Shown here: in pieces, positions 1 to 64,000 of the stretch
Layout: each line of letters begins with the position of its first letter
Numbering within the stretch: the first letter of the stretch is position 1
Assembly: GCA_009773765.1 (NCBI GenBank)
Contig: WTWZ01000006.1
Coordinates: forward strand, 14,706-78,705
Source: Prolixibacteraceae bacterium
GTDB lineage: Bacteria > Bacteroidota > Bacteroidia > Bacteroidales > Prolixibacteraceae
Direction: 5' to 3'
Length of the DNA stretch: 64,000 nt
Notes under the pieces: model-generated
Database searches by the model: none
What the model saw: only the letters and a program-made list of their open reading frames with translations
What the model was told of the DNA's origin: nothing
Translations under genes and position numbers: made by a program

Positions 1-138
1 CAACCCGTTTAAAGCAAACTCAAAATCATATTTTTTTTCACGTATATGGCGGCGGAATTTTTGACGGATCATCGGCTCCATGTCTGTTTCATCATCAACA
101 ACCAATATTTTAACTCCTGATTGTAAAGATTGACTCAT
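1..138 (-). CDS. Response regulator receiver domain, 3' part cut by window edge
   Basis: The first 46 codons of a response regulator are present; the rest lies beyond base 1. After a short leader the sequence reads [15 protein letters not shown], the first beta strand of a receiver domain with its acidic pair. The phosphoacceptor Asp and any output domain are outside the window. It resembles the single-domain regulator at 6566-6943, which has the same ILVVDDE start and an Arg-rich helix (RQKFRRH against EQRFRRE), so the two are paralogues. The start is the ATG at 138-136, followed by an SQSLQSGV leader. It diverges from the lipoprotein gene at 323. It may be a partner for the orphan kinases further on, but nothing here shows that. 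Confidence 0.8.
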
Positions 139-183
139 ATAGATGTTTTTTAATTTTGCTTCAGGATTTCAGTCATCTTTTGT

Positions 184-263
184 TTTTCCCCTGGTAAGTT
201 AAAAACAAATTTACTTTCTATTTGTTTATAATCAAACTAAATAATAATAACTTACAGGGAAAA
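184..263. promoter_or_regulatory. Nested inverted repeat in a divergent intergenic region
   Basis: Between the divergent genes starting at 138 (minus) and 323 (plus) there is an outer imperfect inverted repeat. The left arm is about 184-200 (CCCCTGGTAAGTT) and the right arm about 249-263 (AACTTACAGGGAAAA). Inside it is a perfect 8-bp hairpin, AAACAAAT at 203-210 and ATTTGTTT at 220-227. The position suits an operator or mRNA structure controlling both genes. No regulator is identified and the element could be fortuitous in AT-rich DNA. Confidence 0.35.
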
Positions 264-322
264 ATCGTAATTTTAATGGCAAAAATATTTATCAAATAAT
301 CATCTAAAAAAAACAACTGCAA

Positions 323-1177
323 ATGAAAAATGTATTTACAAAACATGTATTGCCTATTGGCATAATATTGGTACTGACTGCCGGTTGCAATTGGTCCACG
401 AAAACAAAAGCCGATAAAGGCACAACTTCCGGAGGGCAGGAGGCTTCTGTTGAAGTTGAAGTTTTTGATGCCGTTAAAATCAAAGATCAAATTGTTGAAA
501 CAATTCGCAAAATGCCCAGCGAAAAGGAAATTGTTACTTTGCTGAATGAAGCCGGCGCTTCATATATTCTTGATTTAACTGTTCCGGCCGGGCAGGCCGA
601 AAAACTGATGACCAAATCAGATCAGAGTTTTGGGTTAGGTTTGTATTCATTCGATTTGCTTTATGCCAGCATTTACAACCGAGGAGATGTTGTGGCAGAA
701 ATAAGCGGTGTTTCCGAAAAATTAATTGATAATCTGGGGCTCAGGGACGAACTTATTTCATCCAGAAATTATCTGGGAAGGATTAAATCAAATGTCGGCA
801 ACAAAGATTCTCTTGATTACCTGGTAACACAGGACATGAACCACTTTCACCAGCAAATGTCAACCGGCGACCAGCCCGATGTTTACGCACTTTCAGTTAT
901 TGGTTCCAATGTTGAAGCTTTGTATATTTTAAGCCATACCGCCTTACTTGCTAAAAACAATGCTAAAATGCTCGAAATTATGAGTAATCAAACCGAAAGG
1001 GTAAACCTGGTATTTACATTGCTCGAACTGATGTCGGGTGATGAGAACATAAAACCTTACTACGATCAATTTAAACCTGTGGTCACAATATTCGAACAGA
1101 ACCCGAAAATTACAGAAAAGGAGCTTGCCCAAATTGGCCCGTTAATGGAGTCTGTCAGAAAAAATATTTTGAAATAA
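323..1177 (+). CDS. Putative lipoprotein of unknown function
   Basis: This 284-residue protein has a lipoprotein signal peptide: a basic start, a hydrophobic stretch at residues 8-20 and a lipobox L-T-A-G-C with the lipidated Cys at position 22. A Thr/Gly/Ser-rich linker follows. The remainder is predicted mostly helical (for example KIKDQIVETIRKMPSEKEIV), with no catalytic motif I recognise. By family rules it should be anchored in the outer or inner membrane, facing the periplasm. It heads the co-directional set ABC protein, RsbW-like kinase, STAS, sensor kinase, regulator. A hairpin terminator at 1185-1223 separates it from the ABC gene, so it may be transcribed partly on its own. A role as a surface or periplasmic partner of the ABC protein is inference only. 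Confidence 0.75.
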   Translation: MKNVFTKHVLPIGIILVLTAGCNWSTKTKADKGTTSGGQEASVEVEVFDAVKIKDQIVETIRKMPSEKEIVTLLNEAGASYILDLTVPAGQAEKLMTKSDQSFGLGLYSFDLLYASIYNRGDVVAEISGVSEKLIDNLGLRDELISSRNYLGRIKSNVGNKDSLDYLVTQDMNHFHQQMSTGDQPDVYALSVIGSNVEALYILSHTALLAKNNAKMLEIMSNQTERVNLVFTLLELMSGDENIKPYYDQFKPVVTIFEQNPKITEKELAQIGPLMESVRKNILK

Positions 1178-1184
1178 TATTTTG

Positions 1185-1223
1185 AAATCCGGGAATATGC
1201 AGGTTGAACCCCCGGATTTTTTT
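1185..1223 (+). terminator. Rho-independent terminator after the lipoprotein gene
   Basis: AAATCCGGG at 1185-1193 pairs with CCCGGATTT at 1211-1219, and a T-run continues to 1223. It lies 8 bases after the lipoprotein stop and 20 bases before the ABC gene start. It may act as an attenuating terminator within the gene set. Confidence 0.7.
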
Positions 1224-1243
1224 CCCTTTATAACTTATCATTT

Positions 1244-4200
1244 ATGAACGAGGTTACACTAAATGCCCTTATTAATTTATTTGCATTATTCTCGGCCATA
1301 AGCGAATCGAAAAAAGAAAATGCCATCCGCAATTTTTCGTTGTACCTGCAACAACACTTTGGCATTACCGAAGATAATGATTACCTGCAACTTTTCGGGG
1401 AACTACTCGATTTATACAGTGCTGACGGGAACCTTGCCATAAATGTTGATATGGCCCGGGAGGCGCATAATATTAGTTCAAACATAAGGAGCAGGCTCAG
1501 AAAAGATGAACAGATAATGGTTTTTCTGCGGTTCCTTGAGTTGGTTAAAAGCGGAAATAAACATAAAGCAAAGGTACTTATTGAAACATTGGCCGATGTT
1601 TTTGAAATCAGTAAAAAGGAAGTCGGTAAGTTTTATTCATTTATATATTACAATTCAACCGAACAAATTAACACCCCCGATTTTTTACTCATTAACAGGA
1701 ATGAAAAACCCACGCAAAACAAGTACAGGCACATTTACGAAAAGAAAATCGACGGCGAACTGCTTTTTCTGCGATGCTCAATTATCGGCCACTATCTTTT
1801 TATATTTCATGGCAACGAATACCTTACTATTGAGGGAAACCCTGTAATACCCGGACGTTTTTACGCCTTCAGGGAAGGAAGTATCATTCGGGGGCCAAGG
1901 GTTTCACCGGTTTATTACACCGATATTGCCTCGTGTTTTATTGATTCTGAATTGAGCGCCCCATTTGTTTTTTCAGGTGAGGAAATTGAATTCAAATTCA
2001 AAAACAGCAACAACGGGCTGCACAGGTTTTCATTCGCCGAAAAATCGGGCCAACTGATTGCCATTATGGGCGGAAGCGGTGTAGGAAAATCAACATTGCT
2101 GAATATACTGAATGGAAATATTCCGGTACAACATGGCAGCGTAAAAATCAACAACACTGATATTTACAGGCAAAAACAGGAGATAGGGGGATTAATTGGT
2201 TATGTGCCGCAGGATGATCTTTTATTTGAAGACCTGACGGTATGGGAAAATCTGTATTACAATGCCTCGCTTTGTTTCGATCAGCTTCCTCCATCAGCCA
2301 TTGGGAAGAAAGTTGAAAAGGTTTTGCACGAACTTGAATTGCACTCTTTTAAAGATTTAAAAGTAGGCAGCCCCCTGAAAAAAATTATCAGCGGGGGCCA
2401 GCGAAAAAGGCTGAATGTAGCCCTTGAACTAATCAGGGAACCAGCTATTCTTTTTGTAGATGAACCCACGTCAGGATTATCGTCCACCGATTCTGAAAAA
2501 GTGGCGCTGCTGCTCAAACAGCAGGCGCGAAAAGGCAAACTGATTATTGTAAATATTCATCAACCCTCTTCGGCCATATTCAAACTGTTCGACAAGCTGT
2601 GGATTATGGATTCAGGTGGTCGGCCTATATACACAGGCAATCCGCTCGATGCCATTATCTATTTTAAAAAGGAGGTAAACCATATAAATGCTGAGCTTTG
2701 CGAATGTATGGCTTGTGGAAATGTAAATCCCGAACAGGTTCTTGAAATTGTAGAAACAAAAAAAATTGACAATTCAGGTAATTTTCTTCCCGAACGCCGT
2801 TTTACACCTGACTACTGGTACAGCGAGTACCGGAAGAAACCGAAGGTGAAAAAAGAAGAAATTCCGGTCGCTGCAGCCGGGCTGCCCCCAACAGGTTCAA
2901 AAAAACCGGGACTGGCAAAACAGTTCAGAATTTACTTCGAAAGAAATTTACGGATAAAAATCACCGACCACCAATACTTGTTTATTAACCTGCTCGAAGC
3001 TCCCGTGCTTGCGGTAATTGTAGCATATTTTACCCGTTTTGCAGAGGGTGGCAATTACATTTTTTTCGAAAATAAAAGCCTGATTTCGTACCTTTTCATG
3101 GCTATAGTCGTGGTGTTGTTTATGGGAATGAGCGTCAGCGCCGAAGAAATCATCAAGGACCGTAAAATATTGCAGCGCGAATCGTTCCTCAACCTGAGCC
3201 GGTTCAGTTATCTGAATTCAAAAATTCTGTTTCTCGTCCTGCTTTCCGCTTTTCAGTCGTTCAGTTTTGTATTTATTGCAAACCTCATTCTCGGAATTCA
3301 TAATATGACGTTGGCTTACTGGTTCATTCTTTTTTCGGTAGCGGTTTTCTCCAACCTTTTGGGCTTAAATATTTCATCGGCATTCGATTCTGTTGTAGCC
3401 ATCTATATTTTGATTCCCCTGTTGCTGATACCGCAAATCCTGCTTTGCGGGGTTATTGTAAAATTCGACGATTTGCAAAATAAAAACGCTGCCAAAGATG
3501 TGGTGCCGGTAACTGGTGAATTTATGGCTTCGCGCTGGGCTTTTGAAGCGCTTGCGGTTGAACAGTTTAAAGAAAACAGGTACATGGCGCAGTTTTTTGA
3601 AATGGAAAAAGAAATGGCCCAGGCACGATTCCGTTCCGAAATACTGACCCCTGAATTGATTGGCCAGCTTGACCTTGTTGATGGATGGACAAGATTAAAC
3701 AAACCTGCTGGCGACATTTCGCGGAAGCTGAATATCATTCAAAATGAAATTAAAAAACTGGACGCTGAAAAATTTTTGCCCGAATTTCAGTTTGCTGAGA
3801 ATCTGCTTCCCGAAAAATTCAATTACGAAATTGCTGAGCTTGCAAAAACGCACCTGAACCAGCTAAAGGAATTTCACAACACGCGTTATCAAAAAGTAAA
3901 ATCTGAAAAGGACAAGTTGATTAACCGGTTGAACAAAGAAAAAGGCGACCAGTTCCTCTACGATCAAAAAATGAAATATCACAACAAATCGCTGGAAGCG
4001 CTGGTCCTAAACTCTGAAACAAAAGAGTTTTACCGCGAAACGCCTTACGGCTACATGCAAAAAATAGCCCCCATTTACAAGGATCCGGATTTTACCAACG
4101 GAAGGGCGCATTTTCTGGCTTCACATAAAAACCTGTTTGGCATTGAATTAGGCACCTTTTCTTTCAACGTGGGAATGATATGGTTGATGGTTATAATTTT

Positions 4201-4297
4201 ATATATTGCCCTTTATTACAACTGGCTGCGGAAATTGTTGGGGATTTCGGTCCAGTTTAAAACCATCAAAAGTTTCTTGATAAATGGGAAACAATAA
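1244..4297 (+). CDS. ABCG/White-like ABC transporter, ATPase fused to ABC-2 membrane domain
   Basis: This 1017-residue half-transporter has its ATPase before its membrane domain. Residues 1-230 form an N-terminal region whose start resembles a TerB-like helical bundle. Walker A is GGSGVGKST at 276-284, the signature ISGGQRKR starts near 382, and Walker B is ILFVDEP at 402-408. A Cys cluster (CECMACGNVNPEQ) follows the ATPase near residue 485. Several hydrophobic helices span roughly 580-740. A charged, coiled-coil-like segment of about 200 residues precedes a final membrane helix near the C-terminus. The substrate is unknown. The stop lies 14 bases inside the next gene, an RsbW-like kinase, so the two are probably translationally coupled. 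Pairing an ABCG-like protein with a partner-switching kinase and antagonist is unusual and suggests control of the transporter or of a stress sigma factor. Confidence 0.85.
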   Translation: MNEVTLNALINLFALFSAISESKKENAIRNFSLYLQQHFGITEDNDYLQLFGELLDLYSADGNLAINVDMAREAHNISSNIRSRLRKDEQIMVFLRFLELVKSGNKHKAKVLIETLADVFEISKKEVGKFYSFIYYNSTEQINTPDFLLINRNEKPTQNKYRHIYEKKIDGELLFLRCSIIGHYLFIFHGNEYLTIEGNPVIPGRFYAFREGSIIRGPRVSPVYYTDIASCFIDSELSAPFVFSGEEIEFKFKNSNNGLHRFSFAEKSGQLIAIMGGSGVGKSTLLNILNGNIPVQHGSVKINNTDIYRQKQEIGGLIGYVPQDDLLFEDLTVWENLYYNASLCFDQLPPSAIGKKVEKVLHELELHSFKDLKVGSPLKKIISGGQRKRLNVALELIREPAILFVDEPTSGLSSTDSEKVALLLKQQARKGKLIIVNIHQPSSAIFKLFDKLWIMDSGGRPIYTGNPLDAIIYFKKEVNHINAELCECMACGNVNPEQVLEIVETKKIDNSGNFLPERRFTPDYWYSEYRKKPKVKKEEIPVAAAGLPPTGSKKPGLAKQFRIYFERNLRIKITDHQYLFINLLEAPVLAVIVAYFTRFAEGGNYIFFENKSLISYLFMAIVVVLFMGMSVSAEEIIKDRKILQRESFLNLSRFSYLNSKILFLVLLSAFQSFSFVFIANLILGIHNMTLAYWFILFSVAVFSNLLGLNISSAFDSVVAIYILIPLLLIPQILLCGVIVKFDDLQNKNAAKDVVPVTGEFMASRWAFEALAVEQFKENRYMAQFFEMEKEMAQARFRSEILTPELIGQLDLVDGWTRLNKPAGDISRKLNIIQNEIKKLDAEKFLPEFQFAENLLPEKFNYEIAELAKTHLNQLKEFHNTRYQKVKSEKDKLINRLNKEKGDQFLYDQKMKYHNKSLEALVLNSETKEFYRETPYGYMQKIAPIYKDPDFTNGRAHFLASHKNLFGIELGTFSFNVGMIWLMVIILYIALYYNWLRKLLGISVQFKTIKSFLINGKQ

Positions 4298-4703
4298 AAT
4301 TATCCGCTTCGTTATCGAAAACCAGATTGGGGAGCTTCCTTACCTGGCTGAGAAAATTGATGTCCTGGCCGAAGAATGGGAATTGTCACCAGGGCTGGCA
4401 GTAAATATGAACCTGGTGATTGAAGAAGCGGTTTCAAACATTATTTTTTACGCATATAATGACCATTACAAACACAAAATTCGGATTACAATATCACTCG
4501 AAAAGGGCAGGCTAACCATTAAAATTACAGACGACGGCATTCCGTTCAATCCCTTGGCACAGGAACAACCCGATATTAATTTACCTGCTGAAAAGCGGCC
4601 GGTTGGAGGACTTGGAATTTTTCTGATATCGCAAATTATGGATGAAATGAATTATAACAGAATTAAAAATGAGAATATTTTGACCTTAACAAAAAGTATA
4701 TAG
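4284..4703 (+). CDS. RsbW/SpoIIAB-like serine kinase (anti-sigma type HATPase)
   Basis: This 139-residue protein is a stand-alone GHKL ATPase. The N box is NLVIEEAVSNIIFYAY, G1 is ITDDGIPFNP and the G2-like motif is VGGLGIFLI near the C-terminus. There is no dimerisation/phosphoacceptor helix, so it is not a sensor kinase. By family it phosphorylates a STAS antagonist on Ser and, when free, binds a sigma factor or other target. The gene overlaps the ABC gene by 14 bases and is followed one base later by a STAS gene, the classic kinase-antagonist pair. The target is unknown: no sigma factor lies in the window. Confidence 0.88.
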   Translation: MGNNKIIRFVIENQIGELPYLAEKIDVLAEEWELSPGLAVNMNLVIEEAVSNIIFYAYNDHYKHKIRITISLEKGRLTIKITDDGIPFNPLAQEQPDINLPAEKRPVGGLGIFLISQIMDEMNYNRIKNENILTLTKSI

Positions 4704-4704
4704 T

Positions 4705-5037
4705 ATGCACATCAAAAAAGATAAAATTGAGAATTTTTCGGTTCTAAAAATTAAGGGCAGGATTGATACTGTCCACTCCGGCGATTTTGAAAAGGAGGTT
4801 AACCTGTTATTTGACAGTGGAGAAAAGCATTTGATTTTTAACTGCGAGGGGATGAATTATATCAGCAGCTCCGGGCTACGGGTTTTTCTCGTTGCTCAGA
4901 AAAAAGCCAAAGCAATAAATGGAAAACTTCATCTGTGCAATATGCAACCTGCCATTCAGGAAATATTCCGGATTTCCGGATTTTCGAATTTATTTAAGAT
5001 TTTTGCAACGCAGGAAGAAGCGCTTCAAAATCAATAA
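4705..5037 (+). CDS. STAS-domain anti-sigma factor antagonist
   Basis: This 110-residue single STAS domain has the conserved loop MNYISSSGLRVFL near residues 50-62. The Ser just before Gly57 (Ser56, possibly Ser55) corresponds to the regulatory phosphoserine of SpoIIAA/RsbV. The family acts by binding the partner kinase when unphosphorylated and releasing its target. The start ATG lies one base after the stop of the RsbW-like kinase. The gene is followed by a sensor kinase 25 bases downstream. I see no PP2C phosphatase in the window to complete the switch. Confidence 0.88.
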   Translation: MHIKKDKIENFSVLKIKGRIDTVHSGDFEKEVNLLFDSGEKHLIFNCEGMNYISSSGLRVFLVAQKKAKAINGKLHLCNMQPAIQEIFRISGFSNLFKIFATQEEALQNQ

Positions 5038-5062
5038 TTTTTTTCCGTAAAAATATACAGTT

Positions 5063-6550
5063 ATGCAATCATCAATTGCCCCATTTTTATTTAGCCTGCT
5101 GCTTTTGCAACGTTTAATCAGTTTTTCGAAATTAAACGGCAATCAGCAATGGGAAAAATGGTTTAACTATGCCCGTTATTTTTCCATATTTCTGTTTTTG
5201 GGCGGATTCCTTCTTCCTGATCAGGAATCTACTCGCTGGATATGGCATATTTTTCTTATTTCACTCCTCATTTTTGCTTTTCAACAGAAGGAGATGATCC
5301 CTCTTCGCATGGTACTACTGGCCTTTGCACCTTATGCTGCCGTTTCGGTTTTAATTGATTTAACGCAAATTATTTTAAAAGATTTTTATAACCGCTGGAA
5401 CAATTATTTTGATACCACGGTGATGCTTTCGGTTATCTGGCTGGCGGCCATATTTTACAGCCACTACAGGCAAAATAAGACTGCTGAAAAGGAACGTATA
5501 AAAAGGCAGAAAGAAGATGAGGTTAACAGGGCAATTGCAATCAGAAAGGTTGAACTTGAAGGCCTGGTTGCCGAACGTACAACTGAACTTACGCAGCAAA
5601 AAGAGGAATTGGAAAATACGCTTGAAGAACTTAAAGCTACCCAGGCACAGTTAATTCAATCCGAAAAAATGGCGTCGCTGGGGGAACTTACCGCAGGAAT
5701 TGCACACGAAATTCAAAACCCTTTGAATTTCGTAAACAACTTTTCGGAAGTAAGCAGCGAACTGCTTGATGAAATGAAAGAGGAACTGGCAGAGGTTGGC
5801 AAGCAGTTTGCAGCCCGCCCGGACGAACCGGCCTTACGGGTTGGCACCTGGCAGGCAGGGGGGGAGAAACTGAAATTGGCAGTGGAAATTGCAAATGACA
5901 TTAAGCAAAATCTTGAAAAAATTATCCACCACGGTAAGCGGGCCGACAGCATTGTAAAGGGAATGCTTCAGCACAGCCGCAGCAGCAGCGGGATTAAGGA
6001 GCCTGTGGAAATTAACGCCTTATGCGAAGAATATTTACGTTTGGCTTATCATGGGTTAAGGGCAAAGGACAAATCGTTTAACGCAAAACTGAAGACTGAT
6101 TTTGATGCAACCATTGGGAAAATTGATGTTGTGCCACAGGAAATGGGCAGGGTGGTACTGAATTTACTGACCAACGCGTTTTATGCCGTAAATGAGAAAA
6201 AGAAAAGCACAGCCCCCCTGCCCCCCGGAGGGGGGTTAAAGGATACCCAAAATGTATATGAGCCAACAGTTACAGTGAAGACTTCTTTGGTTTCCCCTAT
6301 GGCGGGCGGGGGGGCTGTCAGGGGGGCTTTTGTTCTGATTTCGGTTTCCGACAATGGAAACGGCATTCCACAGGAAGTAGTTGATAAAATATTTCAACCC
6401 TTTTTCACCACCAAGCCCAGTGGTAAAGGAACAGGCCTGGGATTAAGCCTTAGTTACGAAATTATCACTAAAGGTCATGGCGGGGAATTAAAAGTTGAAA
6501 ACAAAGTAGGTGAAGGCGCGACTTTTACCATTGTTATACCGGTTAAATAA
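5063..6550 (+). CDS. Membrane sensor histidine kinase (HK1)
   Basis: This 495-residue kinase has several hydrophobic helices in residues 1-140 without a large extracytoplasmic domain. A coiled coil follows (about 155-200), then the dimerisation helix with phosphoacceptor His215 in GIAHEIQNPLNFVNNF. The GHKL ATPase domain has N box LLTNAFYAV, G1 DNGNGIP, F box FQPFFTTKP and G2 GTGLGLSL. Two insertions mark it: residues near 250-275 (AARPDEPALRVGTWQAGG), from a palindromic element at 5813-5840, and the ATPase loops at about 383-425 (APLPPGGG and SPMAGGGAVRGA), from the repeat pair at 6211-6330. It lies 15 bases before a single-domain response regulator, its probable partner, and downstream of the kinase-STAS pair. 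The signal sensed is unknown. Confidence 0.9.
   Translation: MQSSIAPFLFSLLLLQRLISFSKLNGNQQWEKWFNYARYFSIFLFLGGFLLPDQESTRWIWHIFLISLLIFAFQQKEMIPLRMVLLAFAPYAAVSVLIDLTQIILKDFYNRWNNYFDTTVMLSVIWLAAIFYSHYRQNKTAEKERIKRQKEDEVNRAIAIRKVELEGLVAERTTELTQQKEELENTLEELKATQAQLIQSEKMASLGELTAGIAHEIQNPLNFVNNFSEVSSELLDEMKEELAEVGKQFAARPDEPALRVGTWQAGGEKLKLAVEIANDIKQNLEKIIHHGKRADSIVKGMLQHSRSSSGIKEPVEINALCEEYLRLAYHGLRAKDKSFNAKLKTDFDATIGKIDVVPQEMGRVVLNLLTNAFYAVNEKKKSTAPLPPGGGLKDTQNVYEPTVTVKTSLVSPMAGGGAVRGAFVLISVSDNGNGIPQEVVDKIFQPFFTTKPSGKGTGLGLSLSYEIITKGHGGELKVENKVGEGATFTIVIPVK
5813..5840 (+). repeat. In-frame palindromic insert in the HK1 dimerisation region
   Basis: A GC-rich imperfect palindrome starting GCCCGCCCGGACGAACCGG lies in frame between the two helices of the dimerisation domain. 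The other kinases have a short linker there (for example AVGNNQLANEIA). It shares the arms GCCCGCCCG and CGGG with the C-terminal inserts at 22582, 26102 and 32540, so it looks like a variant of the same family. It is followed by TTGGCACCTGGCAGG, resembling the TTGGCA-type repeats in the other kinases. Confidence 0.6.
6211..6330 (+). repeat. Inverted pair of GC-rich palindromes in the HK1 ATPase domain
   Basis: Copy A (6211-6237) reads AG, C6, TG, C6, GGA, G6, TT. Copy B (about 6294-6330) is a degenerate reverse-oriented copy with GGCGGGCGGGGGGGCT and a second GGGGGGCTTTT. Both keep the reading frame and bracket the strand coding for YEPTVTVKTSL. The same arrangement occurs at the same site in five other kinases of this window. 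Confidence 0.85.
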
Positions 6551-6565
6551 TAAAAGTTTTTTGAA

Positions 6566-6943
6566 ATGAAAATATTGGTTGTTGACGACGAAAGAGACAT
6601 AAAAACATTGTTTGAACAACGTTTCAGGAGGGAAATCAAAAACGGCGAATTCATTTTTGATTTTGCTTTCTCGGGCGAAGAAGCGCTGGATTACCTGAAA
6701 AATAACAATCAGCAGGCAGTTTTGATTCTTTCTGATATCAATATGCCAGGCATGAGCGGCCTCCAGCTCTTAAAGAAAATAAAGGAAAAATATGAAGTTC
6801 CGCCTCCTGTTGTAATGATGATAACGGCCTACGGCGACAATGAAAATTACAAACAGGCCATGAAACTTGGCGCTGATGATTTTTTAACCAAACCTGTGGA
6901 TTTTACCGCACTGAAAGAAAAAATTCAATCATTGAAAGTTTGA
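6566..6943 (+). CDS. Single-domain response regulator
   Basis: This 125-residue receiver domain has no output domain. The acidic pair is Asp7/Asp8 (ILVVDDE), the phosphoacceptor is Asp57 (LILSDINMPGMSG), the switch Thr is Thr87 (MMITAYGD) and the conserved Lys is Lys109 (FLTKPVD). It starts 15 bases after HK1, so the two probably form a pair, passing phosphate to a protein partner rather than to DNA. It is paralogous to the fragment at 1-138. As one of only two response regulators in the window, it is also a candidate target for the orphan kinases of 22541-37883. Confidence 0.92.
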   Translation: MKILVVDDERDIKTLFEQRFRREIKNGEFIFDFAFSGEEALDYLKNNNQQAVLILSDINMPGMSGLQLLKKIKEKYEVPPPVVMMITAYGDNENYKQAMKLGADDFLTKPVDFTALKEKIQSLKV

Positions 6944-6978
6944 CGGGAATTTTCAGCGATTTTACAGAGTATAACTGT

Positions 6979-7032
6979 TTTATGATATTGATTGTTTAAC
7001 AACAATAAGTTTATCAAAATTTATATCATAAA
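6979..7032. terminator. Nested hairpin between convergent genes
   Basis: TTTATGATAT at 6979-6988 pairs perfectly with ATATCATAAA at 7023-7032. A smaller hairpin inside, ATTGTT at 6991-6996 and AACAAT at 7001-7006, has loop TAAC. It lies between the convergent regulator gene and rtcB, so it could end transcription in both directions. It is AT-rich and lacks a strong U-tract. Confidence 0.45.
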
Positions 7033-7074
7033 TCCATTCCCGCGTACAAGCATTTCATTATTCACGCATTTTCC

Positions 7075-8475
7075 TCATTCCATCCTCACAATCCTCGGAT
7101 GAAAAACGCCCAGTATTTCAACAAGGTCTTTCTGGCTTTTCATCACTTCGCGAATGTCTTTGTAAGCCAAAGGCGATTCATCGGCGCTGCCGCCAATCAA
7201 TTCAACACCCTGTTCGAGCAAATATTTTTTCATCTGGCTTTCAGTAAAAGTTTGTTTGGCCGCATTGCGCGACATTAAACGCCCGGCGCCGTGGGCGGCC
7301 GAATTCATGGAATCTTCGTTGCCCCGGCCGGCCACAATAAATGCCGGCGATGCCATTGTTCCGGGAATAATCCCAATATCGCCAATCCCCGCAGGTGTGG
7401 CGCCCTTACGGTGTATTATGATTTCTGCGCCATCGGACAGTTTTTCTTTCCATGCAAAATTGTGGTGGTTTTCAATTATTGCAACTGGTTTTTCGCCAAA
7501 TGCTTTTGCCAGCCGTTGGTGAACAATCCGGTGGTTGGCGTGTGAATAATCTCCGGCCAGTTGCATGGCTGCCCAGTATTCGTGCCCCTCTTCCGAATCA
7601 AGGCCGAGCCAGGCCAGCCGCGCTGCTTCGCCGGAAAGTTCCAGTTTGTCCCTGGCGATTTGCGTGTAATTTTTACAAACTTCGGAACCAAAATTTCGCG
7701 AACCGGAGTGGCTCAACACCGCGAAATATTGTCCGGGCTGAAGATTAATCTGCGGGGAAAACGCAGCGATTTCAACAAAACCCACATCCACAAAATGGTT
7801 GCCGTGACCGGAGGAACCCAGTTGTTCAGCAAACTTTTTCTGTAGGGTTTTCAGAAATCTGATTTCACTGAACTCCTTTCTTTCCAGGATTTCGTGGTCC
7901 TGTACATCTTTGAATTCAGCAAGTCCAAAACGGGTTTCATTCATCAGGATATTTTTGATGCGGCCGCGTTCACCGTCAATTTTTTTAGGCGACAAAGAAA
8001 ATACCGACAAACACATGCGGCAACCAATGTCCATTCCCACACCGTAAGGAATCACTGAATTGTAAGTTGCCAGCACACCACCGATAGGTAGCCCGTAACC
8101 CACATGCGCGTCGGGCATAAGCGCACCTTTTACCGAAACAGGCAGTTTCATTGCGGTTTCCATTTGGCGTATGGTTTCAGCATCTATATTTTCTGCGCCG
8201 TAAACTTTAAATTCCAGCGCAGTTTTGTTCAGTGTCAATTTTTTCTGCTTTTTCGGCACAGGTTTTTCGGCAAGCATTTTTGCCAGTTCACCAAATACCG
8301 GTTCGTTCAGATAGTTTTCAGGAAGCAGGTTGATTTTCTCCAGCAATTCCAAAACCTTTGTTTTATCCACCTTTTTGCAATGTCTGCTTACAAGATTAAG
8401 GGCAAATGCAATCGCCCTGTCATTTGTAAAACCTAATTTTTTTAATTCGTTCCCGCGTATTTTTAATTTTTTCAT
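7075..8475 (-). CDS. rtcB: RtcB family RNA ligase (tRNA-splicing/RNA repair ligase)
   Basis: This 466-residue protein joins RNA 2',3'-cyclic phosphate or 3'-phosphate ends to 5'-OH ends using GTP and Mn2+. Family motifs are clear: metal-binding Cys in YGVGMDIGCRM, HSGSRNFG, ENHHNFAW, the HRKGATPA loop, and PGTMASPAFIV. The guanylylated His is His395 in NSAAHGAGR. The length fits bacterial RtcB once the N-terminal helical extension of about 90 residues (KKLKIRGNELKKLGF) is counted. No archease or RtcA gene is adjacent. It is transcribed alone on the minus strand and diverges from the NIF3-like gene 63 bases away. Confidence 0.95.
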   Translation of the reverse strand: MKKLKIRGNELKKLGFTNDRAIAFALNLVSRHCKKVDKTKVLELLEKINLLPENYLNEPVFGELAKMLAEKPVPKKQKKLTLNKTALEFKVYGAENIDAETIRQMETAMKLPVSVKGALMPDAHVGYGLPIGGVLATYNSVIPYGVGMDIGCRMCLSVFSLSPKKIDGERGRIKNILMNETRFGLAEFKDVQDHEILERKEFSEIRFLKTLQKKFAEQLGSSGHGNHFVDVGFVEIAAFSPQINLQPGQYFAVLSHSGSRNFGSEVCKNYTQIARDKLELSGEAARLAWLGLDSEEGHEYWAAMQLAGDYSHANHRIVHQRLAKAFGEKPVAIIENHHNFAWKEKLSDGAEIIIHRKGATPAGIGDIGIIPGTMASPAFIVAGRGNEDSMNSAAHGAGRLMSRNAAKQTFTESQMKKYLLEQGVELIGGSADESPLAYKDIREVMKSQKDLVEILGVFHPRIVRME

Positions 8476-8538
8476 TTCCCAAATTTAAAAATCGTAAAAA
8501 ACCATTACTTTTAACCTAATACAACAAAACTAAGTAAT

Positions 8539-9408
8539 ATGAAAACGAAAATTGTTTGTAGCCTGTTCTTTTTGTTTCCTGTTATTATTTGTGCACAAAC
8601 CAACCAGCCCAAAACACCCGAAGAAGTTGTAGCCCTGATTAAAAAAAATGTAACCTGCGACTGGGCCTCCCAAACCGTTGATAATTTTAAAGCCGGTGAC
8701 CCAAATTCAACTTTGAAGGGAATTGCCGTGTGTATGTTTGCCGATATGCAAACCCTGAAAACAGCGGTGGAAAAAGGCTGCAATTTCATCATCGCCCACG
8801 AACCTGTTTACTACAACCACCTGGACGAAACTGAATCGTTTGCAAATGATCCGGTTTTTCAGGAAAAAATGAAATTTATCAAAGAAAACAATCTGGTCAT
8901 TTTCAGGTTTCACGACCACATTCACATGACCAAACCAGATGGGATTTCGGTAGGGATGATTAATAAACTGGGATTGAAAGAGTATTCCGTAAACGGCTCG
9001 CTCACCTTTTTCAAAATTCCGGAGAAAATAGTTGCGGGATATGCAAAAGAACTAAAACAAAAATTTGATATGGAATCCATTCGTTACATTGGCAACCCTG
9101 AAATGAAATTTACAAAAGTTGCTTTTATGGCCGGAGCGCCAGGCGGACAGCGGCATATCCAGATGTTGCGAAATCCTGACGTTGAAGTGATTATTGCAGG
9201 CGAGGCGCCCGAATGGGAAACCTACCTTTATACCAACGACGCGATTGATTTGGGAAAAAGCAAAGCTGTAATTTTTCTTGGCCACATTAAATCGGAAGAA
9301 GCCGGTATGGAATATTGCGCCGAATGGTTAGGAACTTTTGTTTCAGGCGTGCCCATTTATTTTATCGAAAACAAAGCCAATTTTAAAACTGGCGGGCAAA
9401 CGTTTTAG
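8539..9408 (+). CDS. NIF3-like dinuclear metal protein with a signal peptide
   Basis: This 289-residue member of the NIF3/YbgI (GTP cyclohydrolase I type 2-like) family has metal-ligand motifs IIAHEPVYYNH, FRFHDHIHM and, near the end, GHIKSEEAG. The order matches the family's paired His/Glu metal sites. The protein starts with a Sec-like signal peptide, MKTKIVCSLFFLFPVIICAQ, with likely cleavage after the Ala at about 19. Most NIF3 proteins are cytosolic, so export is notable. It may act as a periplasmic metal-dependent hydrolase. It is flanked by divergent rtcB and downstream eno and is probably monocistronic. Confidence 0.85.
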   Translation: MKTKIVCSLFFLFPVIICAQTNQPKTPEEVVALIKKNVTCDWASQTVDNFKAGDPNSTLKGIAVCMFADMQTLKTAVEKGCNFIIAHEPVYYNHLDETESFANDPVFQEKMKFIKENNLVIFRFHDHIHMTKPDGISVGMINKLGLKEYSVNGSLTFFKIPEKIVAGYAKELKQKFDMESIRYIGNPEMKFTKVAFMAGAPGGQRHIQMLRNPDVEVIIAGEAPEWETYLYTNDAIDLGKSKAVIFLGHIKSEEAGMEYCAEWLGTFVSGVPIYFIENKANFKTGGQTF

Positions 9409-9496
9409 GGCGCTGGCAATGTTGGTTGTTTTTATTTACTTTCTAATCAGGTTAAAACAATATGAAATAATAGTAACCTTTAGGTGGAAGCTTCCG

Positions 9497-9524
9497 TTTG
9501 AAAAAGAACATTTTACTATCTTTG
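9497..9524 (+). promoter_or_regulatory. Predicted Bacteroidota promoter for eno
   Basis: TTTG at 9497-9500, a 16-base spacer, and TATCTTTG at 9517-9524 match the Bacteroidota consensus of a -33 TTTG and -7 TAnnTTTG. The predicted transcript would have a leader of about 70 bases before the eno ATG at 9603. Confidence 0.55.
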
Positions 9525-9590
9525 AGCCGCTTTGGCAAATCGGTGTTAAAACATTGATTTTCTGATAAAAACAAATAAGTTAAACAATAA

Positions 9591-10904
<1,314 letters not shown>

Positions 10905-10927
10905 TTTATTATAACAATTCAATTATG

Positions 10928-10958
10928 AAAAGACTGCCGGAAATGGTGGTCTTTTTTT
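10928..10958 (+). terminator. Rho-independent terminator of eno
   Basis: AAAAGACTGCC and GGTGGTCTTTT form a hairpin (10928-10938 with 10945-10955, one wobble pair or mismatch), followed by further T residues. It starts 23 bases after the eno stop. Confidence 0.75.
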
Positions 10959-11029
10959 GTTTTATATATATTTACAGCATAATTTTTTATAATATTTGTT
11001 TTTATGTGCAACAATAATTCATAGATGTT

Positions 11030-12706
11030 ATGATTATAAATAAGAAATTTAGAATGTACTTATTTTTATTTTTTTTGGCTTTTGCGTTGGTAATAGTTAG
11101 TGTATTTGTTTATAAGCATAGATATACAATTAGTTCAAACTTTCATATTATAAACAATGAATTGCTGCCTAGAAATAATCAAACAGTGTCGGGTTTATTT
11201 TTCAGATCAGATTCGACTTATTATGATACATTAGTGAATTTAACACACTTTGCTTTAACTGTAAATAATCATTCATCCTTTCGAATTGACAAAACGCTTT
11301 TTGATGTTGTACCTAAAAATCAGGATTTACTTCTTTCAATTGAATTCCAGGGCAATAAATATCTCCGTAAATATAAAAATGACCCGTTACAGGAAATTAT
11401 TAATGGTTCTTTGGATGAAAAGCTAAAAAAAATTTATGATTCTTTGTTAGACATAGATCGAAAAATATATATCCGTATAAATCCGGAGATGGAACTTTGG
11501 TATTTTAATTTTCCATGGTACAATTGCTATAAATATATTGAAGCTTACCGACATGTGGCTTTGTTATGGCAAAATAAAAATTTAAAATTTATTTGGGGAC
11601 ATTCCGGATTCATTGGAGCTGAAAGGTATTATCCGGGTGATGATGTTGTTGACTTTATAAGTTTTACCTTATATCCAGGCAAAACCAGTTACAGAAATGA
11701 AGTTCACCGGAATTTGCACCGTTTGCGTTTTGTGAATAAACCAATTATTATAATGAAGCATGAAAATGCATGTGGTAATAAGTTGATATATAATTATGTA
11801 AATGCTGAGATTGATACTATTGCCAAATATCAAAATATAGCATATAATGATAGTTTATGGAAAATTTCTGATCCGGTTATCAAGGATAAAAAGTTTCTTA
11901 TTGGGGTGCACGATCCGAGGAAGTTACTCATATCTGACCCTGCCATTTCCCTGGAACATATTTTTGTAAGTTTCGATCATATACAATCCGGAGAATCAGA
12001 AAGGCGGATAGAAGAAGTTTTTTCAAGGAACCATGATGTAATACTTACTGTTGAACCCTGGAGTGAAAAGCCTGATTCAAACATTTTACTCAATATTATT
12101 CATGGGAAATATGACTCTATCATCCATCGCTTACAAAAAGATATTTCGGACAAAAATCATACAGTTTATCTCCGTTTTGCACATGAGATGGAAATTCCCA
12201 TTACAAGATATCCCTGGCAAAGTCAGGATCCATTAACCTATATACGTGCTTTTCGCTATTTTATGCAATTTCCGCAACAAGTTCCTGAGAATGTAAAAAG
12301 AGTGTGGGGACCAGCCGGTGACGGCGGTTCCTCTGATTTTTATCCCGGGGATGATGTTGTGGATTATTTAAGTATAGCTGTTTATGCTTTACCAGACAAA
12401 AATATTACGGATTATGAGAAACAACATACTTTTAGTAGCATGTTTATATTTAAAACATCGAATGTACGGTTTATAAACAAACCAATTTTTATTACAGAAT
12501 TTGGAGTAAAAGGCCCTGAAGAATATAAGTCAATATGGTTGGAAGATGCGGCGAGAATTCTAAATATAAATCCGCAGGTGGTTGGTGTCAATTATTTTAA
12601 TATGAGCGATACACCCGGAGTATGGGGAGAAATAAAAGAGCCTGACTGGAGTATTACACCAGAAACTTTGCACCGGTTTTTGGAAGTTTTAGCCCGAGAT
12701 AACTAA
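11030..12706 (+). CDS. Membrane-anchored tandem GH26-like glycoside hydrolase
   Basis: This 558-residue protein has an N-terminal signal anchor (about residues 5-25) and two homologous TIM-barrel-like halves. Both halves share FYPGDDVVDYLS or YYPGDDVVDFIS and a KPI-type nucleophile strand. The second half keeps the GH26 catalytic pair: acid/base Glu386 in RFAHEME and nucleophile Glu490 in FITEFGVKG. The first half keeps the matching acid (Glu153 in NPEME), but its nucleophile strand reads IIIMKHENACG, with Lys where Glu is expected, so it is probably inactive and may bind glycan. GH26 enzymes cleave beta-mannan, mixed-linkage beta-glucan or beta-1,3-xylan. The gene overlaps the next by one base (TAATG), so an acyltransferase is co-translated. 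The base composition is noticeably more AT-rich than eno upstream. Confidence 0.75.
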   Translation: MIINKKFRMYLFLFFLAFALVIVSVFVYKHRYTISSNFHIINNELLPRNNQTVSGLFFRSDSTYYDTLVNLTHFALTVNNHSSFRIDKTLFDVVPKNQDLLLSIEFQGNKYLRKYKNDPLQEIINGSLDEKLKKIYDSLLDIDRKIYIRINPEMELWYFNFPWYNCYKYIEAYRHVALLWQNKNLKFIWGHSGFIGAERYYPGDDVVDFISFTLYPGKTSYRNEVHRNLHRLRFVNKPIIIMKHENACGNKLIYNYVNAEIDTIAKYQNIAYNDSLWKISDPVIKDKKFLIGVHDPRKLLISDPAISLEHIFVSFDHIQSGESERRIEEVFSRNHDVILTVEPWSEKPDSNILLNIIHGKYDSIIHRLQKDISDKNHTVYLRFAHEMEIPITRYPWQSQDPLTYIRAFRYFMQFPQQVPENVKRVWGPAGDGGSSDFYPGDDVVDYLSIAVYALPDKNITDYEKQHTFSSMFIFKTSNVRFINKPIFITEFGVKGPEEYKSIWLEDAARILNINPQVVGVNYFNMSDTPGVWGEIKEPDWSITPETLHRFLEVLARDN

Positions 12707-13785
12707 TGAATAAACATCTGCTTATACCGGACACTATACAGCAAAACAATTTTGATTTGTTGCGGTTTTTGCTGGCATCATCTGTTATATTCTGCCATTG
12801 TTACGCTACTTATTACGGTTGGGAGCAATTTGTCAATAATGAACCCTTTATGAAATGGAGCGGAGGGAAAATCAGCATTGGCAGCGCTGCTGTAAACTTT
12901 TTCTTTGTAATAAGCGGATTTTTAATTGTTCGTAGTTTTGAAAATTCAGCAAATTTTTGGGTGTATATAAAAAAACGTATTCTGCGCATTTATCCGGGGT
13001 TTATTGTAGTGTTTGTCCTCAGCTTTTTGGTATTCGGACCAATTGGCCACATGAAAGACATCAATTTCACAGAATATCAAAATTTCCTCAAAGCAATACC
13101 ATTAAAAAGGGAAACAGCCAATATGCTTAGCTTACAATCCCCTCTTGAACAGCGATATTTTTTGCAACTGCCACAATCCGGCCTCAATAACTCCCTTTGG
13201 ACTATTCATTACGAATTTATTTGTTATCTCATGGTACCGGTGCTGGCATGGTTAGGTTTGACGAAACAAAAAAAATGGGTACTTATTTTACTGTTAATCA
13301 GTTATTTGCTATTGTGTTTACAAACCTTGGGATATATTTTCCCTTTCAAACAAAGTTTAAGCGGTGGGATTATCGGGAACCCTTATTATTACCCTCGCTT
13401 TTTCACTTATTTTCTATGTGGGAGTTGTGTGTATGTTTTCAGAAATCAAATACCCCGGAATATTTGGTTGGCACTTGTGGCATTATTAAGTTTTGTACTC
13501 TCTTTTAAATTGAATCTGATTGATGTGATTTGGCCTGTGTCAGGTACATATTTGTTGTTTTATGTCGCATATCACCACAAATTTATTTTTCCAAAATTTG
13601 CAAAATATGGAGATCTCTCTTATGGGATTTATCTGTATGGATGGCCATTACAGCAATTAGTTCTATTATTTTGGGGAACATATTTAAATGTTTATACTTT
13701 TTTTGCGGTTGTATTCCCTATTGTTTTACTTTTTGCCATTTTGAGTTGGAATGTAGTGGAGAACCCGGCTTTAAAACTTAAATAA
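12706..13785 (+). CDS. Acyltransferase family 3 (OafA-like) membrane protein
   Basis: This 359-residue multi-pass membrane protein has the family's N-terminal pattern FDLLRFLLASSVIFCHCY, including the conserved His, then SAVNFFFVISGFLI and KKRILRIYP. About ten hydrophobic helices are evident. The family moves acyl groups, usually acetyl or succinyl, onto extracytoplasmic sugars. Its ATG overlaps the stop of the GH26-like gene, and its 3' end overlaps the convergent fcl gene by 15 bases. Within the locus it most likely decorates the polysaccharide made by the GT2 fusion at 16143-19913. Confidence 0.85.
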   Translation: MNKHLLIPDTIQQNNFDLLRFLLASSVIFCHCYATYYGWEQFVNNEPFMKWSGGKISIGSAAVNFFFVISGFLIVRSFENSANFWVYIKKRILRIYPGFIVVFVLSFLVFGPIGHMKDINFTEYQNFLKAIPLKRETANMLSLQSPLEQRYFLQLPQSGLNNSLWTIHYEFICYLMVPVLAWLGLTKQKKWVLILLLISYLLLCLQTLGYIFPFKQSLSGGIIGNPYYYPRFFTYFLCGSCVYVFRNQIPRNIWLALVALLSFVLSFKLNLIDVIWPVSGTYLLFYVAYHHKFIFPKFAKYGDLSYGIYLYGWPLQQLVLLFWGTYLNVYTFFAVVFPIVLLFAILSWNVVENPALKLK

Positions 13786-14886
13786 ATTCTCAACATACCA
13801 TTTATACATTCTTTCAATACCTTCCTCAATTTCAGTGGTATGATGCCATCCCAATGCGTGAAGTTTGGTTACATCAGTAAGTTTGCGCATCGTTCCATCA
13901 GGTTTGGCAGTGTTAAAAACGAGATTGCCCTTAAAACCAATTTTTTCCTTAATTAAATATGCCAGGTTTTTAATGCTGATTTCCTTCCCAGTTCCAATAT
14001 TGATATGTGTGTTCCTGATTTCCTTTTGATTGAAATCGGCCAGATCAGAGAAATTTACGTTTTCCATTACAAACACACAGGCATCGGCAAGTTCTTCGCT
14101 CCATAGGAATTCGCGCAATGGACTACCGCTGCCCCAGATTTCTACGGATACTAAATTTTGAGAATCACTTTCCGGTTTATTAATTGAAATGCCATATTTT
14201 GACAACATACCGGTAATTTGTTCCTCGCCTGCACTGCCATCAACACCTTCTACCGGCCGTTTATTGAAATCATTTCTGATGGCGTCCCAATTATTATCCT
14301 CAAGGCATCTGCCAAGATAAATCTTCCGTATTAACGCAGGAAGCACATGAGATTTCTCCAAATCATAATTATCGTTCGGGCCGTAAAGATTGGTTGGCAT
14401 TACCGACAAAAAATTAGTGCCATACTGAATATTGTAACTTTCGCACATTTTAATACCGGCAATTTTTGCAATGGCATAAGGTTCGTTTGTATATTCGAGC
14501 GGGCTGGCCAGCAAACTATCCTCAGGCATTGGCTGAGGTGCATTGCCAGGATAAATGCAGGTGCTTCCCAGGAATAGGAGTTTTTTAACCCCGTATTTAT
14601 ACGCATGATGAATGATATTATTCTGGATCATCAGGTTTTCGTATATAAATTGCCCCCGATAGGTGTTATTTGCAACAATCCCGCCCACTTTTGCAGCAGC
14701 CAGAAAAACATAATCCGGTTTTTCAGTTTTAAAAAAGTCATCCACCGCTGCCGTATCCATCAGGTCAAGTTCATTGATAGTCTTTCCAATTAAATTGTAA
14801 TAACCTTTCAAAAGAAGACTTTTCCATATTGCTGAACCCACCAATCCGGTATGGCCTGCAACATATATTCTTGAGTTTATTTTCAT
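13771..14886 (-). CDS. fcl: GDP-L-fucose synthase
   Basis: This 371-residue NADPH-dependent 3,5-epimerase/4-reductase converts GDP-4-keto-6-deoxymannose to GDP-L-fucose. The Rossmann motif is GHTGLVGSA, the catalytic Ser is in LFLGSTCIYPG, and Tyr/Lys are in EPYAIAKIAG. It is about 50 residues longer than the E. coli enzyme. The extra part is an insert near residues 205-260 (DNNWDAIRNDFNKRPVEG and following), in a stretch before the ELADACVF region. It starts 6 bases after the gmd stop, so the two act in sequence from GDP-mannose. Confidence 0.95.
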   Translation of the reverse strand: MKINSRIYVAGHTGLVGSAIWKSLLLKGYYNLIGKTINELDLMDTAAVDDFFKTEKPDYVFLAAAKVGGIVANNTYRGQFIYENLMIQNNIIHHAYKYGVKKLLFLGSTCIYPGNAPQPMPEDSLLASPLEYTNEPYAIAKIAGIKMCESYNIQYGTNFLSVMPTNLYGPNDNYDLEKSHVLPALIRKIYLGRCLEDNNWDAIRNDFNKRPVEGVDGSAGEEQITGMLSKYGISINKPESDSQNLVSVEIWGSGSPLREFLWSEELADACVFVMENVNFSDLADFNQKEIRNTHINIGTGKEISIKNLAYLIKEKIGFKGNLVFNTAKPDGTMRKLTDVTKLHALGWHHTTEIEEGIERMYKWYVENLFKF

Positions 14887-14892
14887 TTTAAA

Positions 14893-16074
14893 TTACTCAA
14901 AGTAATTCAGTGTCCGGTAACCACCTTCGCGCAGATAAGCATCCTTTTTCATTAATGCAACATCAGAATGTATCATATCCGAAATCAAACCTTTTAAATC
15001 ATATTTGGGTATCCATCCCAGTTTTTCCCTCGATTTGGTTGCATCGCCAATCAGCAATTCAACCTCTGTTGGTCTAAAGTATTGGGAATCAACTGCCACT
15101 ATGGATTCTCCGGCTGAATTCGACGAAATACTTTTTTGAATCCGGTTTTTAAACTGTTCCAGAAATTGTTCTCCAACTTTCGCGACAAAGAGTTTTTCGT
15201 CAACGGCGGTCAGAAAACCTTTTTCGTTCTCATTTTCTCCTGTAAACGAAATTTCAACTCCCAGTTCCTCTCCGGTCATTTTAATAAAATCGCGTATTGA
15301 AGTTGTGATTCCGGTTGCAATTACATAGTCATCCGGAGCATCCTGCTGTAAGATAAGATGCATCGCCCTGATGTAATCCTTGGCATGTCCCCAGTCGCGC
15401 CGTGACGATAAGTTTCCCAAAAACAGGGTTTCCTGCATCCCTAAAACAATTCGTGCCATTGCCCTTGTAATTTTACGGGTAACAAACGTTTCACCGCGTA
15501 TGGGTGATTCATGGTTAAACAAAATACCATTGGAAGCGTGCATATTGTATGCCTCCCTGTAGTTTACCGTAATCCAGTAAGCATACAACTTGGCCACACC
15601 ATAAGGAGATCGCGGATAAAACGGGGTTTTTTCAGTTTGGGGAACTTGTTGCACCAAGCCGTACAATTCAGAAGTTGAAGCCTGATAAACCCTTGTTTTA
15701 TTAACTAGTCCCAGCAACCTGATGGCTTCCAGTACCCGCAGCGTGCCAATGCCATCAGCATTAGCCGTATATTCGGGCGTATCGAAACTTACCTTCACAT
15801 GGCTCATTGCCGCCAGGTTATAAATCTCATCGGGTTGTGCTTCCTGAATTATACGGGTCAGGTTCATACTGTCGGTCATATCGCCGTAATGCAAAATCAG
15901 GTTACGGTTATCAACGTGTGGGTCCTGATAAATATGATCGATTCGTTCGGTATTAAACATTGATGCCCGGCGTTTTATCCCATGAACGATATAATCTTTT
16001 TTAATCAGGTACTCGGCCAGATAAGCTCCGTCCTGACCGGTAATGCCGGTAATTAATGCTGTTTTTTTTGTCAT
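14893..16074 (-). CDS. gmd: GDP-mannose 4,6-dehydratase
   Basis: This 393-residue SDR enzyme makes GDP-4-keto-6-deoxy-D-mannose, the step before Fcl. Motifs are [18 protein letters not shown] (nucleotide binding), STSELYG (Thr and Glu of the active site) and [12 protein letters not shown] (Tyr and Lys). The C-terminal [13 protein letters not shown] is family-typical. A moderate insert near residues 285-320 makes it longer than E. coli Gmd. It follows the GT2 fusion gene by 68 bases and precedes fcl by 6. GDP-fucose from this pair may feed the local polysaccharide, or surface glycans generally. Confidence 0.96.
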
Positions 16075-16142
16075 ACTGATTTATTTTTATGCTTTTCAGC
16101 AAATAAGTCGTAATATAGTAATTTTCCCATTTCAGCCCTAAT

Positions 16143-19100
16143 TTAGTCATTCATTATATAAGGGGTATTCAATGTAGTAATATCGGTTTTAATTGCTTTT
16201 CCATCGGAAGCCGTAAGTAATAATCTGAAAAATTCATGGTTTTCAGGAATTTTAAGTGAAAGCACCGGTCCAATGCCTACATCCTTTATGGCCAGATAAT
16301 TACCGTATTTATCACATTTAACCAACGACCATTCAAAACTGTAACCATCCACCTGCATTCCATATTTCCAATCTGTGTTCTCATTATAAATCATTGCATA
16401 ATATTCATGGATATTATTTGAATACATAGGAATTGTTGGTTTTAGAATCCTGATTTTAGAGTTATCGATTTGGGTACCGGTGTCTTGTAAAGAATTCATC
16501 AATTTAAGATACTCTGTTTTATATCTTCCTTTTCTATCGGTTATTCCATTAAATGTCAGTCTGTTGCTTTCATGAAGATCGCGCCAAGAAGTAATAAAAA
16601 AAGATGGATGCTTATCAAATATCTCCTGTTTTATTAATGGTTCAACATCTATCTCGCTGTAAATATATTTTATTTTTTTACGGTACAGATAAGCGCTTAA
16701 TGAATCCAGTTGTTGCTCATCCTTTAACACCAATCCCAGCCCGTCAATGCCATTTACATTATCAATCATCATTCCGGCATGATAAACAGATAGCTGGTTT
16801 ACTTCCAAATCCACAATGACCGGCCTGATCGAATCAATATTTTTTATTTCCCTCACCAGATCCTGCAACCAAATTAAATATGCCCTGTTTTGATAAAGCA
16901 AACGGGGCTTCAGGTAAAAGTCCTTTTGATTGTATTGTACATCATTCTGAATGTTCCATGACGTTATCTGTTCGTTGTTTTTGTGCCTGTTTAATATTTT
17001 TAAAATGTCACTTTTTAGTTGTCTGGCTTGTATGGTGTCAATGATAAAATCGAGGTATGAAGGTATCCAAAAACCATAAGCAATATCAATGTCATACTCT
17101 TTTGCAATGGTTAAAACATTATATCTGTATATTGAGTTTCCCTCAAATTTAAGGGTATTAATACCCAGCCGTTTAATTTTTTCAAACTCTGTTTCAAGGT
17201 TTTGCCGGTTTAAAACATGATAATCTTTACGCCAGTCATGTCCTTTTTGAAAATATATACCTTTAATATCTTTAAATTCTTTAGTGATGTTCTGGTATTC
17301 CGGTGCTTGGGAAGGAAAAATTTCCGGTAATTCTGAGAACACATAATCAGGTACTTCCTTGTTGTTAAATGAATTTTTTATAAGTTGGTTTTGGGTTATT
17401 GTCCAGTCCAGAAAACCGTTCTGTTGCAGGCCATTGGGCCAATTGTTATCTACTTTACTGTTAAAATAAATGACCGACTTAATTTCGTCATACTCATTTT
17501 CAATTGAGGCAAAGGCATTTGTAATCCATTCATTTTGATTTCCTTCATCCGGAAGTGATCCAAATTCTGATATCATCACCGGTGTCGAGGGAAGATTGAC
17601 GAACTCCATATGAAAATGATGATACAAACTGTCAAAATCCTGCCAGCCACCATCTTCATTCAAATTCCCGTAATTGAGAATATTCACTCCTATCCAATCC
17701 AAATATTCTCTTCCCGGATAAAATGAGGCAACATTTTCAGATTTCCAGGGATTCCAGACCCATATCACATTATTTGCTTCTATATTCTTAAATATCCCGT
17801 AGGTGTGAACCCAAGCTTTTTTGAATTTTACTGATGCGCTGTCACCGGCAATGTACCACGGATAAAACGGATTATCAAACTCGTGGGCGAACCTCAAAAA
17901 AACCGGCCTGTTCAGATTTTTCAATTTTTCTGCAAAATGGGTTATAAAACTATCAAAATATCCATCCTCAATGAGTTCAAAAACGTGTTTATCCTGATTG
18001 GTTTCATCATTAAATGAATTTAGCCATGGTTCCCATGTAATCATGGGAATTGATTTTTGACGATATATCGAATCTAAAAGTACCGCCGGAAAATTTGATT
18101 CGATATCCTTTTTCCAGGCAACGTACAGTGAAATAATATCGAAACTGACATCAATTTGTTCCGATAAATCCCTTACATTTTGAAGGTTAGAAATTCCATT
18201 GTCAGCAATTGGGGCAAAAACGCCGATATAGTTGATTACATTCTTTTTTTGAATTTCAGGTTTAACCCCTCCCCATTTTACATATTCAGTATAATAATGA
18301 AAACTTCCGAAAGTTGCTAAAAGCACAAAAACAAAAGGCAGTGCCGCCTTATGCCAAAATTTAAAAGCATGGTTTTGAATTGAACTTATTATTAAATTGC
18401 CTTTTTCTTTAATATCAAAACTCAGGCTTACTGGTTTAGGTTTTTGGTAAGCAAATTTTAGGGTATAAAACATAAAAGAAGCGTTCAGCAAAGCAAAGCC
18501 CGACATAAAAATGGAGAATGGCGTAAAATCGATGGATAAACCATAAATAACCGCGATGATGGAAACAACTCCCACAATCAGGTTTGGAATCAGTATTTTC
18601 CAGCTTGTACGATCCTTATCTTCTTTTGGGGTAGGCAGATACGGTACTTTTTTACGGATAATTGTATAAATAAGCCCGATAATGTAAATCCACCAGGTAC
18701 AGGCAAGTAAAACCCCTCCCATCAGGTGAGTGCCCCGTTCACTTTTATCTGTCACCCAGCGCTGCACATAAAACCGAATCCCTAAAATACTGGTTAAAAC
18801 CGGAAGAAAAATCAATCCGAAATTAATTACATTTCCTTTCCAGGGCGTGGTAGCAGTGAAAAGTGAAATAAATGGTATTAAAAAACTGATTAGGTAAAAT
18901 ATTCCGGAAAGATAGTGAAGGGGTAAAATCCCAAAATGGATTCTTTGGCGCCATGTAAAGTGTCTGAAAAGTTTTGGAAAAACAGTAACCAAAAGTTCAA
19001 GTGTCCCCCTTGACCATTTCAGTTGCTGCTTGTAATACGAAGTCAAGGTCGAAGGAACCAATCCTTTTGTAAAGATTTGCGGCACATAAACTGATTTCCA

Positions 19101-19913
19101 GCCTTTGGCGAAAAGCTGCATAGCTGTATGCATATCTTCTGAAAGTCCCGGTGCATGGCCGCCGATAGAATCGAGCGCTTTACGCCTGAAAACGCAATTA
19201 GCGCCGATGGCGTTGACAGTTCCATAAGAGTTCATGGTCATCATGATTGGGCCGTAGAAATGAAAGGTCTGTTCTGCAGCGCCCTTTGCCACTGATGATT
19301 CTTCAATGTTATAATAGGCCTGAACGGTTTGTACAAAGCCAATTTTCTCATCTTCAAAATAAGGTATTACCTCATCCAGAAAATCAGGCTTGGGAACATG
19401 GTCTGGGTCGAGAATAAGACAAATATCGCCATTTGCCTGTAAAAGGGCATTGTTAATATTGCCAGCTTTGGCATTGATCCTGTTATTTCGGGTAACATGA
19501 ATGATACCATGCAGTTTACAAAAATCTTTCAAATAAGGATCGTTCGCTTCGTCACATAAATAGGTAGTATGAGGATATTTAATTTTCTGAACAGCAAGCA
19601 GCGTTCCGGTTATCATTTCATAAGGTTCGCCCGGGAAGAAAGTAGTTAAAACATCGGCAGTAATCTTTTTTGTTAGTACAGGTTTTTTCGGCATTGAAAT
19701 ATCCCAGTAATGATACCATATATAAATTATCCTGATACTGTCAAAAACAATTGGCCCAATTAAAAGCCAATAAAGCAGATGATTATCGATGAAAACAGGA
19801 TTCAGAAACCAGTAGAAAAAGTTGAAAATGGTAATTAATCCGAGAAGGATCATCAACCTGACTGTAGCTTTTTCAATTGCAGTTAGAGAATTAAATATTT
19901 TTTTATTATTCAT
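16143..19913 (-). CDS. GT2 polysaccharide synthase fused to GH26-like and second TIM-barrel glycosidase-like domains
   Basis: This 1256-residue fusion starts with two membrane helices (about 18-75), then a cellulose-synthase-like GT2 domain. It has DPDHV (Asp169, metal/UDP site), SED (Asp260, catalytic base position) and QQLKW at 296-300, the Q(Q/R)xRW-type acceptor motif. Several membrane helices follow (about 320-540). The rest should face the periplasm. Residues about 555-840 form a GH26-like domain with acid/base Glu678 in RFAHEFDNP and nucleophile Glu783 in ISEFG. Residues about 850-1150 form a second barrel resembling GH2/GH5 enzymes. There the usual Asn-Glu is Asn-Asp (Asp991 in NIQNDVQY), with Glu1087 in YSEID as candidate nucleophile. 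A small beta domain ends the protein. No PilZ domain is seen. The gene overlaps its upstream neighbour by 4 bases (ATGA). It could polymerise a beta-glycan and trim or transglycosylate it on export; the product is unknown. Confidence 0.85.
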   Translation of the reverse strand: MNNKKIFNSLTAIEKATVRLMILLGLITIFNFFYWFLNPVFIDNHLLYWLLIGPIVFDSIRIIYIWYHYWDISMPKKPVLTKKITADVLTTFFPGEPYEMITGTLLAVQKIKYPHTTYLCDEANDPYLKDFCKLHGIIHVTRNNRINAKAGNINNALLQANGDICLILDPDHVPKPDFLDEVIPYFEDEKIGFVQTVQAYYNIEESSVAKGAAEQTFHFYGPIMMTMNSYGTVNAIGANCVFRRKALDSIGGHAPGLSEDMHTAMQLFAKGWKSVYVPQIFTKGLVPSTLTSYYKQQLKWSRGTLELLVTVFPKLFRHFTWRQRIHFGILPLHYLSGIFYLISFLIPFISLFTATTPWKGNVINFGLIFLPVLTSILGIRFYVQRWVTDKSERGTHLMGGVLLACTWWIYIIGLIYTIIRKKVPYLPTPKEDKDRTSWKILIPNLIVGVVSIIAVIYGLSIDFTPFSIFMSGFALLNASFMFYTLKFAYQKPKPVSLSFDIKEKGNLIISSIQNHAFKFWHKAALPFVFVLLATFGSFHYYTEYVKWGGVKPEIQKKNVINYIGVFAPIADNGISNLQNVRDLSEQIDVSFDIISLYVAWKKDIESNFPAVLLDSIYRQKSIPMITWEPWLNSFNDETNQDKHVFELIEDGYFDSFITHFAEKLKNLNRPVFLRFAHEFDNPFYPWYIAGDSASVKFKKAWVHTYGIFKNIEANNVIWVWNPWKSENVASFYPGREYLDWIGVNILNYGNLNEDGGWQDFDSLYHHFHMEFVNLPSTPVMISEFGSLPDEGNQNEWITNAFASIENEYDEIKSVIYFNSKVDNNWPNGLQQNGFLDWTITQNQLIKNSFNNKEVPDYVFSELPEIFPSQAPEYQNITKEFKDIKGIYFQKGHDWRKDYHVLNRQNLETEFEKIKRLGINTLKFEGNSIYRYNVLTIAKEYDIDIAYGFWIPSYLDFIIDTIQARQLKSDILKILNRHKNNEQITSWNIQNDVQYNQKDFYLKPRLLYQNRAYLIWLQDLVREIKNIDSIRPVIVDLEVNQLSVYHAGMMIDNVNGIDGLGLVLKDEQQLDSLSAYLYRKKIKYIYSEIDVEPLIKQEIFDKHPSFFITSWRDLHESNRLTFNGITDRKGRYKTEYLKLMNSLQDTGTQIDNSKIRILKPTIPMYSNNIHEYYAMIYNENTDWKYGMQVDGYSFEWSLVKCDKYGNYLAIKDVGIGPVLSLKIPENHEFFRLLLTASDGKAIKTDITTLNTPYIMND

Positions 19914-21277
19914 TTGGGAATTAATACATAAAATGGAGTATTTGTGGTGGCAAAATATCCCAGATGATCATAAACATAAGCAAAAATCCGGTATGGCCCT
20001 TCTTTGTCAGGTACAACAAAGGTTGCCTTTTTATTTTCAGTTTTTATAAAACAATCAATGGGGCCGGGGGGATTTAATAGTTTCCTGTTGTACTTTTCTT
20101 CATTCCACCCCTGATACCAAACATCTGGATAGATTTCCCATTTGATGGTAAGACTGTCATTTTCATTAACATCCATTTTTAGCTCTGCATTTTTTACTTC
20201 ACCTGAATTAAATATTAAATTATCCGCCGCTCCCTTTCCTTCGACCAGCATATATTCCAATCCAATAAATTCAGGTTGAGAATTTGACTGCCCCCAAAGA
20301 TATTCCATTTCCATTACAATTTCAGACTTATGGCCTTCCTTAAACAAGCTAAACCAGGTATGAGTGCATTCATATTTGTTTCCCCAGTAGAAAAGCAGGG
20401 AACCAAAACAATTTTTACTATCCACAATTAAATTGTACCTTGAATTAATTTGTTCTGCTTTCTTTTCACTGCTTGGCTCAATTGGCGACCACCATGAAGT
20501 AAATTGAGGTTCCTGCATCCACCAGCCATCCGGTCCGAATTCACTAACGTAAAAGGGAAACTCTCCAAACAAAAAATAATATTGCTTCATATTATTATTG
20601 ATGTTTTTGGTATCCCCAAATACATTAAATGATATTAAATCAATATCAGGGGAAAATATCTTAAAACTGGTATAATGTTCTATTCCAATATTCCATTTTG
20701 ATGTAGAAACAGGATGATTTGTATCTTCACTTTTGATAATTTCAATAATTTCATTAAAATTTTTAACAAATCGTTTCTTGCTGTGATTCACCCTGATTAA
20801 GTCTTTCCAGTGAATTTTGGGATAACTTACCTCATTGCCCAGATTCCATATCAAAAGTGCCGGATGGTTTTTATATTTTACAATTAAATCTTTTACTTTC
20901 TGTTTTATAATCTTATTCTCGTTTTCATCCAAATAGTTGTGAAAGCCAAAAGGTGGTATTGGAACATCAATAATAACTGCAAGGCCGTGCCTTAAAGCTT
21001 CATCCAAATAATATTGAATGTTAATTGTATCGTATAGCCTGATCGTATTTCCACCGATATCCGCGAGTTCCTTTAAATTGGAATTTCCGGCTGCCCCTTT
21101 AATGTAAAAGGGTTTTCCATTCCTGATCAGTTCAAATCCGGATTGATTCCTTTTAATATATACGGTTTTCGAATCGTTTGTGATTTGTTTTGCATGAAAA
21201 TGCCTAACATATATCAATACCAAACTCATCCCAATGAACATACTTAAAACTAATATGGAAAATATAGTTGTCTTCAT
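19910..21277 (-). CDS. Signal-anchored TIM-barrel glycoside hydrolase (GH2/GH5-like)
   Basis: This 455-residue protein has an N-terminal signal anchor (about residues 5-25), then a barrel like the catalytic part of GH2 enzymes. It opens with RNGKPFYIKGAAGN and GGNTIRLYD. The acid/base is Glu149 in LLIWNLGNEV and the nucleophile Glu246 in FYVSEFGPDGWW. The last about 110 residues form a beta-sandwich-like domain. Both catalytic Glu residues are kept, unlike in the second barrel of the downstream fusion, to which it looks related. It is the first gene of the minus-strand run hydrolase, GT2 fusion, gmd, fcl, and overlaps the fusion gene by 4 bases, indicating translational coupling. Hydrolase or transglycosylase activity on the synthase product is inferred. 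Confidence 0.8.
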   Translation of the reverse strand: MKTTIFSILVLSMFIGMSLVLIYVRHFHAKQITNDSKTVYIKRNQSGFELIRNGKPFYIKGAAGNSNLKELADIGGNTIRLYDTINIQYYLDEALRHGLAVIIDVPIPPFGFHNYLDENENKIIKQKVKDLIVKYKNHPALLIWNLGNEVSYPKIHWKDLIRVNHSKKRFVKNFNEIIEIIKSEDTNHPVSTSKWNIGIEHYTSFKIFSPDIDLISFNVFGDTKNINNNMKQYYFLFGEFPFYVSEFGPDGWWMQEPQFTSWWSPIEPSSEKKAEQINSRYNLIVDSKNCFGSLLFYWGNKYECTHTWFSLFKEGHKSEIVMEMEYLWGQSNSQPEFIGLEYMLVEGKGAADNLIFNSGEVKNAELKMDVNENDSLTIKWEIYPDVWYQGWNEEKYNRKLLNPPGPIDCFIKTENKKATFVVPDKEGPYRIFAYVYDHLGYFATTNTPFYVLIPK

Positions 21278-21302
21278 TTATGTATAATAACCATAAAAAA
21301 AT

Positions 21303-21320
21303 AAACCATTTATCTGGTTT
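21303..21320. other. Small hairpin upstream of the glycosidase operon
   Basis: AAACCA at 21303-21308 and TGGTTT at 21315-21320 form a perfect 6-bp hairpin, 26 bases upstream of the glycosidase start at 21277. It could be a leader structure or a weak terminator for upstream transcription. Confidence 0.3.
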
Positions 21321-21461
21321 ACATAGGATTTTGAGTTAAATATTTTTTTTAAAAGCAGTCTAACAAGTTTAAAACATTTTTACCTATAAGATACTTCACT
21401 GAATACAAATCAAATTAATAAAGTTTATTTATGAATTCCAAATCTGTATTTAATTTCAAAG

Positions 21462-21716
21462 TCAATACACATGGCGAGCAAGGCAAACCAAGGCAAACTT
21501 TAAATTAATCAGACTGGTTAGGTTTTCAAAACGGAACATCTCATTGAGCAAAATAAAAGCCCCAAGCGATACCACCATTGCATATTGTTGGATTATATGC
21601 CGGTATCGTTGTATCCTGGCCATTTTACCCATTTCAAAAAATTCAAGCAGTACAAACCAAATTACGCTGATAATCATTGCAAAGAACATATAATTTAATT
21701 TATAAATACCATTCAA
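21462..21716 (-). CDS. Possible small membrane protein, uncertain
   Basis: This 84-codon open frame has two hydrophobic segments (FFAMIISVIWFVLLEFF and VVSLGAFILL) separated by a basic loop. I do not recognise a family. It lies in a 1.26-kb stretch that otherwise lacks intact genes, and it may be a fragment of a larger membrane protein. It could also be a chance frame in AT-rich DNA. It would be read towards the glycosidase operon. Confidence 0.3.
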   Translation of the reverse strand: MNGIYKLNYMFFAMIISVIWFVLLEFFEMGKMARIQRYRHIIQQYAMVVSLGAFILLNEMFRFENLTSLINLKFALVCLARHVY

Positions 21717-22036
21717 CCAATTAAAAATAACTTTATGTATTTTGCGCCACCTACTATATATTAATCAACATAAAAATGTGAATGTCAGGAACCCTAAAGT
21801 ATGCCACTCATGATTAATACCTGATAATTAAAATCTTAGTACTTTCCTGTAATTATATAGCTTCTCCAATTTGGGACAATAGTTCTCGTTTTACATCTTC
21901 TATATCCCCTGATAATGAAAAGATTGTCGAATAACGCCAAAAGACTTTTGAATTATTCAAGCAAGAAAAATGTGCGTGGGACCTGCTTAAAATCCATTTT
22001 GTATGTGACAATTATGGATATATGGCGATATTAATA

Positions 22037-22500
22037 TTAATGTTTGATATGTGAAAGTGTCGTTTGTATAATATGTTCTTTGTTAAAGTCATCAATCTGA
22101 AGATAAATATCACCTATTGAAAATTATGCAGGGGCAAGCCATTCTTTGGCAAGATTTGAAGGAATATTTTTTGCCAATAGGATTGCATTAAGTACTGATT
22201 CCGGCACTTTTGGCAAATTTCCCTTGAACATGACGGGTGTAGTCAGGAATCCCATTGCTCCCAATTTAATATGGAATGGTTTTGCGTTCGCAGCAAGATC
22301 AATTGAATTTTCGTTATATAAAATAACAGAATCAGGATTGATGGAAAGAAAATTTTCCGCAATCAGATTTAATATTTAAGCAATTAAACTGTCATTATGG
22401 GGTTTTTCAAATTCGAGATTTAAAATATCGTTTATTAAAATAAAGTTCGAAAGTTGATTTGACCAACGCATAAAATGCTTATTGAGAAAAATAGAATACC
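22037..22500 (-). pseudogene. Decayed coding sequence with two in-frame stops
   Basis: One minus-strand frame reads as protein-like over about 150 codons, apart from two stop codons (one near 22378 and one at 22124-22126). Segments include NPDSVILYNENSIDLAANA, GAMGFLTTPVMFKGNLPKV and FSIGDIYLQIDDFNKEHI. The composition resembles real protein rather than random AT-rich DNA. Further downstream, around 21858-21990, another frame reads IFSLSGDIEDVKRELLSQIG before a stop, which also looks like a gene end. I cannot name the family. The 1.26-kb gap 21278-22540 is thus probably a graveyard of one or two genes. Confidence 0.35.
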
Positions 22501-22540
22501 GGTTATTATGCCTTTCATCATGATAGCGGACTTGCCATAT

Positions 22541-25500
22541 CTATGCTGGCAACGTAATAGTAAATTCAGTTCCTTCACCCTCCCCGTCCGAACCGGCACG
22601 GGCGGGCTTCGTCTCCACCTTCAACTCCCCGCCATGCGCCTTTACTATATCATAGCTCAAACTCAATCCCAGGCCGGTTCCCTGTCCGGTGGGTTTGGTG
22701 GTAAAGAAGGGCTGGAAGATTTTATCGATGATGGAGGAGGGGATGCCGGGGCCGTTGTCGATAACAGAAATAGAAGCCCAAGCCCCCCTGCCCCCCAAAG
22801 GGGGGTTCTGGAAAGTAGTTCTAACAGTGACAGTAGGTTTATAATCAGTTGGGATTTTCTTGATCCCCCCTTGGGGGGGCGGGGGGGCTGTAGTTGGGGG
22901 GGCTTGTACGGCATAAAACGCATTATTTATCAGATTCAGCAAAACCCTGCCAATATCCTGTGGAATGACATTGATTTTTGGCAGGTTGGGGTCGAAGTCG
23001 GTTTTAAAACTGGCATTGAATGATTTGTCTTTTGCCCGAAGGCCATGATAACTCAAACGCAAATACTCATCGGCCAAAGCGTTGATATCTGTTGGTTCTT
23101 TTTGGCCGGTGCTTGTACGGCTGTGTTGCAACATTCCCTTTACAATGGCGTCGGCGCGTTTGCCGTGGTGATTTATTTTTTGTTCATTCAGCTTGATATC
23201 ATCTGCGATCTCCTCTGCCAACAGCCTGTTGCCAACTGCCAACTCCTTTTTCAGTTCATCAATTAACTCGGTATTAATCTCAGAGAAGTTGTTCACAAAG
23301 TTCAGCGGGTTCTGGATTTCATGGGCAATTCCAGCGGTTAACTCGCCAAGCGATGCCATTTTTTCGGATTGAATAAGCTGAGCCTGAGTGGTCTTCAATT
23401 CAGTGTAGGCTTTTTCAATTTCTTTGGCATGAATTAATTCCTTCTCACGGTTTTTCTCCCTTTCGGCATTGAGTAACCTGTGCCGCTGGAACCGATCGAC
23501 TCCAAACACTGCTGCAATAAACAGTAATCCATATATACAAAATGCCCACCACGTGCGCCACCACGGTGGAAAAATAGTGATATCAATTTTCTTTTCTGTC
23601 CAAACGCCATAACTGTTCGCACCCTTTACGTGAAATGTATATTTACCAGGTGGTACGTTAAAGTAGTAAACTGTTCGGCCCGAATTTGCCTGGAGCCAGT
23701 TTTTGTCATAGTTTTCGAGGTAATAGATCAACTGGTTTTGTTCAGGTTTTGCATAATCAATCACACTGATGTCAAAGGAAAAAACATTTTGATTATACTG
23801 TAATTCAATTTTATTCAAATTGGAAAGGCTTTCTTTCAACGGACCCCCATCGCCGGGTGTTACCTTCTGATCGGAAAGGCGAAAACTTGTAAAAGCAACT
23901 TCAGGCGCCCTTAATTTTTGGGTTAGCTCAACCGGCGAAAATGAAAAATATCCTGTGGCATCGCCAAAATAAATTTCTCCATTGCTCCTTTTGAAACCCG
24001 AACCAAAAGACAAAGCATATTCATTAATACCGAAATTTTTGCCAAATACCGTGCTTTCATTTCGCTGTGCATTAATTTTTGCGATTCCCGATGATGTGCC
24101 CAGCCATAGATTTTTCTGGTCATCTTCAACAATACTTGTTGTTTCGGTTAAACCTGACGGAGAACCTGAGTCGGTGTAACGTAAAAAATTATCAATGCCG
24201 GCATCGTATCTGTACAATCCATCACTGCCGCCTGCCCACAATACGCCGTCCGTGTCCTGGTAAATACTCATAATTCCGGTACCAATCAAATAGTTTTTAA
24301 AAGTTTTATTTTCACGGTTAAATACACTAATCCCACCGGTGTCCCAGGCACTTACCCACAATTTGCCATCTTTATCCTCAAATAAATCAGTAATTATATT
24401 TGCTCCATACGGTTCGGTATTTGCCGGATTTTTGAAATAATACGTAAACTTGCCAGTCTTACGATCCATCAGGTTCAAACCCCGGAATGTTCCAACCCAG
24501 AAATTTCCATCTTTGTCTTCAAATACACAGGTTACATTGTTATTTGAAGGGCTGCTGCTGTTATTTGGTTCGTTGATGTACCTGATAAATTTTTCATTTT
24601 TCCTGTCCCATAAATTTAATCCACCAGTGCTGCCAATCCAGATTTTGCCCTGTCTGTCCACCCTGATGGAATAAACACCATTTGCATTTGCATTTGTAGG
24701 GTTCGAATCAATTAAAAATCGTTTTTCAATGCTATTTTTAATGCGAATTGCACCCTGGTTTGTACCAATCCAAAATGTACTGTCGGGCTCTTCATAAAAA
24801 CTATTTACATTCGCTGTTGAAATTAACGTGTGCGGTATTTCCTTGTGCAAAGGATCGATGTGGTAGATATTTCCCTGAGTGCCGCCAATCCAGAGAATCC
24901 CATCGCGCGAGGTAAAGGAGGTAAAGGCGCCGTTGTCATTAAATCCTTCTGTTGAATCCTCAGTTCTTTTATAATTTATAATTTTTCCAACTTCTGAATT
25001 GAAGTAAAAAAGTCCCGCATCAACAGTTCCGTACCAGTAATTACCGGCAGCATCCTGATTGATAAAAGTAATATGTTCATAATCAGGGGTTGTAATAGTA
25101 GCAGGCAGGCTGCTAAACTTTTCAGGATGCGCCGCATCGTAAATCAATCTTTCAAAAGTTCCGTCTGTGCGGTTCATTTTGTGTAAACCCAATCTGGCAG
25201 TGCCTATCCAGAAATTCCCTTGTTTATCTTCAAAAATTGCGCTGATTTTATTGTTTATCAGACTTTTGTTGTTATTTGCATCGTGCAGGTACCGGGTAAA
25301 TTTGCCGGTTTCCCTGTTGAACCGGTTTAAGCCTCCCGCATCGGGCCCTCCTCCGTTATCGGCGTAAGGACTGCCGGTGCCAATCCAAAGCGTTCCCCCG
25401 CTGTCCTCATAAATTTCGCGTACCTGGTTATTGCTGATTGAAGTTGTATCATCGGCCTGGTAGCGGTAATGATAAAATTTATTGGTTTCCGGATCATATT

Positions 25501-25981
25501 GATCGAGACCACCGTGAGTGCCAACCCAAAATATTCCCTGCTTATCTCTTAATATCACGGTTACAGTATCACTACTTAAACTTTCCGGATCATTCGAATC
25601 GTGCGCAAAATGAGTAAAAATTCCGGATTCCGGATCAAAATGATCAAGGCCTTTTCCCAAACTGCCAACCCAAATGGTGCCATCATGATCAGCATAAACC
25701 GATTCCAGAAAATTGCTCATTATCGAATGAGGATTTAGCGGATTGTTTTTGTAGGATATTACATTTTTGCCATCGTAACTGTACAATCCTTTTTTGGTGG
25801 AGTACCACATGAAACCGTTAACATCCTGCGTAATACCAGTTACAAAGATGAAATTATTTCCATCAGGAGGCGCTACTCTGTTAAATTCAATTTGCTGACC
25901 AAATGCCTGAAACGACACCGTAACAAACAAAAGTATTAATACATAACCTGTTTTTTGAAGCTTTGATTTCATATAATACAT
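22541..25981 (-). CDS. Beta-propeller sensor histidine kinase (HK2)
   Basis: This 1146-residue kinase has a signal peptide ending near AFGQQ, and about a dozen two-component regulator propeller repeats of the type GxxWVGTxxGLxxxDxxxxxF up to residue about 680. A Y_Y_Y domain follows (LIYYLENYDKNWLQ, VPPGKYTFHVKGAN), then one membrane helix (WWAFCIYGLLFIAAVFGV) and a coiled coil. The dimerisation helix has His887 (GIAHEIQNPLNF). The GHKL domain has NLINNAFYAV, DNGPGIP, FQPFFTTKP and GTGLGLSL. It is built like the Bacteroidota hybrid sensors for polysaccharides but ends after the ATPase, lacking receiver and AraC output domains. It is last in the minus-strand kinase operon, 76 bases after HK3. 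It carries palindromic inserts at 22781-22904 and 22582-22609. A glycan ligand is plausible by analogy only. Confidence 0.92.
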   Translation of the reverse strand: MYYMKSKLQKTGYVLILLFVTVSFQAFGQQIEFNRVAPPDGNNFIFVTGITQDVNGFMWYSTKKGLYSYDGKNVISYKNNPLNPHSIMSNFLESVYADHDGTIWVGSLGKGLDHFDPESGIFTHFAHDSNDPESLSSDTVTVILRDKQGIFWVGTHGGLDQYDPETNKFYHYRYQADDTTSISNNQVREIYEDSGGTLWIGTGSPYADNGGGPDAGGLNRFNRETGKFTRYLHDANNNKSLINNKISAIFEDKQGNFWIGTARLGLHKMNRTDGTFERLIYDAAHPEKFSSLPATITTPDYEHITFINQDAAGNYWYGTVDAGLFYFNSEVGKIINYKRTEDSTEGFNDNGAFTSFTSRDGILWIGGTQGNIYHIDPLHKEIPHTLISTANVNSFYEEPDSTFWIGTNQGAIRIKNSIEKRFLIDSNPTNANANGVYSIRVDRQGKIWIGSTGGLNLWDRKNEKFIRYINEPNNSSSPSNNNVTCVFEDKDGNFWVGTFRGLNLMDRKTGKFTYYFKNPANTEPYGANIITDLFEDKDGKLWVSAWDTGGISVFNRENKTFKNYLIGTGIMSIYQDTDGVLWAGGSDGLYRYDAGIDNFLRYTDSGSPSGLTETTSIVEDDQKNLWLGTSSGIAKINAQRNESTVFGKNFGINEYALSFGSGFKRSNGEIYFGDATGYFSFSPVELTQKLRAPEVAFTSFRLSDQKVTPGDGGPLKESLSNLNKIELQYNQNVFSFDISVIDYAKPEQNQLIYYLENYDKNWLQANSGRTVYYFNVPPGKYTFHVKGANSYGVWTEKKIDITIFPPWWRTWWAFCIYGLLFIAAVFGVDRFQRHRLLNAEREKNREKELIHAKEIEKAYTELKTTQAQLIQSEKMASLGELTAGIAHEIQNPLNFVNNFSEINTELIDELKKELAVGNRLLAEEIADDIKLNEQKINHHGKRADAIVKGMLQHSRTSTGQKEPTDINALADEYLRLSYHGLRAKDKSFNASFKTDFDPNLPKINVIPQDIGRVLLNLINNAFYAVQAPPTTAPPPPQGGIKKIPTDYKPTVTVRTTFQNPPLGGRGAWASISVIDNGPGIPSSIIDKIFQPFFTTKPTGQGTGLGLSLSYDIVKAHGGELKVETKPARAGSDGEGEGTEFTITLPA
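22582..22609 (-). repeat. Hairpin insert in the HK2 C-terminal tail
   Basis: Plus-strand CCCCGTCCGAACCGGCACGG and the following GCGGGCTT form an imperfect palindrome, with CCCGT/ACGGG and CCG/CGG arms. In frame it encodes KPARAGSDGEG within VETKPARAGSDGEGEGTEF. HK4 and HK5 have only a short VETIEGEGSEF-type link here, so this is an in-frame insertion. Near-identical copies sit at the same codon position in HK3 and HK6. Confidence 0.75.
22781..22904 (-). repeat. Inverted pair of GC-rich palindromes in the HK2 ATPase domain
   Basis: Copy A (22781-22807) reads AG, C6, TG, C6, AAA, G6, TT. Copy B (22862-22889) is its inverted form, with an extra G7CTT unit to 22904. In frame they encode NPPLGGRGA and APPTTAPPPPQGG, flanking TDYKPTVTVRT, a core strand of the ATPase fold. 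The extra unit in copy B suggests a partial second insertion or slippage. Confidence 0.85.
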
Positions 25982-26057
25982 TTGTTTGTTAAAATAATTC
26001 TATTTGAAAATTTAATATCATAACACGTTGATTTACATATTTGTTTCAATTAAGTAA

Positions 26058-28166
26058 TTAATAAATAGGTAACAGTATTGTAAACTCACTTCCAACCCCC
26101 TCCCCGTCCGAACCGGCAAGGGCGGGCTTCGTTTCAACTCTTATTTCTCCTCCATGCGCCTTAACAATATCATAACTCAAACTCAATCCTAATCCTGTTC
26201 CCTGCCCGGTGGGCTTGGTGGTGAAAAAGGGTTGGAAGATTTTATCCTTAATGGAATCCGGAATTCCGGGGCCGTTGTCAGAAACCCCAACCAAACAAGC
26301 CCCCCTCGTTCCCCCCGAAGGGGGGAGGTAGGAAGTCTTCACAATTACTGTTGGCTTATGTACATAATTCGGGTCTTTGATCCCCCCTTCGGGGGGCGGG
26401 GGGGCTTGTACTGCATAAAACGCATTATTTATCAGATTCAGTAACACCCTTCCAATATCCTGTGGAATAACGTTGATTTTGGGAAGCGTTTCATCGAAGT
26501 CGGTTTTAAAATCGGCATTAAATGATTTGTCTTTTGCTCTCAATCCATGGTAAGCCAGCCGCAAATATTCATCGGCCAGCGCGTTGATATCCGTTGGTTC
26601 TTTTACTCCGCTGCTGGTTCGTGAGTGTTGCAGCATTCCTTTTACAATATCGGCAGCACGTTTGCCGTGGTGGTTGATTTTTTCGAGGTTTTGTTTGATG
26701 TCGGAAAGAATCTCGGATACTTGATTCTCGTCTCTGGATTCTGGATTTTTGGCCCTTTCTTCTTCAACTTCCACAATTAGTTCGTTGCTGACTTCCGAGA
26801 AGTTGTTTACAAAATTCAAAGGGTTTTGTATTTCATGGGCAATGCCGGCAGTGAGTTCGCCGAGGGACGCCATTTTTTCGGATTGGATGAGTTGAGATTG
26901 GGTGGATTTGAGTTCGGAATAAGCTTTTTCAATTTGGGCTTTGTCCTTTTTTTGTCGTTTATTATTTCTGTGGAAAATGAAGATTATCAGTAGCAAAACA
27001 ATTATTCCTGAGACCAACGCGAATGTTCTTGTTCTGGATTGTGTACGCATTTGTTTTGCTTCCAGTGCCTGGAGTCTGATTTGTTCATCAAAGCCAATGG
27101 TCTGAAATTTATTTACATGCTGTTCCTTGTTCAGTATTGTTTTTAACGTAATACCCTTCTTCAGATAAAAGTAAGCGCTATCTGTTAAATTTATCAAATC
27201 GAAAGCCGAAGAAAAAGCCAGATAAGCATCTGCCAGTCCAACAGAATCGTTCATAAACCGATAGATATTCACTGCATTTTCGGCAAAAATGAGACTTGAA
27301 TCAATGGCGCCGGTTTTTCTTTCCAAATCAGCAAGAGCCAGATAGGCCATTCCCACATAATCGGTGCTTTCAAGTTGGGTACTGGTTTGGACGCATGTAT
27401 GATAGTATTTTTTTGCATCAGCATAGTTCAAATTATCCTCTTTTATCCTGCCAATATCAAGATAAATTAATCCCCTGTATTTTGCATATCCTGATTTCAA
27501 AGAATAGAAGAGCGCTTTTTTCAAAGAAGGTATTGCCATTTCAAATTGTTTCAATCCAATATAGGATTCTCCAATGTTTTGATGAATCAGCGATAAAAAT
27601 GCATCGTCTTTCAATTTTTCGTTGAGAGACAAACATTTATTGTGATACTCCAATGACATGTTGTAATCTCCCGTGAAATAATAAAGTAGGCCAAGGTGTT
27701 CATTAATATTGGCTAAAACCTTTAATCGTGCAAGGTGCGGATCTCTTTCCCCTGAAAATAAATTTACATTCCATATATCTTTCTGGATTCTATCGTCGGA
27801 CGCGATTTCCTTTGCCAACAGAAGTGACTTTAGCCCAGTTGAATAATTCTGCATCAATCCTGAGACATATCCTATTCTGCTAAGGCCTTCGGCTTCCCAT
27901 AATTTTTGTTTTAATTGTCTTGCCAGTTTTAACAATTCTTCGAAATGCGCCAAGGCAATCGGTCTGCTGATTTCCTGGTAATAAAGCCCCAATTGTCTGT
28001 TGGTTAGCATTCTTATTGTGTCGTTTTTTGATGAAATCAACAATTGTTTTAAACTGTCTGCTTGAACCTTTGTTGGCTCCTGCCAGAAAGGGTTTTCTTC
28101 TGCGCGCAGCAATAACGGGAACACGAAAAAGAGAAAAATGTAACTGTATAATTTGAATTGTCTCAT
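26058..28166 (-). CDS. TPR-containing membrane sensor histidine kinase (HK3)
   Basis: This 702-residue kinase has a signal peptide (hydrophobic residues about 5-20, ending LLRAEEN). A periplasmic region of tetratricopeptide repeats follows (for example YNMSLEYHNKCLSLNEKLKD and NYADAKKYYHTCVQTSTQLE), then one membrane helix near residues 380-397 (ALVSGIIVLLLIIFIF) and a coiled coil. The phosphoacceptor is His444 (GIAHEIQNPLNF), followed by a GHKL domain with all boxes. Its ATPase inserts at 26297-26406 and tail insert at 26102-26129 match those of HK6 more closely than its immediate neighbours. It starts 4 bases after HK4 ends. No response regulator is attached or adjacent. Confidence 0.92.
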   Translation of the reverse strand: MRQFKLYSYIFLFFVFPLLLRAEENPFWQEPTKVQADSLKQLLISSKNDTIRMLTNRQLGLYYQEISRPIALAHFEELLKLARQLKQKLWEAEGLSRIGYVSGLMQNYSTGLKSLLLAKEIASDDRIQKDIWNVNLFSGERDPHLARLKVLANINEHLGLLYYFTGDYNMSLEYHNKCLSLNEKLKDDAFLSLIHQNIGESYIGLKQFEMAIPSLKKALFYSLKSGYAKYRGLIYLDIGRIKEDNLNYADAKKYYHTCVQTSTQLESTDYVGMAYLALADLERKTGAIDSSLIFAENAVNIYRFMNDSVGLADAYLAFSSAFDLINLTDSAYFYLKKGITLKTILNKEQHVNKFQTIGFDEQIRLQALEAKQMRTQSRTRTFALVSGIIVLLLIIFIFHRNNKRQKKDKAQIEKAYSELKSTQSQLIQSEKMASLGELTAGIAHEIQNPLNFVNNFSEVSNELIVEVEEERAKNPESRDENQVSEILSDIKQNLEKINHHGKRAADIVKGMLQHSRTSSGVKEPTDINALADEYLRLAYHGLRAKDKSFNADFKTDFDETLPKINVIPQDIGRVLLNLINNAFYAVQAPPPPEGGIKDPNYVHKPTVIVKTSYLPPSGGTRGACLVGVSDNGPGIPDSIKDKIFQPFFTTKPTGQGTGLGLSLSYDIVKAHGGEIRVETKPALAGSDGEGVGSEFTILLPIY
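26102..26129 (-). repeat. Hairpin insert in the HK3 C-terminal tail
   Basis: This is the same element as at 22582-22609, with one substitution in the loop-proximal arm (AAGG for ACGG). In frame it encodes KPALAGSDGEG before VGSEFTI. It sits at the identical position relative to the last beta strand of the ATPase domain. Confidence 0.75.
26297..26406 (-). repeat. Inverted pair of GC-rich palindromes in the HK3 ATPase domain
   Basis: Copy A (26297-26327) reads AG, C6, TCGTT, C6, GAA, G6; this variant spacer gives LPPSGGTRGA. Copy B (26379-26406) encodes APPPPEGGIKD. They flank HKPTVIVKTSY. The entire block, including the strand between the copies, is almost identical to that of HK6 at 32720-32850, indicating recombination between the two genes. 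Confidence 0.85.
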
Positions 28167-28170
28167 TGTT

Positions 28171-29265
28171 TTATTCGTTGATTAATTGAATAATAAACTC
28201 ACTTCCTTCACCCTCAATAGTTTCCACTTTAAACTCTCCACCATGCGCCTTTACAATATCATAACTCAAACTCAATCCCAAACCTGTTCCCTGCCCGGTG
28301 GGCTTGGTGGTAAAAAAGGGTTGGAAGATTTTATCGACGATGTGGGCGGGGATGCCGGGGCCGTTGTCGATAACTGAAATCAAAGCCCCCCTGCCCCCCG
28401 AAGGGGGGTTCCAGGAAGAAGTTCTAACTATGACAGTCGGTTTATAATCCGTTCCTCTTTCTTTGATCCCCCCTTCGGAGCCTGTCCCGAATTCACTTCG
28501 GGAGGGCGGGGGGGCTCCGACCGCATAAAACGCATTATTAATCAAATTCAACAAAACCCTCCCAATATCCTGTGGAATGACGTTGATTTTGGGAAGGGTG
28601 GGGTCAAACTCGGTTTGGAAATCGGCATTGAAAGACTTGTCTTTGGCACGCAAACCGTGATATGCCAGCCGCAAATATTCATCGGCCAATGCGTTGATAT
28701 CGGTAGGTTCTTTTACGCCGCTGCTAGTTCGCGAATGCTGCAGCATACCTTTTACAATATCAGCTGCACGTTTGCCGTGGTGGTTGATTTTTTCAAGGTT
28801 TTGTTTGATGTCGTCAGCAATTTCATTTGCCAACTGATTATTGCCTATTGCCAACTCCTCCCTCATTTCATCCATCAATTCACTGTTTAGTTCCGAAAAA
28901 TTATTTACGAAGTTGAGCGGGTTCTGGATTTCATGGGCAATGCCGGCAGTGAGTTCGCCCAGCGACGCCATTTTCTCGGATTGGATGAGTTGGGCCTGGG
29001 CAGCTTTCAATTCTTCCATTGACTTGGTAAGTGCTACATTGGTTTCTTCGATCGCTTTTCTTTTTTGCTCCAGTTCTTCGATGGTTTCTTCGAGCAGAAT
29101 GGCTGTGGTACGCTTTACTTTTTCGGTGCGGTCGAGTTTAAATGTTGTAATAGCCAGCTCTTTATCAACATCTTTAACTGCTTTTGAAAACGTGTCTTTT
29201 TCATCAGCCGTTAGGTTTTCGTTTTGCTGAATAAAATCGAAAATCGTTTTTAGGTTTTGATCCAT
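28171..29265 (-). CDS. Soluble histidine kinase with coiled-coil N-terminus (HK4)
   Basis: This 364-residue kinase has no membrane segment. Residues 1-95 are helical and coiled-coil-like (TAILLEETIEELEQKRKAIEE at its core), followed by the dimerisation helix with His111 (GIAHEIQNPLNF) and a complete GHKL domain. It probably senses through a partner: the gene just upstream in the operon encodes a FIST-domain sensor protein, ending 55 bases before this start. The ATPase inserts (28384-28516) include a nested hairpin encoding SRSEFGTGS. The tail lacks the GSDGEG insert and so shows the uninterrupted form, VETIEGEGSEF. Confidence 0.92.
   Translation of the reverse strand: MDQNLKTIFDFIQQNENLTADEKDTFSKAVKDVDKELAITTFKLDRTEKVKRTTAILLEETIEELEQKRKAIEETNVALTKSMEELKAAQAQLIQSEKMASLGELTAGIAHEIQNPLNFVNNFSELNSELMDEMREELAIGNNQLANEIADDIKQNLEKINHHGKRAADIVKGMLQHSRTSSGVKEPTDINALADEYLRLAYHGLRAKDKSFNADFQTEFDPTLPKINVIPQDIGRVLLNLINNAFYAVGAPPPSRSEFGTGSEGGIKERGTDYKPTVIVRTSSWNPPSGGRGALISVIDNGPGIPAHIVDKIFQPFFTTKPTGQGTGLGLSLSYDIVKAHGGEFKVETIEGEGSEFIIQLINE
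28384..28516 (-). repeat. Inverted palindrome pair in HK4, copy B interrupted by a nested hairpin
   Basis: Copy A (28384-28410) has the standard form AG, C6, TG, C6, GAA, G6, TT. Copy B (28465-28516) is split after CCCCCCTTCGG by a further palindrome, TCCCGAATTCACTTCGGGA, whose arms TCCCGAA and TTCGGGA pair perfectly. In frame the split copy encodes PPPSRSEFGTGSEGG. HK5 shares the same nested arrangement. Confidence 0.85.
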
Positions 29266-29290
29266 ATATTTTTTTATTTCTTTTCTTTCT

Positions 29291-29320
29291 CTCCCCTTTT
29301 GGGGGAGTTGGAGGGGGCTG
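29291..29320. repeat. Intergenic copy of the GC-rich palindrome family
   Basis: CTCCCCTTTTGGGGGAG followed by TTGGAGGGGGCTG lies between the FIST gene end (29321) and the HK4 start (29265). It has the same layout as the genic copies: paired C and G runs, then a GGGGGCT tail. It shows that the family is not confined to coding sequence. It may also form a hairpin in the operon mRNA between the FIST and HK4 cistrons. Confidence 0.6.
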
Positions 29321-30472
29321 TTATTTTTCCTTCAAAGCCACCCAACAACAGGTACTTGCGTGAAATTCATTGTTTCCGTTTTTTGTCCGGCCATATTCGC
29401 CATAAGTGAAGAATCCGGCCATGGGCACCTTGAAAACATTTTTTACACCCTCTATTTCATCACCTATCAATGGGCCGAATTGCTCAAGTCTTCCCACACA
29501 CGAAAACATCAGCAAAGCATCGGCTTCCGGCATTTCCTCCTGTTTTATCCTCTCAGCATTACTGCTCACTTCTTCAATGATTTCAAAATCGGGCGGAAGC
29601 GTGAGGCGTATTTTGTCCCCCTCTTTTATATTGCCCAGAATGTAAATTGATTTTTCTTTCAGATTGAATAATCCAACTCCACGCAAAACCGGGTCGCCTT
29701 TATACCGGGCAAGGCTAAACGCTACATTTTGGTTTGGGTAGTAGGTCTCGGCTTCTTCATCTGTAATCTTAAGACCCAGGTACTTCAGCACCATTTCTGT
29801 GGCCGGCTGATGATCGATCTCTTGTACCCAATTATTGATTTCTTTGGTAACGGTTTTTTCGGTGCCCACCGGTTTTTGGCCCGAAGCAGCCAGTCCTTTT
29901 ACCAGAATTTTGTCACCGTCCAATGCCAGCAAAACGATTCCTCTTTTCGTAGATTTCCGGTTCGTGAACACCACTGTTTCGGCAAACATAAAATCATCGC
30001 CTGCCCTGCCTCCCCAAATATTGGTTTCAGTGCCTGAAACAGATTCAATTGCCCTGATGAGGGATTCCCACAACATGCGCTCGTATTCGCTTTTTACATC
30101 CATACTGCATGAAAGAATAAATGCAGGGTTTTTAAAATGTGATTTAGCTTTAGTCGCCATATCCTTCGCTAATTCAGTCGGATTTTTATCGCTGTAATCA
30201 TCCAAAAGCAGCATGAAATGCGCTGGGTTCATGTCAACCAGCAAAATGGCAATTGAGCCTGAACCGATGTCGCCATCAATAAACTCGCCGCCGGTGGTAG
30301 CCCCAAAAATCCGGATGCCCTGCTTGTCGAGGAGATTACTTACTGCATCAATATCTTGCTTGATGGAGATAAACACAAAGGCAAGAGTTGGCTTGTAGCC
30401 ATCGGCCATACTTTGCTCCAGCACTGTTTTAATTTCTTCCGGAGCATTTCCTTTGATTGATTTTGCTTTCAT
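29321..30472 (-). CDS. FIST N/FIST C domain sensor protein
   Basis: This 383-residue protein matches the FIST family, a predicted small-ligand sensor fused or linked to signalling proteins. The N-terminal half has AFVFISIKQDIDAVSNLL, IFGATTGGEFIDG and GSIAILLVD. The C-terminal half has GVGLFNLKEKSIYILGNI, the ADALLMFSCVGRLEQFG motif and AGFFTYGEYGRTKNG, typical of FIST C. There is no signal peptide or membrane segment, so it is cytosolic. It lies between HK5 (33 bases upstream) and the soluble HK4 (55 bases downstream). This fits a model in which it presents a ligand signal to HK4, which lacks a sensor domain of its own. The ligand is unknown. Confidence 0.88.
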   Translation of the reverse strand: MKAKSIKGNAPEEIKTVLEQSMADGYKPTLAFVFISIKQDIDAVSNLLDKQGIRIFGATTGGEFIDGDIGSGSIAILLVDMNPAHFMLLLDDYSDKNPTELAKDMATKAKSHFKNPAFILSCSMDVKSEYERMLWESLIRAIESVSGTETNIWGGRAGDDFMFAETVVFTNRKSTKRGIVLLALDGDKILVKGLAASGQKPVGTEKTVTKEINNWVQEIDHQPATEMVLKYLGLKITDEEAETYYPNQNVAFSLARYKGDPVLRGVGLFNLKEKSIYILGNIKEGDKIRLTLPPDFEIIEEVSSNAERIKQEEMPEADALLMFSCVGRLEQFGPLIGDEIEGVKNVFKVPMAGFFTYGEYGRTKNGNNEFHASTCCWVALKEK

Positions 30473-30505
30473 ATTTTCATATTTTATTATTTCTACAATT
30501 TCATT

Positions 30506-32491
30506 TTATTCGGGTAACTGAACGATAAACTCCGTTCCAACTCCTTCTTCAGTCTCTACCTTTAACTCTCCTCCATGCGCCTTTACAATATCGTAACTCA
30601 GCGATAAACCAAGTCCGGTTCCCTGTCCGGTTGGTTTGGTGGTGAAGAAGGGTTGGAAGATTTTATCCTTAATGGAATCCGGAATTCCGGGGCCGTTGTC
30701 AATAACCGAAATCAAAGCCCCCCTGCCCCCCGTAGGGGGGTTCCAGAAAGAGGTTCTAATAGTGACTGTGGGTTTATAATCAGTTTGGGAGTTCTTAATC
30801 CCCCCTCCGGAGCCTGTCCCGAATTCACTTCGGGAGGGCGGGGGGGCTACTGCATAAAACGCATTGTTGATGAGGTTCAGCAAAACCCTTCCAATATCCT
30901 GCGGAATGACGTTGATTTTGGGAAGATTTGGGTCAAATTCTGTTTTGTAATCAGCATTGAAAGATTTGTCCTTTGCCCGCAAACCGTGATAAGCCAGACG
31001 CAAATATTCATCAGCTAAAGCGTTGATATCGGTTGGTTCTTTCACCCCGCTGCTTGTCCGGCTGTGTTGCAACATTCCTTTAACAATATCTCCGGCGCGT
31101 TTTCCGTGGTGGTTGATTTTTTCGAGGTTTTGTTCAATATCTCCTGCAATCTCTTTGGCCAACTGCCAGTTGCCAACTGCCAATTCATCATTCATTTCGC
31201 CAATTAACTCCCTACTTACTTCACTAAAATTGTTGACGAAGTTCAGCGGGTTCTGGATTTCGTGGGCAATGCCGGCGGTGAGTTCACCCAATGAAGCCAT
31301 TTTTTCGGATTGGATGAGTTGGGATTGGGTGGATTTGAGCGTTGAAAGCGTTTTTTCTAAAACAACGTTGGCTTTCTGTTTTTGGCGATTATTGCGATAA
31401 AGAATAAAACCTATAAAAAACATGATACTCAAACCTACCAAAAGGCCATACTGCTTTATTTTATTCTCATAGGCTTTCTTTTCTACTTCAATTTCTTTTC
31501 GTCGGGCTTCATCATCTGCAATCATAGTCTGCATAGCTTGAATGCTACCGGCACCAAATAGACTTTCTTTTGTTTTTACCATCAACTCTTGATATTCATA
31601 CGCTTGTTTAAAGTCTTTCTTGGTTTTAAAGGCTTCTGATAACAAAATGCTTGATTCTAATATCCATTTATTGTAAGGGCCTAACTGGCCATTCTTTAAA
31701 CCTTTTAGGGCGTAATAAATACAAGAATCGGGTTCATTCATTTTTTGAAATAAACTGGCAATATCATTGTAATTGGAGGCCACGTCTCGATAATTTTTCA
31801 ATTTGAAAGCTTCTTGGACGCCTTTTTTAAAATAATCTAAAGCAAGCTGATTATTATTTGACTGTATTTCAATCAATCCATAAACTCTAAATATTACTGA
31901 AAGCCTTTCTAAATAATTAGCCTCTATTGAGTTGTTATAAGCCAATTGTATGAAGTATTTGCTGGAGTCCAGTTGGTTATTTTTAATATAAGCTGAACCT
32001 AAATTTGAATATGAACTGATTATATTGGATTTTTTTTTATAACATTTTAGGGCTTGTTGATAATAATTGATGGCTTTTTTATAGTCCTGTAAATCAAAAT
32101 AAATCACACCAAACAAAGTATAGCAAGTTCCCATAATTTCTCTAAATTGATGATTTTGGGCTATCGTCATTGCTTTTAATGCAAAATCTATCGCTTTGGG
32201 TAATTCGCCTGACTCTCGATATCCAAAACCAATATTAATTAAAGCACTTGCTTCTCCTTTTATGAAATTGATTTTTCGTGCCAAAGCCAAAGCTTGCTGG
32301 CTATATTTTAGGGAAGAATCAAGTTTGGTTCTTAAATATTTATTGGATAATTCAGACATTATTAAAACACGATTCGTATCATGTTTGGCAATTGCCAATT
32401 GGTAGGTCAAACTATCCGTTTCTTTGTTTTGAGCGAGGCCAAAGCTCCAAATGAACGCAAGAAGCAATGTGAAAAGTAGTGTCTTTTTCAT
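30506..32491 (-). CDS. TPR-containing membrane sensor histidine kinase (HK5)
   Basis: I choose the start at 32491, giving 661 residues beginning MKKTLLFTLLLAFIW. This yields a proper signal peptide (ending GLAQNKE) and a 4-base gap from HK6. An upstream in-frame ATG at 32557 would overlap HK6 and add a non-signal leader read from the HK6 palindrome. TPR repeats fill the periplasmic part (QDYKKAINYYQQALKCYKKK is one), then a membrane helix (LLVGLSIMFFIGFILY) and a coiled coil. His410 is in GIAHEIQNPLNF, followed by a full GHKL domain. The dimerisation-region linker has an ELAVGNWQLAKE stretch from TTGGCA-type DNA repeats. ATPase inserts are at 30716-30848. There is no response regulator nearby. 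Confidence 0.92.
   Translation of the reverse strand: MKKTLLFTLLLAFIWSFGLAQNKETDSLTYQLAIAKHDTNRVLIMSELSNKYLRTKLDSSLKYSQQALALARKINFIKGEASALINIGFGYRESGELPKAIDFALKAMTIAQNHQFREIMGTCYTLFGVIYFDLQDYKKAINYYQQALKCYKKKSNIISSYSNLGSAYIKNNQLDSSKYFIQLAYNNSIEANYLERLSVIFRVYGLIEIQSNNNQLALDYFKKGVQEAFKLKNYRDVASNYNDIASLFQKMNEPDSCIYYALKGLKNGQLGPYNKWILESSILLSEAFKTKKDFKQAYEYQELMVKTKESLFGAGSIQAMQTMIADDEARRKEIEVEKKAYENKIKQYGLLVGLSIMFFIGFILYRNNRQKQKANVVLEKTLSTLKSTQSQLIQSEKMASLGELTAGIAHEIQNPLNFVNNFSEVSRELIGEMNDELAVGNWQLAKEIAGDIEQNLEKINHHGKRAGDIVKGMLQHSRTSSGVKEPTDINALADEYLRLAYHGLRAKDKSFNADYKTEFDPNLPKINVIPQDIGRVLLNLINNAFYAVAPPPSRSEFGTGSGGGIKNSQTDYKPTVTIRTSFWNPPTGGRGALISVIDNGPGIPDSIKDKIFQPFFTTKPTGQGTGLGLSLSYDIVKAHGGELKVETEEGVGTEFIVQLPE
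30716..30848 (-). repeat. Inverted palindrome pair in HK5, copy B interrupted by a nested hairpin
   Basis: Copy A (30716-30742) reads AG, C6, TG, C6, GTA, G6, TT. Copy B (30797-30848) carries the same nested TCCCGAATTCACTTCGGGA hairpin as HK4 and encodes PPPSRSEFGTGSGGG. The copies flank TDYKPTVTIRTSF. HK4 and HK5 share the nested state, whereas HK3 and HK6 lack it. Confidence 0.85.
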
Positions 32492-32495
32492 CGTT

Positions 32496-35400
32496 TTAAT
32501 AAATTGGTATTTGAATAATAAACTCGCTTCCTTCTCCTTCCCCGTCCGAACCGGCATTGGCGGGCTTCGTCTCTACTTTCAACTCCCCGCCATGCGCTTT
32601 CACAATATCATAACTCAAACTCAACCCTAAACCGGTTCCCTGCCCGGTTGGTTTTGTAGTAAAAAAGGGTTGAAAGATTTTATCGACGATGTGGGCGGGG
32701 ATGCCGGGGCCGTTGTCAGAAACCCCAACCAAACAAGCCCCCCTCGTTCCCCCCGAAGGGGGGAGGTAGGAAGTCTTCACAATTACTGTTGGCTTATGCA
32801 CATAATTTGGGTCTTTGAACCCCCCTTCGGGGGGCAGGGGGGCTGCATAAAACGCATTATTTATCAGATTTAGCAAAACCCTTCCAATATCCTGCGGAAT
32901 GACATTGATTTTGGGAAGCGTTTCATCAAAATCAGTTTTAAAATCAGCATTAAAAGATTTATCTTTTGCCCGCAAACCGTGGTAAGCCAGCCGCAAATAT
33001 TCATCGGCCAAAGCATTTATATCGGTTGGTTCTTTTACGCCGCTGCTGGTTCGCGAATGTTGCAGCATTCCTTTTACAATATCTGCTGCACGTTTGCCGT
33101 GGTGATTGATTTTTATGAGATTTTGAGCGATATCTTCTGCAATCTCATTTGCCAACTGATTATTGCCTACTGCCAACTCCTCTTTCATTTCATCGATCAG
33201 TTCGTTGCTTACTTCAGAAAAATTGTTGACAAAGTTCAGCGGGTTTTGTATTTCGTGGGCAATGCCGGCAGTGAGTTCTCCCAAACTTGCCATTTTTTCG
33301 GATTGAATCAACTGGGCCTGGGCAGCTTTTAGTTCGGCAAGTGTTTTTTCAATTTCTTTGGTCCGCTCCTGTACTTTTTCCTCGAGGTTGCCGTAAAGAA
33401 TTGCATTTTCGATGGAAATACCGATTTGCCCCGAAAGCATTTGTAAAAGGTCGATCCTGTTTTTGTTAAAAACGCCTTTAATCAGCCTGTTTTCGAGATA
33501 CAGCAAACCGCTGGTTTTTCCCACTGCCGAAATGGGCAGGCACATTACCGATAATATTTCATTTTCTGTAATGCACGGATCGGCGGTAAACTGGCCTTCA
33601 TTCAGTGCATCGTTCTCAACCACAATCTCTTCCGACCTCCAGCAATAATTAATTACCGAGATTGGTATTGATTTTACTTCGCTTAAAGGTACCGAAGGAA
33701 GGATTTCAATATCTTCCAACCCTGAAATTCCCAGCGCTTCAACATAAAGCTGGTCGCCTTTGTCCAGCAGCAGGTAGCCTCTTTCGGCGCCTGCATTTTC
33801 AATGGTAATATGCATCAGACTTTTTAGAACATCTTCATATTTTACCTGACTGGCAATGGTTTGCGATGCCTTTACAACACTCGCGAGATCAAAAGCGGAT
33901 GAACTTGAAAAAGAGGTAATTGTTGTAGTTCTTGCTGAATTTATGACCTTTTGTACTGTGTTGTAATTAAAAAAACCGGGATGCGCATTTTCCAGTTGTT
34001 TGCATTTAATAAAAGCGCCCCAGTCACTGTATGCATTCCATGCTTCTTCAATATAAACCTGTTGATGTTTAATTAAGTCATTTGTTTCGCATAATTTTGC
34101 GGCCCGTTCGCAAGCTATCGCCTTTACATAGTTAATTTCATTTTCTGTCGATAACCTGATAGCTTTCTCATAAAACTGAAATGCTTTATTTGATTTGTTT
34201 TTAATTGCATATTGTTCTGCTATCAGTAAATTATAGTGGGCATTAAAATTCTGAGCACAACCATCAGCATACAGTTGCATATTTTTCAAATGACTTTCAA
34301 AAATCTTCAACCACTTTTTTTGTTCCTTTTTATCGAGGTGCCTGTAAATGGCCGCAATAGTTAACGCTGTAAAAAAGGCGTGTGCAGCCTGGTCGATATC
34401 GCCTACAATATTGTCATAATAAATTGCAGCATTTTCGCTCTCACGAAGCGATTCACGATATTGCCCAAGGAAATAATGAGTTACTGATTTTGGGGTGTAA
34501 AATAAGGCAAGTTTAGAACGGTTGTCTTCCTGTTTCAGTCTTTCCAGTATTTCTTCTCCTTTAAATACTTCGTCATCCCAGTTTTCTTTAATTGTTTGGC
34601 TGTTCAAAACCTTTACAAGTTGATAATACGATTGCATAAAGTCCAGTCCAACCTGGCTTTTTTCAATCATTGGAATATGATCATCCGAGTTTTTGATTAA
34701 TGCAGGCAATGACATTCCTGAAAAGAATTTAACACGCAATTCCATCGCTACAGAATAAGCGGTAAAAATCTGATCCCCATTTAACCGGCAAGCCTTTATC
34801 ATTTCCATAATGTCCTCATAACTTTCAGAAAAAGGCTTGTTTCGGTGGTTTTCGTAAGCATGTACCGTATAGCTCAACCTCCATTTAATTAACGGCGACT
34901 GCGTTTTCCGGTGCATGCGTTTGGTAATTTCCCATAAACTAAAACCACGTTTTTGCATTTTCAGGACAGACAAAACCACCACGGAAAAGCCGGAGAACCC
35001 AAATCCGCTGGCATCTGTAAAACCATCTTTGAGGTACAGTTGTACAAGTTTGAAAATCACCAGCATCATTAAATTCTGGTCCTGCTGGTAGGCGCTTGTG
35101 GCAAGATCGATAAGGAATTTATGAAGCGCTATCCGTTCGTCAACTGTACAATCTTTTTGATGATATAATTTTTCGGGATTCCTGAATTTTGTGGAAAAAA
35201 GAATCAGGTACTTCATCAGCGTGAACAATGCAGATGCCTGAATTGCCCATTTATTATTGGGAAATCGTATGTTGTAAAGCCTTACTGCTTCCATTCCCAG
35301 TCTCAATGACTCGCGTGTATTCCCAATTTTCAGGTAAAGTGAAGAATGAAGATAATAAACCTGCAATTTTTCAAACCTTGTTTTTGATTTCCCCAGAACC

Positions 35401-37883
35401 TCTTTAAAATATTTTTCAGCATTTTCAAGGTTGTCGTTTAAATATTCACATTCTCCAAGTGTAAGCAGCACATTGTAAGTCAGTTCATAATGGTCGTTCC
35501 AGCTAAAATTCCCCAGCAGGTTTTTGGCCACGGTCAGAAAATGAACCCCCAAACTGTATGAAGTTGAATCCTTGGCTTTTCGCCCGGCCATTAAACAGAG
35601 TTCAGCAATGCGTATTTTTTCTTCGTGGTTTTCAATGAGGGGCAAACAGGAAATAAAGTGATTTAAAACTTCAAAAATATCTTCGGACAACTGCGATTGA
35701 TCTTTGTTTTGTAAAAGCAGCCTCCCAATTTTAAGGTGTACATGAGCGCGTTGCTTTTCGGGGATTAAATTGTAAGCAGCTTGCTGCACTTTATCGTGTG
35801 TGAAGGTAAATTTCACGTTTTCGTCGGGAATAAACTGCAAAACATCTGTTTTTGACTGGTATAACTGCAATTCCAGCGTACGGTAACTGATATCTGTGGA
35901 ATTGATGTAACCTCCTTTTAAGGCAGGTTTTAAGTCGGAATAAACTTTCGGTTTTGCAATCTCAGTAATATTTGCAAGTTCGGCAAAACTAAAAGTATTG
36001 CCTAAAACGGCTGCGTATTGCAAAACTTCCTGGGTTTGCATGGGCAAATCGGTAAGGCCATCGGTCATCAGATCAATAACATTGTCGGTGTAACCTAATT
36101 TGTCAATTTCTTCCTGGTTCCAGGTCCATTGTTTAACCAGGTCGCTTTTTACCAGGTTTTTTTCGAAAAGCGATTTCAGAAAGCTGTGGATAAAAAACGG
36201 GTTTCCTTTGGTTTTGGTAAACACATGTCGGCCCAGTTCTTCGGCTTTGGCGATACTCATCCCATAAGAATCGGCGGTTATCTGGTTGGTCGTTTCCTGG
36301 TTTAAAGGTTCAAGATGAACCGATTTTACATGCGCACCCGATTCGGCAAGTTGCTTTAACGTGATTGACAGCGGATGGCCTTTGTCAACCTCGTTGTCGC
36401 GGTATGAACCAATCAGCATAACCCTGACTTCGTGCGGATTTTCAAGAATTCGTTTTACCAGGTTTAACGAGGGCAGGTCGGCCCACTGAAGGTCGTCGAG
36501 GAAAACAACCAGCGGACTTTCGTGCGTGCTGAAAACATAGATAAAATCGAGCAGTACCATGTTAAACCTCGATTCCTGCTCGGCGGGTTGCAACTTCGGA
36601 ACGGGTGGTTGTTTGCCGATGATGAGAGAGAGTTGCGGAATAACATCGGTAATCAGCCCGGCATTTTCTCCCAGCGCCGAAGTAATTCTGAGTTTCCATT
36701 CGGTTATTTTTTCTTCCGGCTCCGCTAAAAGGTTCTTTATAAACTCTTTAATGGCTTCAATAAAAGCATAATACGGAATATCTTTTTTAAACTGGTCGAA
36801 TTTGCCGCTGATAAAGTTTCCCTTGTTTTGAATTATCGGAAATTTGACATGTTTTATCAGCGCTGATTTTCCAACCCCGGAGTAACCCGCCACCAAAACC
36901 ATCATTGATTTAAAAATATGCAGGTGGTTGTAATACCCCAGTAATTTACTAATCTCATGCTCACGACCATATAGTTTCTGCGTTTGTTTGTACTGACGTG
37001 TAATATCATTCAATCCTGCCCTGAAACCATCAAGTTTTTTGCCTGTCAGAAAATGGGATTTTATCAGTTCCAAATCGGCTTTTAATCCGGCTGCACTGTG
37101 ATAACGGTCATCGGGATTTTTTTTCAGAAGTTTGTTCAATACCTGTTCAAGGCCATCGGGTAAATCGGGCAAAATGGTACTCAACGGGAGCGGTTTTCTT
37201 GAAAGGTGAAAATGAATGACCTCGAGCGGATCGACAGAATCAAACGGAAGTTTACCGGCAAGCAATTCGTAAAGTAAAATTCCAAACGAGTAAAAATCAC
37301 TGCTATAGCTTACTGAATAAGCCGTCCGTCCGGTTTGTTCTGGCGATATGTAATTCAGTGTCCCTTCAATTTTATCCAGGTTTAAAATTTCGCCGGCCTC
37401 GGACCACAGGTTTGATGAAATGCCAAAATCAAGCAATTTCATTTTACCCTCGCTGTTTATCATGATGTTGCGCGGGTTGATGTCTTTGTGGATAATCCCT
37501 TTCAGATGCAAATACTGAAGTACGCCCGCAAGTTGAATGGCCAGTTCAATTACTTCAGTATAATTCAGTTTTCTTTTAAAAACCAGGTTTCTTAAATCTG
37601 AACCATCAAAATATTCCTCAACCAGTGAAGCTGTTTTCCCGTCGAATAAAAAATCATCAACTTTTGGAATTCCCGGATGATCGAGATCTTTCAGAATGTC
37701 GTATTCGTGTCCCAACTTCGAAACTCTTGAAATATCGCCATTTAGCAACGACGACTGTTTTAAAATCACTTTTTTGTTGTCGGGAATGCGCTGTGCAAGT
37801 AGAATTTCGTTATACTCGTTTTTGCTGAGGGTTTTAATTGCCTGGTAATTTTTTAAAATAACCGTTTTTTCAGGTGAATTCAT
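32496..37883 (-). CDS. Giant Ser/Thr protein kinase - AAA ATPase - TPR-like - GAF - histidine kinase (HK6)
   Basis: This 1795-residue cytosolic protein has, in order, five recognisable parts. A protein kinase domain spans about 10-275, with Lys42, Glu60, catalytic loop HKDINPRN (Asp134) and DFG at 152-154. An AAA_16/MalT-like ATPase follows, with Walker A GYSGVGKS at 333-340 and a Walker B-type FLDDLQWAD. A long helical TPR-like region covers about 650-1320. A GAF domain spans about 1350-1500 (AERGYLLLDKGDQLYVEALG). Last come the dimerisation helix with His1543 and a GHKL ATPase. The catalytic loop has HKD instead of HRD but keeps Asp. This is the architecture of known cyanobacterial and proteobacterial dual kinases, in which Ser/Thr and His kinase activities sit on one chain. 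It starts 3 bases after the methyltransferase stop. Inserts are at 32736-32844 and 32540-32567. GAF suggests a small-molecule input. Confidence 0.92.
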   Translation of the reverse strand: MNSPEKTVILKNYQAIKTLSKNEYNEILLAQRIPDNKKVILKQSSLLNGDISRVSKLGHEYDILKDLDHPGIPKVDDFLFDGKTASLVEEYFDGSDLRNLVFKRKLNYTEVIELAIQLAGVLQYLHLKGIIHKDINPRNIMINSEGKMKLLDFGISSNLWSEAGEILNLDKIEGTLNYISPEQTGRTAYSVSYSSDFYSFGILLYELLAGKLPFDSVDPLEVIHFHLSRKPLPLSTILPDLPDGLEQVLNKLLKKNPDDRYHSAAGLKADLELIKSHFLTGKKLDGFRAGLNDITRQYKQTQKLYGREHEISKLLGYYNHLHIFKSMMVLVAGYSGVGKSALIKHVKFPIIQNKGNFISGKFDQFKKDIPYYAFIEAIKEFIKNLLAEPEEKITEWKLRITSALGENAGLITDVIPQLSLIIGKQPPVPKLQPAEQESRFNMVLLDFIYVFSTHESPLVVFLDDLQWADLPSLNLVKRILENPHEVRVMLIGSYRDNEVDKGHPLSITLKQLAESGAHVKSVHLEPLNQETTNQITADSYGMSIAKAEELGRHVFTKTKGNPFFIHSFLKSLFEKNLVKSDLVKQWTWNQEEIDKLGYTDNVIDLMTDGLTDLPMQTQEVLQYAAVLGNTFSFAELANITEIAKPKVYSDLKPALKGGYINSTDISYRTLELQLYQSKTDVLQFIPDENVKFTFTHDKVQQAAYNLIPEKQRAHVHLKIGRLLLQNKDQSQLSEDIFEVLNHFISCLPLIENHEEKIRIAELCLMAGRKAKDSTSYSLGVHFLTVAKNLLGNFSWNDHYELTYNVLLTLGECEYLNDNLENAEKYFKEVLGKSKTRFEKLQVYYLHSSLYLKIGNTRESLRLGMEAVRLYNIRFPNNKWAIQASALFTLMKYLILFSTKFRNPEKLYHQKDCTVDERIALHKFLIDLATSAYQQDQNLMMLVIFKLVQLYLKDGFTDASGFGFSGFSVVVLSVLKMQKRGFSLWEITKRMHRKTQSPLIKWRLSYTVHAYENHRNKPFSESYEDIMEMIKACRLNGDQIFTAYSVAMELRVKFFSGMSLPALIKNSDDHIPMIEKSQVGLDFMQSYYQLVKVLNSQTIKENWDDEVFKGEEILERLKQEDNRSKLALFYTPKSVTHYFLGQYRESLRESENAAIYYDNIVGDIDQAAHAFFTALTIAAIYRHLDKKEQKKWLKIFESHLKNMQLYADGCAQNFNAHYNLLIAEQYAIKNKSNKAFQFYEKAIRLSTENEINYVKAIACERAAKLCETNDLIKHQQVYIEEAWNAYSDWGAFIKCKQLENAHPGFFNYNTVQKVINSARTTTITSFSSSSAFDLASVVKASQTIASQVKYEDVLKSLMHITIENAGAERGYLLLDKGDQLYVEALGISGLEDIEILPSVPLSEVKSIPISVINYCWRSEEIVVENDALNEGQFTADPCITENEILSVMCLPISAVGKTSGLLYLENRLIKGVFNKNRIDLLQMLSGQIGISIENAILYGNLEEKVQERTKEIEKTLAELKAAQAQLIQSEKMASLGELTAGIAHEIQNPLNFVNNFSEVSNELIDEMKEELAVGNNQLANEIAEDIAQNLIKINHHGKRAADIVKGMLQHSRTSSGVKEPTDINALADEYLRLAYHGLRAKDKSFNADFKTDFDETLPKINVIPQDIGRVLLNLINNAFYAAPLPPEGGFKDPNYVHKPTVIVKTSYLPPSGGTRGACLVGVSDNGPGIPAHIVDKIFQPFFTTKPTGQGTGLGLSLSYDIVKAHGGELKVETKPANAGSDGEGEGSEFIIQIPIY
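32540..32567 (-). repeat. Hairpin insert in the HK6 C-terminal tail
   Basis: This is the third copy of the element also at 22582 and 26102, here with a central ATTGG variant. In frame it encodes KPANAGSDGEGEG before SEFII. On the complementary reading it creates an upstream ATG frame that extends misleadingly into HK5. Confidence 0.75.
32736..32844 (-). repeat. Inverted pair of GC-rich palindromes in the HK6 ATPase domain
   Basis: Copy A (32736-32766) is base-for-base like that of HK3, including the TCGTT spacer. Copy B (32818-32844) encodes PLPPEGGFKD and is shorter by two codons than that of HK3. The flanked strand HKPTVIVKTSY is identical in both proteins. Confidence 0.85.
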
Positions 37884-37886
37884 TTT

Positions 37887-38738
37887 TTACTTTTTTTGAA
37901 TTGAAAGCAAACCATAATGCCATAAATTTTTTTCGAGGGCTTCAAATTGTTTAATCGAGCCAAACTGGTTTCCGTGGTTTACTTTGTTTCTGATTCCAAT
38001 GGTTTTCAGGAAAATGCCAAGCTGCCACAACCGGGTTGACATTGAATGCAGCCTGCGGAGCGAAGGCCGTGTAAAGCGGGTGATATCCTCAATTTTGAAA
38101 TCGCTGAAACCGCATTTCAGGGCGTTGCTGCGGTGCTCTTCAACCGTGTCGATATCTTTTATCGACCAGCCATCCAGCCAGTCGTGCAACAAATTTTCGC
38201 CTTCCGGTGTTAAAGGCCTTTCGTTTCTGAAATAGTCGGCAATAATCAGTCGCCCGCCGGGTTTCAGCAACCGGTAAGCTTCTTTGTAAAAGTTGATTTT
38301 TTCCTGCGCATGGCATAAACTTTCGCAGGCCCAAATCAGCGTAAACGACTGGTCTTCGAAACGGGTGTTGGTGTAGTCCTGCTCGAAAAACGACACACGG
38401 TCGGCCACGTTACATTTAAGGGCGTGTTTTTCGGCTTTTTTCACCTGGTGGGGAACCAGGGTGATTCCGGTAACCTGCACATTGTAGTTTTCGGCAAGCC
38501 AAACAGCGCTTCCACCCTGACCACATCCGGCATCCAGAATAATATCGCCATTTTTTACACCGCTTTTCTCTGCCATTACCTTGTTAAGGTTAAGCAACGC
38601 ACCATGGTGCGTTTTAACTTCATGGTCGTAATACCCAAAATGTACCGACCTGTTTTTTTTGCCGAACCATAAAAATTTGTAATCGAGCCGGGTGGCGTCA
38701 TAATAACTTATTATTGATTTTTTGTATTCCAGATCCAT
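37887..38738 (-). CDS. Class I SAM-dependent methyltransferase (sterol/tocopherol-type)
   Basis: The start at 38738 (MDLEYKKSIISYYD) gives 283 residues and a 10-base gap from the upstream gene. An earlier ATG at 38840 would overlap that gene with a non-homologous leader. Motif I is ILDAGCGQGGSAVWLA, motif II GITLVPHQV, and the acidic motif is TLIWACESLCHA. The GKPGGRLIIADYF-like strand (LLKPGGRLIIADYFR) follows. The AGCGQGG and CESLCH pattern resembles small-molecule C-methyltransferases of the gamma-tocopherol/sterol group, so an isoprenoid, quinone or lipid substrate is plausible. It lies between an MpaB-like oxygenase and the giant kinase HK6 (3-base gap), placing an enzyme pair at the head of a signalling operon. 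Confidence 0.85.
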   Translation of the reverse strand: MDLEYKKSIISYYDATRLDYKFLWFGKKNRSVHFGYYDHEVKTHHGALLNLNKVMAEKSGVKNGDIILDAGCGQGGSAVWLAENYNVQVTGITLVPHQVKKAEKHALKCNVADRVSFFEQDYTNTRFEDQSFTLIWACESLCHAQEKINFYKEAYRLLKPGGRLIIADYFRNERPLTPEGENLLHDWLDGWSIKDIDTVEEHRSNALKCGFSDFKIEDITRFTRPSLRRLHSMSTRLWQLGIFLKTIGIRNKVNHGNQFGSIKQFEALEKNLWHYGLLSIQKK

Positions 38739-38748
38739 AACCCCGCTT

Positions 38749-40140
38749 TTAACCTTTGAGCGCCCAGTTGTTCTGCAATGTGGCCGGAATTCGGAATCCC
38801 GATTCCTTTCCCTGTCTGAAATGGAGCGATAAAATGGCAACCATTATCCCGCCAAAAACCTTCATTATTTCCACAATCATTTCTTCCTCAAGTTCTTCTA
38901 CGGGTTCGCCTGTGGCTTTATCGTGCAGTATATTGTGCATTTTTTCAAGATGTATATCTAACAGATGCAATCCTTTTTTATTAAAACCGAAAAAGCTCAT
39001 AATCAGGAACAGCAATTTTGCAATAAAACCAATCTTTTCCTGTTTGGGTTTGAATTCATTTTTTTTGCTTTTCAAAATGTTGTGATAATCTTTAATTTGA
39101 TCATGAAAGTGTTGGTTTAATACCTTTTTGTGATTTACTTTTTCCTTTTCCGAACTGTGTGCAACAAAAAGTTCGGGGTGTGTTGCAGCAAAAGAGGGCC
39201 TCAGCATTCGTTCAAAACAATCGGGAAACTGTTCGTCGGAAAGCAGGGTTTTCATGAGCAGCAGAATCAGTTTTTCGGGCAAATGAAAATGTTTCAGCGT
39301 TTCAACCAACGCTTTTGCAAGGGCAATTCCCGAATGGGTTTTATCTTTAAACAAATGGGCGTAAACCGCGTGCTGCAATGTCCACGCCTCGTCAACGGTT
39401 TTACAAATCAATTCGTCCTGTACTCCCATAATTTTGCCAATGGTTTTCCAGGTATGGAACCAGGCTTTTTGTTCCTGGGCGCTTAACGACATGCCCAGCA
39501 TCTTCATGCCTTTAAAAAACTCAAGCGAAAAAACCTGATTGGTGGCAATTAAATCTTCCTGACTGATGGGTTTGCCCCATTCATTGTCCCATTTTTCGCC
39601 CTGCTTGCCCGAATCCAAAATAACATGCCGCATTGCAGCGTGCATAATTCTCACTTTCAACGCTGTAAGGATTCCTCTGTGTGTGGGTTCCCACCAGTTT
39701 TTGTCCATTACATCAAATACAAACTGTGCTGTTTCGAAAATGCGCCTTTCGGCATGGGTTTCGAGCAGTTTGGTCATGCGAAGCACGTTGGCAGGTTTTT
39801 CGGCCATATAAGTATAAGGCAACGCCCTGAAAAACAGGACAAAGATGAAATCCATTCCCTTTTTTTTCCATATTTCATGGGCCTGGCTAAAAAGCCTGAT
39901 ATCTTCGGATGTAAACCGGCGGTTGAGTTCTTTCTGAATAAAATTGTGCATTGGAGCAGGAAGTTCTGCTGAAACAAAATTGTCGTTTTTGGCCATTTCT
40001 TTCAAAATTGAAGTTAAATGCCTCATGTCGTGCGATTCGAAAACCGAAGCAACAGCGTCGTCGGCAGGTTTGTCCATCACCTGGCGCAGCGTTTCAAGAT
40101 CAATTCCGTTCCATAAAAATTGCGGTGTAGTTTTTTCCAT
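38749..40140 (-). CDS. MpaB/DUF2236 family oxygenase-like protein
   Basis: This 463-residue protein matches the family of MpaB-type oxygenases and latex-clearing proteins (DUF2236). It shows the ordered pattern LKVRIMHAAMRHVI, WGKPISQEDLIATNQVF, MKMLGMSLSAQEQ and WFHTWKTIGKIMGVQDEL. Members bind haem b, usually through a His in or near the first of these helices. Residues about 345-390 carry a short hydrophobic segment (IAKLLFLIMSFFGF). There is no signal peptide. Known members oxidise isoprenoid or polyprenyl chains, so the substrate could be a lipid or terpenoid. It is the first gene of the kinase operon, preceded by a perfect 8-bp palindrome at 40160-40178 that may be an operator. Confidence 0.8.
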   Translation of the reverse strand: MEKTTPQFLWNGIDLETLRQVMDKPADDAVASVFESHDMRHLTSILKEMAKNDNFVSAELPAPMHNFIQKELNRRFTSEDIRLFSQAHEIWKKKGMDFIFVLFFRALPYTYMAEKPANVLRMTKLLETHAERRIFETAQFVFDVMDKNWWEPTHRGILTALKVRIMHAAMRHVILDSGKQGEKWDNEWGKPISQEDLIATNQVFSLEFFKGMKMLGMSLSAQEQKAWFHTWKTIGKIMGVQDELICKTVDEAWTLQHAVYAHLFKDKTHSGIALAKALVETLKHFHLPEKLILLLMKTLLSDEQFPDCFERMLRPSFAATHPELFVAHSSEKEKVNHKKVLNQHFHDQIKDYHNILKSKKNEFKPKQEKIGFIAKLLFLIMSFFGFNKKGLHLLDIHLEKMHNILHDKATGEPVEELEEEMIVEIMKVFGGIMVAILSLHFRQGKESGFRIPATLQNNWALKG

Positions 40141-40159
40141 ATTTTTTGTTTTTAAATAA

Positions 40160-40178
40160 AGATTAAAGTTTTTAATCT
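40160..40178. promoter_or_regulatory. Palindromic operator candidate upstream of the oxygenase-kinase operon
   Basis: AGATTAAA, GTT, TTTAATCT forms a perfect palindrome 20 bases upstream of the oxygenase ATG. The size and symmetry suit a dimeric repressor site. The rest of the gap 40179-40433 is AT-rich with no gene; it must hold the promoter of the long operon, but I cannot place it. Related partial motifs (CAATCTAATTG and AAGATTCAATT) lie at about 40187-40217. Confidence 0.4.
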
Positions 40179-40433
40179 AGGTTAAACCAATCTAATTGTA
40201 TATAAAAAGATTCAATTATCTCATATACGGTTTGATTTTTATTTTGATCATGCATTGTTATTCAGGCTTACTATGTAAAAAAAGATTGGAAATGTATTTT
40301 TAGCATCAACAACACACTAATAGTCAAATAGTTTAAAACGGTTGAAAAAGATTTTGTAAATTTTAAAATTTTGAATATTTGTGGACAAACAGGGAGCGTA
40401 ATACTGAAAATCGAAATTCATCATTCTGCATTT

Positions 40434-40802
40434 TTACATCACCTTTCTCCCAAACGGGGTCAGGGCGAGTGAAGCCATTTTGAAATGTTGCCCCGCCCAG
40501 GGGATTCCGATGATGGTGATCCCGAGCAGGATTCCGAAAAGCACGTGGGTAAGCATTATCCAGATTCCGCCGATGAAAAACCAGATGATATTCATAATTG
40601 TTGAAAGGCATCCGGGCGCATAATCCATGTATTCTATTTTTTGTCCGAAAGGCCACAAAGCCAGGATGCCCAGTTTAAAACACTGAAGGCCAAAGGGAAT
40701 GCCAATGATAGTGATGCAAAGCACTAATCCGGCAATCATGTATTCAAGAAAAATGACAAAACCGCCAAAGATGAGCCAAAGAATGTTTCCAAGGAATTTC
40801 AT
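40434..40802 (-). CDS. yccF: YccF family inner-membrane protein
   Basis: This 122-residue protein has two similar halves, each with hydrophobic helices and the family motif: ITIIGIPFGLQCFKLGILALWPFG and ITIIGIPWAGQHFKMASLALTPFG. This doubled pattern defines YccF (DUF307). The function is unknown. It diverges from the DUF5808 gene at 40918 and lies 293 bases upstream of the oxygenase gene on the same strand. Confidence 0.92.
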   Translation of the reverse strand: MKFLGNILWLIFGGFVIFLEYMIAGLVLCITIIGIPFGLQCFKLGILALWPFGQKIEYMDYAPGCLSTIMNIIWFFIGGIWIMLTHVLFGILLGITIIGIPWAGQHFKMASLALTPFGRKVM

Positions 40803-40917
40803 GGTTTTTATTTTATTAGTAGTTATGAATCCTGAAAATTACATAAAAATCCGATCAATAAAATTCGGTTTTTTCCTATTAACTTTTACCTTAGTTTAAA
40901 ATTTCAAATCAGAAAAA

Positions 40918-41097
40918 ATGACTACCAATCCTGATAAATACAAATGGGGCATCTTCTATTTCAACCCGGAAGATATGCGGGTGATTGCGCCAAAACAAAT
41001 ACAGTGGATGGGGTGGACATTGAATTTTGCCCGACCGGCTGTATGGTTAATTATTTTTGCTTTTATTGCCTTGATTTTTTACATTTCGAGATTTTAA
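40918..41097 (+). CDS. Small DUF5808-like membrane protein
   Basis: This 59-residue protein starts at the ATG at 40918. The N-terminal soluble part reads KWGIFYFNPEDMRVIAPK, then MGWTLNFARP, and one membrane helix follows (VWLIIFAFIALIFYI). The GIFYxNPxDxR and GWTLNFxRP pattern matches the DUF5808 domain, here without the larger DUF1648-type partner domain it often accompanies. The function is unknown. It precedes the YjbQ gene by 51 bases on the same strand. Confidence 0.75.
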   Translation: MTTNPDKYKWGIFYFNPEDMRVIAPKQIQWMGWTLNFARPAVWLIIFAFIALIFYISRF

Positions 41098-41148
41098 TTC
41101 CAGCACACAAATCTCACTACTCAATACGAATATTCTCACTACTAAAAT

Positions 41149-41559
41149 ATGATTCAGCAACAAGAAATAACACTTCCCGCTTTTCGCAGAGGTTACCATT
41201 TAATCACCCGGCTGATTGAAGAAAACCTGCCCGAACTGCCTGAAACCGGTTTGCTACACATTTTGGTGAAACACACATCGGCCGGAATTACAATCAACGA
41301 AAATGCCGACCCGACAGTACGAACCGATTTTGAAGGATTTATGAATAAAATGATTCCCGAGAACGACCCTGTTTATTTGCACAACGATGAAGGATCGGAC
41401 GATATGCCTGCACACCTGAAATCGTCGGTAATTGGAGCCGAAGTTACCATTCCAGTCACACGGCACCGTTTAAACCTGGGTACATGGCAAGGTATTTATT
41501 TTTGCGAATTTCGGAATTATGGCGGGACAAGAAAGTTGGTACTGACTGTGTTTAGTTGA
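41149..41559 (+). CDS. yjbQ: YjbQ/UPF0047 family protein (secondary thiamine-phosphate synthase-like)
   Basis: This 136-residue protein has the family signature VKHTSAGITINENADPTVR, NDEGSDDMPAHLKSS and LGTWQGIYFCEFRN. Conserved His and Glu residues here form the putative active site. The family shows weak thiamine phosphate synthase activity in E. coli, but its true role is unsettled. It follows the DUF5808 gene and may share its transcript. A direct repeat TCTCACTACT occurs twice in the 51-base spacer upstream. Confidence 0.92.
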   Translation: MIQQQEITLPAFRRGYHLITRLIEENLPELPETGLLHILVKHTSAGITINENADPTVRTDFEGFMNKMIPENDPVYLHNDEGSDDMPAHLKSSVIGAEVTIPVTRHRLNLGTWQGIYFCEFRNYGGTRKLVLTVFS

Positions 41560-41768
41560 AATTAAATACCGGTACACTATTTGTAGAATTTGCTTTGTTT
41601 TTCGGAAAGGGTGCTTTTCTGGCGGAAACTAACTTCTTTTAAAACCGTTTTAAAACCAAAAACTTTGATTACCAGACCTCAGATTAAATTTTAGGAAACT
41701 GTTTTTCAGAATTACTCCTGAAATTTGTTTTTATGAGGTTATATTGATTTTCGGGGGTAAAAAAATGG

Positions 41769-41796
41769 AAAAAAAGTGAAATAACTTCGGGGTATT
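41769..41796 (+). repeat. Short dispersed repeat, copy 1
   Basis: This A-rich stretch ends GTGAAATAACTTCGGGGTAT. It matches 54992-55018 at 26 of 27 positions, 13 kb away. Copy 1 is non-coding, 29 bases upstream of the ExoD-like gene. Copy 2 lies inside a small open frame. The surrounding sequence is not similar, so this is a compact repeat, not a duplicated gene. The rest of 41560-41824 is AT-rich with no gene seen. Confidence 0.6.
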
Positions 41797-41824
41797 TAGG
41801 TATTGTTAATAATGTAATTTTTTT

Positions 41825-42508
41825 ATGGCGCAAAAAACACAATTAAAAAAAAGAGAATTAGTTTTTTTATTTCAAAAGGATGAGGTTTTTAAAGATTCTT
41901 TGTCTGAAAAAATAAAAAAAATAATCAATAAAATACCTGAAAGAAATTTAACATTATCTGAAATCGTAAATCTATTAGGAAATGATGGATTACTTTTACT
42001 TTCAGCGCTATTAAGTATTGTTTTTCTAATTCCGGTATCAATTCCAGGGTTTAGTACAGTGTTTGGTGTCATTATTTTTTTTATAGGGTGGAGTCATCTG
42101 TTAAATAAAAGTTTGTGGATACCCAGTAATATGAAAACTAAGACACTTTCAGCAGAAAAGCTACGTACATCTCTAAAAAAAGGATTAAAGTGGTTTCATT
42201 TTTTAGAAAAAATAAGTACGCCTCATCGGTTTAATATCGTGATAAATAATAAAGTAGCACACAAAATCAACGGATTTTTGGTTTTGGTTGGTTCTGTTTT
42301 TCTAATGATACCGTTAGGATTAATGCCATTCAGTAATACTTTGCCTGCATTAATAATTCTTTTTTTATCAATAGGAATTATACAGAAAGACGGAATTATT
42401 ATTCTTCTTGGATATTTTTCCGTTTTGGGAACTTTTATTTACTTCGGATTGTTTTTTTCAACTATATTTTTAGCTTTTAAGCAAATGGTTGAAACTATTA
42501 CATTGTAG
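41825..42508 (+). CDS. ExoD family membrane protein
   Basis: This 227-residue protein resembles ExoD, a membrane protein linked to exopolysaccharide production in rhizobia. The N-terminal part is soluble (LSEIVNLLGNDGLLLLSALL), followed by hydrophobic segments and the family motif MPFSNTLPALIILFLSIGI, then QKDG. About four membrane helices are visible. The gene is clearly more AT-rich than its neighbours and rich in AAA and ATT codons, which hints at a different origin. There is no obvious operon partner; it is followed by a 220-base gap and a RAYT gene. Confidence 0.85.
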   Translation: MAQKTQLKKRELVFLFQKDEVFKDSLSEKIKKIINKIPERNLTLSEIVNLLGNDGLLLLSALLSIVFLIPVSIPGFSTVFGVIIFFIGWSHLLNKSLWIPSNMKTKTLSAEKLRTSLKKGLKWFHFLEKISTPHRFNIVINNKVAHKINGFLVLVGSVFLMIPLGLMPFSNTLPALIILFLSIGIIQKDGIIILLGYFSVLGTFIYFGLFFSTIFLAFKQMVETITL

Positions 42509-42644
42509 ATTTTGACATAGCTAAATATATTCACATATATTATTAAAAATATTTAAAAAGATGGAAAAATAGAAATAACAGGTTAAGAGCCAAGTGTAAT
42601 AACTATAAAAGAACATCAACTATTTTGCCTGTTATTTCATTGCC

Positions 42645-42668
42645 CCCCGCTCCCGCGCGATTGCATCG
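42645..42668 (+). repeat. REP-like arm, left copy
   Basis: This 24-base GC-rich sequence begins CCCCGCTCCCGCGCG and ends GATTGCATCG. It is the exact reverse complement of 43296-43319. It can form a small hairpin (CGAT, TGC, ATCG). Together the two copies bracket the RAYT gene, as REP sequences do for REP-associated tyrosine transposases. Confidence 0.8.
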
Positions 42669-42732
42669 TTTGGTTAAGAAGCAGGTCAAAAAAAATTCTT
42701 AATTTTATCCAAACCAGAAAATAAACTGTTTC

Positions 42733-43288
42733 ATGAGCCGGAATTACAAATTTTATAATCCTGATGGTGTATATTTTATAAGCTTTGCCGTGGTTGAGTG
42801 GTTAGATGTGTTTACCCGAAACGAATACAAAACCATTTTAACCGACAGTTTACGTTATTGCCAGCAAAATAAAGGGATGGAAATATTTGCCAGGTGTGTA
42901 ATGACAAACCATGTTCATTTAGTTTTCAGAAGTGCCGGTGAGCAAAAGCCGGAGTTATTGATTGGCTATTTTAAACGGTTTACCAGCAAGGCAATTGTTA
43001 AAGCAATTATTGAAAATCCACCGGGAAAGCAGGAAAGAGTTTTTACTTGTACAATTCCTGAAAGCAGGCAATAAGGCATCAAATGTAGATACGTATCAAT
43101 TCTGGAGGCATGACAACAAACAAATTGAATTGTGGAGTAATAAAGTCATCGATGAAAAAATTGATTATGTACACAATAATCCTGTTGAAGAAGGATTGGT
43201 TTTCAGGGCGGAAGATTATTTATACAGCAGCGCAGCAGATTATGCCGGTGAAAAAGGAATTCTGGAAAATGTTATTGTTGTTAAGTAG
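42733..43288 (+). pseudogene. REP-associated tyrosine transposase (RAYT, Y1 family), frameshifted
   Basis: The first frame (42733-43074) reads NYKFYNPDGVYFISFAVVEW, then the HUH metal motif TNHVHLVF, and goes out of frame after IIENP. The second frame (to 43288) continues RESRKEFLLVQFLKAGN, NVDTYQFWRHDNKQIELWS and YVHNNPVEEGLV, the expected C-terminal half of the family. The shift lies at about 43018-43022 in a C-rich CCACC and equals one extra base. The catalytic Tyr should fall in the C-terminal half's helix. The full gene would be about 185 codons, typical for RAYTs. It is flanked by inverted 24-base REP-like arms. The frameshift could be real decay, programmed, or a sequencing error. Confidence 0.85.
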
Positions 43289-43295
43289 TGCCACG

Positions 43296-43319
43296 CGATG
43301 CAATCGCGCGGGAGCGGGG
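43296..43319 (+). repeat. REP-like arm, right copy
   Basis: This exact reverse complement of 42645-42668 starts 8 bases after the RAYT stop codon. Here the hairpin is CGCGAT, GCA, ATCGCG (43294-43308). An outer stem GTGCC (43288-43292) pairs with GGCAC (43328-43332). The tetranucleotide GTAG at 43285-43288, overlapping the stop codon, lies just 5' of it, as in REP/RAYT systems of other phyla. Confidence 0.75.
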
Positions 43320-43518
43320 ATAATCAGGCACTAACCAGTTTTAACCCGGTTGCTTGTGGAGATGAAATGTGAGAATGTGGAGTATAAAATCAGTGGCTAT
43401 TATTTTGGTCAGGCTTATCCCGGTGTGATTAACTTCTCAATTTATATTTTCTTTACTTTTGTGCACATTGCATCTTTCAAATTGATAAAGGTTATTTTTC
43501 AAATAAAAAACACAACTC

Positions 43519-44385
43519 ATGAACTTCATTTTTAAATTTGCACAGGGAATAACAAATAGCAGGACATTCAAAATTTTTATCTTTTCTATTATCACGTTTT
43601 CTGCAATACTTATAGGATTAGAGACATATCCTGATATTGTCCAAAAGTATCGTAATCTGATTTTATTTCTCGACAGGTTAATCATCACCTGTTTTGTAAT
43701 CGAAATTGGCCTTAAAATAATTGCCATGGAGAAAAAGCCCTGGCAGTTTTTCAAGGATCCGTGGAATGTATTTGATTTTATAATTGTAGCCGTTTGTCTA
43801 ATCCCGTCCGATGACACCCATTATTTTGCAGTTTTCCGTATTCTTAGGGTGTTAAGGATATTGCGGATGATTACGTTTTTACCAAAACTGCGGCTTCTGA
43901 TAGGGGCTTTGTTAAAAAGCATTCCATCAATGGGATACGTTGTTATGCTCATTTCAATTCTGTTCTATGTTTATGCAGTTATTGGAGTTTTTGTTTTTGG
44001 GGCATCCGATCCTTTACATTTTGGTGATTTGCACCATACAATGGTCACACTTTTTAAAGTTTTAACGCTTGAAGGCTGGATTGATATTATGAATACCCAT
44101 ATACTTGGGGCTGCTTCCGATGGCCGCCTTCAAATCATATCATTCTGGCCTTTCCTGTATTTTGCCAGTTTTATTCTGATTGGCGCCATGATAATTATGA
44201 ATCTGTTCATTGGAGTAATTATGAACAGTATGGAAGAAAGCCAAAAGGAGCTAACACAGGAACTTCGAAAGATAAATTATAATAATAAGGACGAAGAAGA
44301 GCTTTTTAAACATCTAATATCAAAGCTGGATGAGTTACGCGATGAAATCCAAAACCTGAAAAAACCTACCGGAAAAGCTCTGTAA
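43519..44385 (+). CDS. Voltage-gated ion channel (single-domain sodium-channel-like)
   Basis: This 288-residue six-helix channel resembles the NaChBac/NavBac group. The S4 sensor carries Arg at every third position (FRILRVLRILRMI). The pore loop reads KVLTLEGWIDIM, close to the TLESW selectivity filter of bacterial sodium channels but with Gly for Ser. S6 is LIGAMIIMNLFIGVIMNSM, followed by a C-terminal coiled coil (ELFKHLISKLDELRDEIQNLK) expected to hold the tetramer. Na+ or Ca2+ selectivity cannot be decided from sequence. It is likely monocistronic, next to a Ca2+/Na+ antiporter gene that is 193 bases downstream on the same strand. Confidence 0.9.
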   Translation: MNFIFKFAQGITNSRTFKIFIFSIITFSAILIGLETYPDIVQKYRNLILFLDRLIITCFVIEIGLKIIAMEKKPWQFFKDPWNVFDFIIVAVCLIPSDDTHYFAVFRILRVLRILRMITFLPKLRLLIGALLKSIPSMGYVVMLISILFYVYAVIGVFVFGASDPLHFGDLHHTMVTLFKVLTLEGWIDIMNTHILGAASDGRLQIISFWPFLYFASFILIGAMIIMNLFIGVIMNSMEESQKELTQELRKINYNNKDEEELFKHLISKLDELRDEIQNLKKPTGKAL

Positions 44386-44578
44386 TTTCAGTGAAATATT
44401 TAAACCAGTATGTATTTAAGCTAAGTGTTGGTTCCGGTTAGGTACTGCAAACAAATACCGGAATACAGGGGAAAAAGTTTTCATAAAAAATCAATCGGTA
44501 AACTTTTTAGCTTTGCAATTGTATTTCTATGGAAGTTTTAAATGAGTTTTTTTAGTTTGGGTTATTATATTTTTGTAT

Positions 44579-45538
44579 ATGGCATTATCAGTTTTAATTA
44601 TCGTTGCAGGGTTTGTGCTGCTCATTAAAGGGGCCGGTTGGCTTGTAACCGGCGCTTCGGAGCTGGCAAAAAAACACAACGTTTCCGATTTGGTTATCGG
44701 CCTCACCATTGTTTCGTTCGGCACCTCGGCACCCGAGCTGGTGGTAAATACAGTAGCTTCCATCAACCAACATTCCGACATTGTTTTCGGCAATATTATA
44801 GGAAGTAACGTAGTTAACCTGTTTCTGATTCTCGGATTGGCAGGATTGATTTATCCCATTACCGTGCATTCAAATACTGTCTGGAGGGAAATTCCGATTT
44901 CTGCACTGGCTGTAGTTGTTTTGTTTGTGTTGTCAAACGGTTTTCTCATGTCTGGCGCCAACGTTCTTTCGCGTATCGACGGTGCAATTTTGCTCGCCTT
45001 TTTTGCCGGGTTCCTGTATTACATTTACATACAATTGAAAACCGATCGGCTTGGTTCGGGTGAAGAAAACCTGATACAAATGACAAACCTGAAAATCTGG
45101 GTACTCATCGTTATCGGGCTGGCAGGACTGGTTGCCGGAGGAAAACTGGTGGTTGACAATGCGGTTAAAATTGCCACTTTTCTGGGTGTGAGCCAAAAAA
45201 TTATCGGGCTTACCATTGTTGCCATCGGTACTTCGCTGCCCGAGTTGATGACCTCGGTGGTTGCCGCGCTTAAAAAGAACAGCGACATTGCCATTGGGAA
45301 CGTGATTGGATCGAACATTTTCAATATTTTATTTATTCTTTCGGTGAGTTCGTTAATAAACCCTGTTCAGTTTAACACATCGTTCAATTCCGAACTTTAT
45401 TTGCTTGCCGGCGGAACCATGGTGTTGTTTATTGCCATGTTTACCAGTGGGCGTAGAAAGCTCGACCGCTGGGAAGGTGCGGTTTTACTGGGTATATACC
45501 TCCTTTACACAGGGTGGCTGATTGCCGGGGAATTTTAA
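44579..45538 (+). CDS. Calcium/sodium antiporter (CaCA family, YrbG-like)
   Basis: This protein of about 319 residues starts at the ATG at 44579; a TTG two codons upstream is a less likely start. It has two inverted repeats of about five helices, each with an alpha-repeat. The first is VIGLTIVSFGTSAPELVVN with FGNIIGSNVVNLFLILG. The second is IIGLTIVAIGTSLPELMTS with IGNVIGSNIFNILFILS. The Glu and Asn residues in these motifs bind Ca2+ and Na+. It probably exports Ca2+ in exchange for Na+. Its stop is one base from the stop of the convergent phosphoesterase gene. Confidence 0.93.
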   Translation: MALSVLIIVAGFVLLIKGAGWLVTGASELAKKHNVSDLVIGLTIVSFGTSAPELVVNTVASINQHSDIVFGNIIGSNVVNLFLILGLAGLIYPITVHSNTVWREIPISALAVVVLFVLSNGFLMSGANVLSRIDGAILLAFFAGFLYYIYIQLKTDRLGSGEENLIQMTNLKIWVLIVIGLAGLVAGGKLVVDNAVKIATFLGVSQKIIGLTIVAIGTSLPELMTSVVAALKKNSDIAIGNVIGSNIFNILFILSVSSLINPVQFNTSFNSELYLLAGGTMVLFIAMFTSGRRKLDRWEGAVLLGIYLLYTGWLIAGEF

Positions 45539-45539
45539 C

Positions 45540-46448
45540 TTATTTTGCTTCCCATCCAAAATCAATGTATTCCCATTTAAAATAGCTGCCCGAAACATCA
45601 ACTTTTAAAAAGCCTTCTTCCATGCCGTTACGCGGGCCGTTCCACCAGTTCGACGATACAGCGCCGGCAGTTACGTAACGGATTCCGTTGTAATATATCT
45701 CTTCTAAAATATGTAAATGTCCCTGCAAAACCAGTTTTACATTGTATTGTTCCAGTATTTTTCTGATTACATCTGCATTGGTTACCACCGATCCGCGCCC
45801 CAAACCTTCGTTTGGGCCTATCTGCACTTGTGCCCCCACACTCAGTAATGGTATGTGCGTGCATACAACCACCGGAGTTTCTTTCCCAATTTTTTCCAAA
45901 TCCTGTTTCAGCCATTCAACCTGCACCGAATCGATGTATCCGTAATACTGGCGGTCTTCGGTAAACCCAATTCCGTCCAAAACAATAAAATGCCAGTTTT
46001 TATGATCGAACGAGTGGTATCTTTTAGCCAGCCTGTTTTCGTACATTTTTTTTCCGTACTCTTCGTGCAACGGGTCAATCCCGCTATTCTCATATAACCC
46101 GAAGACTTCGTGGTTTCCCATGGTATGATAAACGGGCATTTTCAGGTTTTTGATGGTTTCCTGCCACAAATTGTATAAACTGTCGCTGCGGCCATAGGTT
46201 TGGCCCAAAGCATCCATAATATTGTCGCCGCCGGCAATCACAAAGTCGGGCGCCAGTTTGTTGATGGTGTCAATGGCCTGCAAAAAACCTTCCGTGGCAT
46301 TTCGCTCAGGCATAATGTGAACATCGGTGGCAAACACAAACGAAAATACGTTTTGGTTCTCAATATTATTTACAACAGGGTTTTGGCAACTAAAAAAGTA
46401 CAGTGCAACACAAAGAATGGCAATCAGTTTCTTCATAATTTTATTCAC
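45540..46448 (-). CDS. Calcineurin-like metallophosphoesterase lipoprotein
   Basis: This 302-residue protein has a lipoprotein signal (KKLIAILCVALYFFSC, lipidated Cys at about 21); a second Met at residue 5 could be the start. The metallophosphoesterase blocks are in order: FATDVHI (with Asp and His), GGDNIMD, MGNHE, CTHIPLL and GHLH. These ligate two metals. The substrate, possibly a phosphoester, nucleotide or nucleic acid in the periplasm, is unknown. It ends one base from the antiporter stop, with no room for separate terminators. Confidence 0.9.
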   Translation of the reverse strand: MNKIMKKLIAILCVALYFFSCQNPVVNNIENQNVFSFVFATDVHIMPERNATEGFLQAIDTINKLAPDFVIAGGDNIMDALGQTYGRSDSLYNLWQETIKNLKMPVYHTMGNHEVFGLYENSGIDPLHEEYGKKMYENRLAKRYHSFDHKNWHFIVLDGIGFTEDRQYYGYIDSVQVEWLKQDLEKIGKETPVVVCTHIPLLSVGAQVQIGPNEGLGRGSVVTNADVIRKILEQYNVKLVLQGHLHILEEIYYNGIRYVTAGAVSSNWWNGPRNGMEEGFLKVDVSGSYFKWEYIDFGWEAK

Positions 46449-46602
46449 TTTAAATTCAGTTTGAAATTAAATCTTTTTTCATCAATCGGAATTAATTAAT
46501 AATGAATAGAATATTAAATATTATTTGCTTAATTTTTTTTTGTTTTTTCAGACATGATTTTTGAATGATTTTCTTTTATAGTTTTGTTAAAAATTGCTGA
46601 AA

Positions 46603-46869
46603 ATGAAGATAGAGGTCGATCGTCCGGATAACGATGAATTAAAGGAAATTGGGGTTGAAACCTGGCCCTTATCGGAACATGGAGAAGAAAAATTTGAATG
46701 GTTCTACGACAGGACAGAGCGATGTTACATTGTTTCGGGAGAAGCAACAGTAGTGACTGAATTTGAGACGCTGGCCATTAAACCTGGCGATTTTATTACT
46801 TTTCCTGCGGGCCTGGAATGCATCTGGGATATTGATTACGCAATTCGAAAACATTACATGATTGAATAA
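46603..46869 (+). CDS. Small cupin-domain protein (DUF861/EutQ-like)
   Basis: This 88-residue single-domain beta-barrel starts at the ATG at 46603. The pattern EKFEWFYDRTERCYIVSGEA is followed by IKPGDFITFPAGLECIWDID, typical of the Cupin_3/DUF861 group. Metal ligands are reduced compared with classical cupins (few His). The function is unknown. A hairpin just after it (46899-46929) may end its transcript before the fucosidase gene. Confidence 0.85.
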   Translation: MKIEVDRPDNDELKEIGVETWPLSEHGEEKFEWFYDRTERCYIVSGEATVVTEFETLAIKPGDFITFPAGLECIWDIDYAIRKHYMIE

Positions 46870-46898
46870 TTTCTTTATTATAGAATTGAAGTAAACCT

Positions 46899-46929
46899 AA
46901 AATTCCAGCTAAAAAAAAGATGGAATTTT
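46899..46929 (+). terminator. Hairpin terminator after the cupin gene
   Basis: AAAATTCCA at 46899-46907 pairs with TGGAATTTT at 46921-46929, and T residues follow. It lies only 15 bases before the fucosidase ATG, so it could also act as a leader hairpin affecting fucosidase translation. Confidence 0.5.
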
Positions 46930-46943
46930 TTATTTAAAAAAAC

Positions 46944-48263
46944 ATGAAAATTACATTTCTGACAATTCTTGCAGTTTTTATTGCTACTCCGATTTTTTCG
47001 CAAGAGTTGCCCGATGAAAAGCGGATGCAATGGTTTGAAGAAGCTAAACTGGGCATTTTTATACATTGGGGAATTTATGCGGTAAACGGTATCGACGAAA
47101 GCTGGTCGTTTTTTAACGGTTACATTTCGCACGGGGATTATATGAAACAGTTAATTGGTTTTAATGCAAAGAATTATAAACCAGCCGAATGGGCAAAACT
47201 CTTTAAGGAGAGTGGAGCCAGGTACGCAGTTTTAACTTCAAAACACCATGATGGCGTTGCATTATGGGATACCCAATGCGGCGATTTGGACGTGGTTAAA
47301 AAAACACCCGCAAAAATTGATTTGGTCCAGCCCTTTGTTAAGGAACTCCGTAAAAATAAAGTAAAAGTTGGTTTGTATTATTCGCTGCTCGATTGGGGCC
47401 ACCCCGATTATCCGAATAAAACAAAGTTTGAAAAGCGGTATGAAAGCGATACGGCGAAATGGAACCGTTTTGTGGAATTTAATTTTTGCCAGTTAGCTGA
47501 ACTGACGGAAAAATTCAATCCCGATTTATACTGGTTCGATGGCGACTGGGAACAATCGGCAGAAAGGTGGAAAGCCCACGAACTGAGCGAAATGCTGCGC
47601 ACTAAAAACCCAAATGTAATTCTGAACAGCCGCATACAGGGTTATGGCGATTATGCAACCCCCGAACAGGGTTTGCCGATTACGCGCCCCGGCAGCCCAT
47701 ACTGGGAACTTTGCATGACCATGAACGACAGTTGGGGTTTTCAGCACAACGACAAAAACTACAAAACTCCCAACCAGGTAATTAATATTCTGGTTGATTG
47801 TATCAATAAAGGCGGAAACCTGCTGCTCGGCGTTGGCCCAAAAGCCGATGGTACAATTCCAGATGAGCAGGTAAATATCCTGAAAGAACTGGGCCGCTGG
47901 ACCAGTAAACATTCCGAAGCCATTTATGGAACCCGCGCAGGAATTCCGGCTGATCATTTTTATGGACCAACTGCCACCAATAAATCGGCTGACATTTTAT
48001 ACCTCTATCTACCTTACAATCCCAAAGGGCAGATTATGCTGAAAGGGCTTAAAAACAAAATCAACCGCATTTACGTGGTTGGCAACGGTACCAAACTGAA
48101 CTGGGACATTAAAATGAAACAGTATTGGAGCGCTGTTCCGGGCATTGTTTATATTGATGTGCCTGAAGAAGTACTCGATGAACAGGTTACGGTAATTGCC
48201 GTTTTGCTTGATGGAAAAATTGATTTGTACCGCGAAATGGGACAGGTGATAGAAAGCAACTAA
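46944..48263 (+). CDS. Alpha-L-fucosidase (GH29)
   Basis: This 439-residue exported enzyme has a signal peptide ending near PIFSQELPD. GH29 features are AKLGIFIHWGIYAVNG, YAVLTSKHHDGVALWDT and DLYWFDGDWEQS, whose first Asp is the expected nucleophile. The acid/base of GH29 varies and is not assigned here. It removes terminal alpha-L-fucose from glycans in the periplasm or at the surface. No SusCD pair or carbohydrate locus surrounds it. The window also encodes GDP-fucose synthesis (gmd and fcl), so fucose is both made into and removed from glycans by this organism. Confidence 0.93.
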   Translation: MKITFLTILAVFIATPIFSQELPDEKRMQWFEEAKLGIFIHWGIYAVNGIDESWSFFNGYISHGDYMKQLIGFNAKNYKPAEWAKLFKESGARYAVLTSKHHDGVALWDTQCGDLDVVKKTPAKIDLVQPFVKELRKNKVKVGLYYSLLDWGHPDYPNKTKFEKRYESDTAKWNRFVEFNFCQLAELTEKFNPDLYWFDGDWEQSAERWKAHELSEMLRTKNPNVILNSRIQGYGDYATPEQGLPITRPGSPYWELCMTMNDSWGFQHNDKNYKTPNQVINILVDCINKGGNLLLGVGPKADGTIPDEQVNILKELGRWTSKHSEAIYGTRAGIPADHFYGPTATNKSADILYLYLPYNPKGQIMLKGLKNKINRIYVVGNGTKLNWDIKMKQYWSAVPGIVYIDVPEEVLDEQVTVIAVLLDGKIDLYREMGQVIESN

Positions 48264-48320
48264 TCCTTCAACTCTGTCACAAACTCCCCAATCTCTTTTT
48301 TCCGGATAAATCCGTTAAAT

Positions 48321-48351
48321 ATAAAAGCCGGTTTTTATAGCCGGCTTTTAT
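48321..48351. terminator. Bidirectional Rho-independent terminator
   Basis: ATAAAAGCCGG at 48321-48331 pairs with CCGGCTTTTAT at 48341-48351: an 11-bp perfect stem with A- and T-runs on both sides. It lies between the convergent fucosidase and citrate synthase genes and should serve both. Confidence 0.85.
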
Positions 48352-48373
48352 TAAGGAGAGTTAAAATTAATAG

Positions 48374-49696
48374 TTAGCAATTGCCTTTTTTGTTTACTTC
48401 TGCTTTTTCCTGAAACCAGCTTAACGGGAATGACGATGGCCTTTCGATAGGAAGATTGTAAAGGCGGTCGAAAACCAGGGAGGCCATTACACCAAGCGCA
48501 CGTGAAACCCCAAACAAAACTGTATAGAAATTGTGTTCGGTAATTCCGAAATGATTCAGCAGGGCACCACTGATAGCATCGACATTTGGCCACGGATTTT
48601 TGATTTTACCTGTGGCTTCCAAAATAGGGGGGGCTACGCGGTAAATTGCATTCACAGTATTTACAATTTTATCGTTTGCAATGTATTTCTCTGCAAACTC
48701 CTGCAGAATTGTAAAGCGTGGGTCGGTAATACGCAAAACTGCATGGCCATAACCCGGAACAACGCGCCCCTGAAGCAATGTTTGTTCAATATAAGCTGCA
48801 ATTTGCGCATCGGTGGCCTCATCAGTGCCCAATTGTTCGTTCATTTCAAAAATCCAGTCCATTACTTCCTGGTTTGCAAATCCATGTAACGGGCCGGCAA
48901 GTCCAACCATTCCGGCGGCAAACGAGTAATAAGCGTTACTCAAAGCTGAACCAACAAGGTGGGTGGCATGTGCCGAAACGTTTCCCCCTTCATGGTCGGC
49001 ATGAGTTACCATGAACAAACGGAGCAGCCTTTTAACCTCTGTTGATTCGAAACCCATCATGTGTGCCAGGTTTCCTGCCCAGTCGAGTGTTGGATTAGGT
49101 TCAATATGTTCGCCGTTATGGTACATTCTCCGGTATATGTATGCAGCAATCCGCGGAAGACGTGCAATTAGTGTCATTACATCTTCGTACATAAAGTCCC
49201 AGTAAAATTTCTTGTTAACACCAGCGCGGTAGGCTTTCTGGAAAACCGAATCATACGCCATTGACAAAATGGCGCAGCTGAACTGGGTCATTGGCCGGCT
49301 GTTTTTGGGCAGGGCGTCAATTACATCGAATGCGTATTGGGGCACGTGGTTCCGGGTAGCCCAGTCTTTCGAAATATTAATGACATCATCATTTTCCGGA
49401 ATTTCACCAATCATCATCAGGTAAAACAGCCCTTCGGGAAGTGGTTCGCCGTCGTCTTGCATTTTCGGAAGTTTTTGCTGTAATTCCTGAATTGAATAAC
49501 CCCTAAACCGAATACCTTCATTGGCATCAAGTTTCGACGTTTCTGTAAGTAGCGCAGGAATTCCTTTCATGCCTGAAAACACCTGGTCGATTGTCACCTG
49601 GCCAAGAACCACATCGCCATAGTCTTTTTTGATTCGTTGAAATTCTGCTGAGCATTTAATGGCTTTTTCATAAAACCGGTTTTTAATGTATTCCAT
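48374..49696 (-). CDS. gltA: Citrate synthase (mitochondrial-like type)
   Basis: This 440-residue enzyme condenses oxaloacetate and acetyl-CoA. It belongs to the type close to mitochondrial citrate synthase rather than to E. coli GltA, as shown by LDANEGIRFRGYSIQELQ, EPLPEGLFYLMMIGEIP and HADHEGGNVSAHATHLVGSA. Catalytic His residues are in GPLHGFANQEV and GYGHAVLRITDPRF. A zinc domain, as in allosteric GltA, is absent. It is the last gene of the minus-strand run aconitase, IDH, IDH, citrate synthase, 11 bases after the second IDH. Confidence 0.96.
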   Translation of the reverse strand: MEYIKNRFYEKAIKCSAEFQRIKKDYGDVVLGQVTIDQVFSGMKGIPALLTETSKLDANEGIRFRGYSIQELQQKLPKMQDDGEPLPEGLFYLMMIGEIPENDDVINISKDWATRNHVPQYAFDVIDALPKNSRPMTQFSCAILSMAYDSVFQKAYRAGVNKKFYWDFMYEDVMTLIARLPRIAAYIYRRMYHNGEHIEPNPTLDWAGNLAHMMGFESTEVKRLLRLFMVTHADHEGGNVSAHATHLVGSALSNAYYSFAAGMVGLAGPLHGFANQEVMDWIFEMNEQLGTDEATDAQIAAYIEQTLLQGRVVPGYGHAVLRITDPRFTILQEFAEKYIANDKIVNTVNAIYRVAPPILEATGKIKNPWPNVDAISGALLNHFGITEHNFYTVLFGVSRALGVMASLVFDRLYNLPIERPSSFPLSWFQEKAEVNKKGNC

Positions 49697-49707
49697 TGTA
49701 TTATTTA

Positions 49708-50973
49708 TTAGTGTATATTTTTAATAACCTCGTCGGCAAATTCGGATGTTGAAAGTAAGGTAGCCCCGTCCATTAGCGCATATAAATCTGACGTTACCCT
49801 TCGTTTTGCAAAGGTGTGTTCCATAGCATCATAAACAAGTTCCGACACTTCATCCCAACCCATATATTCCAGCATCATAAGCGCTGAGAGTATCAACGAA
49901 CTGGGGTTTGCTTTTCCTGTTCCCGCAATACCTGGGGCGGTTCCGTGGGTTGCTTCAAAAATTGCATATCCGTTTTTGTAGTTGATGTTTGCCCCGGGCG
50001 AAATTCCAATACCGCCAACCATTGCCGCTAACTGGTCTGATATGTAATCGCCGTTTAAATTCATGGTTGCAATCACCGAATGTTCAAAAGGCCGCAGCAA
50101 CGACTCCTGTAAAAAGGCATCGGTAATCACATCTTTTACAATTACTTTGCCCTCTTTTTTTGCCCCGTTTAAAGCTTTTTCAGCATCCATTAAACCACTG
50201 TCAGCTTTTATTTTTTCGAATTGACGCCAGGTAAATACTTTTCCGGCAAATTCGTTTTCTGCCAAATCGTACCCCCAGTTTTTAAAGGCCCCTTCTGTAA
50301 ATTTCATGATATTGCCTTTATGGACGATGGTTACCGATGGCAATTCGCGGTTTACGGCATATTGCAGCGCAGCCCGTATTAAACGCTCTGACCCTTCTTT
50401 TGATATGGGTTTAATGCCAAAAGATGAACTTTCAGGAAAGCGTATTTTGCTTACCCCCAATTCGTTAATCAGGAAATCCCTGAATTTCTTAGTGTTTTCT
50501 TCACCGGCCATGAATTCAATTCCGGCATAAATATCCTCGGTGTTTTCCCTGAAAATGTGCATATCAACCAGCGATGGGTAACGAATAGGCGAGGGGACAC
50601 CTTTAAACCAGCGTACAGGCCTGAGACAGACAAATAAATCGAGGGTTTGCCTCAATGCCACGTTAAGGGAGCGGATTCCTTCGCCTACCGGGGTTTGCAG
50701 CGGCCCTTTTATTCCAATCAGGTGTTCCTTAAATGCTTCAATGGTTTCTTCAGGGAGATAATTGCCTGTTAATTTTAATGCTTTTTCGCCGGCCAAAACT
50801 TCCTTCCATATTATTTTTTTTGTTTCTCCGTAAGCTTTTTTTATTGCGGCGTCAATTACTTTTTGCGAAGGTTTTGTTATGTCTTTTCCAATTCCATCGC
50901 CTTCAATAAAGGGTATTATTGGCTCATTTGGAACCCGTAATTGACCACCGTTTATTTTTATTTTTTCTGTCAT
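49708..50973 (-). CDS. icd: Isocitrate dehydrogenase, bacterial NADP type
   Basis: This 421-residue enzyme resembles E. coli Icd (416 residues). Substrate loop motifs are [21 protein letters not shown] in part (the Ser in IRSLNV corresponds to the phosphorylatable Ser113), [12 protein letters not shown] and [15 protein letters not shown]. The metal Asp region is DVITDAF and the cofactor region is [18 protein letters not shown]. It oxidatively decarboxylates isocitrate to 2-oxoglutarate. It follows, by 48 bases, a second IDH of a different subfamily, so two non-homologous-in-type isozymes are co-transcribed. Confidence 0.95.
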
Positions 50974-51021
50974 TTACCATTATTCTTAATCCCTTTAGTT
51001 TAATTTAGGAATTAAGTTTTG

Positions 51022-52248
51022 CTAATTTAGTTTTTTTTGGAGATTTTCGTTTATAGCTTCCAAAAAACCTTCAGTTGTAAGATAATCATTAACGGTTAAA
51101 TTACAGCCATGTACAATCAGCGCCAAATCTTTTGTCATTTTACCGCTTTCCACTGTTTCAATACAAACTTTTTCCAAAGTATTTGCAAACTTCACTAAAG
51201 CCCCGTTGTTGTCTAACTTTCCCCTGAATGCCAATCCTCGTGTCCATGCAAAAACCGATGCAATCGGGTTAGTTGATGTTGGCCTTCCTTTCTGGTGTTC
51301 GCGGTAGTGGCGTGTAACCGTTCCGTGGGCAGCTTCAGCTTCCATGGTTTTTCCGTCGGGGGTAACCAGCACCGAAGTCATTAGGCCCAAAGAGCCAAAT
51401 CCCTGTGCAACAGTGTCACTTTGAACGTCGCCATCGTAATTTTTGCAGGCCCAAACATAACCGCCTTCCCATTTCATGACGGCGGCAACCATATCGTCGA
51501 TTAACCGGTGTTCGTAAGTAATCCCCAATTCTTTGAATTTCTCTTTAAATTCTGTTTCAAAAATTTGCTGAAAAATATCTTTAAACCTGCCGTCATATTT
51601 TTTCAGAATGGTATTTTTGGTTGACATGTAAAGCGGCCATTTTTTTTCTATTGCCATATTCATGCAAGATCGGGCAAATCCGGCAATTGATTCATCGGTA
51701 TTGTACATGGCAAGCGCCAGGCCATCGCCTTCAAATTCGAAAACATCATGCGAAATTGGTCCGCTTCCGTCATCAGGGGTGAAAGTGATGGTTAGTTTGC
51801 CCCTTCCCTTGGTAAGGAAATCGGTGGCGCGGTACTGATCGCCAAAAGCGTGACGGCCAATGCAAATCGGTTTTGTCCAGCCGGGAACAAGCCGCGGCAC
51901 ATTATTGCAGATGATTGGTTCGCGGAAAACGGTGCCTCCCAAAATGTTACGGATAGTTCCATTGGGCGATTTCCACATTTTTTTCAGTCCAAACTCTTCA
52001 ACACGGGCTTCATCGGGCGTGATTGTGGCGCATTTTACGCCCACACCATATTTCTGAATGGCGTGTGCCGAATCAATGGTTATCTGGTCGTTTGTAGCAT
52101 CGCGGTTTTCCATTCCCAAATCGTAATATTTCAAATCAATATCAAGATAGGGGAGGATAAGTTTTTCTTTGATAAAACTCCAGATAACCCGGGTCATCTC
52201 ATCGCCGTCAAGCTCAACAACGGGGTTTTGCACTTTAATTTTTTGCAT
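51022..52248 (-). CDS. Isocitrate dehydrogenase, eukaryotic-like NADP type
   Basis: This 408-residue enzyme belongs to the subfamily of mitochondrial and cytosolic NADP-IDH (IDH1/IDH2). Its motifs are [48 protein letters not shown] and [17 protein letters not shown], with [13 protein letters not shown]. It catalyses the same reaction as the neighbouring bacterial-type enzyme at 49708-50973 but shares only the distant superfamily fold. It lies second in the operon after aconitase, from which it is separated by a 216-base spacer with tandem repeats. Confidence 0.96.
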
Positions 52249-52418
52249 GAAATATTATTTTTTTTATTTGTTTTTCAATTCAGTTTCCAATTGAGGCGCA
52301 TGGATTGCCTGTTTTTCAATCTGCTTCACTTGATACGCCTTTTTTCGTTTGTTTATTATGTTTCGCCGGTTTTAACCGGGGATTATTCAAATTCAATCCA
52401 TCCAGGATTTTTCCAACT

Positions 52419-52465
52419 AACTTTGAACTTTAAACCTTGAACTTTAAACTTTGAACTCTGAACTT
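52419..52465. repeat. Tandem AACTTTGA-type repeat after the aconitase gene
   Basis: The plus strand reads AACTTTGAACTTTAAACC and then TTGAACTTTAAACTTTGAAC, an imperfect 7-base tandem array. It ends at the aconitase stop codon. Such arrays are common between genes in Bacteroidota. The remaining spacer (52249-52418) between the two TCA genes shows no gene; its T-rich part just before the IDH start could hold an internal promoter. Confidence 0.65.
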
Positions 52466-54726
52466 CAGTTATTTTGCTGTTTGATTAAATTCAGCGCCGA
52501 ACCTGCCCTGAACCACCCAATTTGCTGGTCGTTGTAAGTGTGGTTCAGTTTTATCATGTCTTTAGTACCGTCGGCATGAACCAGTTCAACAGTCAGCGGT
52601 TTTCCCGGTGTAAATTCCACCAAATCAATAAAATTGAATGTATCGTCTTCCTGTACCAGGTCAAAATCATTTTCATTGGCAAAAGTTAAACCCAGCAATC
52701 CCTGTTTTTTCAGGTTGGTTTCGTGAATACGTGCAAACGATTTTACAATAACAGCGCTTACGCCCAAATGACGCGGTTCCATTGCAGCATGTTCGCGCGA
52801 TGAACCTTCGCCGTAATTCTGGTCGCCAACCACTACCGATGAAACCCCGGCGGATTTGTATTCGCGCTGAACTGCGGGAACTGCGCCATACTCGCCCGTA
52901 AGCTGGTTTTTAACTTTGTTGGTTTCGTTATTAAATGCATTCACTGCCCCAATTAACATATTATTCGAAATATTATCGAGATGACCGCGGTAACGCAGCC
53001 AGGGGCCAGCCATCGAAATGTGGTCGGTGGTGCATTTGCCCATCGCTTTTATCAGCAGTCTGGCGCCTGTAATATTTTTTCCATCCCACGGTTCAAAAGG
53101 CGACAACAGTTGCAACCTTGAAGAATCGGGAGCAACGGAAACCTGAACGCTGGCGCCATCTTCAGCAGGGGCCTGATAGCCGGCGTCCTCCACGGCAAAA
53201 CCTTTTGATGGCAGTTCATCGCCGACTGGAGGATTTAATTTTACCTGTTCCCCGTTCGAATTAGTCAGTGTGTCGGCAATCGGGTTGAAATCCAGTCGCC
53301 CGGCTATGGCAAGTGCAGTAACTATTTCGGGCGAAGTTACAAAGGCGTGGGTGTTTGGATTTCCATCGGCACGTTTGGAAAAGTTCCGGTTGAAGGAATG
53401 TACGATGGTGTTTTTCTCCTGTTTGCTTGCTCCCTCGCGCGCCCACTGGCCGATGCAAGGGCCGCAGGCATTGGCAAAAACCTTGCCGCCCATTTTTTCG
53501 AAAATGCCAATAAACCCATCTCTTTCAATGGTATATCTAACCTGTTCCGATCCGGGGGTAATGGTGAATTCAGATTTGGTTTTCAACCCCTTTTCAACCG
53601 CCTGAACCGCGACTGAAGCCGCCCGCGAAATGTCCTCATATGAAGAGTTGGTGCAGCTTCCAATTAATCCCACCGAAACTTCAAGCGGCCAGCCGTTTTC
53701 TTTTGCAACTTTTCCCATCAGCGAAATGGGTGTTGCCCGATCGGGCGTGAAAGGGCCGTTAACGTGTGGCTCCAGTTTCGATAAATCAATTTCGATAACC
53801 TGGTCGTAATAAATATCCGGGTTTTCATAAACCTCGGCATCGGCATCCAAGTATTCTTTTACTGAGTTGGCTAATTTGGCAACTTCTTCGCGGCCTGTTG
53901 CATCCAGGTACCGTTCAATGCTATTGTCGTATGCAAAAATGCTTGTGGTTGCGCCTACTTCGGCGCCCATATTACAAATGGTACCTTTACCGGTTGCCGA
54001 AAGCGATTTTGCGCCTTCGCCAAAATATTCAATAATAGCGCCGGTTCCGCCTTTTACGGTGAGAATTCCGGCCACTTTTAAAATTACATCTTTGGGCGCC
54101 GTCCAGCCGCTTAATTTGCCGGTAAGTTTTACCCCGATTAATTTCGGCATTTTAAGTTCCCATGCCATTCCGGCCATCACATCAACGGCGTCAGCTCCGC
54201 CAACACCAATGGCAACCATTCCCAAACCACCGGCATTTACGGTATGCGAGTCGGTTCCAATCATCATACCGCCGGGGAAAGCGTAGTTTTCCAAAACCAC
54301 CTGGTGAATAATCCCGGCGCCGGGTTTCCAGAAACCAATTCCGTATTTGTTCGAAACCGATTCGAGAAAATCAAAAACTTCCTTGTTGGCGGTTTTTGCC
54401 ACACCCAAATCGGTTTTTCCGTCAATCTGCGCCTGAATCAAATGGTCGCAATGGACGGTTGAAGGAACCTCAGTTGTTTTTTTGCCCGAATTCATAAACT
54501 GAAGCAGCGCCATTTGTGCGGTTGCATCCTGCATGGCCACACGGTCGGGAGCAAAATCGACGTAGGCTTTGCCGCGTTCAAAAACTTCAATTGCTTCTGT
54601 ATCAAAAAGGTGGGCATACAGAATTTTTTCGGCGTAAGTCATTGGCCGGTCGAGCTTCTTCTTGGCTTTTTCAACTTTTTCAGGCAACTCGGCATATACC
54701 TTTTTAATGAGTTCTAAATCAAACAT
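52465..54726 (-). CDS. acnA: Aconitate hydratase (mitochondrial-like type)
   Basis: This 753-residue enzyme isomerises citrate and isocitrate with a 4Fe-4S cluster. It resembles the mitochondrial ACO2 type in length and sequence. The cluster Cys residues are in [16 protein letters not shown] and [10 protein letters not shown]. The N-terminal [17 protein letters not shown] and HCDHLIQAQ motifs and the C-terminal swivel ([19 protein letters not shown]) are present. It is the first gene of the TCA run; a promoter should lie in 54727-54884, but I cannot place it with confidence. The symbol is by function; the sequence subtype differs from E. coli AcnA. Confidence 0.95.
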
Positions 54727-54884
54727 GTATTATCTGTTTTAATAAGTGGTTATTTCCGGTTTATCGCAAAAATTAACAACAATACTGATTAAAAGTTCCA
54801 TCTGTTATAAGATTTTTGGTTATAAAGGCGATAAATATATAGATTATTGAATATGATAAAAAATTAAAGTACGTTAAATTGAAA

Positions 54885-55058
54885 ATGAACAGAAAGTTAT
54901 TAGGGCAACCTATGAATGAACATTTCGGAAAACCTCTTGAAACTTACCGGTTTGGTTTTAAGGAGGCTTCACCAGAAAGGTTAAAAATTGCAAAAAAGTG
55001 GAATAACTTCGGGGTATTAAGTGGTTATAAGGCATTTAAAAGGACACAGACACATTGA
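54885..55058 (+). CDS. Small open frame, possible gene remnant
   Basis: This 57-codon frame starts MNRKLLGQPMNEHFGKPLET and includes KKWNNFGVLSGYKAFKRTQT. The latter overlaps the short dispersed repeat at 54992-55018. I do not recognise it. It may be a remnant linked to the DUF3223-like fragment that overlaps its end in another frame. The stretch 54727-54884 upstream is AT-rich, with no gene. Confidence 0.3.
   Translation: MNRKLLGQPMNEHFGKPLETYRFGFKEASPERLKIAKKWNNFGVLSGYKAFKRTQTH
54992..55018 (+). repeat. Short dispersed repeat, copy 2
   Basis: It matches 41769-41796 at 26 of 27 positions (core AATAACTTCGGGGTATT). Here it is read as protein within the 57-codon frame at 54885, whereas copy 1 is non-coding. 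Confidence 0.6.
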
Positions 55059-55141
55059 TAAAAGGAATCGAAATAGGAGAAAAAGAATTTGCGACTAAAA
55101 AGGACGCACTAAATCACTTTAACCCAACTTGCAATATCTAA
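55055..55141 (+). pseudogene. DUF3223-like N-terminal fragment next to a transposase
   Basis: This frame reads LIKGIEIGEKEFATKKDALNHF and then an unrelated tail to a stop at 55139. The EFATKKDALNHF segment resembles the start of the DUF3223 domain, which continues with a conserved helix in intact members. That continuation is missing, and the transposase gene begins (at its 3' end) within the tail, so the gene was probably cut by the insertion. No rest of the gene is seen on the other side of the element (57066-57179). Confidence 0.4.
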
Positions 55142-56109
55142 CTTGTAATTTCCATATAATCAGTGTCAACCGTTTTTTGCGATTGCTTTTCGGGTAACAC
55201 GCCTGTCTGCCGAACAGGCAGGGATTTTCGTATCCAGGGTTGGTATTTGTACCCCAGGGCATCGTAAATTTCTCGTGCTTTGGTTTCGGGTTTACTGCAT
55301 TTACGGATGTATATTTTCCGGTCGTTTTTGTCCTGCATGGTAACGGTTGCCGCTTTCTGCGTGTTCATATTCCTTACGATGTGCGACCAGTTGTGATGTA
55401 TCCCTTTTGCATTTAAACGGTATCGGATGGTACTTACCAGTTGGTATGCCAGCACGGCAAGGAACAAGTGAGCCATCGTGTTTTCATCGGTTTTATGGAA
55501 AACAGGGCGTATTTCGAGGTCGGTTTTCAGGATACGGAACGAAGCCTCTATCTCGCGGATGGTATTGTAGATTTCCCAAAACGTTACTTCGTTGATGTCT
55601 TTTACCGAAGTTCTCAGAAAATAGACACCTTCTTCTTTCCGGGAAGCAGGGACTACCCTTTTCCATGCCATACCTGTTGCCTTTTTCCCGTCATGTTCCA
55701 CCTGGATGTCGAAAAACCGGTGTGCGCTGGGGTATTTTTCTTTCAGCCTCCCGATGCGTTCCCACACTTTCTCAATAACCTTGGTGCCGCCCTTCTTTTG
55801 TATCCCTTCCATTATTTGGTCCAGCCCGGTTTCAAAATGGGATGTGAAGTTCTCGCGCATGGAGAGTTCCTTTTGTGCCTTTCGCTCGCTGCGCACGTAC
55901 AACAGGCTGTCGTCAATGCCTTCTTTTTCGACCAGCAACAGTTCAACAGGGCTGTTGCGCTTGTCGGTAACCACCACCGGTTTGCCCTGCTCTTTGGCAG
56001 CCCGGTAATCTTTCTGCTTGCCGCGTGCCACGCACAGGTAATGGTGCCCTTTCGATTTGAGCATCTTCAGGTTGCCTTCGTCGGCTATGCCCGCATCGAT
56101 TACCACCAT
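55138..56109 (-). pseudogene. IS1634-family transposase, C-terminal part
   Basis: The 323 codons start VVIDAGIADEGNLKMLKSKG, the strand with the second catalytic Asp of the DDE triad. They continue to FWEIYNTIREIEASFRILKT, with the Glu of the Y-(2)-R-(3)-E signature (IYNTIREIEASF), and HLFLAVLAYQLVSTIRYRL. The tail contains SLPVRQTGVLPEK, encoded by a palindrome at 55201-55222 (GCCTGTCTGCCGAACAGGCAGG is 22 bases; arms CTGCC/GGCAG), a small repeat also likely inserted. The normal upstream part is in another frame. This piece is not a complete gene. Confidence 0.75.
55201..55222 (-). repeat. Palindromic insert in the transposase tail
   Basis: A GC-rich palindrome with arms CCTGT/ACAGG and CTGCC/GGCAG, in frame, encodes LPVRQTG. 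It is the same kind of small protein-tolerated hairpin as in the kinase genes but a different sequence. Confidence 0.6.
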
Positions 56110-57065
56110 CGGTTTGCGGCCGTGCCCGACGTTTGGGCGCTCAGCCCGTCTATGATGCCTTCGAGCGTGGTGGTTTCGCCAATATTGCCACGGTATATCC
56201 GGCTGTATTTCACAAACCCCTCAACATTTACCACCTGGGCAAGGGTAACCAGGCGGGCATCCTTGCGTTTTTCCAATCTGGAATAATCCTGGTTTAAATT
56301 GGCCCAGTCTATCTTTCCTTCATGTTTACGGGGCCTTCCTTTTCTTCCGGTTTGTTCTCCGCGGAACAGGTACTTCAGGTCGGCATCGTCGCGCAAGCGG
56401 CTAATCAAATGCATTTCTATCGCGAGCACTTTGTCAACAAATGGTTTCTTTGCAAAAAAAGCATCAGCGACAACATAAGTTGATAATTGTAACAAGGTGT
56501 CTTTGCGCTCAAACAAAACATTACCGTACCAATCCAGCAGGTTTTCATCTGACTTGGGATCGCCTTTGCTCCCCGGTGTCTGAACGGCTTCGAGGTGAAA
56601 TGCAAAGTCGTTATCGACATCAATTGCAGCTATCCCACTGATTTCAAGTCCCCATTTGGAGGCTTGGGCACATCCCGGCCAATATCTGTCAACTCCGGGA
56701 GTTAGCTTTCCATATTTGCTGATATAACTGGGGTCGAATGCAATTACAAATCGTCCGCTTCCGTTTGAGATGGCTAATTGTTTATTGAATTCCATAAAGT
56801 CAAATGGTTTTTCGAACTGTTGCCGGTATCGTTGTTCACAAAATTGTCCATATCTTTCGAGCTGAAAAAAGTTGATTCGGCCTTTGATACTTAAGAAAAG
56901 CATAAAGACTTCAATCATAAAATCTTTTCTCCACTTGTTGATATTTGCTGTTTTGTCTAACATGCTATATATTAGCTGTTTATAAGATATATACCCTTTG
57001 AGAATCATACTTGAAATGGATCTGGTAAATTCTCTTAAGATACTGATTCTCGGGGGTTTTATCAA
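56100..57065 (-). pseudogene. Transposase N-terminal part, fused to IS1634-like sequence
   Basis: The open frame begins at a TTG (57065); more likely starts are the ATGs at 57008 or 56960 (MLDKTANINKWRKDFM). Residues to about 260 read as an IS4-superfamily transposase: FVIAFDPSYISKYGK with the first catalytic Asp, DRYWPGCAQASKWGLEISG, YVVADAFFAKKPFVDKV with the second Asp, and LISRLRDDADLKYLF. After GRPRKHEGKIDWANL the sequence becomes IS1634-like (YSRLEKRKDARLVTLAQVVN, YRGNIGETTTLEGIID), ending at a stop after GTAANRWW. Having a second-Asp strand here and another in the downstream part indicates a join of two different transposases. Confidence 0.65.
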
Positions 57066-57123
57066 ACAAAAATCAAATTAATTTATTGACAATCAATTGT
57101 TTATATTAATAATTAACGGAGTA

Positions 57124-57155
57124 TTGTTTTTATTAAAGTATAAAATATATCTTTG
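57124..57155 (+). promoter_or_regulatory. Predicted Bacteroidota promoter for the 57180 gene
   Basis: TATCTTTG at 57148-57155 matches the -7 consensus TAnnTTTG exactly, with TTG at 57124-57126 upstream. The start codon at 57180 would be only about 20 bases from transcription start. Confidence 0.5.
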
Positions 57156-57179
57156 AAAGCATTAAATTTGTATTAATAC

Positions 57180-58955
57180 ATGAAATTATTCGAGAATCAC
57201 TCTTTTCATATCCCCGTACTTGGCGTTGGTTATTCAATTGATACTCCCGTTAATGTGGCGCATTACGGTATTTCGTCGGTAATCTCGCTGGTTGACGACT
57301 CCACCATGGAGAAGATGCGCGAGTTTTACAGCAACAAATTCGATATTCCATTTAAAAAAATTACGAAGGAAGTTGAGGATTTCAGGGCAAAGCGAATTAC
57401 ATCGTACCTGAACCTGATTGACGAAATTGTTAAACGCAAAGTTGCAGAACTAAAAAGCAGCGCAACTCATGCAGGAGTAGAGATTGAGAAATATGTAAAT
57501 ATGTTGCCCGATTCATCGGCCATAAAGAAAAAATTTAACCTGGCAAAAATAAGCCGTGGGGCCGCCGAAGAATTTTCGAAATGGGTAAATGAAAAGCTTC
57601 ATGTGGGTTCTATCGATGTAAATATCATGACAAAACTCGACAAGGTAAATTCAAAAAACGGGATTGAATTACCGGTTGAATATAACGATGCACATGCAGC
57701 GCTGCGCGGCTATGCAAACAGCGGGCTTACCTCATCGCTTGTGCTTTCTGCCGGAATGAGCCCGCGCCTTTACAGTTACCTCGAAAATTTCAGGGATTTT
57801 TTCCCCGATGTGAACGGGTTTATCAAAAAGAAAATCATCCTGAAAGTGAGCGATTTCCGATCGGCGCTGGTACAGGGAAAAATATTTGCCGGCAAAGGTT
57901 TGTGGGTTTCTGAGTACCGCATTGAATCTGGCGTGAACTGTGGCGGACATTGTTTTCCGACCAACGGTATTTTGTTTGGGCCAATTCTGGAAGAGTTTAA
58001 AAAGAACCGCGACTTGCTATTCGGGACCTGTATTGAAATGTACAAATCTGCTCTTCATAAAAAGGAAATCAGGCAGCCCGCCGAAACTCCCGAACTGAAA
58101 GTTACTGCCCAGGGCGGGGTAGGGACAACCGAGGAACATCAGTTTTTGCTGAATCATTATGGAATGGACAGTGTTGGCTGGGCAACCCCTTTTATGCTGG
58201 TTCCCGAGGTTATCAGTATCGACACGGAAACCCTCCATATTCTGGCTGATGCAAAAGAAGACGATTTGGTTTACAGTGGTTTGTCGCCGTTGGGTGTGCC
58301 GTTTAACACGGTAAAAGGGGTGTCGATGAGTTTGCATAAGGCAGAACTGGCAAAAAACGGGAAACCCGGTTATAGTTGTACCAAAGGATTTTTGAAATAC
58401 AACACCGAATACACTGAAAAGCCCATTTGCACATCTTCGCGGCAATATCAAACCCTCAAGCTGAAAGAGTTGGAGGAACTGAATCTGCCGGAAAAAGAAT
58501 TTAAAATGGCTTTTGAAAAAATCACAGAAAAGGAATGTTTGTGCAACGGATTAAGCACATCAGCGCTTGAATCGAAAAATATTCATGTAAAGCCCATTGA
58601 AAAAGTTACTGCTTGTCCCGGCCCAAATCTCGCCTGGTTTTCAAAGGTATCGACTTTAAAAGAGATGGTTGGCCATATCTACGGGCGGATAAACCTGCTT
58701 GATAACCGTTATCGTCCGCACATGTTTTTAAAAGAATTAAACATGTACCTCGACATTTATAAAGAGCGGATGGAAAATTTCATGAGAAACCAGGGGGATT
58801 TAAAAGAAATGAAACTGTTACAGTCTTTTCAGCAGAACCTGAATGAGGGCATTAACTATTACCAATTGCTTTTTGCCGAAAAGAAAAAGGAAGTTATTGA
58901 AGATTTGGAAAGGATGCTGAACAGATATCCGGTTCTTAATTACACATTCAAATAG
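57180..58955 (+). CDS. Uncharacterised 591-residue protein with conserved-looking Cys motifs
   Basis: I do not recognise a named family. There is no signal peptide or membrane helix, so it is cytosolic. The N-terminal half reads like an alpha/beta domain (FHIPVLGVGYSIDTPVNVAH, HYGISSVISLVDDS). The centre has SGVNCGGHCFPTNGILFGPI and TAQGGVGTTEEHQFLL. The second half has GYSCTKGF, KECLCNGLS and TACPGPNLAWF. Eight or more Cys residues in short motifs suggest an Fe-S cluster or zinc site. Glycine-rich loops such as VTAQGGVGTTEE recall flavin or nucleotide binding in TIM-barrel oxidoreductases. A redox enzyme is a guess. The C-terminus is a long helix. It has its own predicted promoter and no operon partners. 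Confidence 0.7.
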   Translation: MKLFENHSFHIPVLGVGYSIDTPVNVAHYGISSVISLVDDSTMEKMREFYSNKFDIPFKKITKEVEDFRAKRITSYLNLIDEIVKRKVAELKSSATHAGVEIEKYVNMLPDSSAIKKKFNLAKISRGAAEEFSKWVNEKLHVGSIDVNIMTKLDKVNSKNGIELPVEYNDAHAALRGYANSGLTSSLVLSAGMSPRLYSYLENFRDFFPDVNGFIKKKIILKVSDFRSALVQGKIFAGKGLWVSEYRIESGVNCGGHCFPTNGILFGPILEEFKKNRDLLFGTCIEMYKSALHKKEIRQPAETPELKVTAQGGVGTTEEHQFLLNHYGMDSVGWATPFMLVPEVISIDTETLHILADAKEDDLVYSGLSPLGVPFNTVKGVSMSLHKAELAKNGKPGYSCTKGFLKYNTEYTEKPICTSSRQYQTLKLKELEELNLPEKEFKMAFEKITEKECLCNGLSTSALESKNIHVKPIEKVTACPGPNLAWFSKVSTLKEMVGHIYGRINLLDNRYRPHMFLKELNMYLDIYKERMENFMRNQGDLKEMKLLQSFQQNLNEGINYYQLLFAEKKKEVIEDLERMLNRYPVLNYTFK

Positions 58956-59004
58956 TTCAGGGTCCGGGGCTCGGGGTTCAAGTTGCCGTATCTGCTTTGG
59001 CCGG

Positions 59005-59190
59005 GACATGGGCTGCTTTTGCCCGTTACGTTTCATAAATGCACCTATCTGGGCAGGGCTACGGCTGATTCCCGTCTTTGTCCCGATCAGGGTTTTTGCT
59101 TCTACTGGGCCCATGGGAGGCCGTTATGTAAATGGTTTCAGGATACCCGTTGAATATAGATTTAACCTGCTCTTGTTTGTACCATAATTG
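59005..59190 (-). pseudogene. IS630-family transposase relic
   Basis: On the minus strand two adjoining frames give QEQVKSIFNGYPETIYITAS and then VEAKTLIGTKTGISRSPAQI, with GAFMKRNGQK. Together these match the helix-turn-helix region of IS630-type transposases (AxxLIxExTGIxRSPTQIRxFLKRxG). A frameshift lies near 59110-59120. No catalytic DDE part remains. The flanking gap has a G-rich CCGGGGCTCGGGGTTC array at about 58960-58985 next to the upstream stop; otherwise 59191-59321 shows only the probable ppc promoter region. Confidence 0.55.
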
Positions 59191-59321
59191 TATTGGGAAA
59201 GGGCACCAAAACCCCCTTGTTTATAAAACATTATCCATTCTGAAAGAATTGAATTGATTTTGCCGTATTTTCAGCCTCGATTTATTCTTTCAAATTACAG
59301 CAGAAAACTAAATCTGAAAAT

Positions 59322-62084
59322 ATGGCTCAACTTGATACGCTGAAAATACAACTCGGAAAACCCTATTTCGACCTTGAATTTCTTTTAAATTGTTTTAAGG
59401 AGGTTTTAACTGAAAACAATGAACCGGAACTTGCCGCCTGCATTCCGTGGATTTCAAAACCTTATGACTACTCAGGGATTGAATTCAACCAGAAACATTT
59501 TCACCTGTATTCTGTTTGTTTTCAGTTGCTTAACCTTGCCGAAACCAACGGTGCGGTGCAGAACAGGCGCAAAAATGAAGAGAAAAATTCGCTAAGTTCA
59601 ATTAACGGATTATGGGCGAAAAGTCTGGAAATTTTGAAAAACGAGGGCTTAACTGAAACCCGGATTTCATCAATCTTCGGCGAAATTGATGTACAGCCAG
59701 TGTTAACCGCCCACCCCACCGAAGCCAAACGCCCGGTAATACTGAAAAAATACCGCGAACTTTATCTCTTGCTGGTGCAACGTGAAAATTCGATGTACAA
59801 CTTTTACGAAATGGAGGAAAACAGGAACGAGATTAAACGGGTACTTATCTCCATTTGGTTTACCGATGAATATTACATTGAAAAACCAAAAGTGGAAACC
59901 GAACTCGACAATGTAATCCATTATTTTGTAAATGTATTTCCAGAAATTATCAGCCTGTTAAACCGAAGGCTCATTCAGGCATGGGAATTTTCAGGGTTCG
60001 ATAGCTCGAAACTGGTTGAAACCAACAATTTTCCGCAGTTGCGTTTTGGGACATGGATTGGCGGCGACCGCGATGGGCATCCGCTTGTTACTGCTGAAGT
60101 AACGCAAAACACACTGTTAAAACTTCGTTTACATGCTTTCCTTGTTCTAAAGGACCAACTTTACAAATTAGCCGAAAACCTTAGCTTTTACTTCGATATT
60201 CACCAGTTCCCTGAACAAATTTCGGAACGGTATAATGAAATGATTGCCGAATTGGGAAGCGAATCGAAAACGATTGTAACCGCCAACCGGAACGAGGCAT
60301 TTAAACTTTTCGTATTGTTCCTCATCGACAAGCTGCCGGTTAACATTGGCAAAACACAGTCGTTTGAACTGATCGAAAAAAAAGGCAGTTATCAGCATTC
60401 GGAACAATTAATCAGCGATTTGGAATGCCTGAAAATTGCGCTGAAACAACACGGTGTTCCGGCGTTGGCCAACCATGCCGTTAACAATGCCATTCAAATG
60501 GCGCGCACGTTTGGCTTTCATTTGGCCGAACTCGATATCAGGCAAAACAGCGCTTATTACGAAAAGGCATTATTTCAAATCATCAGCGAATCGAAAACAA
60601 TTAAAACCGGTGCTGAAGATATTTCAGCCGCTGAAAAAGTAAAAATCATTCAGGGCGAATTAAAATCAAACCGGCCATTTATTAGGGACCAAAACAATTT
60701 GCCCGACGAATCGAAAAGTGTGCTGGAGTGTTTCAAAGTTTTGCAAAACCACATTGCCAATTGTTCTTCGCGGCCGATTGGTTCCCTGATTGTGAGCATG
60801 ACCCGCAACGCGGCCGATTTACTGACAGTTTATATTTTGGCCCGCGAAGCCGGACTGACATTTTTTGAAGTTACACTCGTGATTAAACTGCACGTGGTTC
60901 CTCTGTTTGAAACTATTGCTGATTTAATTGCCAGCCCCGCAATTATGGAAGAATATTTCAGTCTGCCCGAAGTGCAAAACAGTTTGGAATACCAGCGAAA
61001 AGAGCGAAACAGGCAGCACAAAATTCAGGAGGTGATGATTGGGTACAGCGACAGCAACAAAGACGGTGGATTTCTGGCCAGCACGTGGTACTTGTACAAA
61101 GCGCAGAAAGAGATTGCCGAAGTGGGAAAAAAGTACGGTGTTCAAATTAAATTCTTCCATGGGAAAGGAGGTTCAATCAGCCGCGGCGCAGGCCCGGTGC
61201 ATTGGTTTATGCAATCGCTGCCCCACGGTACGCTTACCGGAAAACTCAAAATAACCGAGCAGGGCGAAACCATTGAAAAGAAATTTGCCAACAAAATAAA
61301 TGCCGCTTACAACCTCGAACTGATGTTGGCCAGCGCCACAATGAACACACTGCTTCACAAAAAAGAGCAGCATAACGAATATGAGGTGGCCGGAATTCTG
61401 GAATACCTGGGAAGCGAAAGTTACAAATTCTATGTGCAATTACTTCAAAACGAACATTTTCTTGAATTTTACCAGCAAGCTACCCCCATCGATGTGATTG
61501 AGGAAAGCAAAATCGGTTCGCGCCCGGCACGGCGTACAGGCAAACGTACTTTAGCCGATTTGCGCGCTATTCCCTGGGTTTTTAGCTGGGGGCAGTCGCG
61601 GTACCACATCACCAGTTGGTACGGAGTGGGTTCGACTTTGGAAAAAATGCTCACCGAACATCCTGAAAAATACAAAAAACTGAAAGGGATGATTCGCAGC
61701 AGCCAGTTTGTACAGTATGTACTCACCAATATCGACACAAGCCTGGCCAGCACCGACGAGGAAATCATGAAAATGTATGCGCAACTTGTAGAAAATCAGG
61801 TTGTTAGAACCACCATTTTAAATCAGCTTTTAACCGAACTGGAAAAAACCAGGAGGTTAATGCAGGAATTGCTGGGACGGCCGATGCAGGAACGACGGAA
61901 AAATCATTACCACTCAACAGCGCTCCGCGCCGAAGCGCTTGACATTCTGCATAAAAACCAAATCGAGAAATTAAAACGGTGGAGAGCCGGCAATGGTAAA
62001 AATCAGGAAGAAAAAAGCAAATTGCTGAACCAGTTGCTGATTTCGGTAAATGCCATTGCCAATGCAATGGGAACGACAGGGTAA
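59322..62084 (+). CDS. ppc: Phosphoenolpyruvate carboxylase
   Basis: This 920-residue enzyme carboxylates PEP to oxaloacetate, refilling the TCA cycle. Its motifs are VLTAHPTEAKRPVI (catalytic His), GGDRDGHPLVTAEV, MIGYSDSNKDGGFLASTW, FFHGKGGSISRGAGP and GSRPARRTGKRTLADLRAIP with WVFSWGQSRY. The length is standard for bacterial PEPC. The C-terminus ends GTTG, near the usual NTG ending of the family. It is single on the plus strand, 107 bases before the oxidoreductase gene. It suits the nearby TCA genes functionally, although they are not in one operon. Confidence 0.97.
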   Translation: MAQLDTLKIQLGKPYFDLEFLLNCFKEVLTENNEPELAACIPWISKPYDYSGIEFNQKHFHLYSVCFQLLNLAETNGAVQNRRKNEEKNSLSSINGLWAKSLEILKNEGLTETRISSIFGEIDVQPVLTAHPTEAKRPVILKKYRELYLLLVQRENSMYNFYEMEENRNEIKRVLISIWFTDEYYIEKPKVETELDNVIHYFVNVFPEIISLLNRRLIQAWEFSGFDSSKLVETNNFPQLRFGTWIGGDRDGHPLVTAEVTQNTLLKLRLHAFLVLKDQLYKLAENLSFYFDIHQFPEQISERYNEMIAELGSESKTIVTANRNEAFKLFVLFLIDKLPVNIGKTQSFELIEKKGSYQHSEQLISDLECLKIALKQHGVPALANHAVNNAIQMARTFGFHLAELDIRQNSAYYEKALFQIISESKTIKTGAEDISAAEKVKIIQGELKSNRPFIRDQNNLPDESKSVLECFKVLQNHIANCSSRPIGSLIVSMTRNAADLLTVYILAREAGLTFFEVTLVIKLHVVPLFETIADLIASPAIMEEYFSLPEVQNSLEYQRKERNRQHKIQEVMIGYSDSNKDGGFLASTWYLYKAQKEIAEVGKKYGVQIKFFHGKGGSISRGAGPVHWFMQSLPHGTLTGKLKITEQGETIEKKFANKINAAYNLELMLASATMNTLLHKKEQHNEYEVAGILEYLGSESYKFYVQLLQNEHFLEFYQQATPIDVIEESKIGSRPARRTGKRTLADLRAIPWVFSWGQSRYHITSWYGVGSTLEKMLTEHPEKYKKLKGMIRSSQFVQYVLTNIDTSLASTDEEIMKMYAQLVENQVVRTTILNQLLTELEKTRRLMQELLGRPMQERRKNHYHSTALRAEALDILHKNQIEKLKRWRAGNGKNQEEKSKLLNQLLISVNAIANAMGTTG

Positions 62085-62190
62085 GAAATGTGGTAATGCG
62101 TGAATGCGATAATGCTGCAATGAAGCAGTAAAACTTTGATTTTTAGATTAGCAGAATTTTAACAGCATTAATTAATAAAAAAACATTCCT

Positions 62191-63504
62191 ATGAACTCTA
62201 ACCGCAGAAATTTTATCAGAACATCCACCCTTGTAACTGCAGCATTCGGGGTATTTCCATCCATTCTAAGAGCAGGTCCGGCCAACGAAAAACTGACAGT
62301 TGGGCTAATTGGTTGCCTTGGCATGGGTTTCAGCAACTTAAAAGCATTTTTGAAACAACCCAATGTTGAATGTGGCGCTTTGTGCGATGTTGACCAAAAT
62401 GTACTCAACGAACGGGCTGCGGAAGTGGAAAAACTGCAGGGCAAAAAACCGTTGCTTTACACCGATTACCGAAAGTTGCTTGAAAATAAAGACATTGATG
62501 CAGTAATTAACGCAACGCCCGACCACTGGCACGCGTTGATTGCCATAAACGCAATGGAAACCGGAAAAGCGCTTTACACCGAAAAACCGCTGGCCAACTC
62601 CATTCAGGAGTGTAATTTAATGGTTGCCGCCCAAAAACGATACAAAAGCGTGGTTCAGGTGGGGCAATGGCAGCGCAGCGACCCGCACTGGAAAGCGGTA
62701 GTTGATTACATACATGCCGGGAATATTGGCCGCATACGCTCGGTTCGCGCCTGGTCGTATGTGGGGTGGAAAGGATCAATTCCGGTTGTGCCCGATTCTG
62801 TTGTTCCCGCCGGGGTTGATTACGATTTCTGGCTGGGCCCGGCCCCAAAACGCCCGTTCAACAAAAACAGGTTTCATTTTACATTCCGCTGGTACTGGGA
62901 TTATGCAGGACGCTTACTGGCCGACTGGGGCGTTCACCTTCTCGATTATGCACTTTTCGGGATGGACCAGTATGTACCCAAATCGGTAATGGCAACCGGC
63001 GGAAAATATGCTTTCCCCGACGATGCCATGGAAACACCTGATACCTGTATGGCGGTTTACGATTTTGGCGATTTTGGCGTTTTGTGGGACCACACCATCG
63101 GAATTTACGGTGCAAACTACGGAAACCGCGGACATGGAGTGGCTTTTGTTGGCGAATGGGGAACGCTTGTGGCTGACAGAAGTGGCTGGGAGGTAATTTC
63201 TGAATCTACAAGTGTTTCAGCAAAAAAAGATTTTATAAAGGTACCGCTTCAAAAAGGTACAGGGAAAGGTTTGGATTTACATGTCGCCAATTTTATCGAC
63301 TGTATAAAAACAGGTGCAAAACCCAACTGCGACATTGAAACAGGAGCCCACATCGCCCGAATTTCACACCTCGGGAACATCTCCTACCGTTTGGGGCGAA
63401 AAGTTTTCTGGGACCCGGTAAAGCAGGAATTTAAAGGCGATGCCGAAGCCAATAAAATGGTTTATGCCAATTACCGGGCGCCATGGGTATTGCCTAAAGT
63501 GTAA
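62191..63504 (+). CDS. Tat-exported Gfo/Idh/MocA family oxidoreductase
   Basis: This 437-residue protein starts with a twin-arginine signal, NRRNFIRTSTLVTAAFGVFP, then a Rossmann fold (LTVGLIGCLGMGF, ALCDVDQN) and the family motif LYTEKPLANSIQE. The C-terminal alpha/beta domain has RWYWDYAGRLLADWGVHLLD. The Tat signal implies that it is exported folded with its NAD(P) cofactor bound, as in glucose-fructose oxidoreductase-like or glycosidase-like members (GH109-type). The substrate is probably a sugar or sugar derivative. It is followed by the GNAT gene 21 bases downstream. Confidence 0.9.
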   Translation: MNSNRRNFIRTSTLVTAAFGVFPSILRAGPANEKLTVGLIGCLGMGFSNLKAFLKQPNVECGALCDVDQNVLNERAAEVEKLQGKKPLLYTDYRKLLENKDIDAVINATPDHWHALIAINAMETGKALYTEKPLANSIQECNLMVAAQKRYKSVVQVGQWQRSDPHWKAVVDYIHAGNIGRIRSVRAWSYVGWKGSIPVVPDSVVPAGVDYDFWLGPAPKRPFNKNRFHFTFRWYWDYAGRLLADWGVHLLDYALFGMDQYVPKSVMATGGKYAFPDDAMETPDTCMAVYDFGDFGVLWDHTIGIYGANYGNRGHGVAFVGEWGTLVADRSGWEVISESTSVSAKKDFIKVPLQKGTGKGLDLHVANFIDCIKTGAKPNCDIETGAHIARISHLGNISYRLGRKVFWDPVKQEFKGDAEANKMVYANYRAPWVLPKV

Positions 63505-63524
63505 TGTTTTGAATCATATTCCAC

Positions 63525-64000
63525 ATGGGATTTAATATTTTGCAAATCAGTTTTAAAAAAATAGAATCGAAACCGGAATTAGAGGCCATAAAAAACCTCT
63601 ATATCACTGCATTTCCGCCCAATGAACGAAGGGAATTTGATGAACTCAAAAAGCAGGTTTATAATGGAGCGTGCCATATAAACCTGATATTGATAGGTGA
63701 AAAAATTGCCGGTTTTATCATTCTCTGGAATTTTACCGGATTTGTTTTTCTGGAACATTTTGCCATCGTCCCCGAACTGAGGGGACAGGGAACAGGAGAG
63801 AAGGCAATTGCCGAAATTAAAACCCGTTTTCAAAAAACCATAATTCTCGAAACCGAACCCCCGGTTGATGAATTGAACAGGCGAAGAATCAGGTTTTACG
63901 AACGAAACGGGTTCCACATACTGAAACGCACCTATTTTCAGCCTTCTTATGGAGGAAATAAACCCGAGGTTGATTTAACACTGATGAGTACAAATCCTGT
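63525..64000 (+). CDS. GNAT family N-acetyltransferase, 3' end cut by window edge
   Basis: The frame is open for 158 codons from the ATG at 63525 to the window end. The acetyl-CoA binding segment is EHFAIVPELRGQGTGEKAI (motif A, with the QGTG loop), followed by RRIRFYERNGFHI (motif B). The substrate is unknown. Little should be missing, since GNAT proteins of this type have about 160-180 residues. It closely follows the oxidoreductase gene and may share its transcript. Confidence 0.88.
   Translation, partial: MGFNILQISFKKIESKPELEAIKNLYITAFPPNERREFDELKKQVYNGACHINLILIGEKIAGFIILWNFTGFVFLEHFAIVPELRGQGTGEKAIAEIKTRFQKTIILETEPPVDELNRRRIRFYERNGFHILKRTYFQPSYGGNKPEVDLTLMSTNP

Follow-up and report, generated by a model that had tools for sequence, protein, structure and literature searches.

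A single membrane protein encoded in a 64,000-nucleotide stretch of Prolixibacteraceae DNA (the window) joins a BcsA-like GT2 polysaccharide synthase to a lichenase-type GH26 domain and a degenerate GH158 barrel, and its gene overlaps that of a separate, intact GH158 enzyme (Table 1). With slightly more confidence than doubt, we propose that the two genes form a unit that makes and finishes a beta-glucan: GT2 would polymerise the chain, GH26 would cut or transfer it at its periplasmic exit, and the GH158 partner would trim it.

Table 1. Positions in the window of the fusion protein, its parts and the genes discussed in the text
Feature	Position	Strand	Size or evidence
Fusion protein: GT2 synthase, GH26, degenerate GH158 barrel, C-terminal beta domain	16143..19913	-	1256 aa
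BcsA-like GT2 catalytic domain and channel helices, residues 11-502, no PilZ	18408..19883	-	TIGR03030, phmmer, structure match
Asp169 of DxD motif	19407..19409	-	84/84 rows
Asp260, TED-type catalytic base	19134..19136	-	84/84 rows
QQLKW acceptor-site motif, residues 296-300, Lys replacing the usual Arg	19014..19028	-	84/84 rows
Extra long helix, residues 507-547, beyond the part matching BcsA up to its residue 587	18273..18395	-	structure model, hydropathy and charge
GH26 domain, lichenase type (ITWEPW motif), residues about 558-850	17364..18242	-	sequence and structure match
Glu678, GH26 acid/base position	17880..17882	-	both Glu in 57/63 rows
Glu783, GH26 nucleophile position	17565..17567	-	both Glu in 57/63 rows
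Degenerate GH158 barrel and C-terminal beta domain, residues 865-1256	16146..17321	-	hhalign and structure match
Asp991 at GH158 acid/base position	16941..16943	-	Glu in 0/52 relatives
Glu1087 at GH158 nucleophile position, unconserved	16653..16655	-	Glu in 10/52
GH158 partner gene, one N-terminal hydrophobic segment	19910..21277	-	455 aa; 9oro E 3.8e-46, 6pal E 6e-46
Protein with two GH26-like repeats, first degenerate, second intact; occasional companion, possible accessory	11030..12706	+	558 aa
Acyltransferase_3 membrane protein adjoining the 558-aa gene; possible substituent enzyme	12706..13785	+	PF01757 1.3e-26

The fusion recurs in one frame

The fusion is a single unbroken ORF starting from ATG, with membrane helices between its domains. 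Our list of loci, the best 80 of the scan, holds 79 named Bacteroidota or Balneolota loci with 80 GT2 ORFs, 70 of which carry GH26- and/or GH158-type domains in frame; many of these 70 come from isolate genomes, and other phyla may have such fusions too. The 84 GT2 ORFs that were aligned include the window's own. Alignments A2, A3 and A5 took in 55, 52 and 36 of the 84, and A4 took in 37 of 79 GH158 sequences, after removal of rows cut by contig ends, five rows with an intact GH158-type domain and near-duplicates of kept rows. The residues on which a preliminary description of the protein had relied are all in place: Asp169 (DPDH), Asp260 (SED), QQLKW at 296-300, Glu678 (AHE), Glu783 (SEFG) and Asp991 (NDV). 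Its proposal that a GT2 polysaccharide synthase is joined through membrane helices to a GH26-type domain with both catalytic glutamates was upheld by domain searches and structure models. Among the matches listed from the open PMC literature, we found no description of a GT2-GH26-GH158 fusion.

The synthase part belongs to the cellulose-synthase class

A Pfam scan of the full-length protein recognises GT2 (PF13632, E 5.2e-27), and phmmer matches it to BcsA at 5e-34. The model of residues 11-502 superposes on residues 59-587 of BcsA (4p00) with Z 28.1 and rmsd 2.9 over 477 aligned residues (Z 28-29 over the BcsA matches), and it holds BcsA-type channel helices together with the GT domain. The GT2 motifs D121, DxD (169/171) and D260 are present. 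In all 84 aligned ORFs, window included, D169, D171, D260, Q296, Q297, K299 and W300 are invariant among the loci listed, and the Q(Q/R)xRW position accordingly reads with Lys for Arg throughout. The curated cut-off of the CelA model TIGR03030 (699.1 bits) was missed by a wide margin, at 156.6 bits (E 6.8e-46) and 159.7 bits in the genome scan, which speaks against our reading of the protein. A lipid glycosyltransferase was ruled out by the scores (157 bits for CelA versus 53 for HpnI; 5e-34 for BcsA versus 8e-4 for ceramide glucosyltransferase) and by the BcsA fold. A Pfam scan with E up to 1 returned no PilZ domain in the chain, where residue 502 is followed by a helix and then by GH26. Pfam and sequence searches returned no GH17 domain either, the two barrels being GH26 and GH158.

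The extra helix after the BcsA-like part is preceded by a positively charged loop (net +4.7), and we infer that it brings the C-terminal half across to the periplasmic side. The emerging chain would therefore meet GH26. This placement depends on segment 397-418, which is strongly hydrophobic (mean 1.68): if it spans the membrane, rather than lying at the interface like IF3 of BcsA, the glycosidase half would be cytoplasmic.

An intact GH26 domain is followed by a degenerate GH158 domain

GH26 is best known for its mannanases, and xylanases also belong to the family. The GH26 domain of the fusion is closest to the lichenase CtLic26A (endoglucanase H), which matches the protein at E 2.9e-26 and is the nearest GH26 to the A5 profile (E 3.9e-41 versus 1.1e-11 for the next). 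The model of residues 558-858 aligns to CtLic26A with Z 31, and to the mannanases and xylanases listed with Z 21-23. The ITWEPW motif is common to the fusion and CtLic26A, and differs in the other two GH26 genes of the same genome. In the genome scan PF02156 scores 39.6 bits, above the cut-off of 20.2, while GH26 is unlisted in the whole-protein Pfam scan. Of the 63 complete rows that bear a GH26 domain among the loci listed, 57 retain the pair E678 and E783. The domain probably cuts or rejoins a glucan leaving the membrane, and length control, transglycosylation and release are possible roles.

The cis GH26 is not indispensable. It is lost in three rows and degenerate in six, and GT2 stands alone in nine Pontibacter loci (among the loci listed), with no lichenase-type GH26 found anywhere in eight of these nine genomes. 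In keeping with our main reading, two remote GT2 relatives (L012 and L013) have a lichenase-type GH26 as a gene of its own within the same gene run.

Residues 865-1256 are related to the GH158 partner family (hhalign probability 99.2, E 6.9e-20) and match 9p2f in structure (VIA Z 28.4, rmsd 3.2, 332 aligned residues); homology and fold span both the barrel and the C-terminal domain. The preliminary description had read this part as a second barrel with a Glu-to-Asp change at the acid position. The barrel and the Asp are there, but a tuned enzyme is not what the family shows. The GH158-type catalytic Glu pair occurs in 0 of 52 relatives (the five rows with an intact GH158-type domain lie outside the alignments), and the domain therefore looks non-catalytic rather than retuned. 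Position 991 is Asp in only 28 of the 52, the rest having N, T, A, P, K, L or a gap, and the combination of D991 and E1087 is found in 8 of 52 rows. The idea that the second barrel is active, with Asp serving as the acid, was thus rejected for the family; the window copy, with D991 and E1087, may be weakly active.

The listed loci also contain natural variants: fusions without GH26, fusions with a dead GH26 and a live GH158-type domain, and fusions with both alive. Evolution has thus already made the set for comparison. In locus L089, which branches near the base, GH26 and GH158-type domains are both intact; if the bolder reading given below is true, L089 would represent the ancestral state that preceded the decay of either glycosidase domain.

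A separate GH158 gene accompanies the fusion

The gene upstream of the fusion, whose stop overlaps the fusion ATG by 4 nt, had been missed in the preliminary description. GH158 is a beta-1,3-glucanase family, and the partner is close to GH158(Pro) (E 5.3e-94) and to the endo-laminarinase BuGH158 (1.3e-89). The title of one GH158(Pro) structure entry mentions soaking with the mixed-linkage oligosaccharide G4G3G. All 79 sequences among the loci listed keep N148 and the catalytic pair E149 and E246, a count from which GH158 fragments no longer than 340 aa had been removed. A separate GH158 gene is present in 78 of the 79 named loci, and for 65 of the 80 GT2 ORFs it lies at most 100 nt ahead on the same strand (both counts from the best 80 listed); a 4-nt overlap, seen 24 times among the loci listed, is the commonest spacing.

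A proposed pathway and its alternatives

Of the two substrates suggested earlier, UDP-Glc and GDP-Man, the lichenase-type GH26 and the constant GH158 partner favour UDP-Glc, and with it a beta-glucan. Profile, structure and the ITWEPW motif of GH26 also make a mannan synthase with its mannanase less likely. In the pathway that we propose, GT2 would act in the inner membrane much like BcsA: at the cytoplasmic face it would polymerise glucose, with UDP-Glc as donor, and drive the nascent chain out through a channel of its own. A beta-glucan containing 1,3-links would be the most likely product, a 1,3;1,4 mixed-linkage glucan being our first guess. With the C-terminal half set in the periplasm by the extra helix, GH26 would cut the emerging chain or transfer it to an acceptor, thereby setting its length or releasing it. 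The dead GH158 domain would probably bind and guide the chain, and the active GH158 from the overlapping gene would trim or remodel its beta-1,3 parts. If this is true, one chain both makes and finishes a glucan, Bacteroidota would have a beta-glucan system of their own, and the setting of chain length or release in synthase-dependent systems could be tested through the single residues E678 and E783. Only tentatively do we suggest a bolder form, namely a hitherto undescribed Bacteroidota pathway in which one membrane protein makes, cuts and rejoins a mixed-linkage (1,3;1,4) or cyclic glucan while a dead glycosidase guides the chain from the channel to a lichenase-type transglycosylase.

An unlikely alternative is that the glycosidase half works as a transglycosylase, closing the chain or making it shorter, and that the cyclic or short product stays in the periplasm for osmoregulation, as proposed for pseudomonad Orphan/NdvB. 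The GH17-GT2 proteins have the same plan (PMC10237404), although their glycosidase families differ from those found here. The lack of a linked outer-membrane exporter, which counts against our main reading, would fit a periplasmic product: among the loci listed, no neighbour family outside the GT2-GH158 pair occurs in more than 12 clustered loci, and no exporter is regularly linked. Searches of the genome that holds the window returned no BcsC- or PgaA-grade exporter, but only weak TPR-type matches (39.7 bits at best for PgaA, with a cut-off of 366.65) and a weak match to the barrel protein of L012 (E 0.005). In remote unfused relatives, by contrast, a TPR outer-membrane-type gene adjoins GT2. 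A membrane gene of sulfatase, LtaS or phosphoglycerol-transferase type lies by the unit in 5 of the 79 named loci (best 80 listed), and in L089 the GH158-type domain, which is intact, also matches the glucanosyltransferase family GH72 (2.7e-9), both in keeping with a periplasmic glucan. Against this, MBOAT and SGNH genes adjoin the unit in some loci and would suit an acetylated polymer destined for export just as well. An OpgC-like role of the window acyltransferase was rejected, since neither this protein nor its relative from L077, one further locus where such a gene lies next to the fusion, has any NCBIfam match, OpgC included.

It is quite improbable that the protein makes only beta-1,4-glucan (cellulose) and brings its own counterpart of BcsZ, with GH26 and GH158 doing no more than remove misplaced periplasmic chains. 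CelA and BcsA are indeed the nearest to GT2 among the models and structures tried, but the missing PilZ, the missed CelA cut-off and the exporter searches of the genome argue against it, and GH26 and GH158 alike suggest a glucan with beta-1,3 links.

We consider very improbable a different polymer, for example of mannan type or bearing fucose, with the glycosidase domains acting as binding modules. Genes for GMD and GDP-fucose synthase lie directly downstream of the unit in the window and close by in a genome of the same genus, and could indicate such a polymer; the mannanase reputation of GH26 and its several degenerate copies would agree. The prevailing GH26 Glu pair, the lichenase-type motif and the uniformly intact GH158 partner do not. 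Finally, an artefact, be it two genes joined by an assembly error or a lipid glycosyltransferase, has a negligible probability: a contig end does break the fusion copy of a same-genus genome (G026), but the fusion recurs in independent genomes with its C-terminal domains in one frame, and CelA scores far above the lipid-transferase models, so that neither outcome occurred.

Relation to known systems

The view that synthase and hydrolase are usually separate holds for Bcs, but fusions have precedents in GH17-GT2 proteins and in tunicate CesA-GH6 (PMC10237404, PMC7464555), and a GT2-glycosidase fusion is therefore already known in kind. In GH17-GT2 proteins (NdvB/Orphan, Glt1, Glt3 and Glt7, from Pseudomonas and others), a periplasmic barrel of retaining type is proposed to process nascent beta-1,3-glucan (PMC10237404, PMC11005184). 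As these sources describe them, they share with the window fusion a BcsA-like membrane GT2 joined to a glycosidase barrel that would be periplasmic in our protein too. They differ in that their GH17 is N-terminal, whereas GH26 and a dead GH158 here are C-terminal behind an extra helix, with a separate active GH158 gene linked. Tunicate CesA-GH6 is described as a cellulose-synthase GT2 with a C-terminal GH6 domain; the catalytic Asp is lost from this domain but retained by a separate gene, GH6-1 (PMC7464555). A dead domain with a live separate partner thus resembles GH158 here, although the family is GH6, the hosts are animals and our fusion has a second glycosidase domain, the intact GH26, in between.

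The GT2 fold, the D,D,D,Q..W motifs and the channel helices are shared with BcsA (which works with BcsZ), whereas the fusion has no PilZ, has K for R in QxxRW and has its glycosidases in cis or in an overlapping gene; no linked BcsB or BcsC was seen in the fusion neighbourhoods. BgsA of Sinorhizobium meliloti and RiGT2 of Romboutsia ilealis are established or proposed GT2 synthases of 1,3;1,4-beta-glucan (PMC10374906). By the description in that source, BgsA likewise has no PilZ, and a fused glycosidase is reported there for neither enzyme. The same source places the CslF6 switch position at Tyr787, in interface helix 3. In a plasmid search aimed at BgsA, the relatives among the matches listed had only 23-30% identity, and BgsA was not identified among them. 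CtLic26A, BuGH158 and GH158(Pro) resemble the two C-terminal parts and the partner in fold, but they are free degradative enzymes.

An occasional GH26-like companion

Of the five loci in which GH26 is lost or degenerate and the GH158-type domain is dead, four have a relative of the 558-aa protein nearby, versus 6 of 56 others among the loci listed (one-sided Fisher p 0.0018, with flank lengths that differ). Because the tree requires only two changes for the loss and a test on independent pairs tells nothing either way (median p 1), we do not claim that this protein replaces the lost cis GH26. One of the four nearby relatives (L083) is split into two ORFs.

A recurrent fusion of synthase and glycosidase domains

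The fusion gene of the window is a single open frame in which all residues named in the preliminary description are in place (Table). We scanned contigs with its GT2 part and retained 79 named loci from the best 80 matches listed (74 from Bacteroidota, 5 from Balneolota), containing 80 GT2 ORFs. Among these matches, GT2 shares its chain with GH26- and/or GH158-type domains in 70 of the 80 ORFs; nine, all from Pontibacter, are GT2 alone, and one is cut by a contig end and has no GH26 or GH158-type match. The proposed fusion of a GT2 synthase to glycosidase-like domains is therefore genuine and recurrent.

Features of the window discussed in the text
Feature	Position	Strand	Remarks
Fusion ORF	16143-19913	-	1256 aa, one open frame
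Partner GH158 gene	19910-21277	-	455 aa, upstream, overlaps fusion start by 4 nt
GDP-mannose dehydratase-type gene	14893-16074		downstream of fusion
GDP-fucose-synthase-type gene	13771-14886		downstream of fusion
558-aa protein	11030-12706	opposite to fusion	two GH26-like repeats
Alpha-L-fucosidase	46944-48263		PF01120
Histidine kinase	22541-25981
Histidine kinase	26058-28166
Histidine kinase	5063-6550

Fusion matches were found in 4 of the 61 genomes searched overall. Within the genus the distribution is patchy: a search of 36 other genomes gave a match in G026 alone, the same fusion at 70% identity, which reaches a contig end while its tail opens another contig. The degenerate GH158-type domain occurs at E 1e-30 or better in 9 of 296 sampled genomes of the phylum, including the window's own. 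In the GT2 tree, the Balneolota copies (L016, L017, L021, L022, L023) nest by the copies of the window and of Prolixibacteraceae, a placement suggestive of transfer from one phylum to another. Chitinophaga japonensis (L062, 8609-18853) carries two tandem copies of the GH158-fusion pair, and in the first of its fusions GH26 is shortened and has lost the His preceding Glu.

Synthase part and topology

The best NCBIfam match of the fusion is TIGR03030 (CelA), whose 156.6 bits are far below the equivalog cut-off of 699.1; PgaC and HpnI score 66 and 53 bits. The closest solved relative is BcsA. Residues 11-502 of the AlphaFold2 model (residues 1-1150, mean pLDDT 87.8) superpose on residues 59-587 of BcsA 4p00 (Z 28.1, rmsd 2.9, 477 aligned), and E. 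coli BcsA gives Z 29.4. A Pfam scan of the fusion revealed no PilZ domain. The Lys of the acceptor motif QQLKW is present in all 84 GT2 rows. Y425, T428 and K430, invariant in the alignment of 55 of the 84 GT2 ORFs, follow hydrophobic segment 397-418, and we take them to be the gating-loop region (FxVT motif).

Helices are modeled at 12-36, 45-69, 321-353, 362-387, 397-405/407-418, 438-461, 465-489 and 507-547. The BcsA match suggests that 397-418 is the interface helix; in that case five helices would span the membrane beyond the GT domain, leaving the C-terminal half in the periplasm. Loop 490-520 is strongly positive (+4.7), in line with a cytoplasmic location. However, 397-418 is as hydrophobic as a crossing helix (mean 1.68) and could itself cross, so we infer rather than assign the side of the C-terminal half.

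Live and degenerate glycosidases

The separate partner belongs to GH158 (9oro, 3.8e-46; BuGH158, 6pal, 6e-46). All 79 family members longer than 340 aa share its N148, E149 and E246. Among the matches listed, 78 of the 79 loci have such a gene (L069 does not), and it lies within 100 nt before 65 of the 80 GT2 ORFs. It is divergent in the Pontibacter loci and L089, follows the fusion on the opposite strand in L072, L078 and L081, and is split into two ORFs in L027. GH158 is missing altogether from the remote relatives G040 and G048; their GH26 is a gene of its own adjoining GT2, accompanied by a TPR-type outer-membrane gene. In G040 the unfused GH26 lies beside two large secreted proteins in which sandwich-type domains are repeated (L012, 3647-7502). 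The window's genome has a second GH158 gene elsewhere (L117, G000:C27:3834-5090).

The GH26-like domain with both Glu, recognized earlier from sequence, is closest to CtLic26A in sequence and structure. A profile of 36 relatives gives 3.9e-41 for CtLic26A and 1.1e-11 for the GH26 ranked after it; the model matches CtLic26A with Z 31.0 (rmsd 2.3, 270 aligned), whereas the xylanases and mannanases listed score 21-23. Fused GH26 domains and CtLic26A share the motif ITWEPW, in place of which the two other strong GH26 genes of the window's genome have SWH/AWH..NP. Among the matches listed, 57 of 63 complete GH26-matching rows keep both Glu and six do not keep the pair, and three further complete rows with a GH158-type domain have no GH26 match. 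GH26 of this type is absent from eight of nine Pontibacter genomes, and these exceptions show that it is dispensable in some versions of the system.

The second barrel of the window alone has no Pfam match and no convincing PDB sequence match. When 52 relatives are combined in a profile, barrel and C-terminal domain both align with the GH158 partner family (probability 99.2, E 6.9e-20). Its model (pLDDT 92.3) is closest to GH158 (9p2f, Z 28.4, rmsd 3.2, 332 aligned; BuGH158, Z 26.7; next family, 22.5). None of the 52 relatives has the GH158 catalytic Glu pair. In five other rows (L069, L072, L078, L081, L089) the GH158-type domain is intact; GH26 is degenerate in the first four, and L089 retains both domains intact. 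In the GT2 tree, built by a quick method with some open forks and a rooting that depends on two long-branched rows, these five fall outside the 68-member main clade, so both domains may formerly have been active, with one or the other decaying later.

Possible product and precedents

Judged from sequence, the constant parts are GT2 and a predicted active GH158, to which most rows add a predicted active lichenase-type GH26 and a seemingly dead GH158 domain. According to structure titles, the top-ranking known relatives of both glycosidase types all act on beta-glucans that contain 1,3 links, and a GH158(Pro) entry was soaked with G4G3G. Our best guess for the product is therefore a beta-1,3-containing glucan, with mixed linkage as first choice. 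GH26 would sit where the chain leaves the channel and act on it there by hydrolysis, transfer or cyclisation.

Synthases of the GT2 type fused to a glycosidase, as here, are known from GH17-GT2 (PMC10237404, PMC11005184) and tunicate CesA-GH6 (PMC7464555). We found no description in the open PMC library of a chain that joins GT2, GH26 and GH158 and is overlapped by a separate GH158 gene.

Neighboring genes

Apart from the GT2/GH158 pair, no neighbor family occurs in more than 12 loci, and many neighbors resemble housekeeping genes (names assigned by eye). Among the matches listed, and with the window included, the 558-aa type occurs close to 10 loci. Its second repeat is intact and its first lacks the second Glu in 9 of 9 aligned rows, the window's first repeat having a Glu that aligns imperfectly; the protein is a second instance of dead and live glycosidase pairing. 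An acyltransferase gene shares its strand. Also among the matches listed, 5 of 79 loci have beside the unit a gene for a membrane protein bearing a sulfatase-type domain (best NCBIfam matches arylsulfatase 74 bits, LtaS 55, phosphoglycerol transferase I 44, all under cut-off). MBOAT genes adjoin the unit in G026 and four named loci. The window contains an alpha-L-fucosidase gene in addition to the GDP-fucose genes. The three histidine kinases have common low-complexity inserts (for example PPLGGRG/PPPPEGG) within the ATPase part; these inserts resemble a mobile repeat translated in frame.
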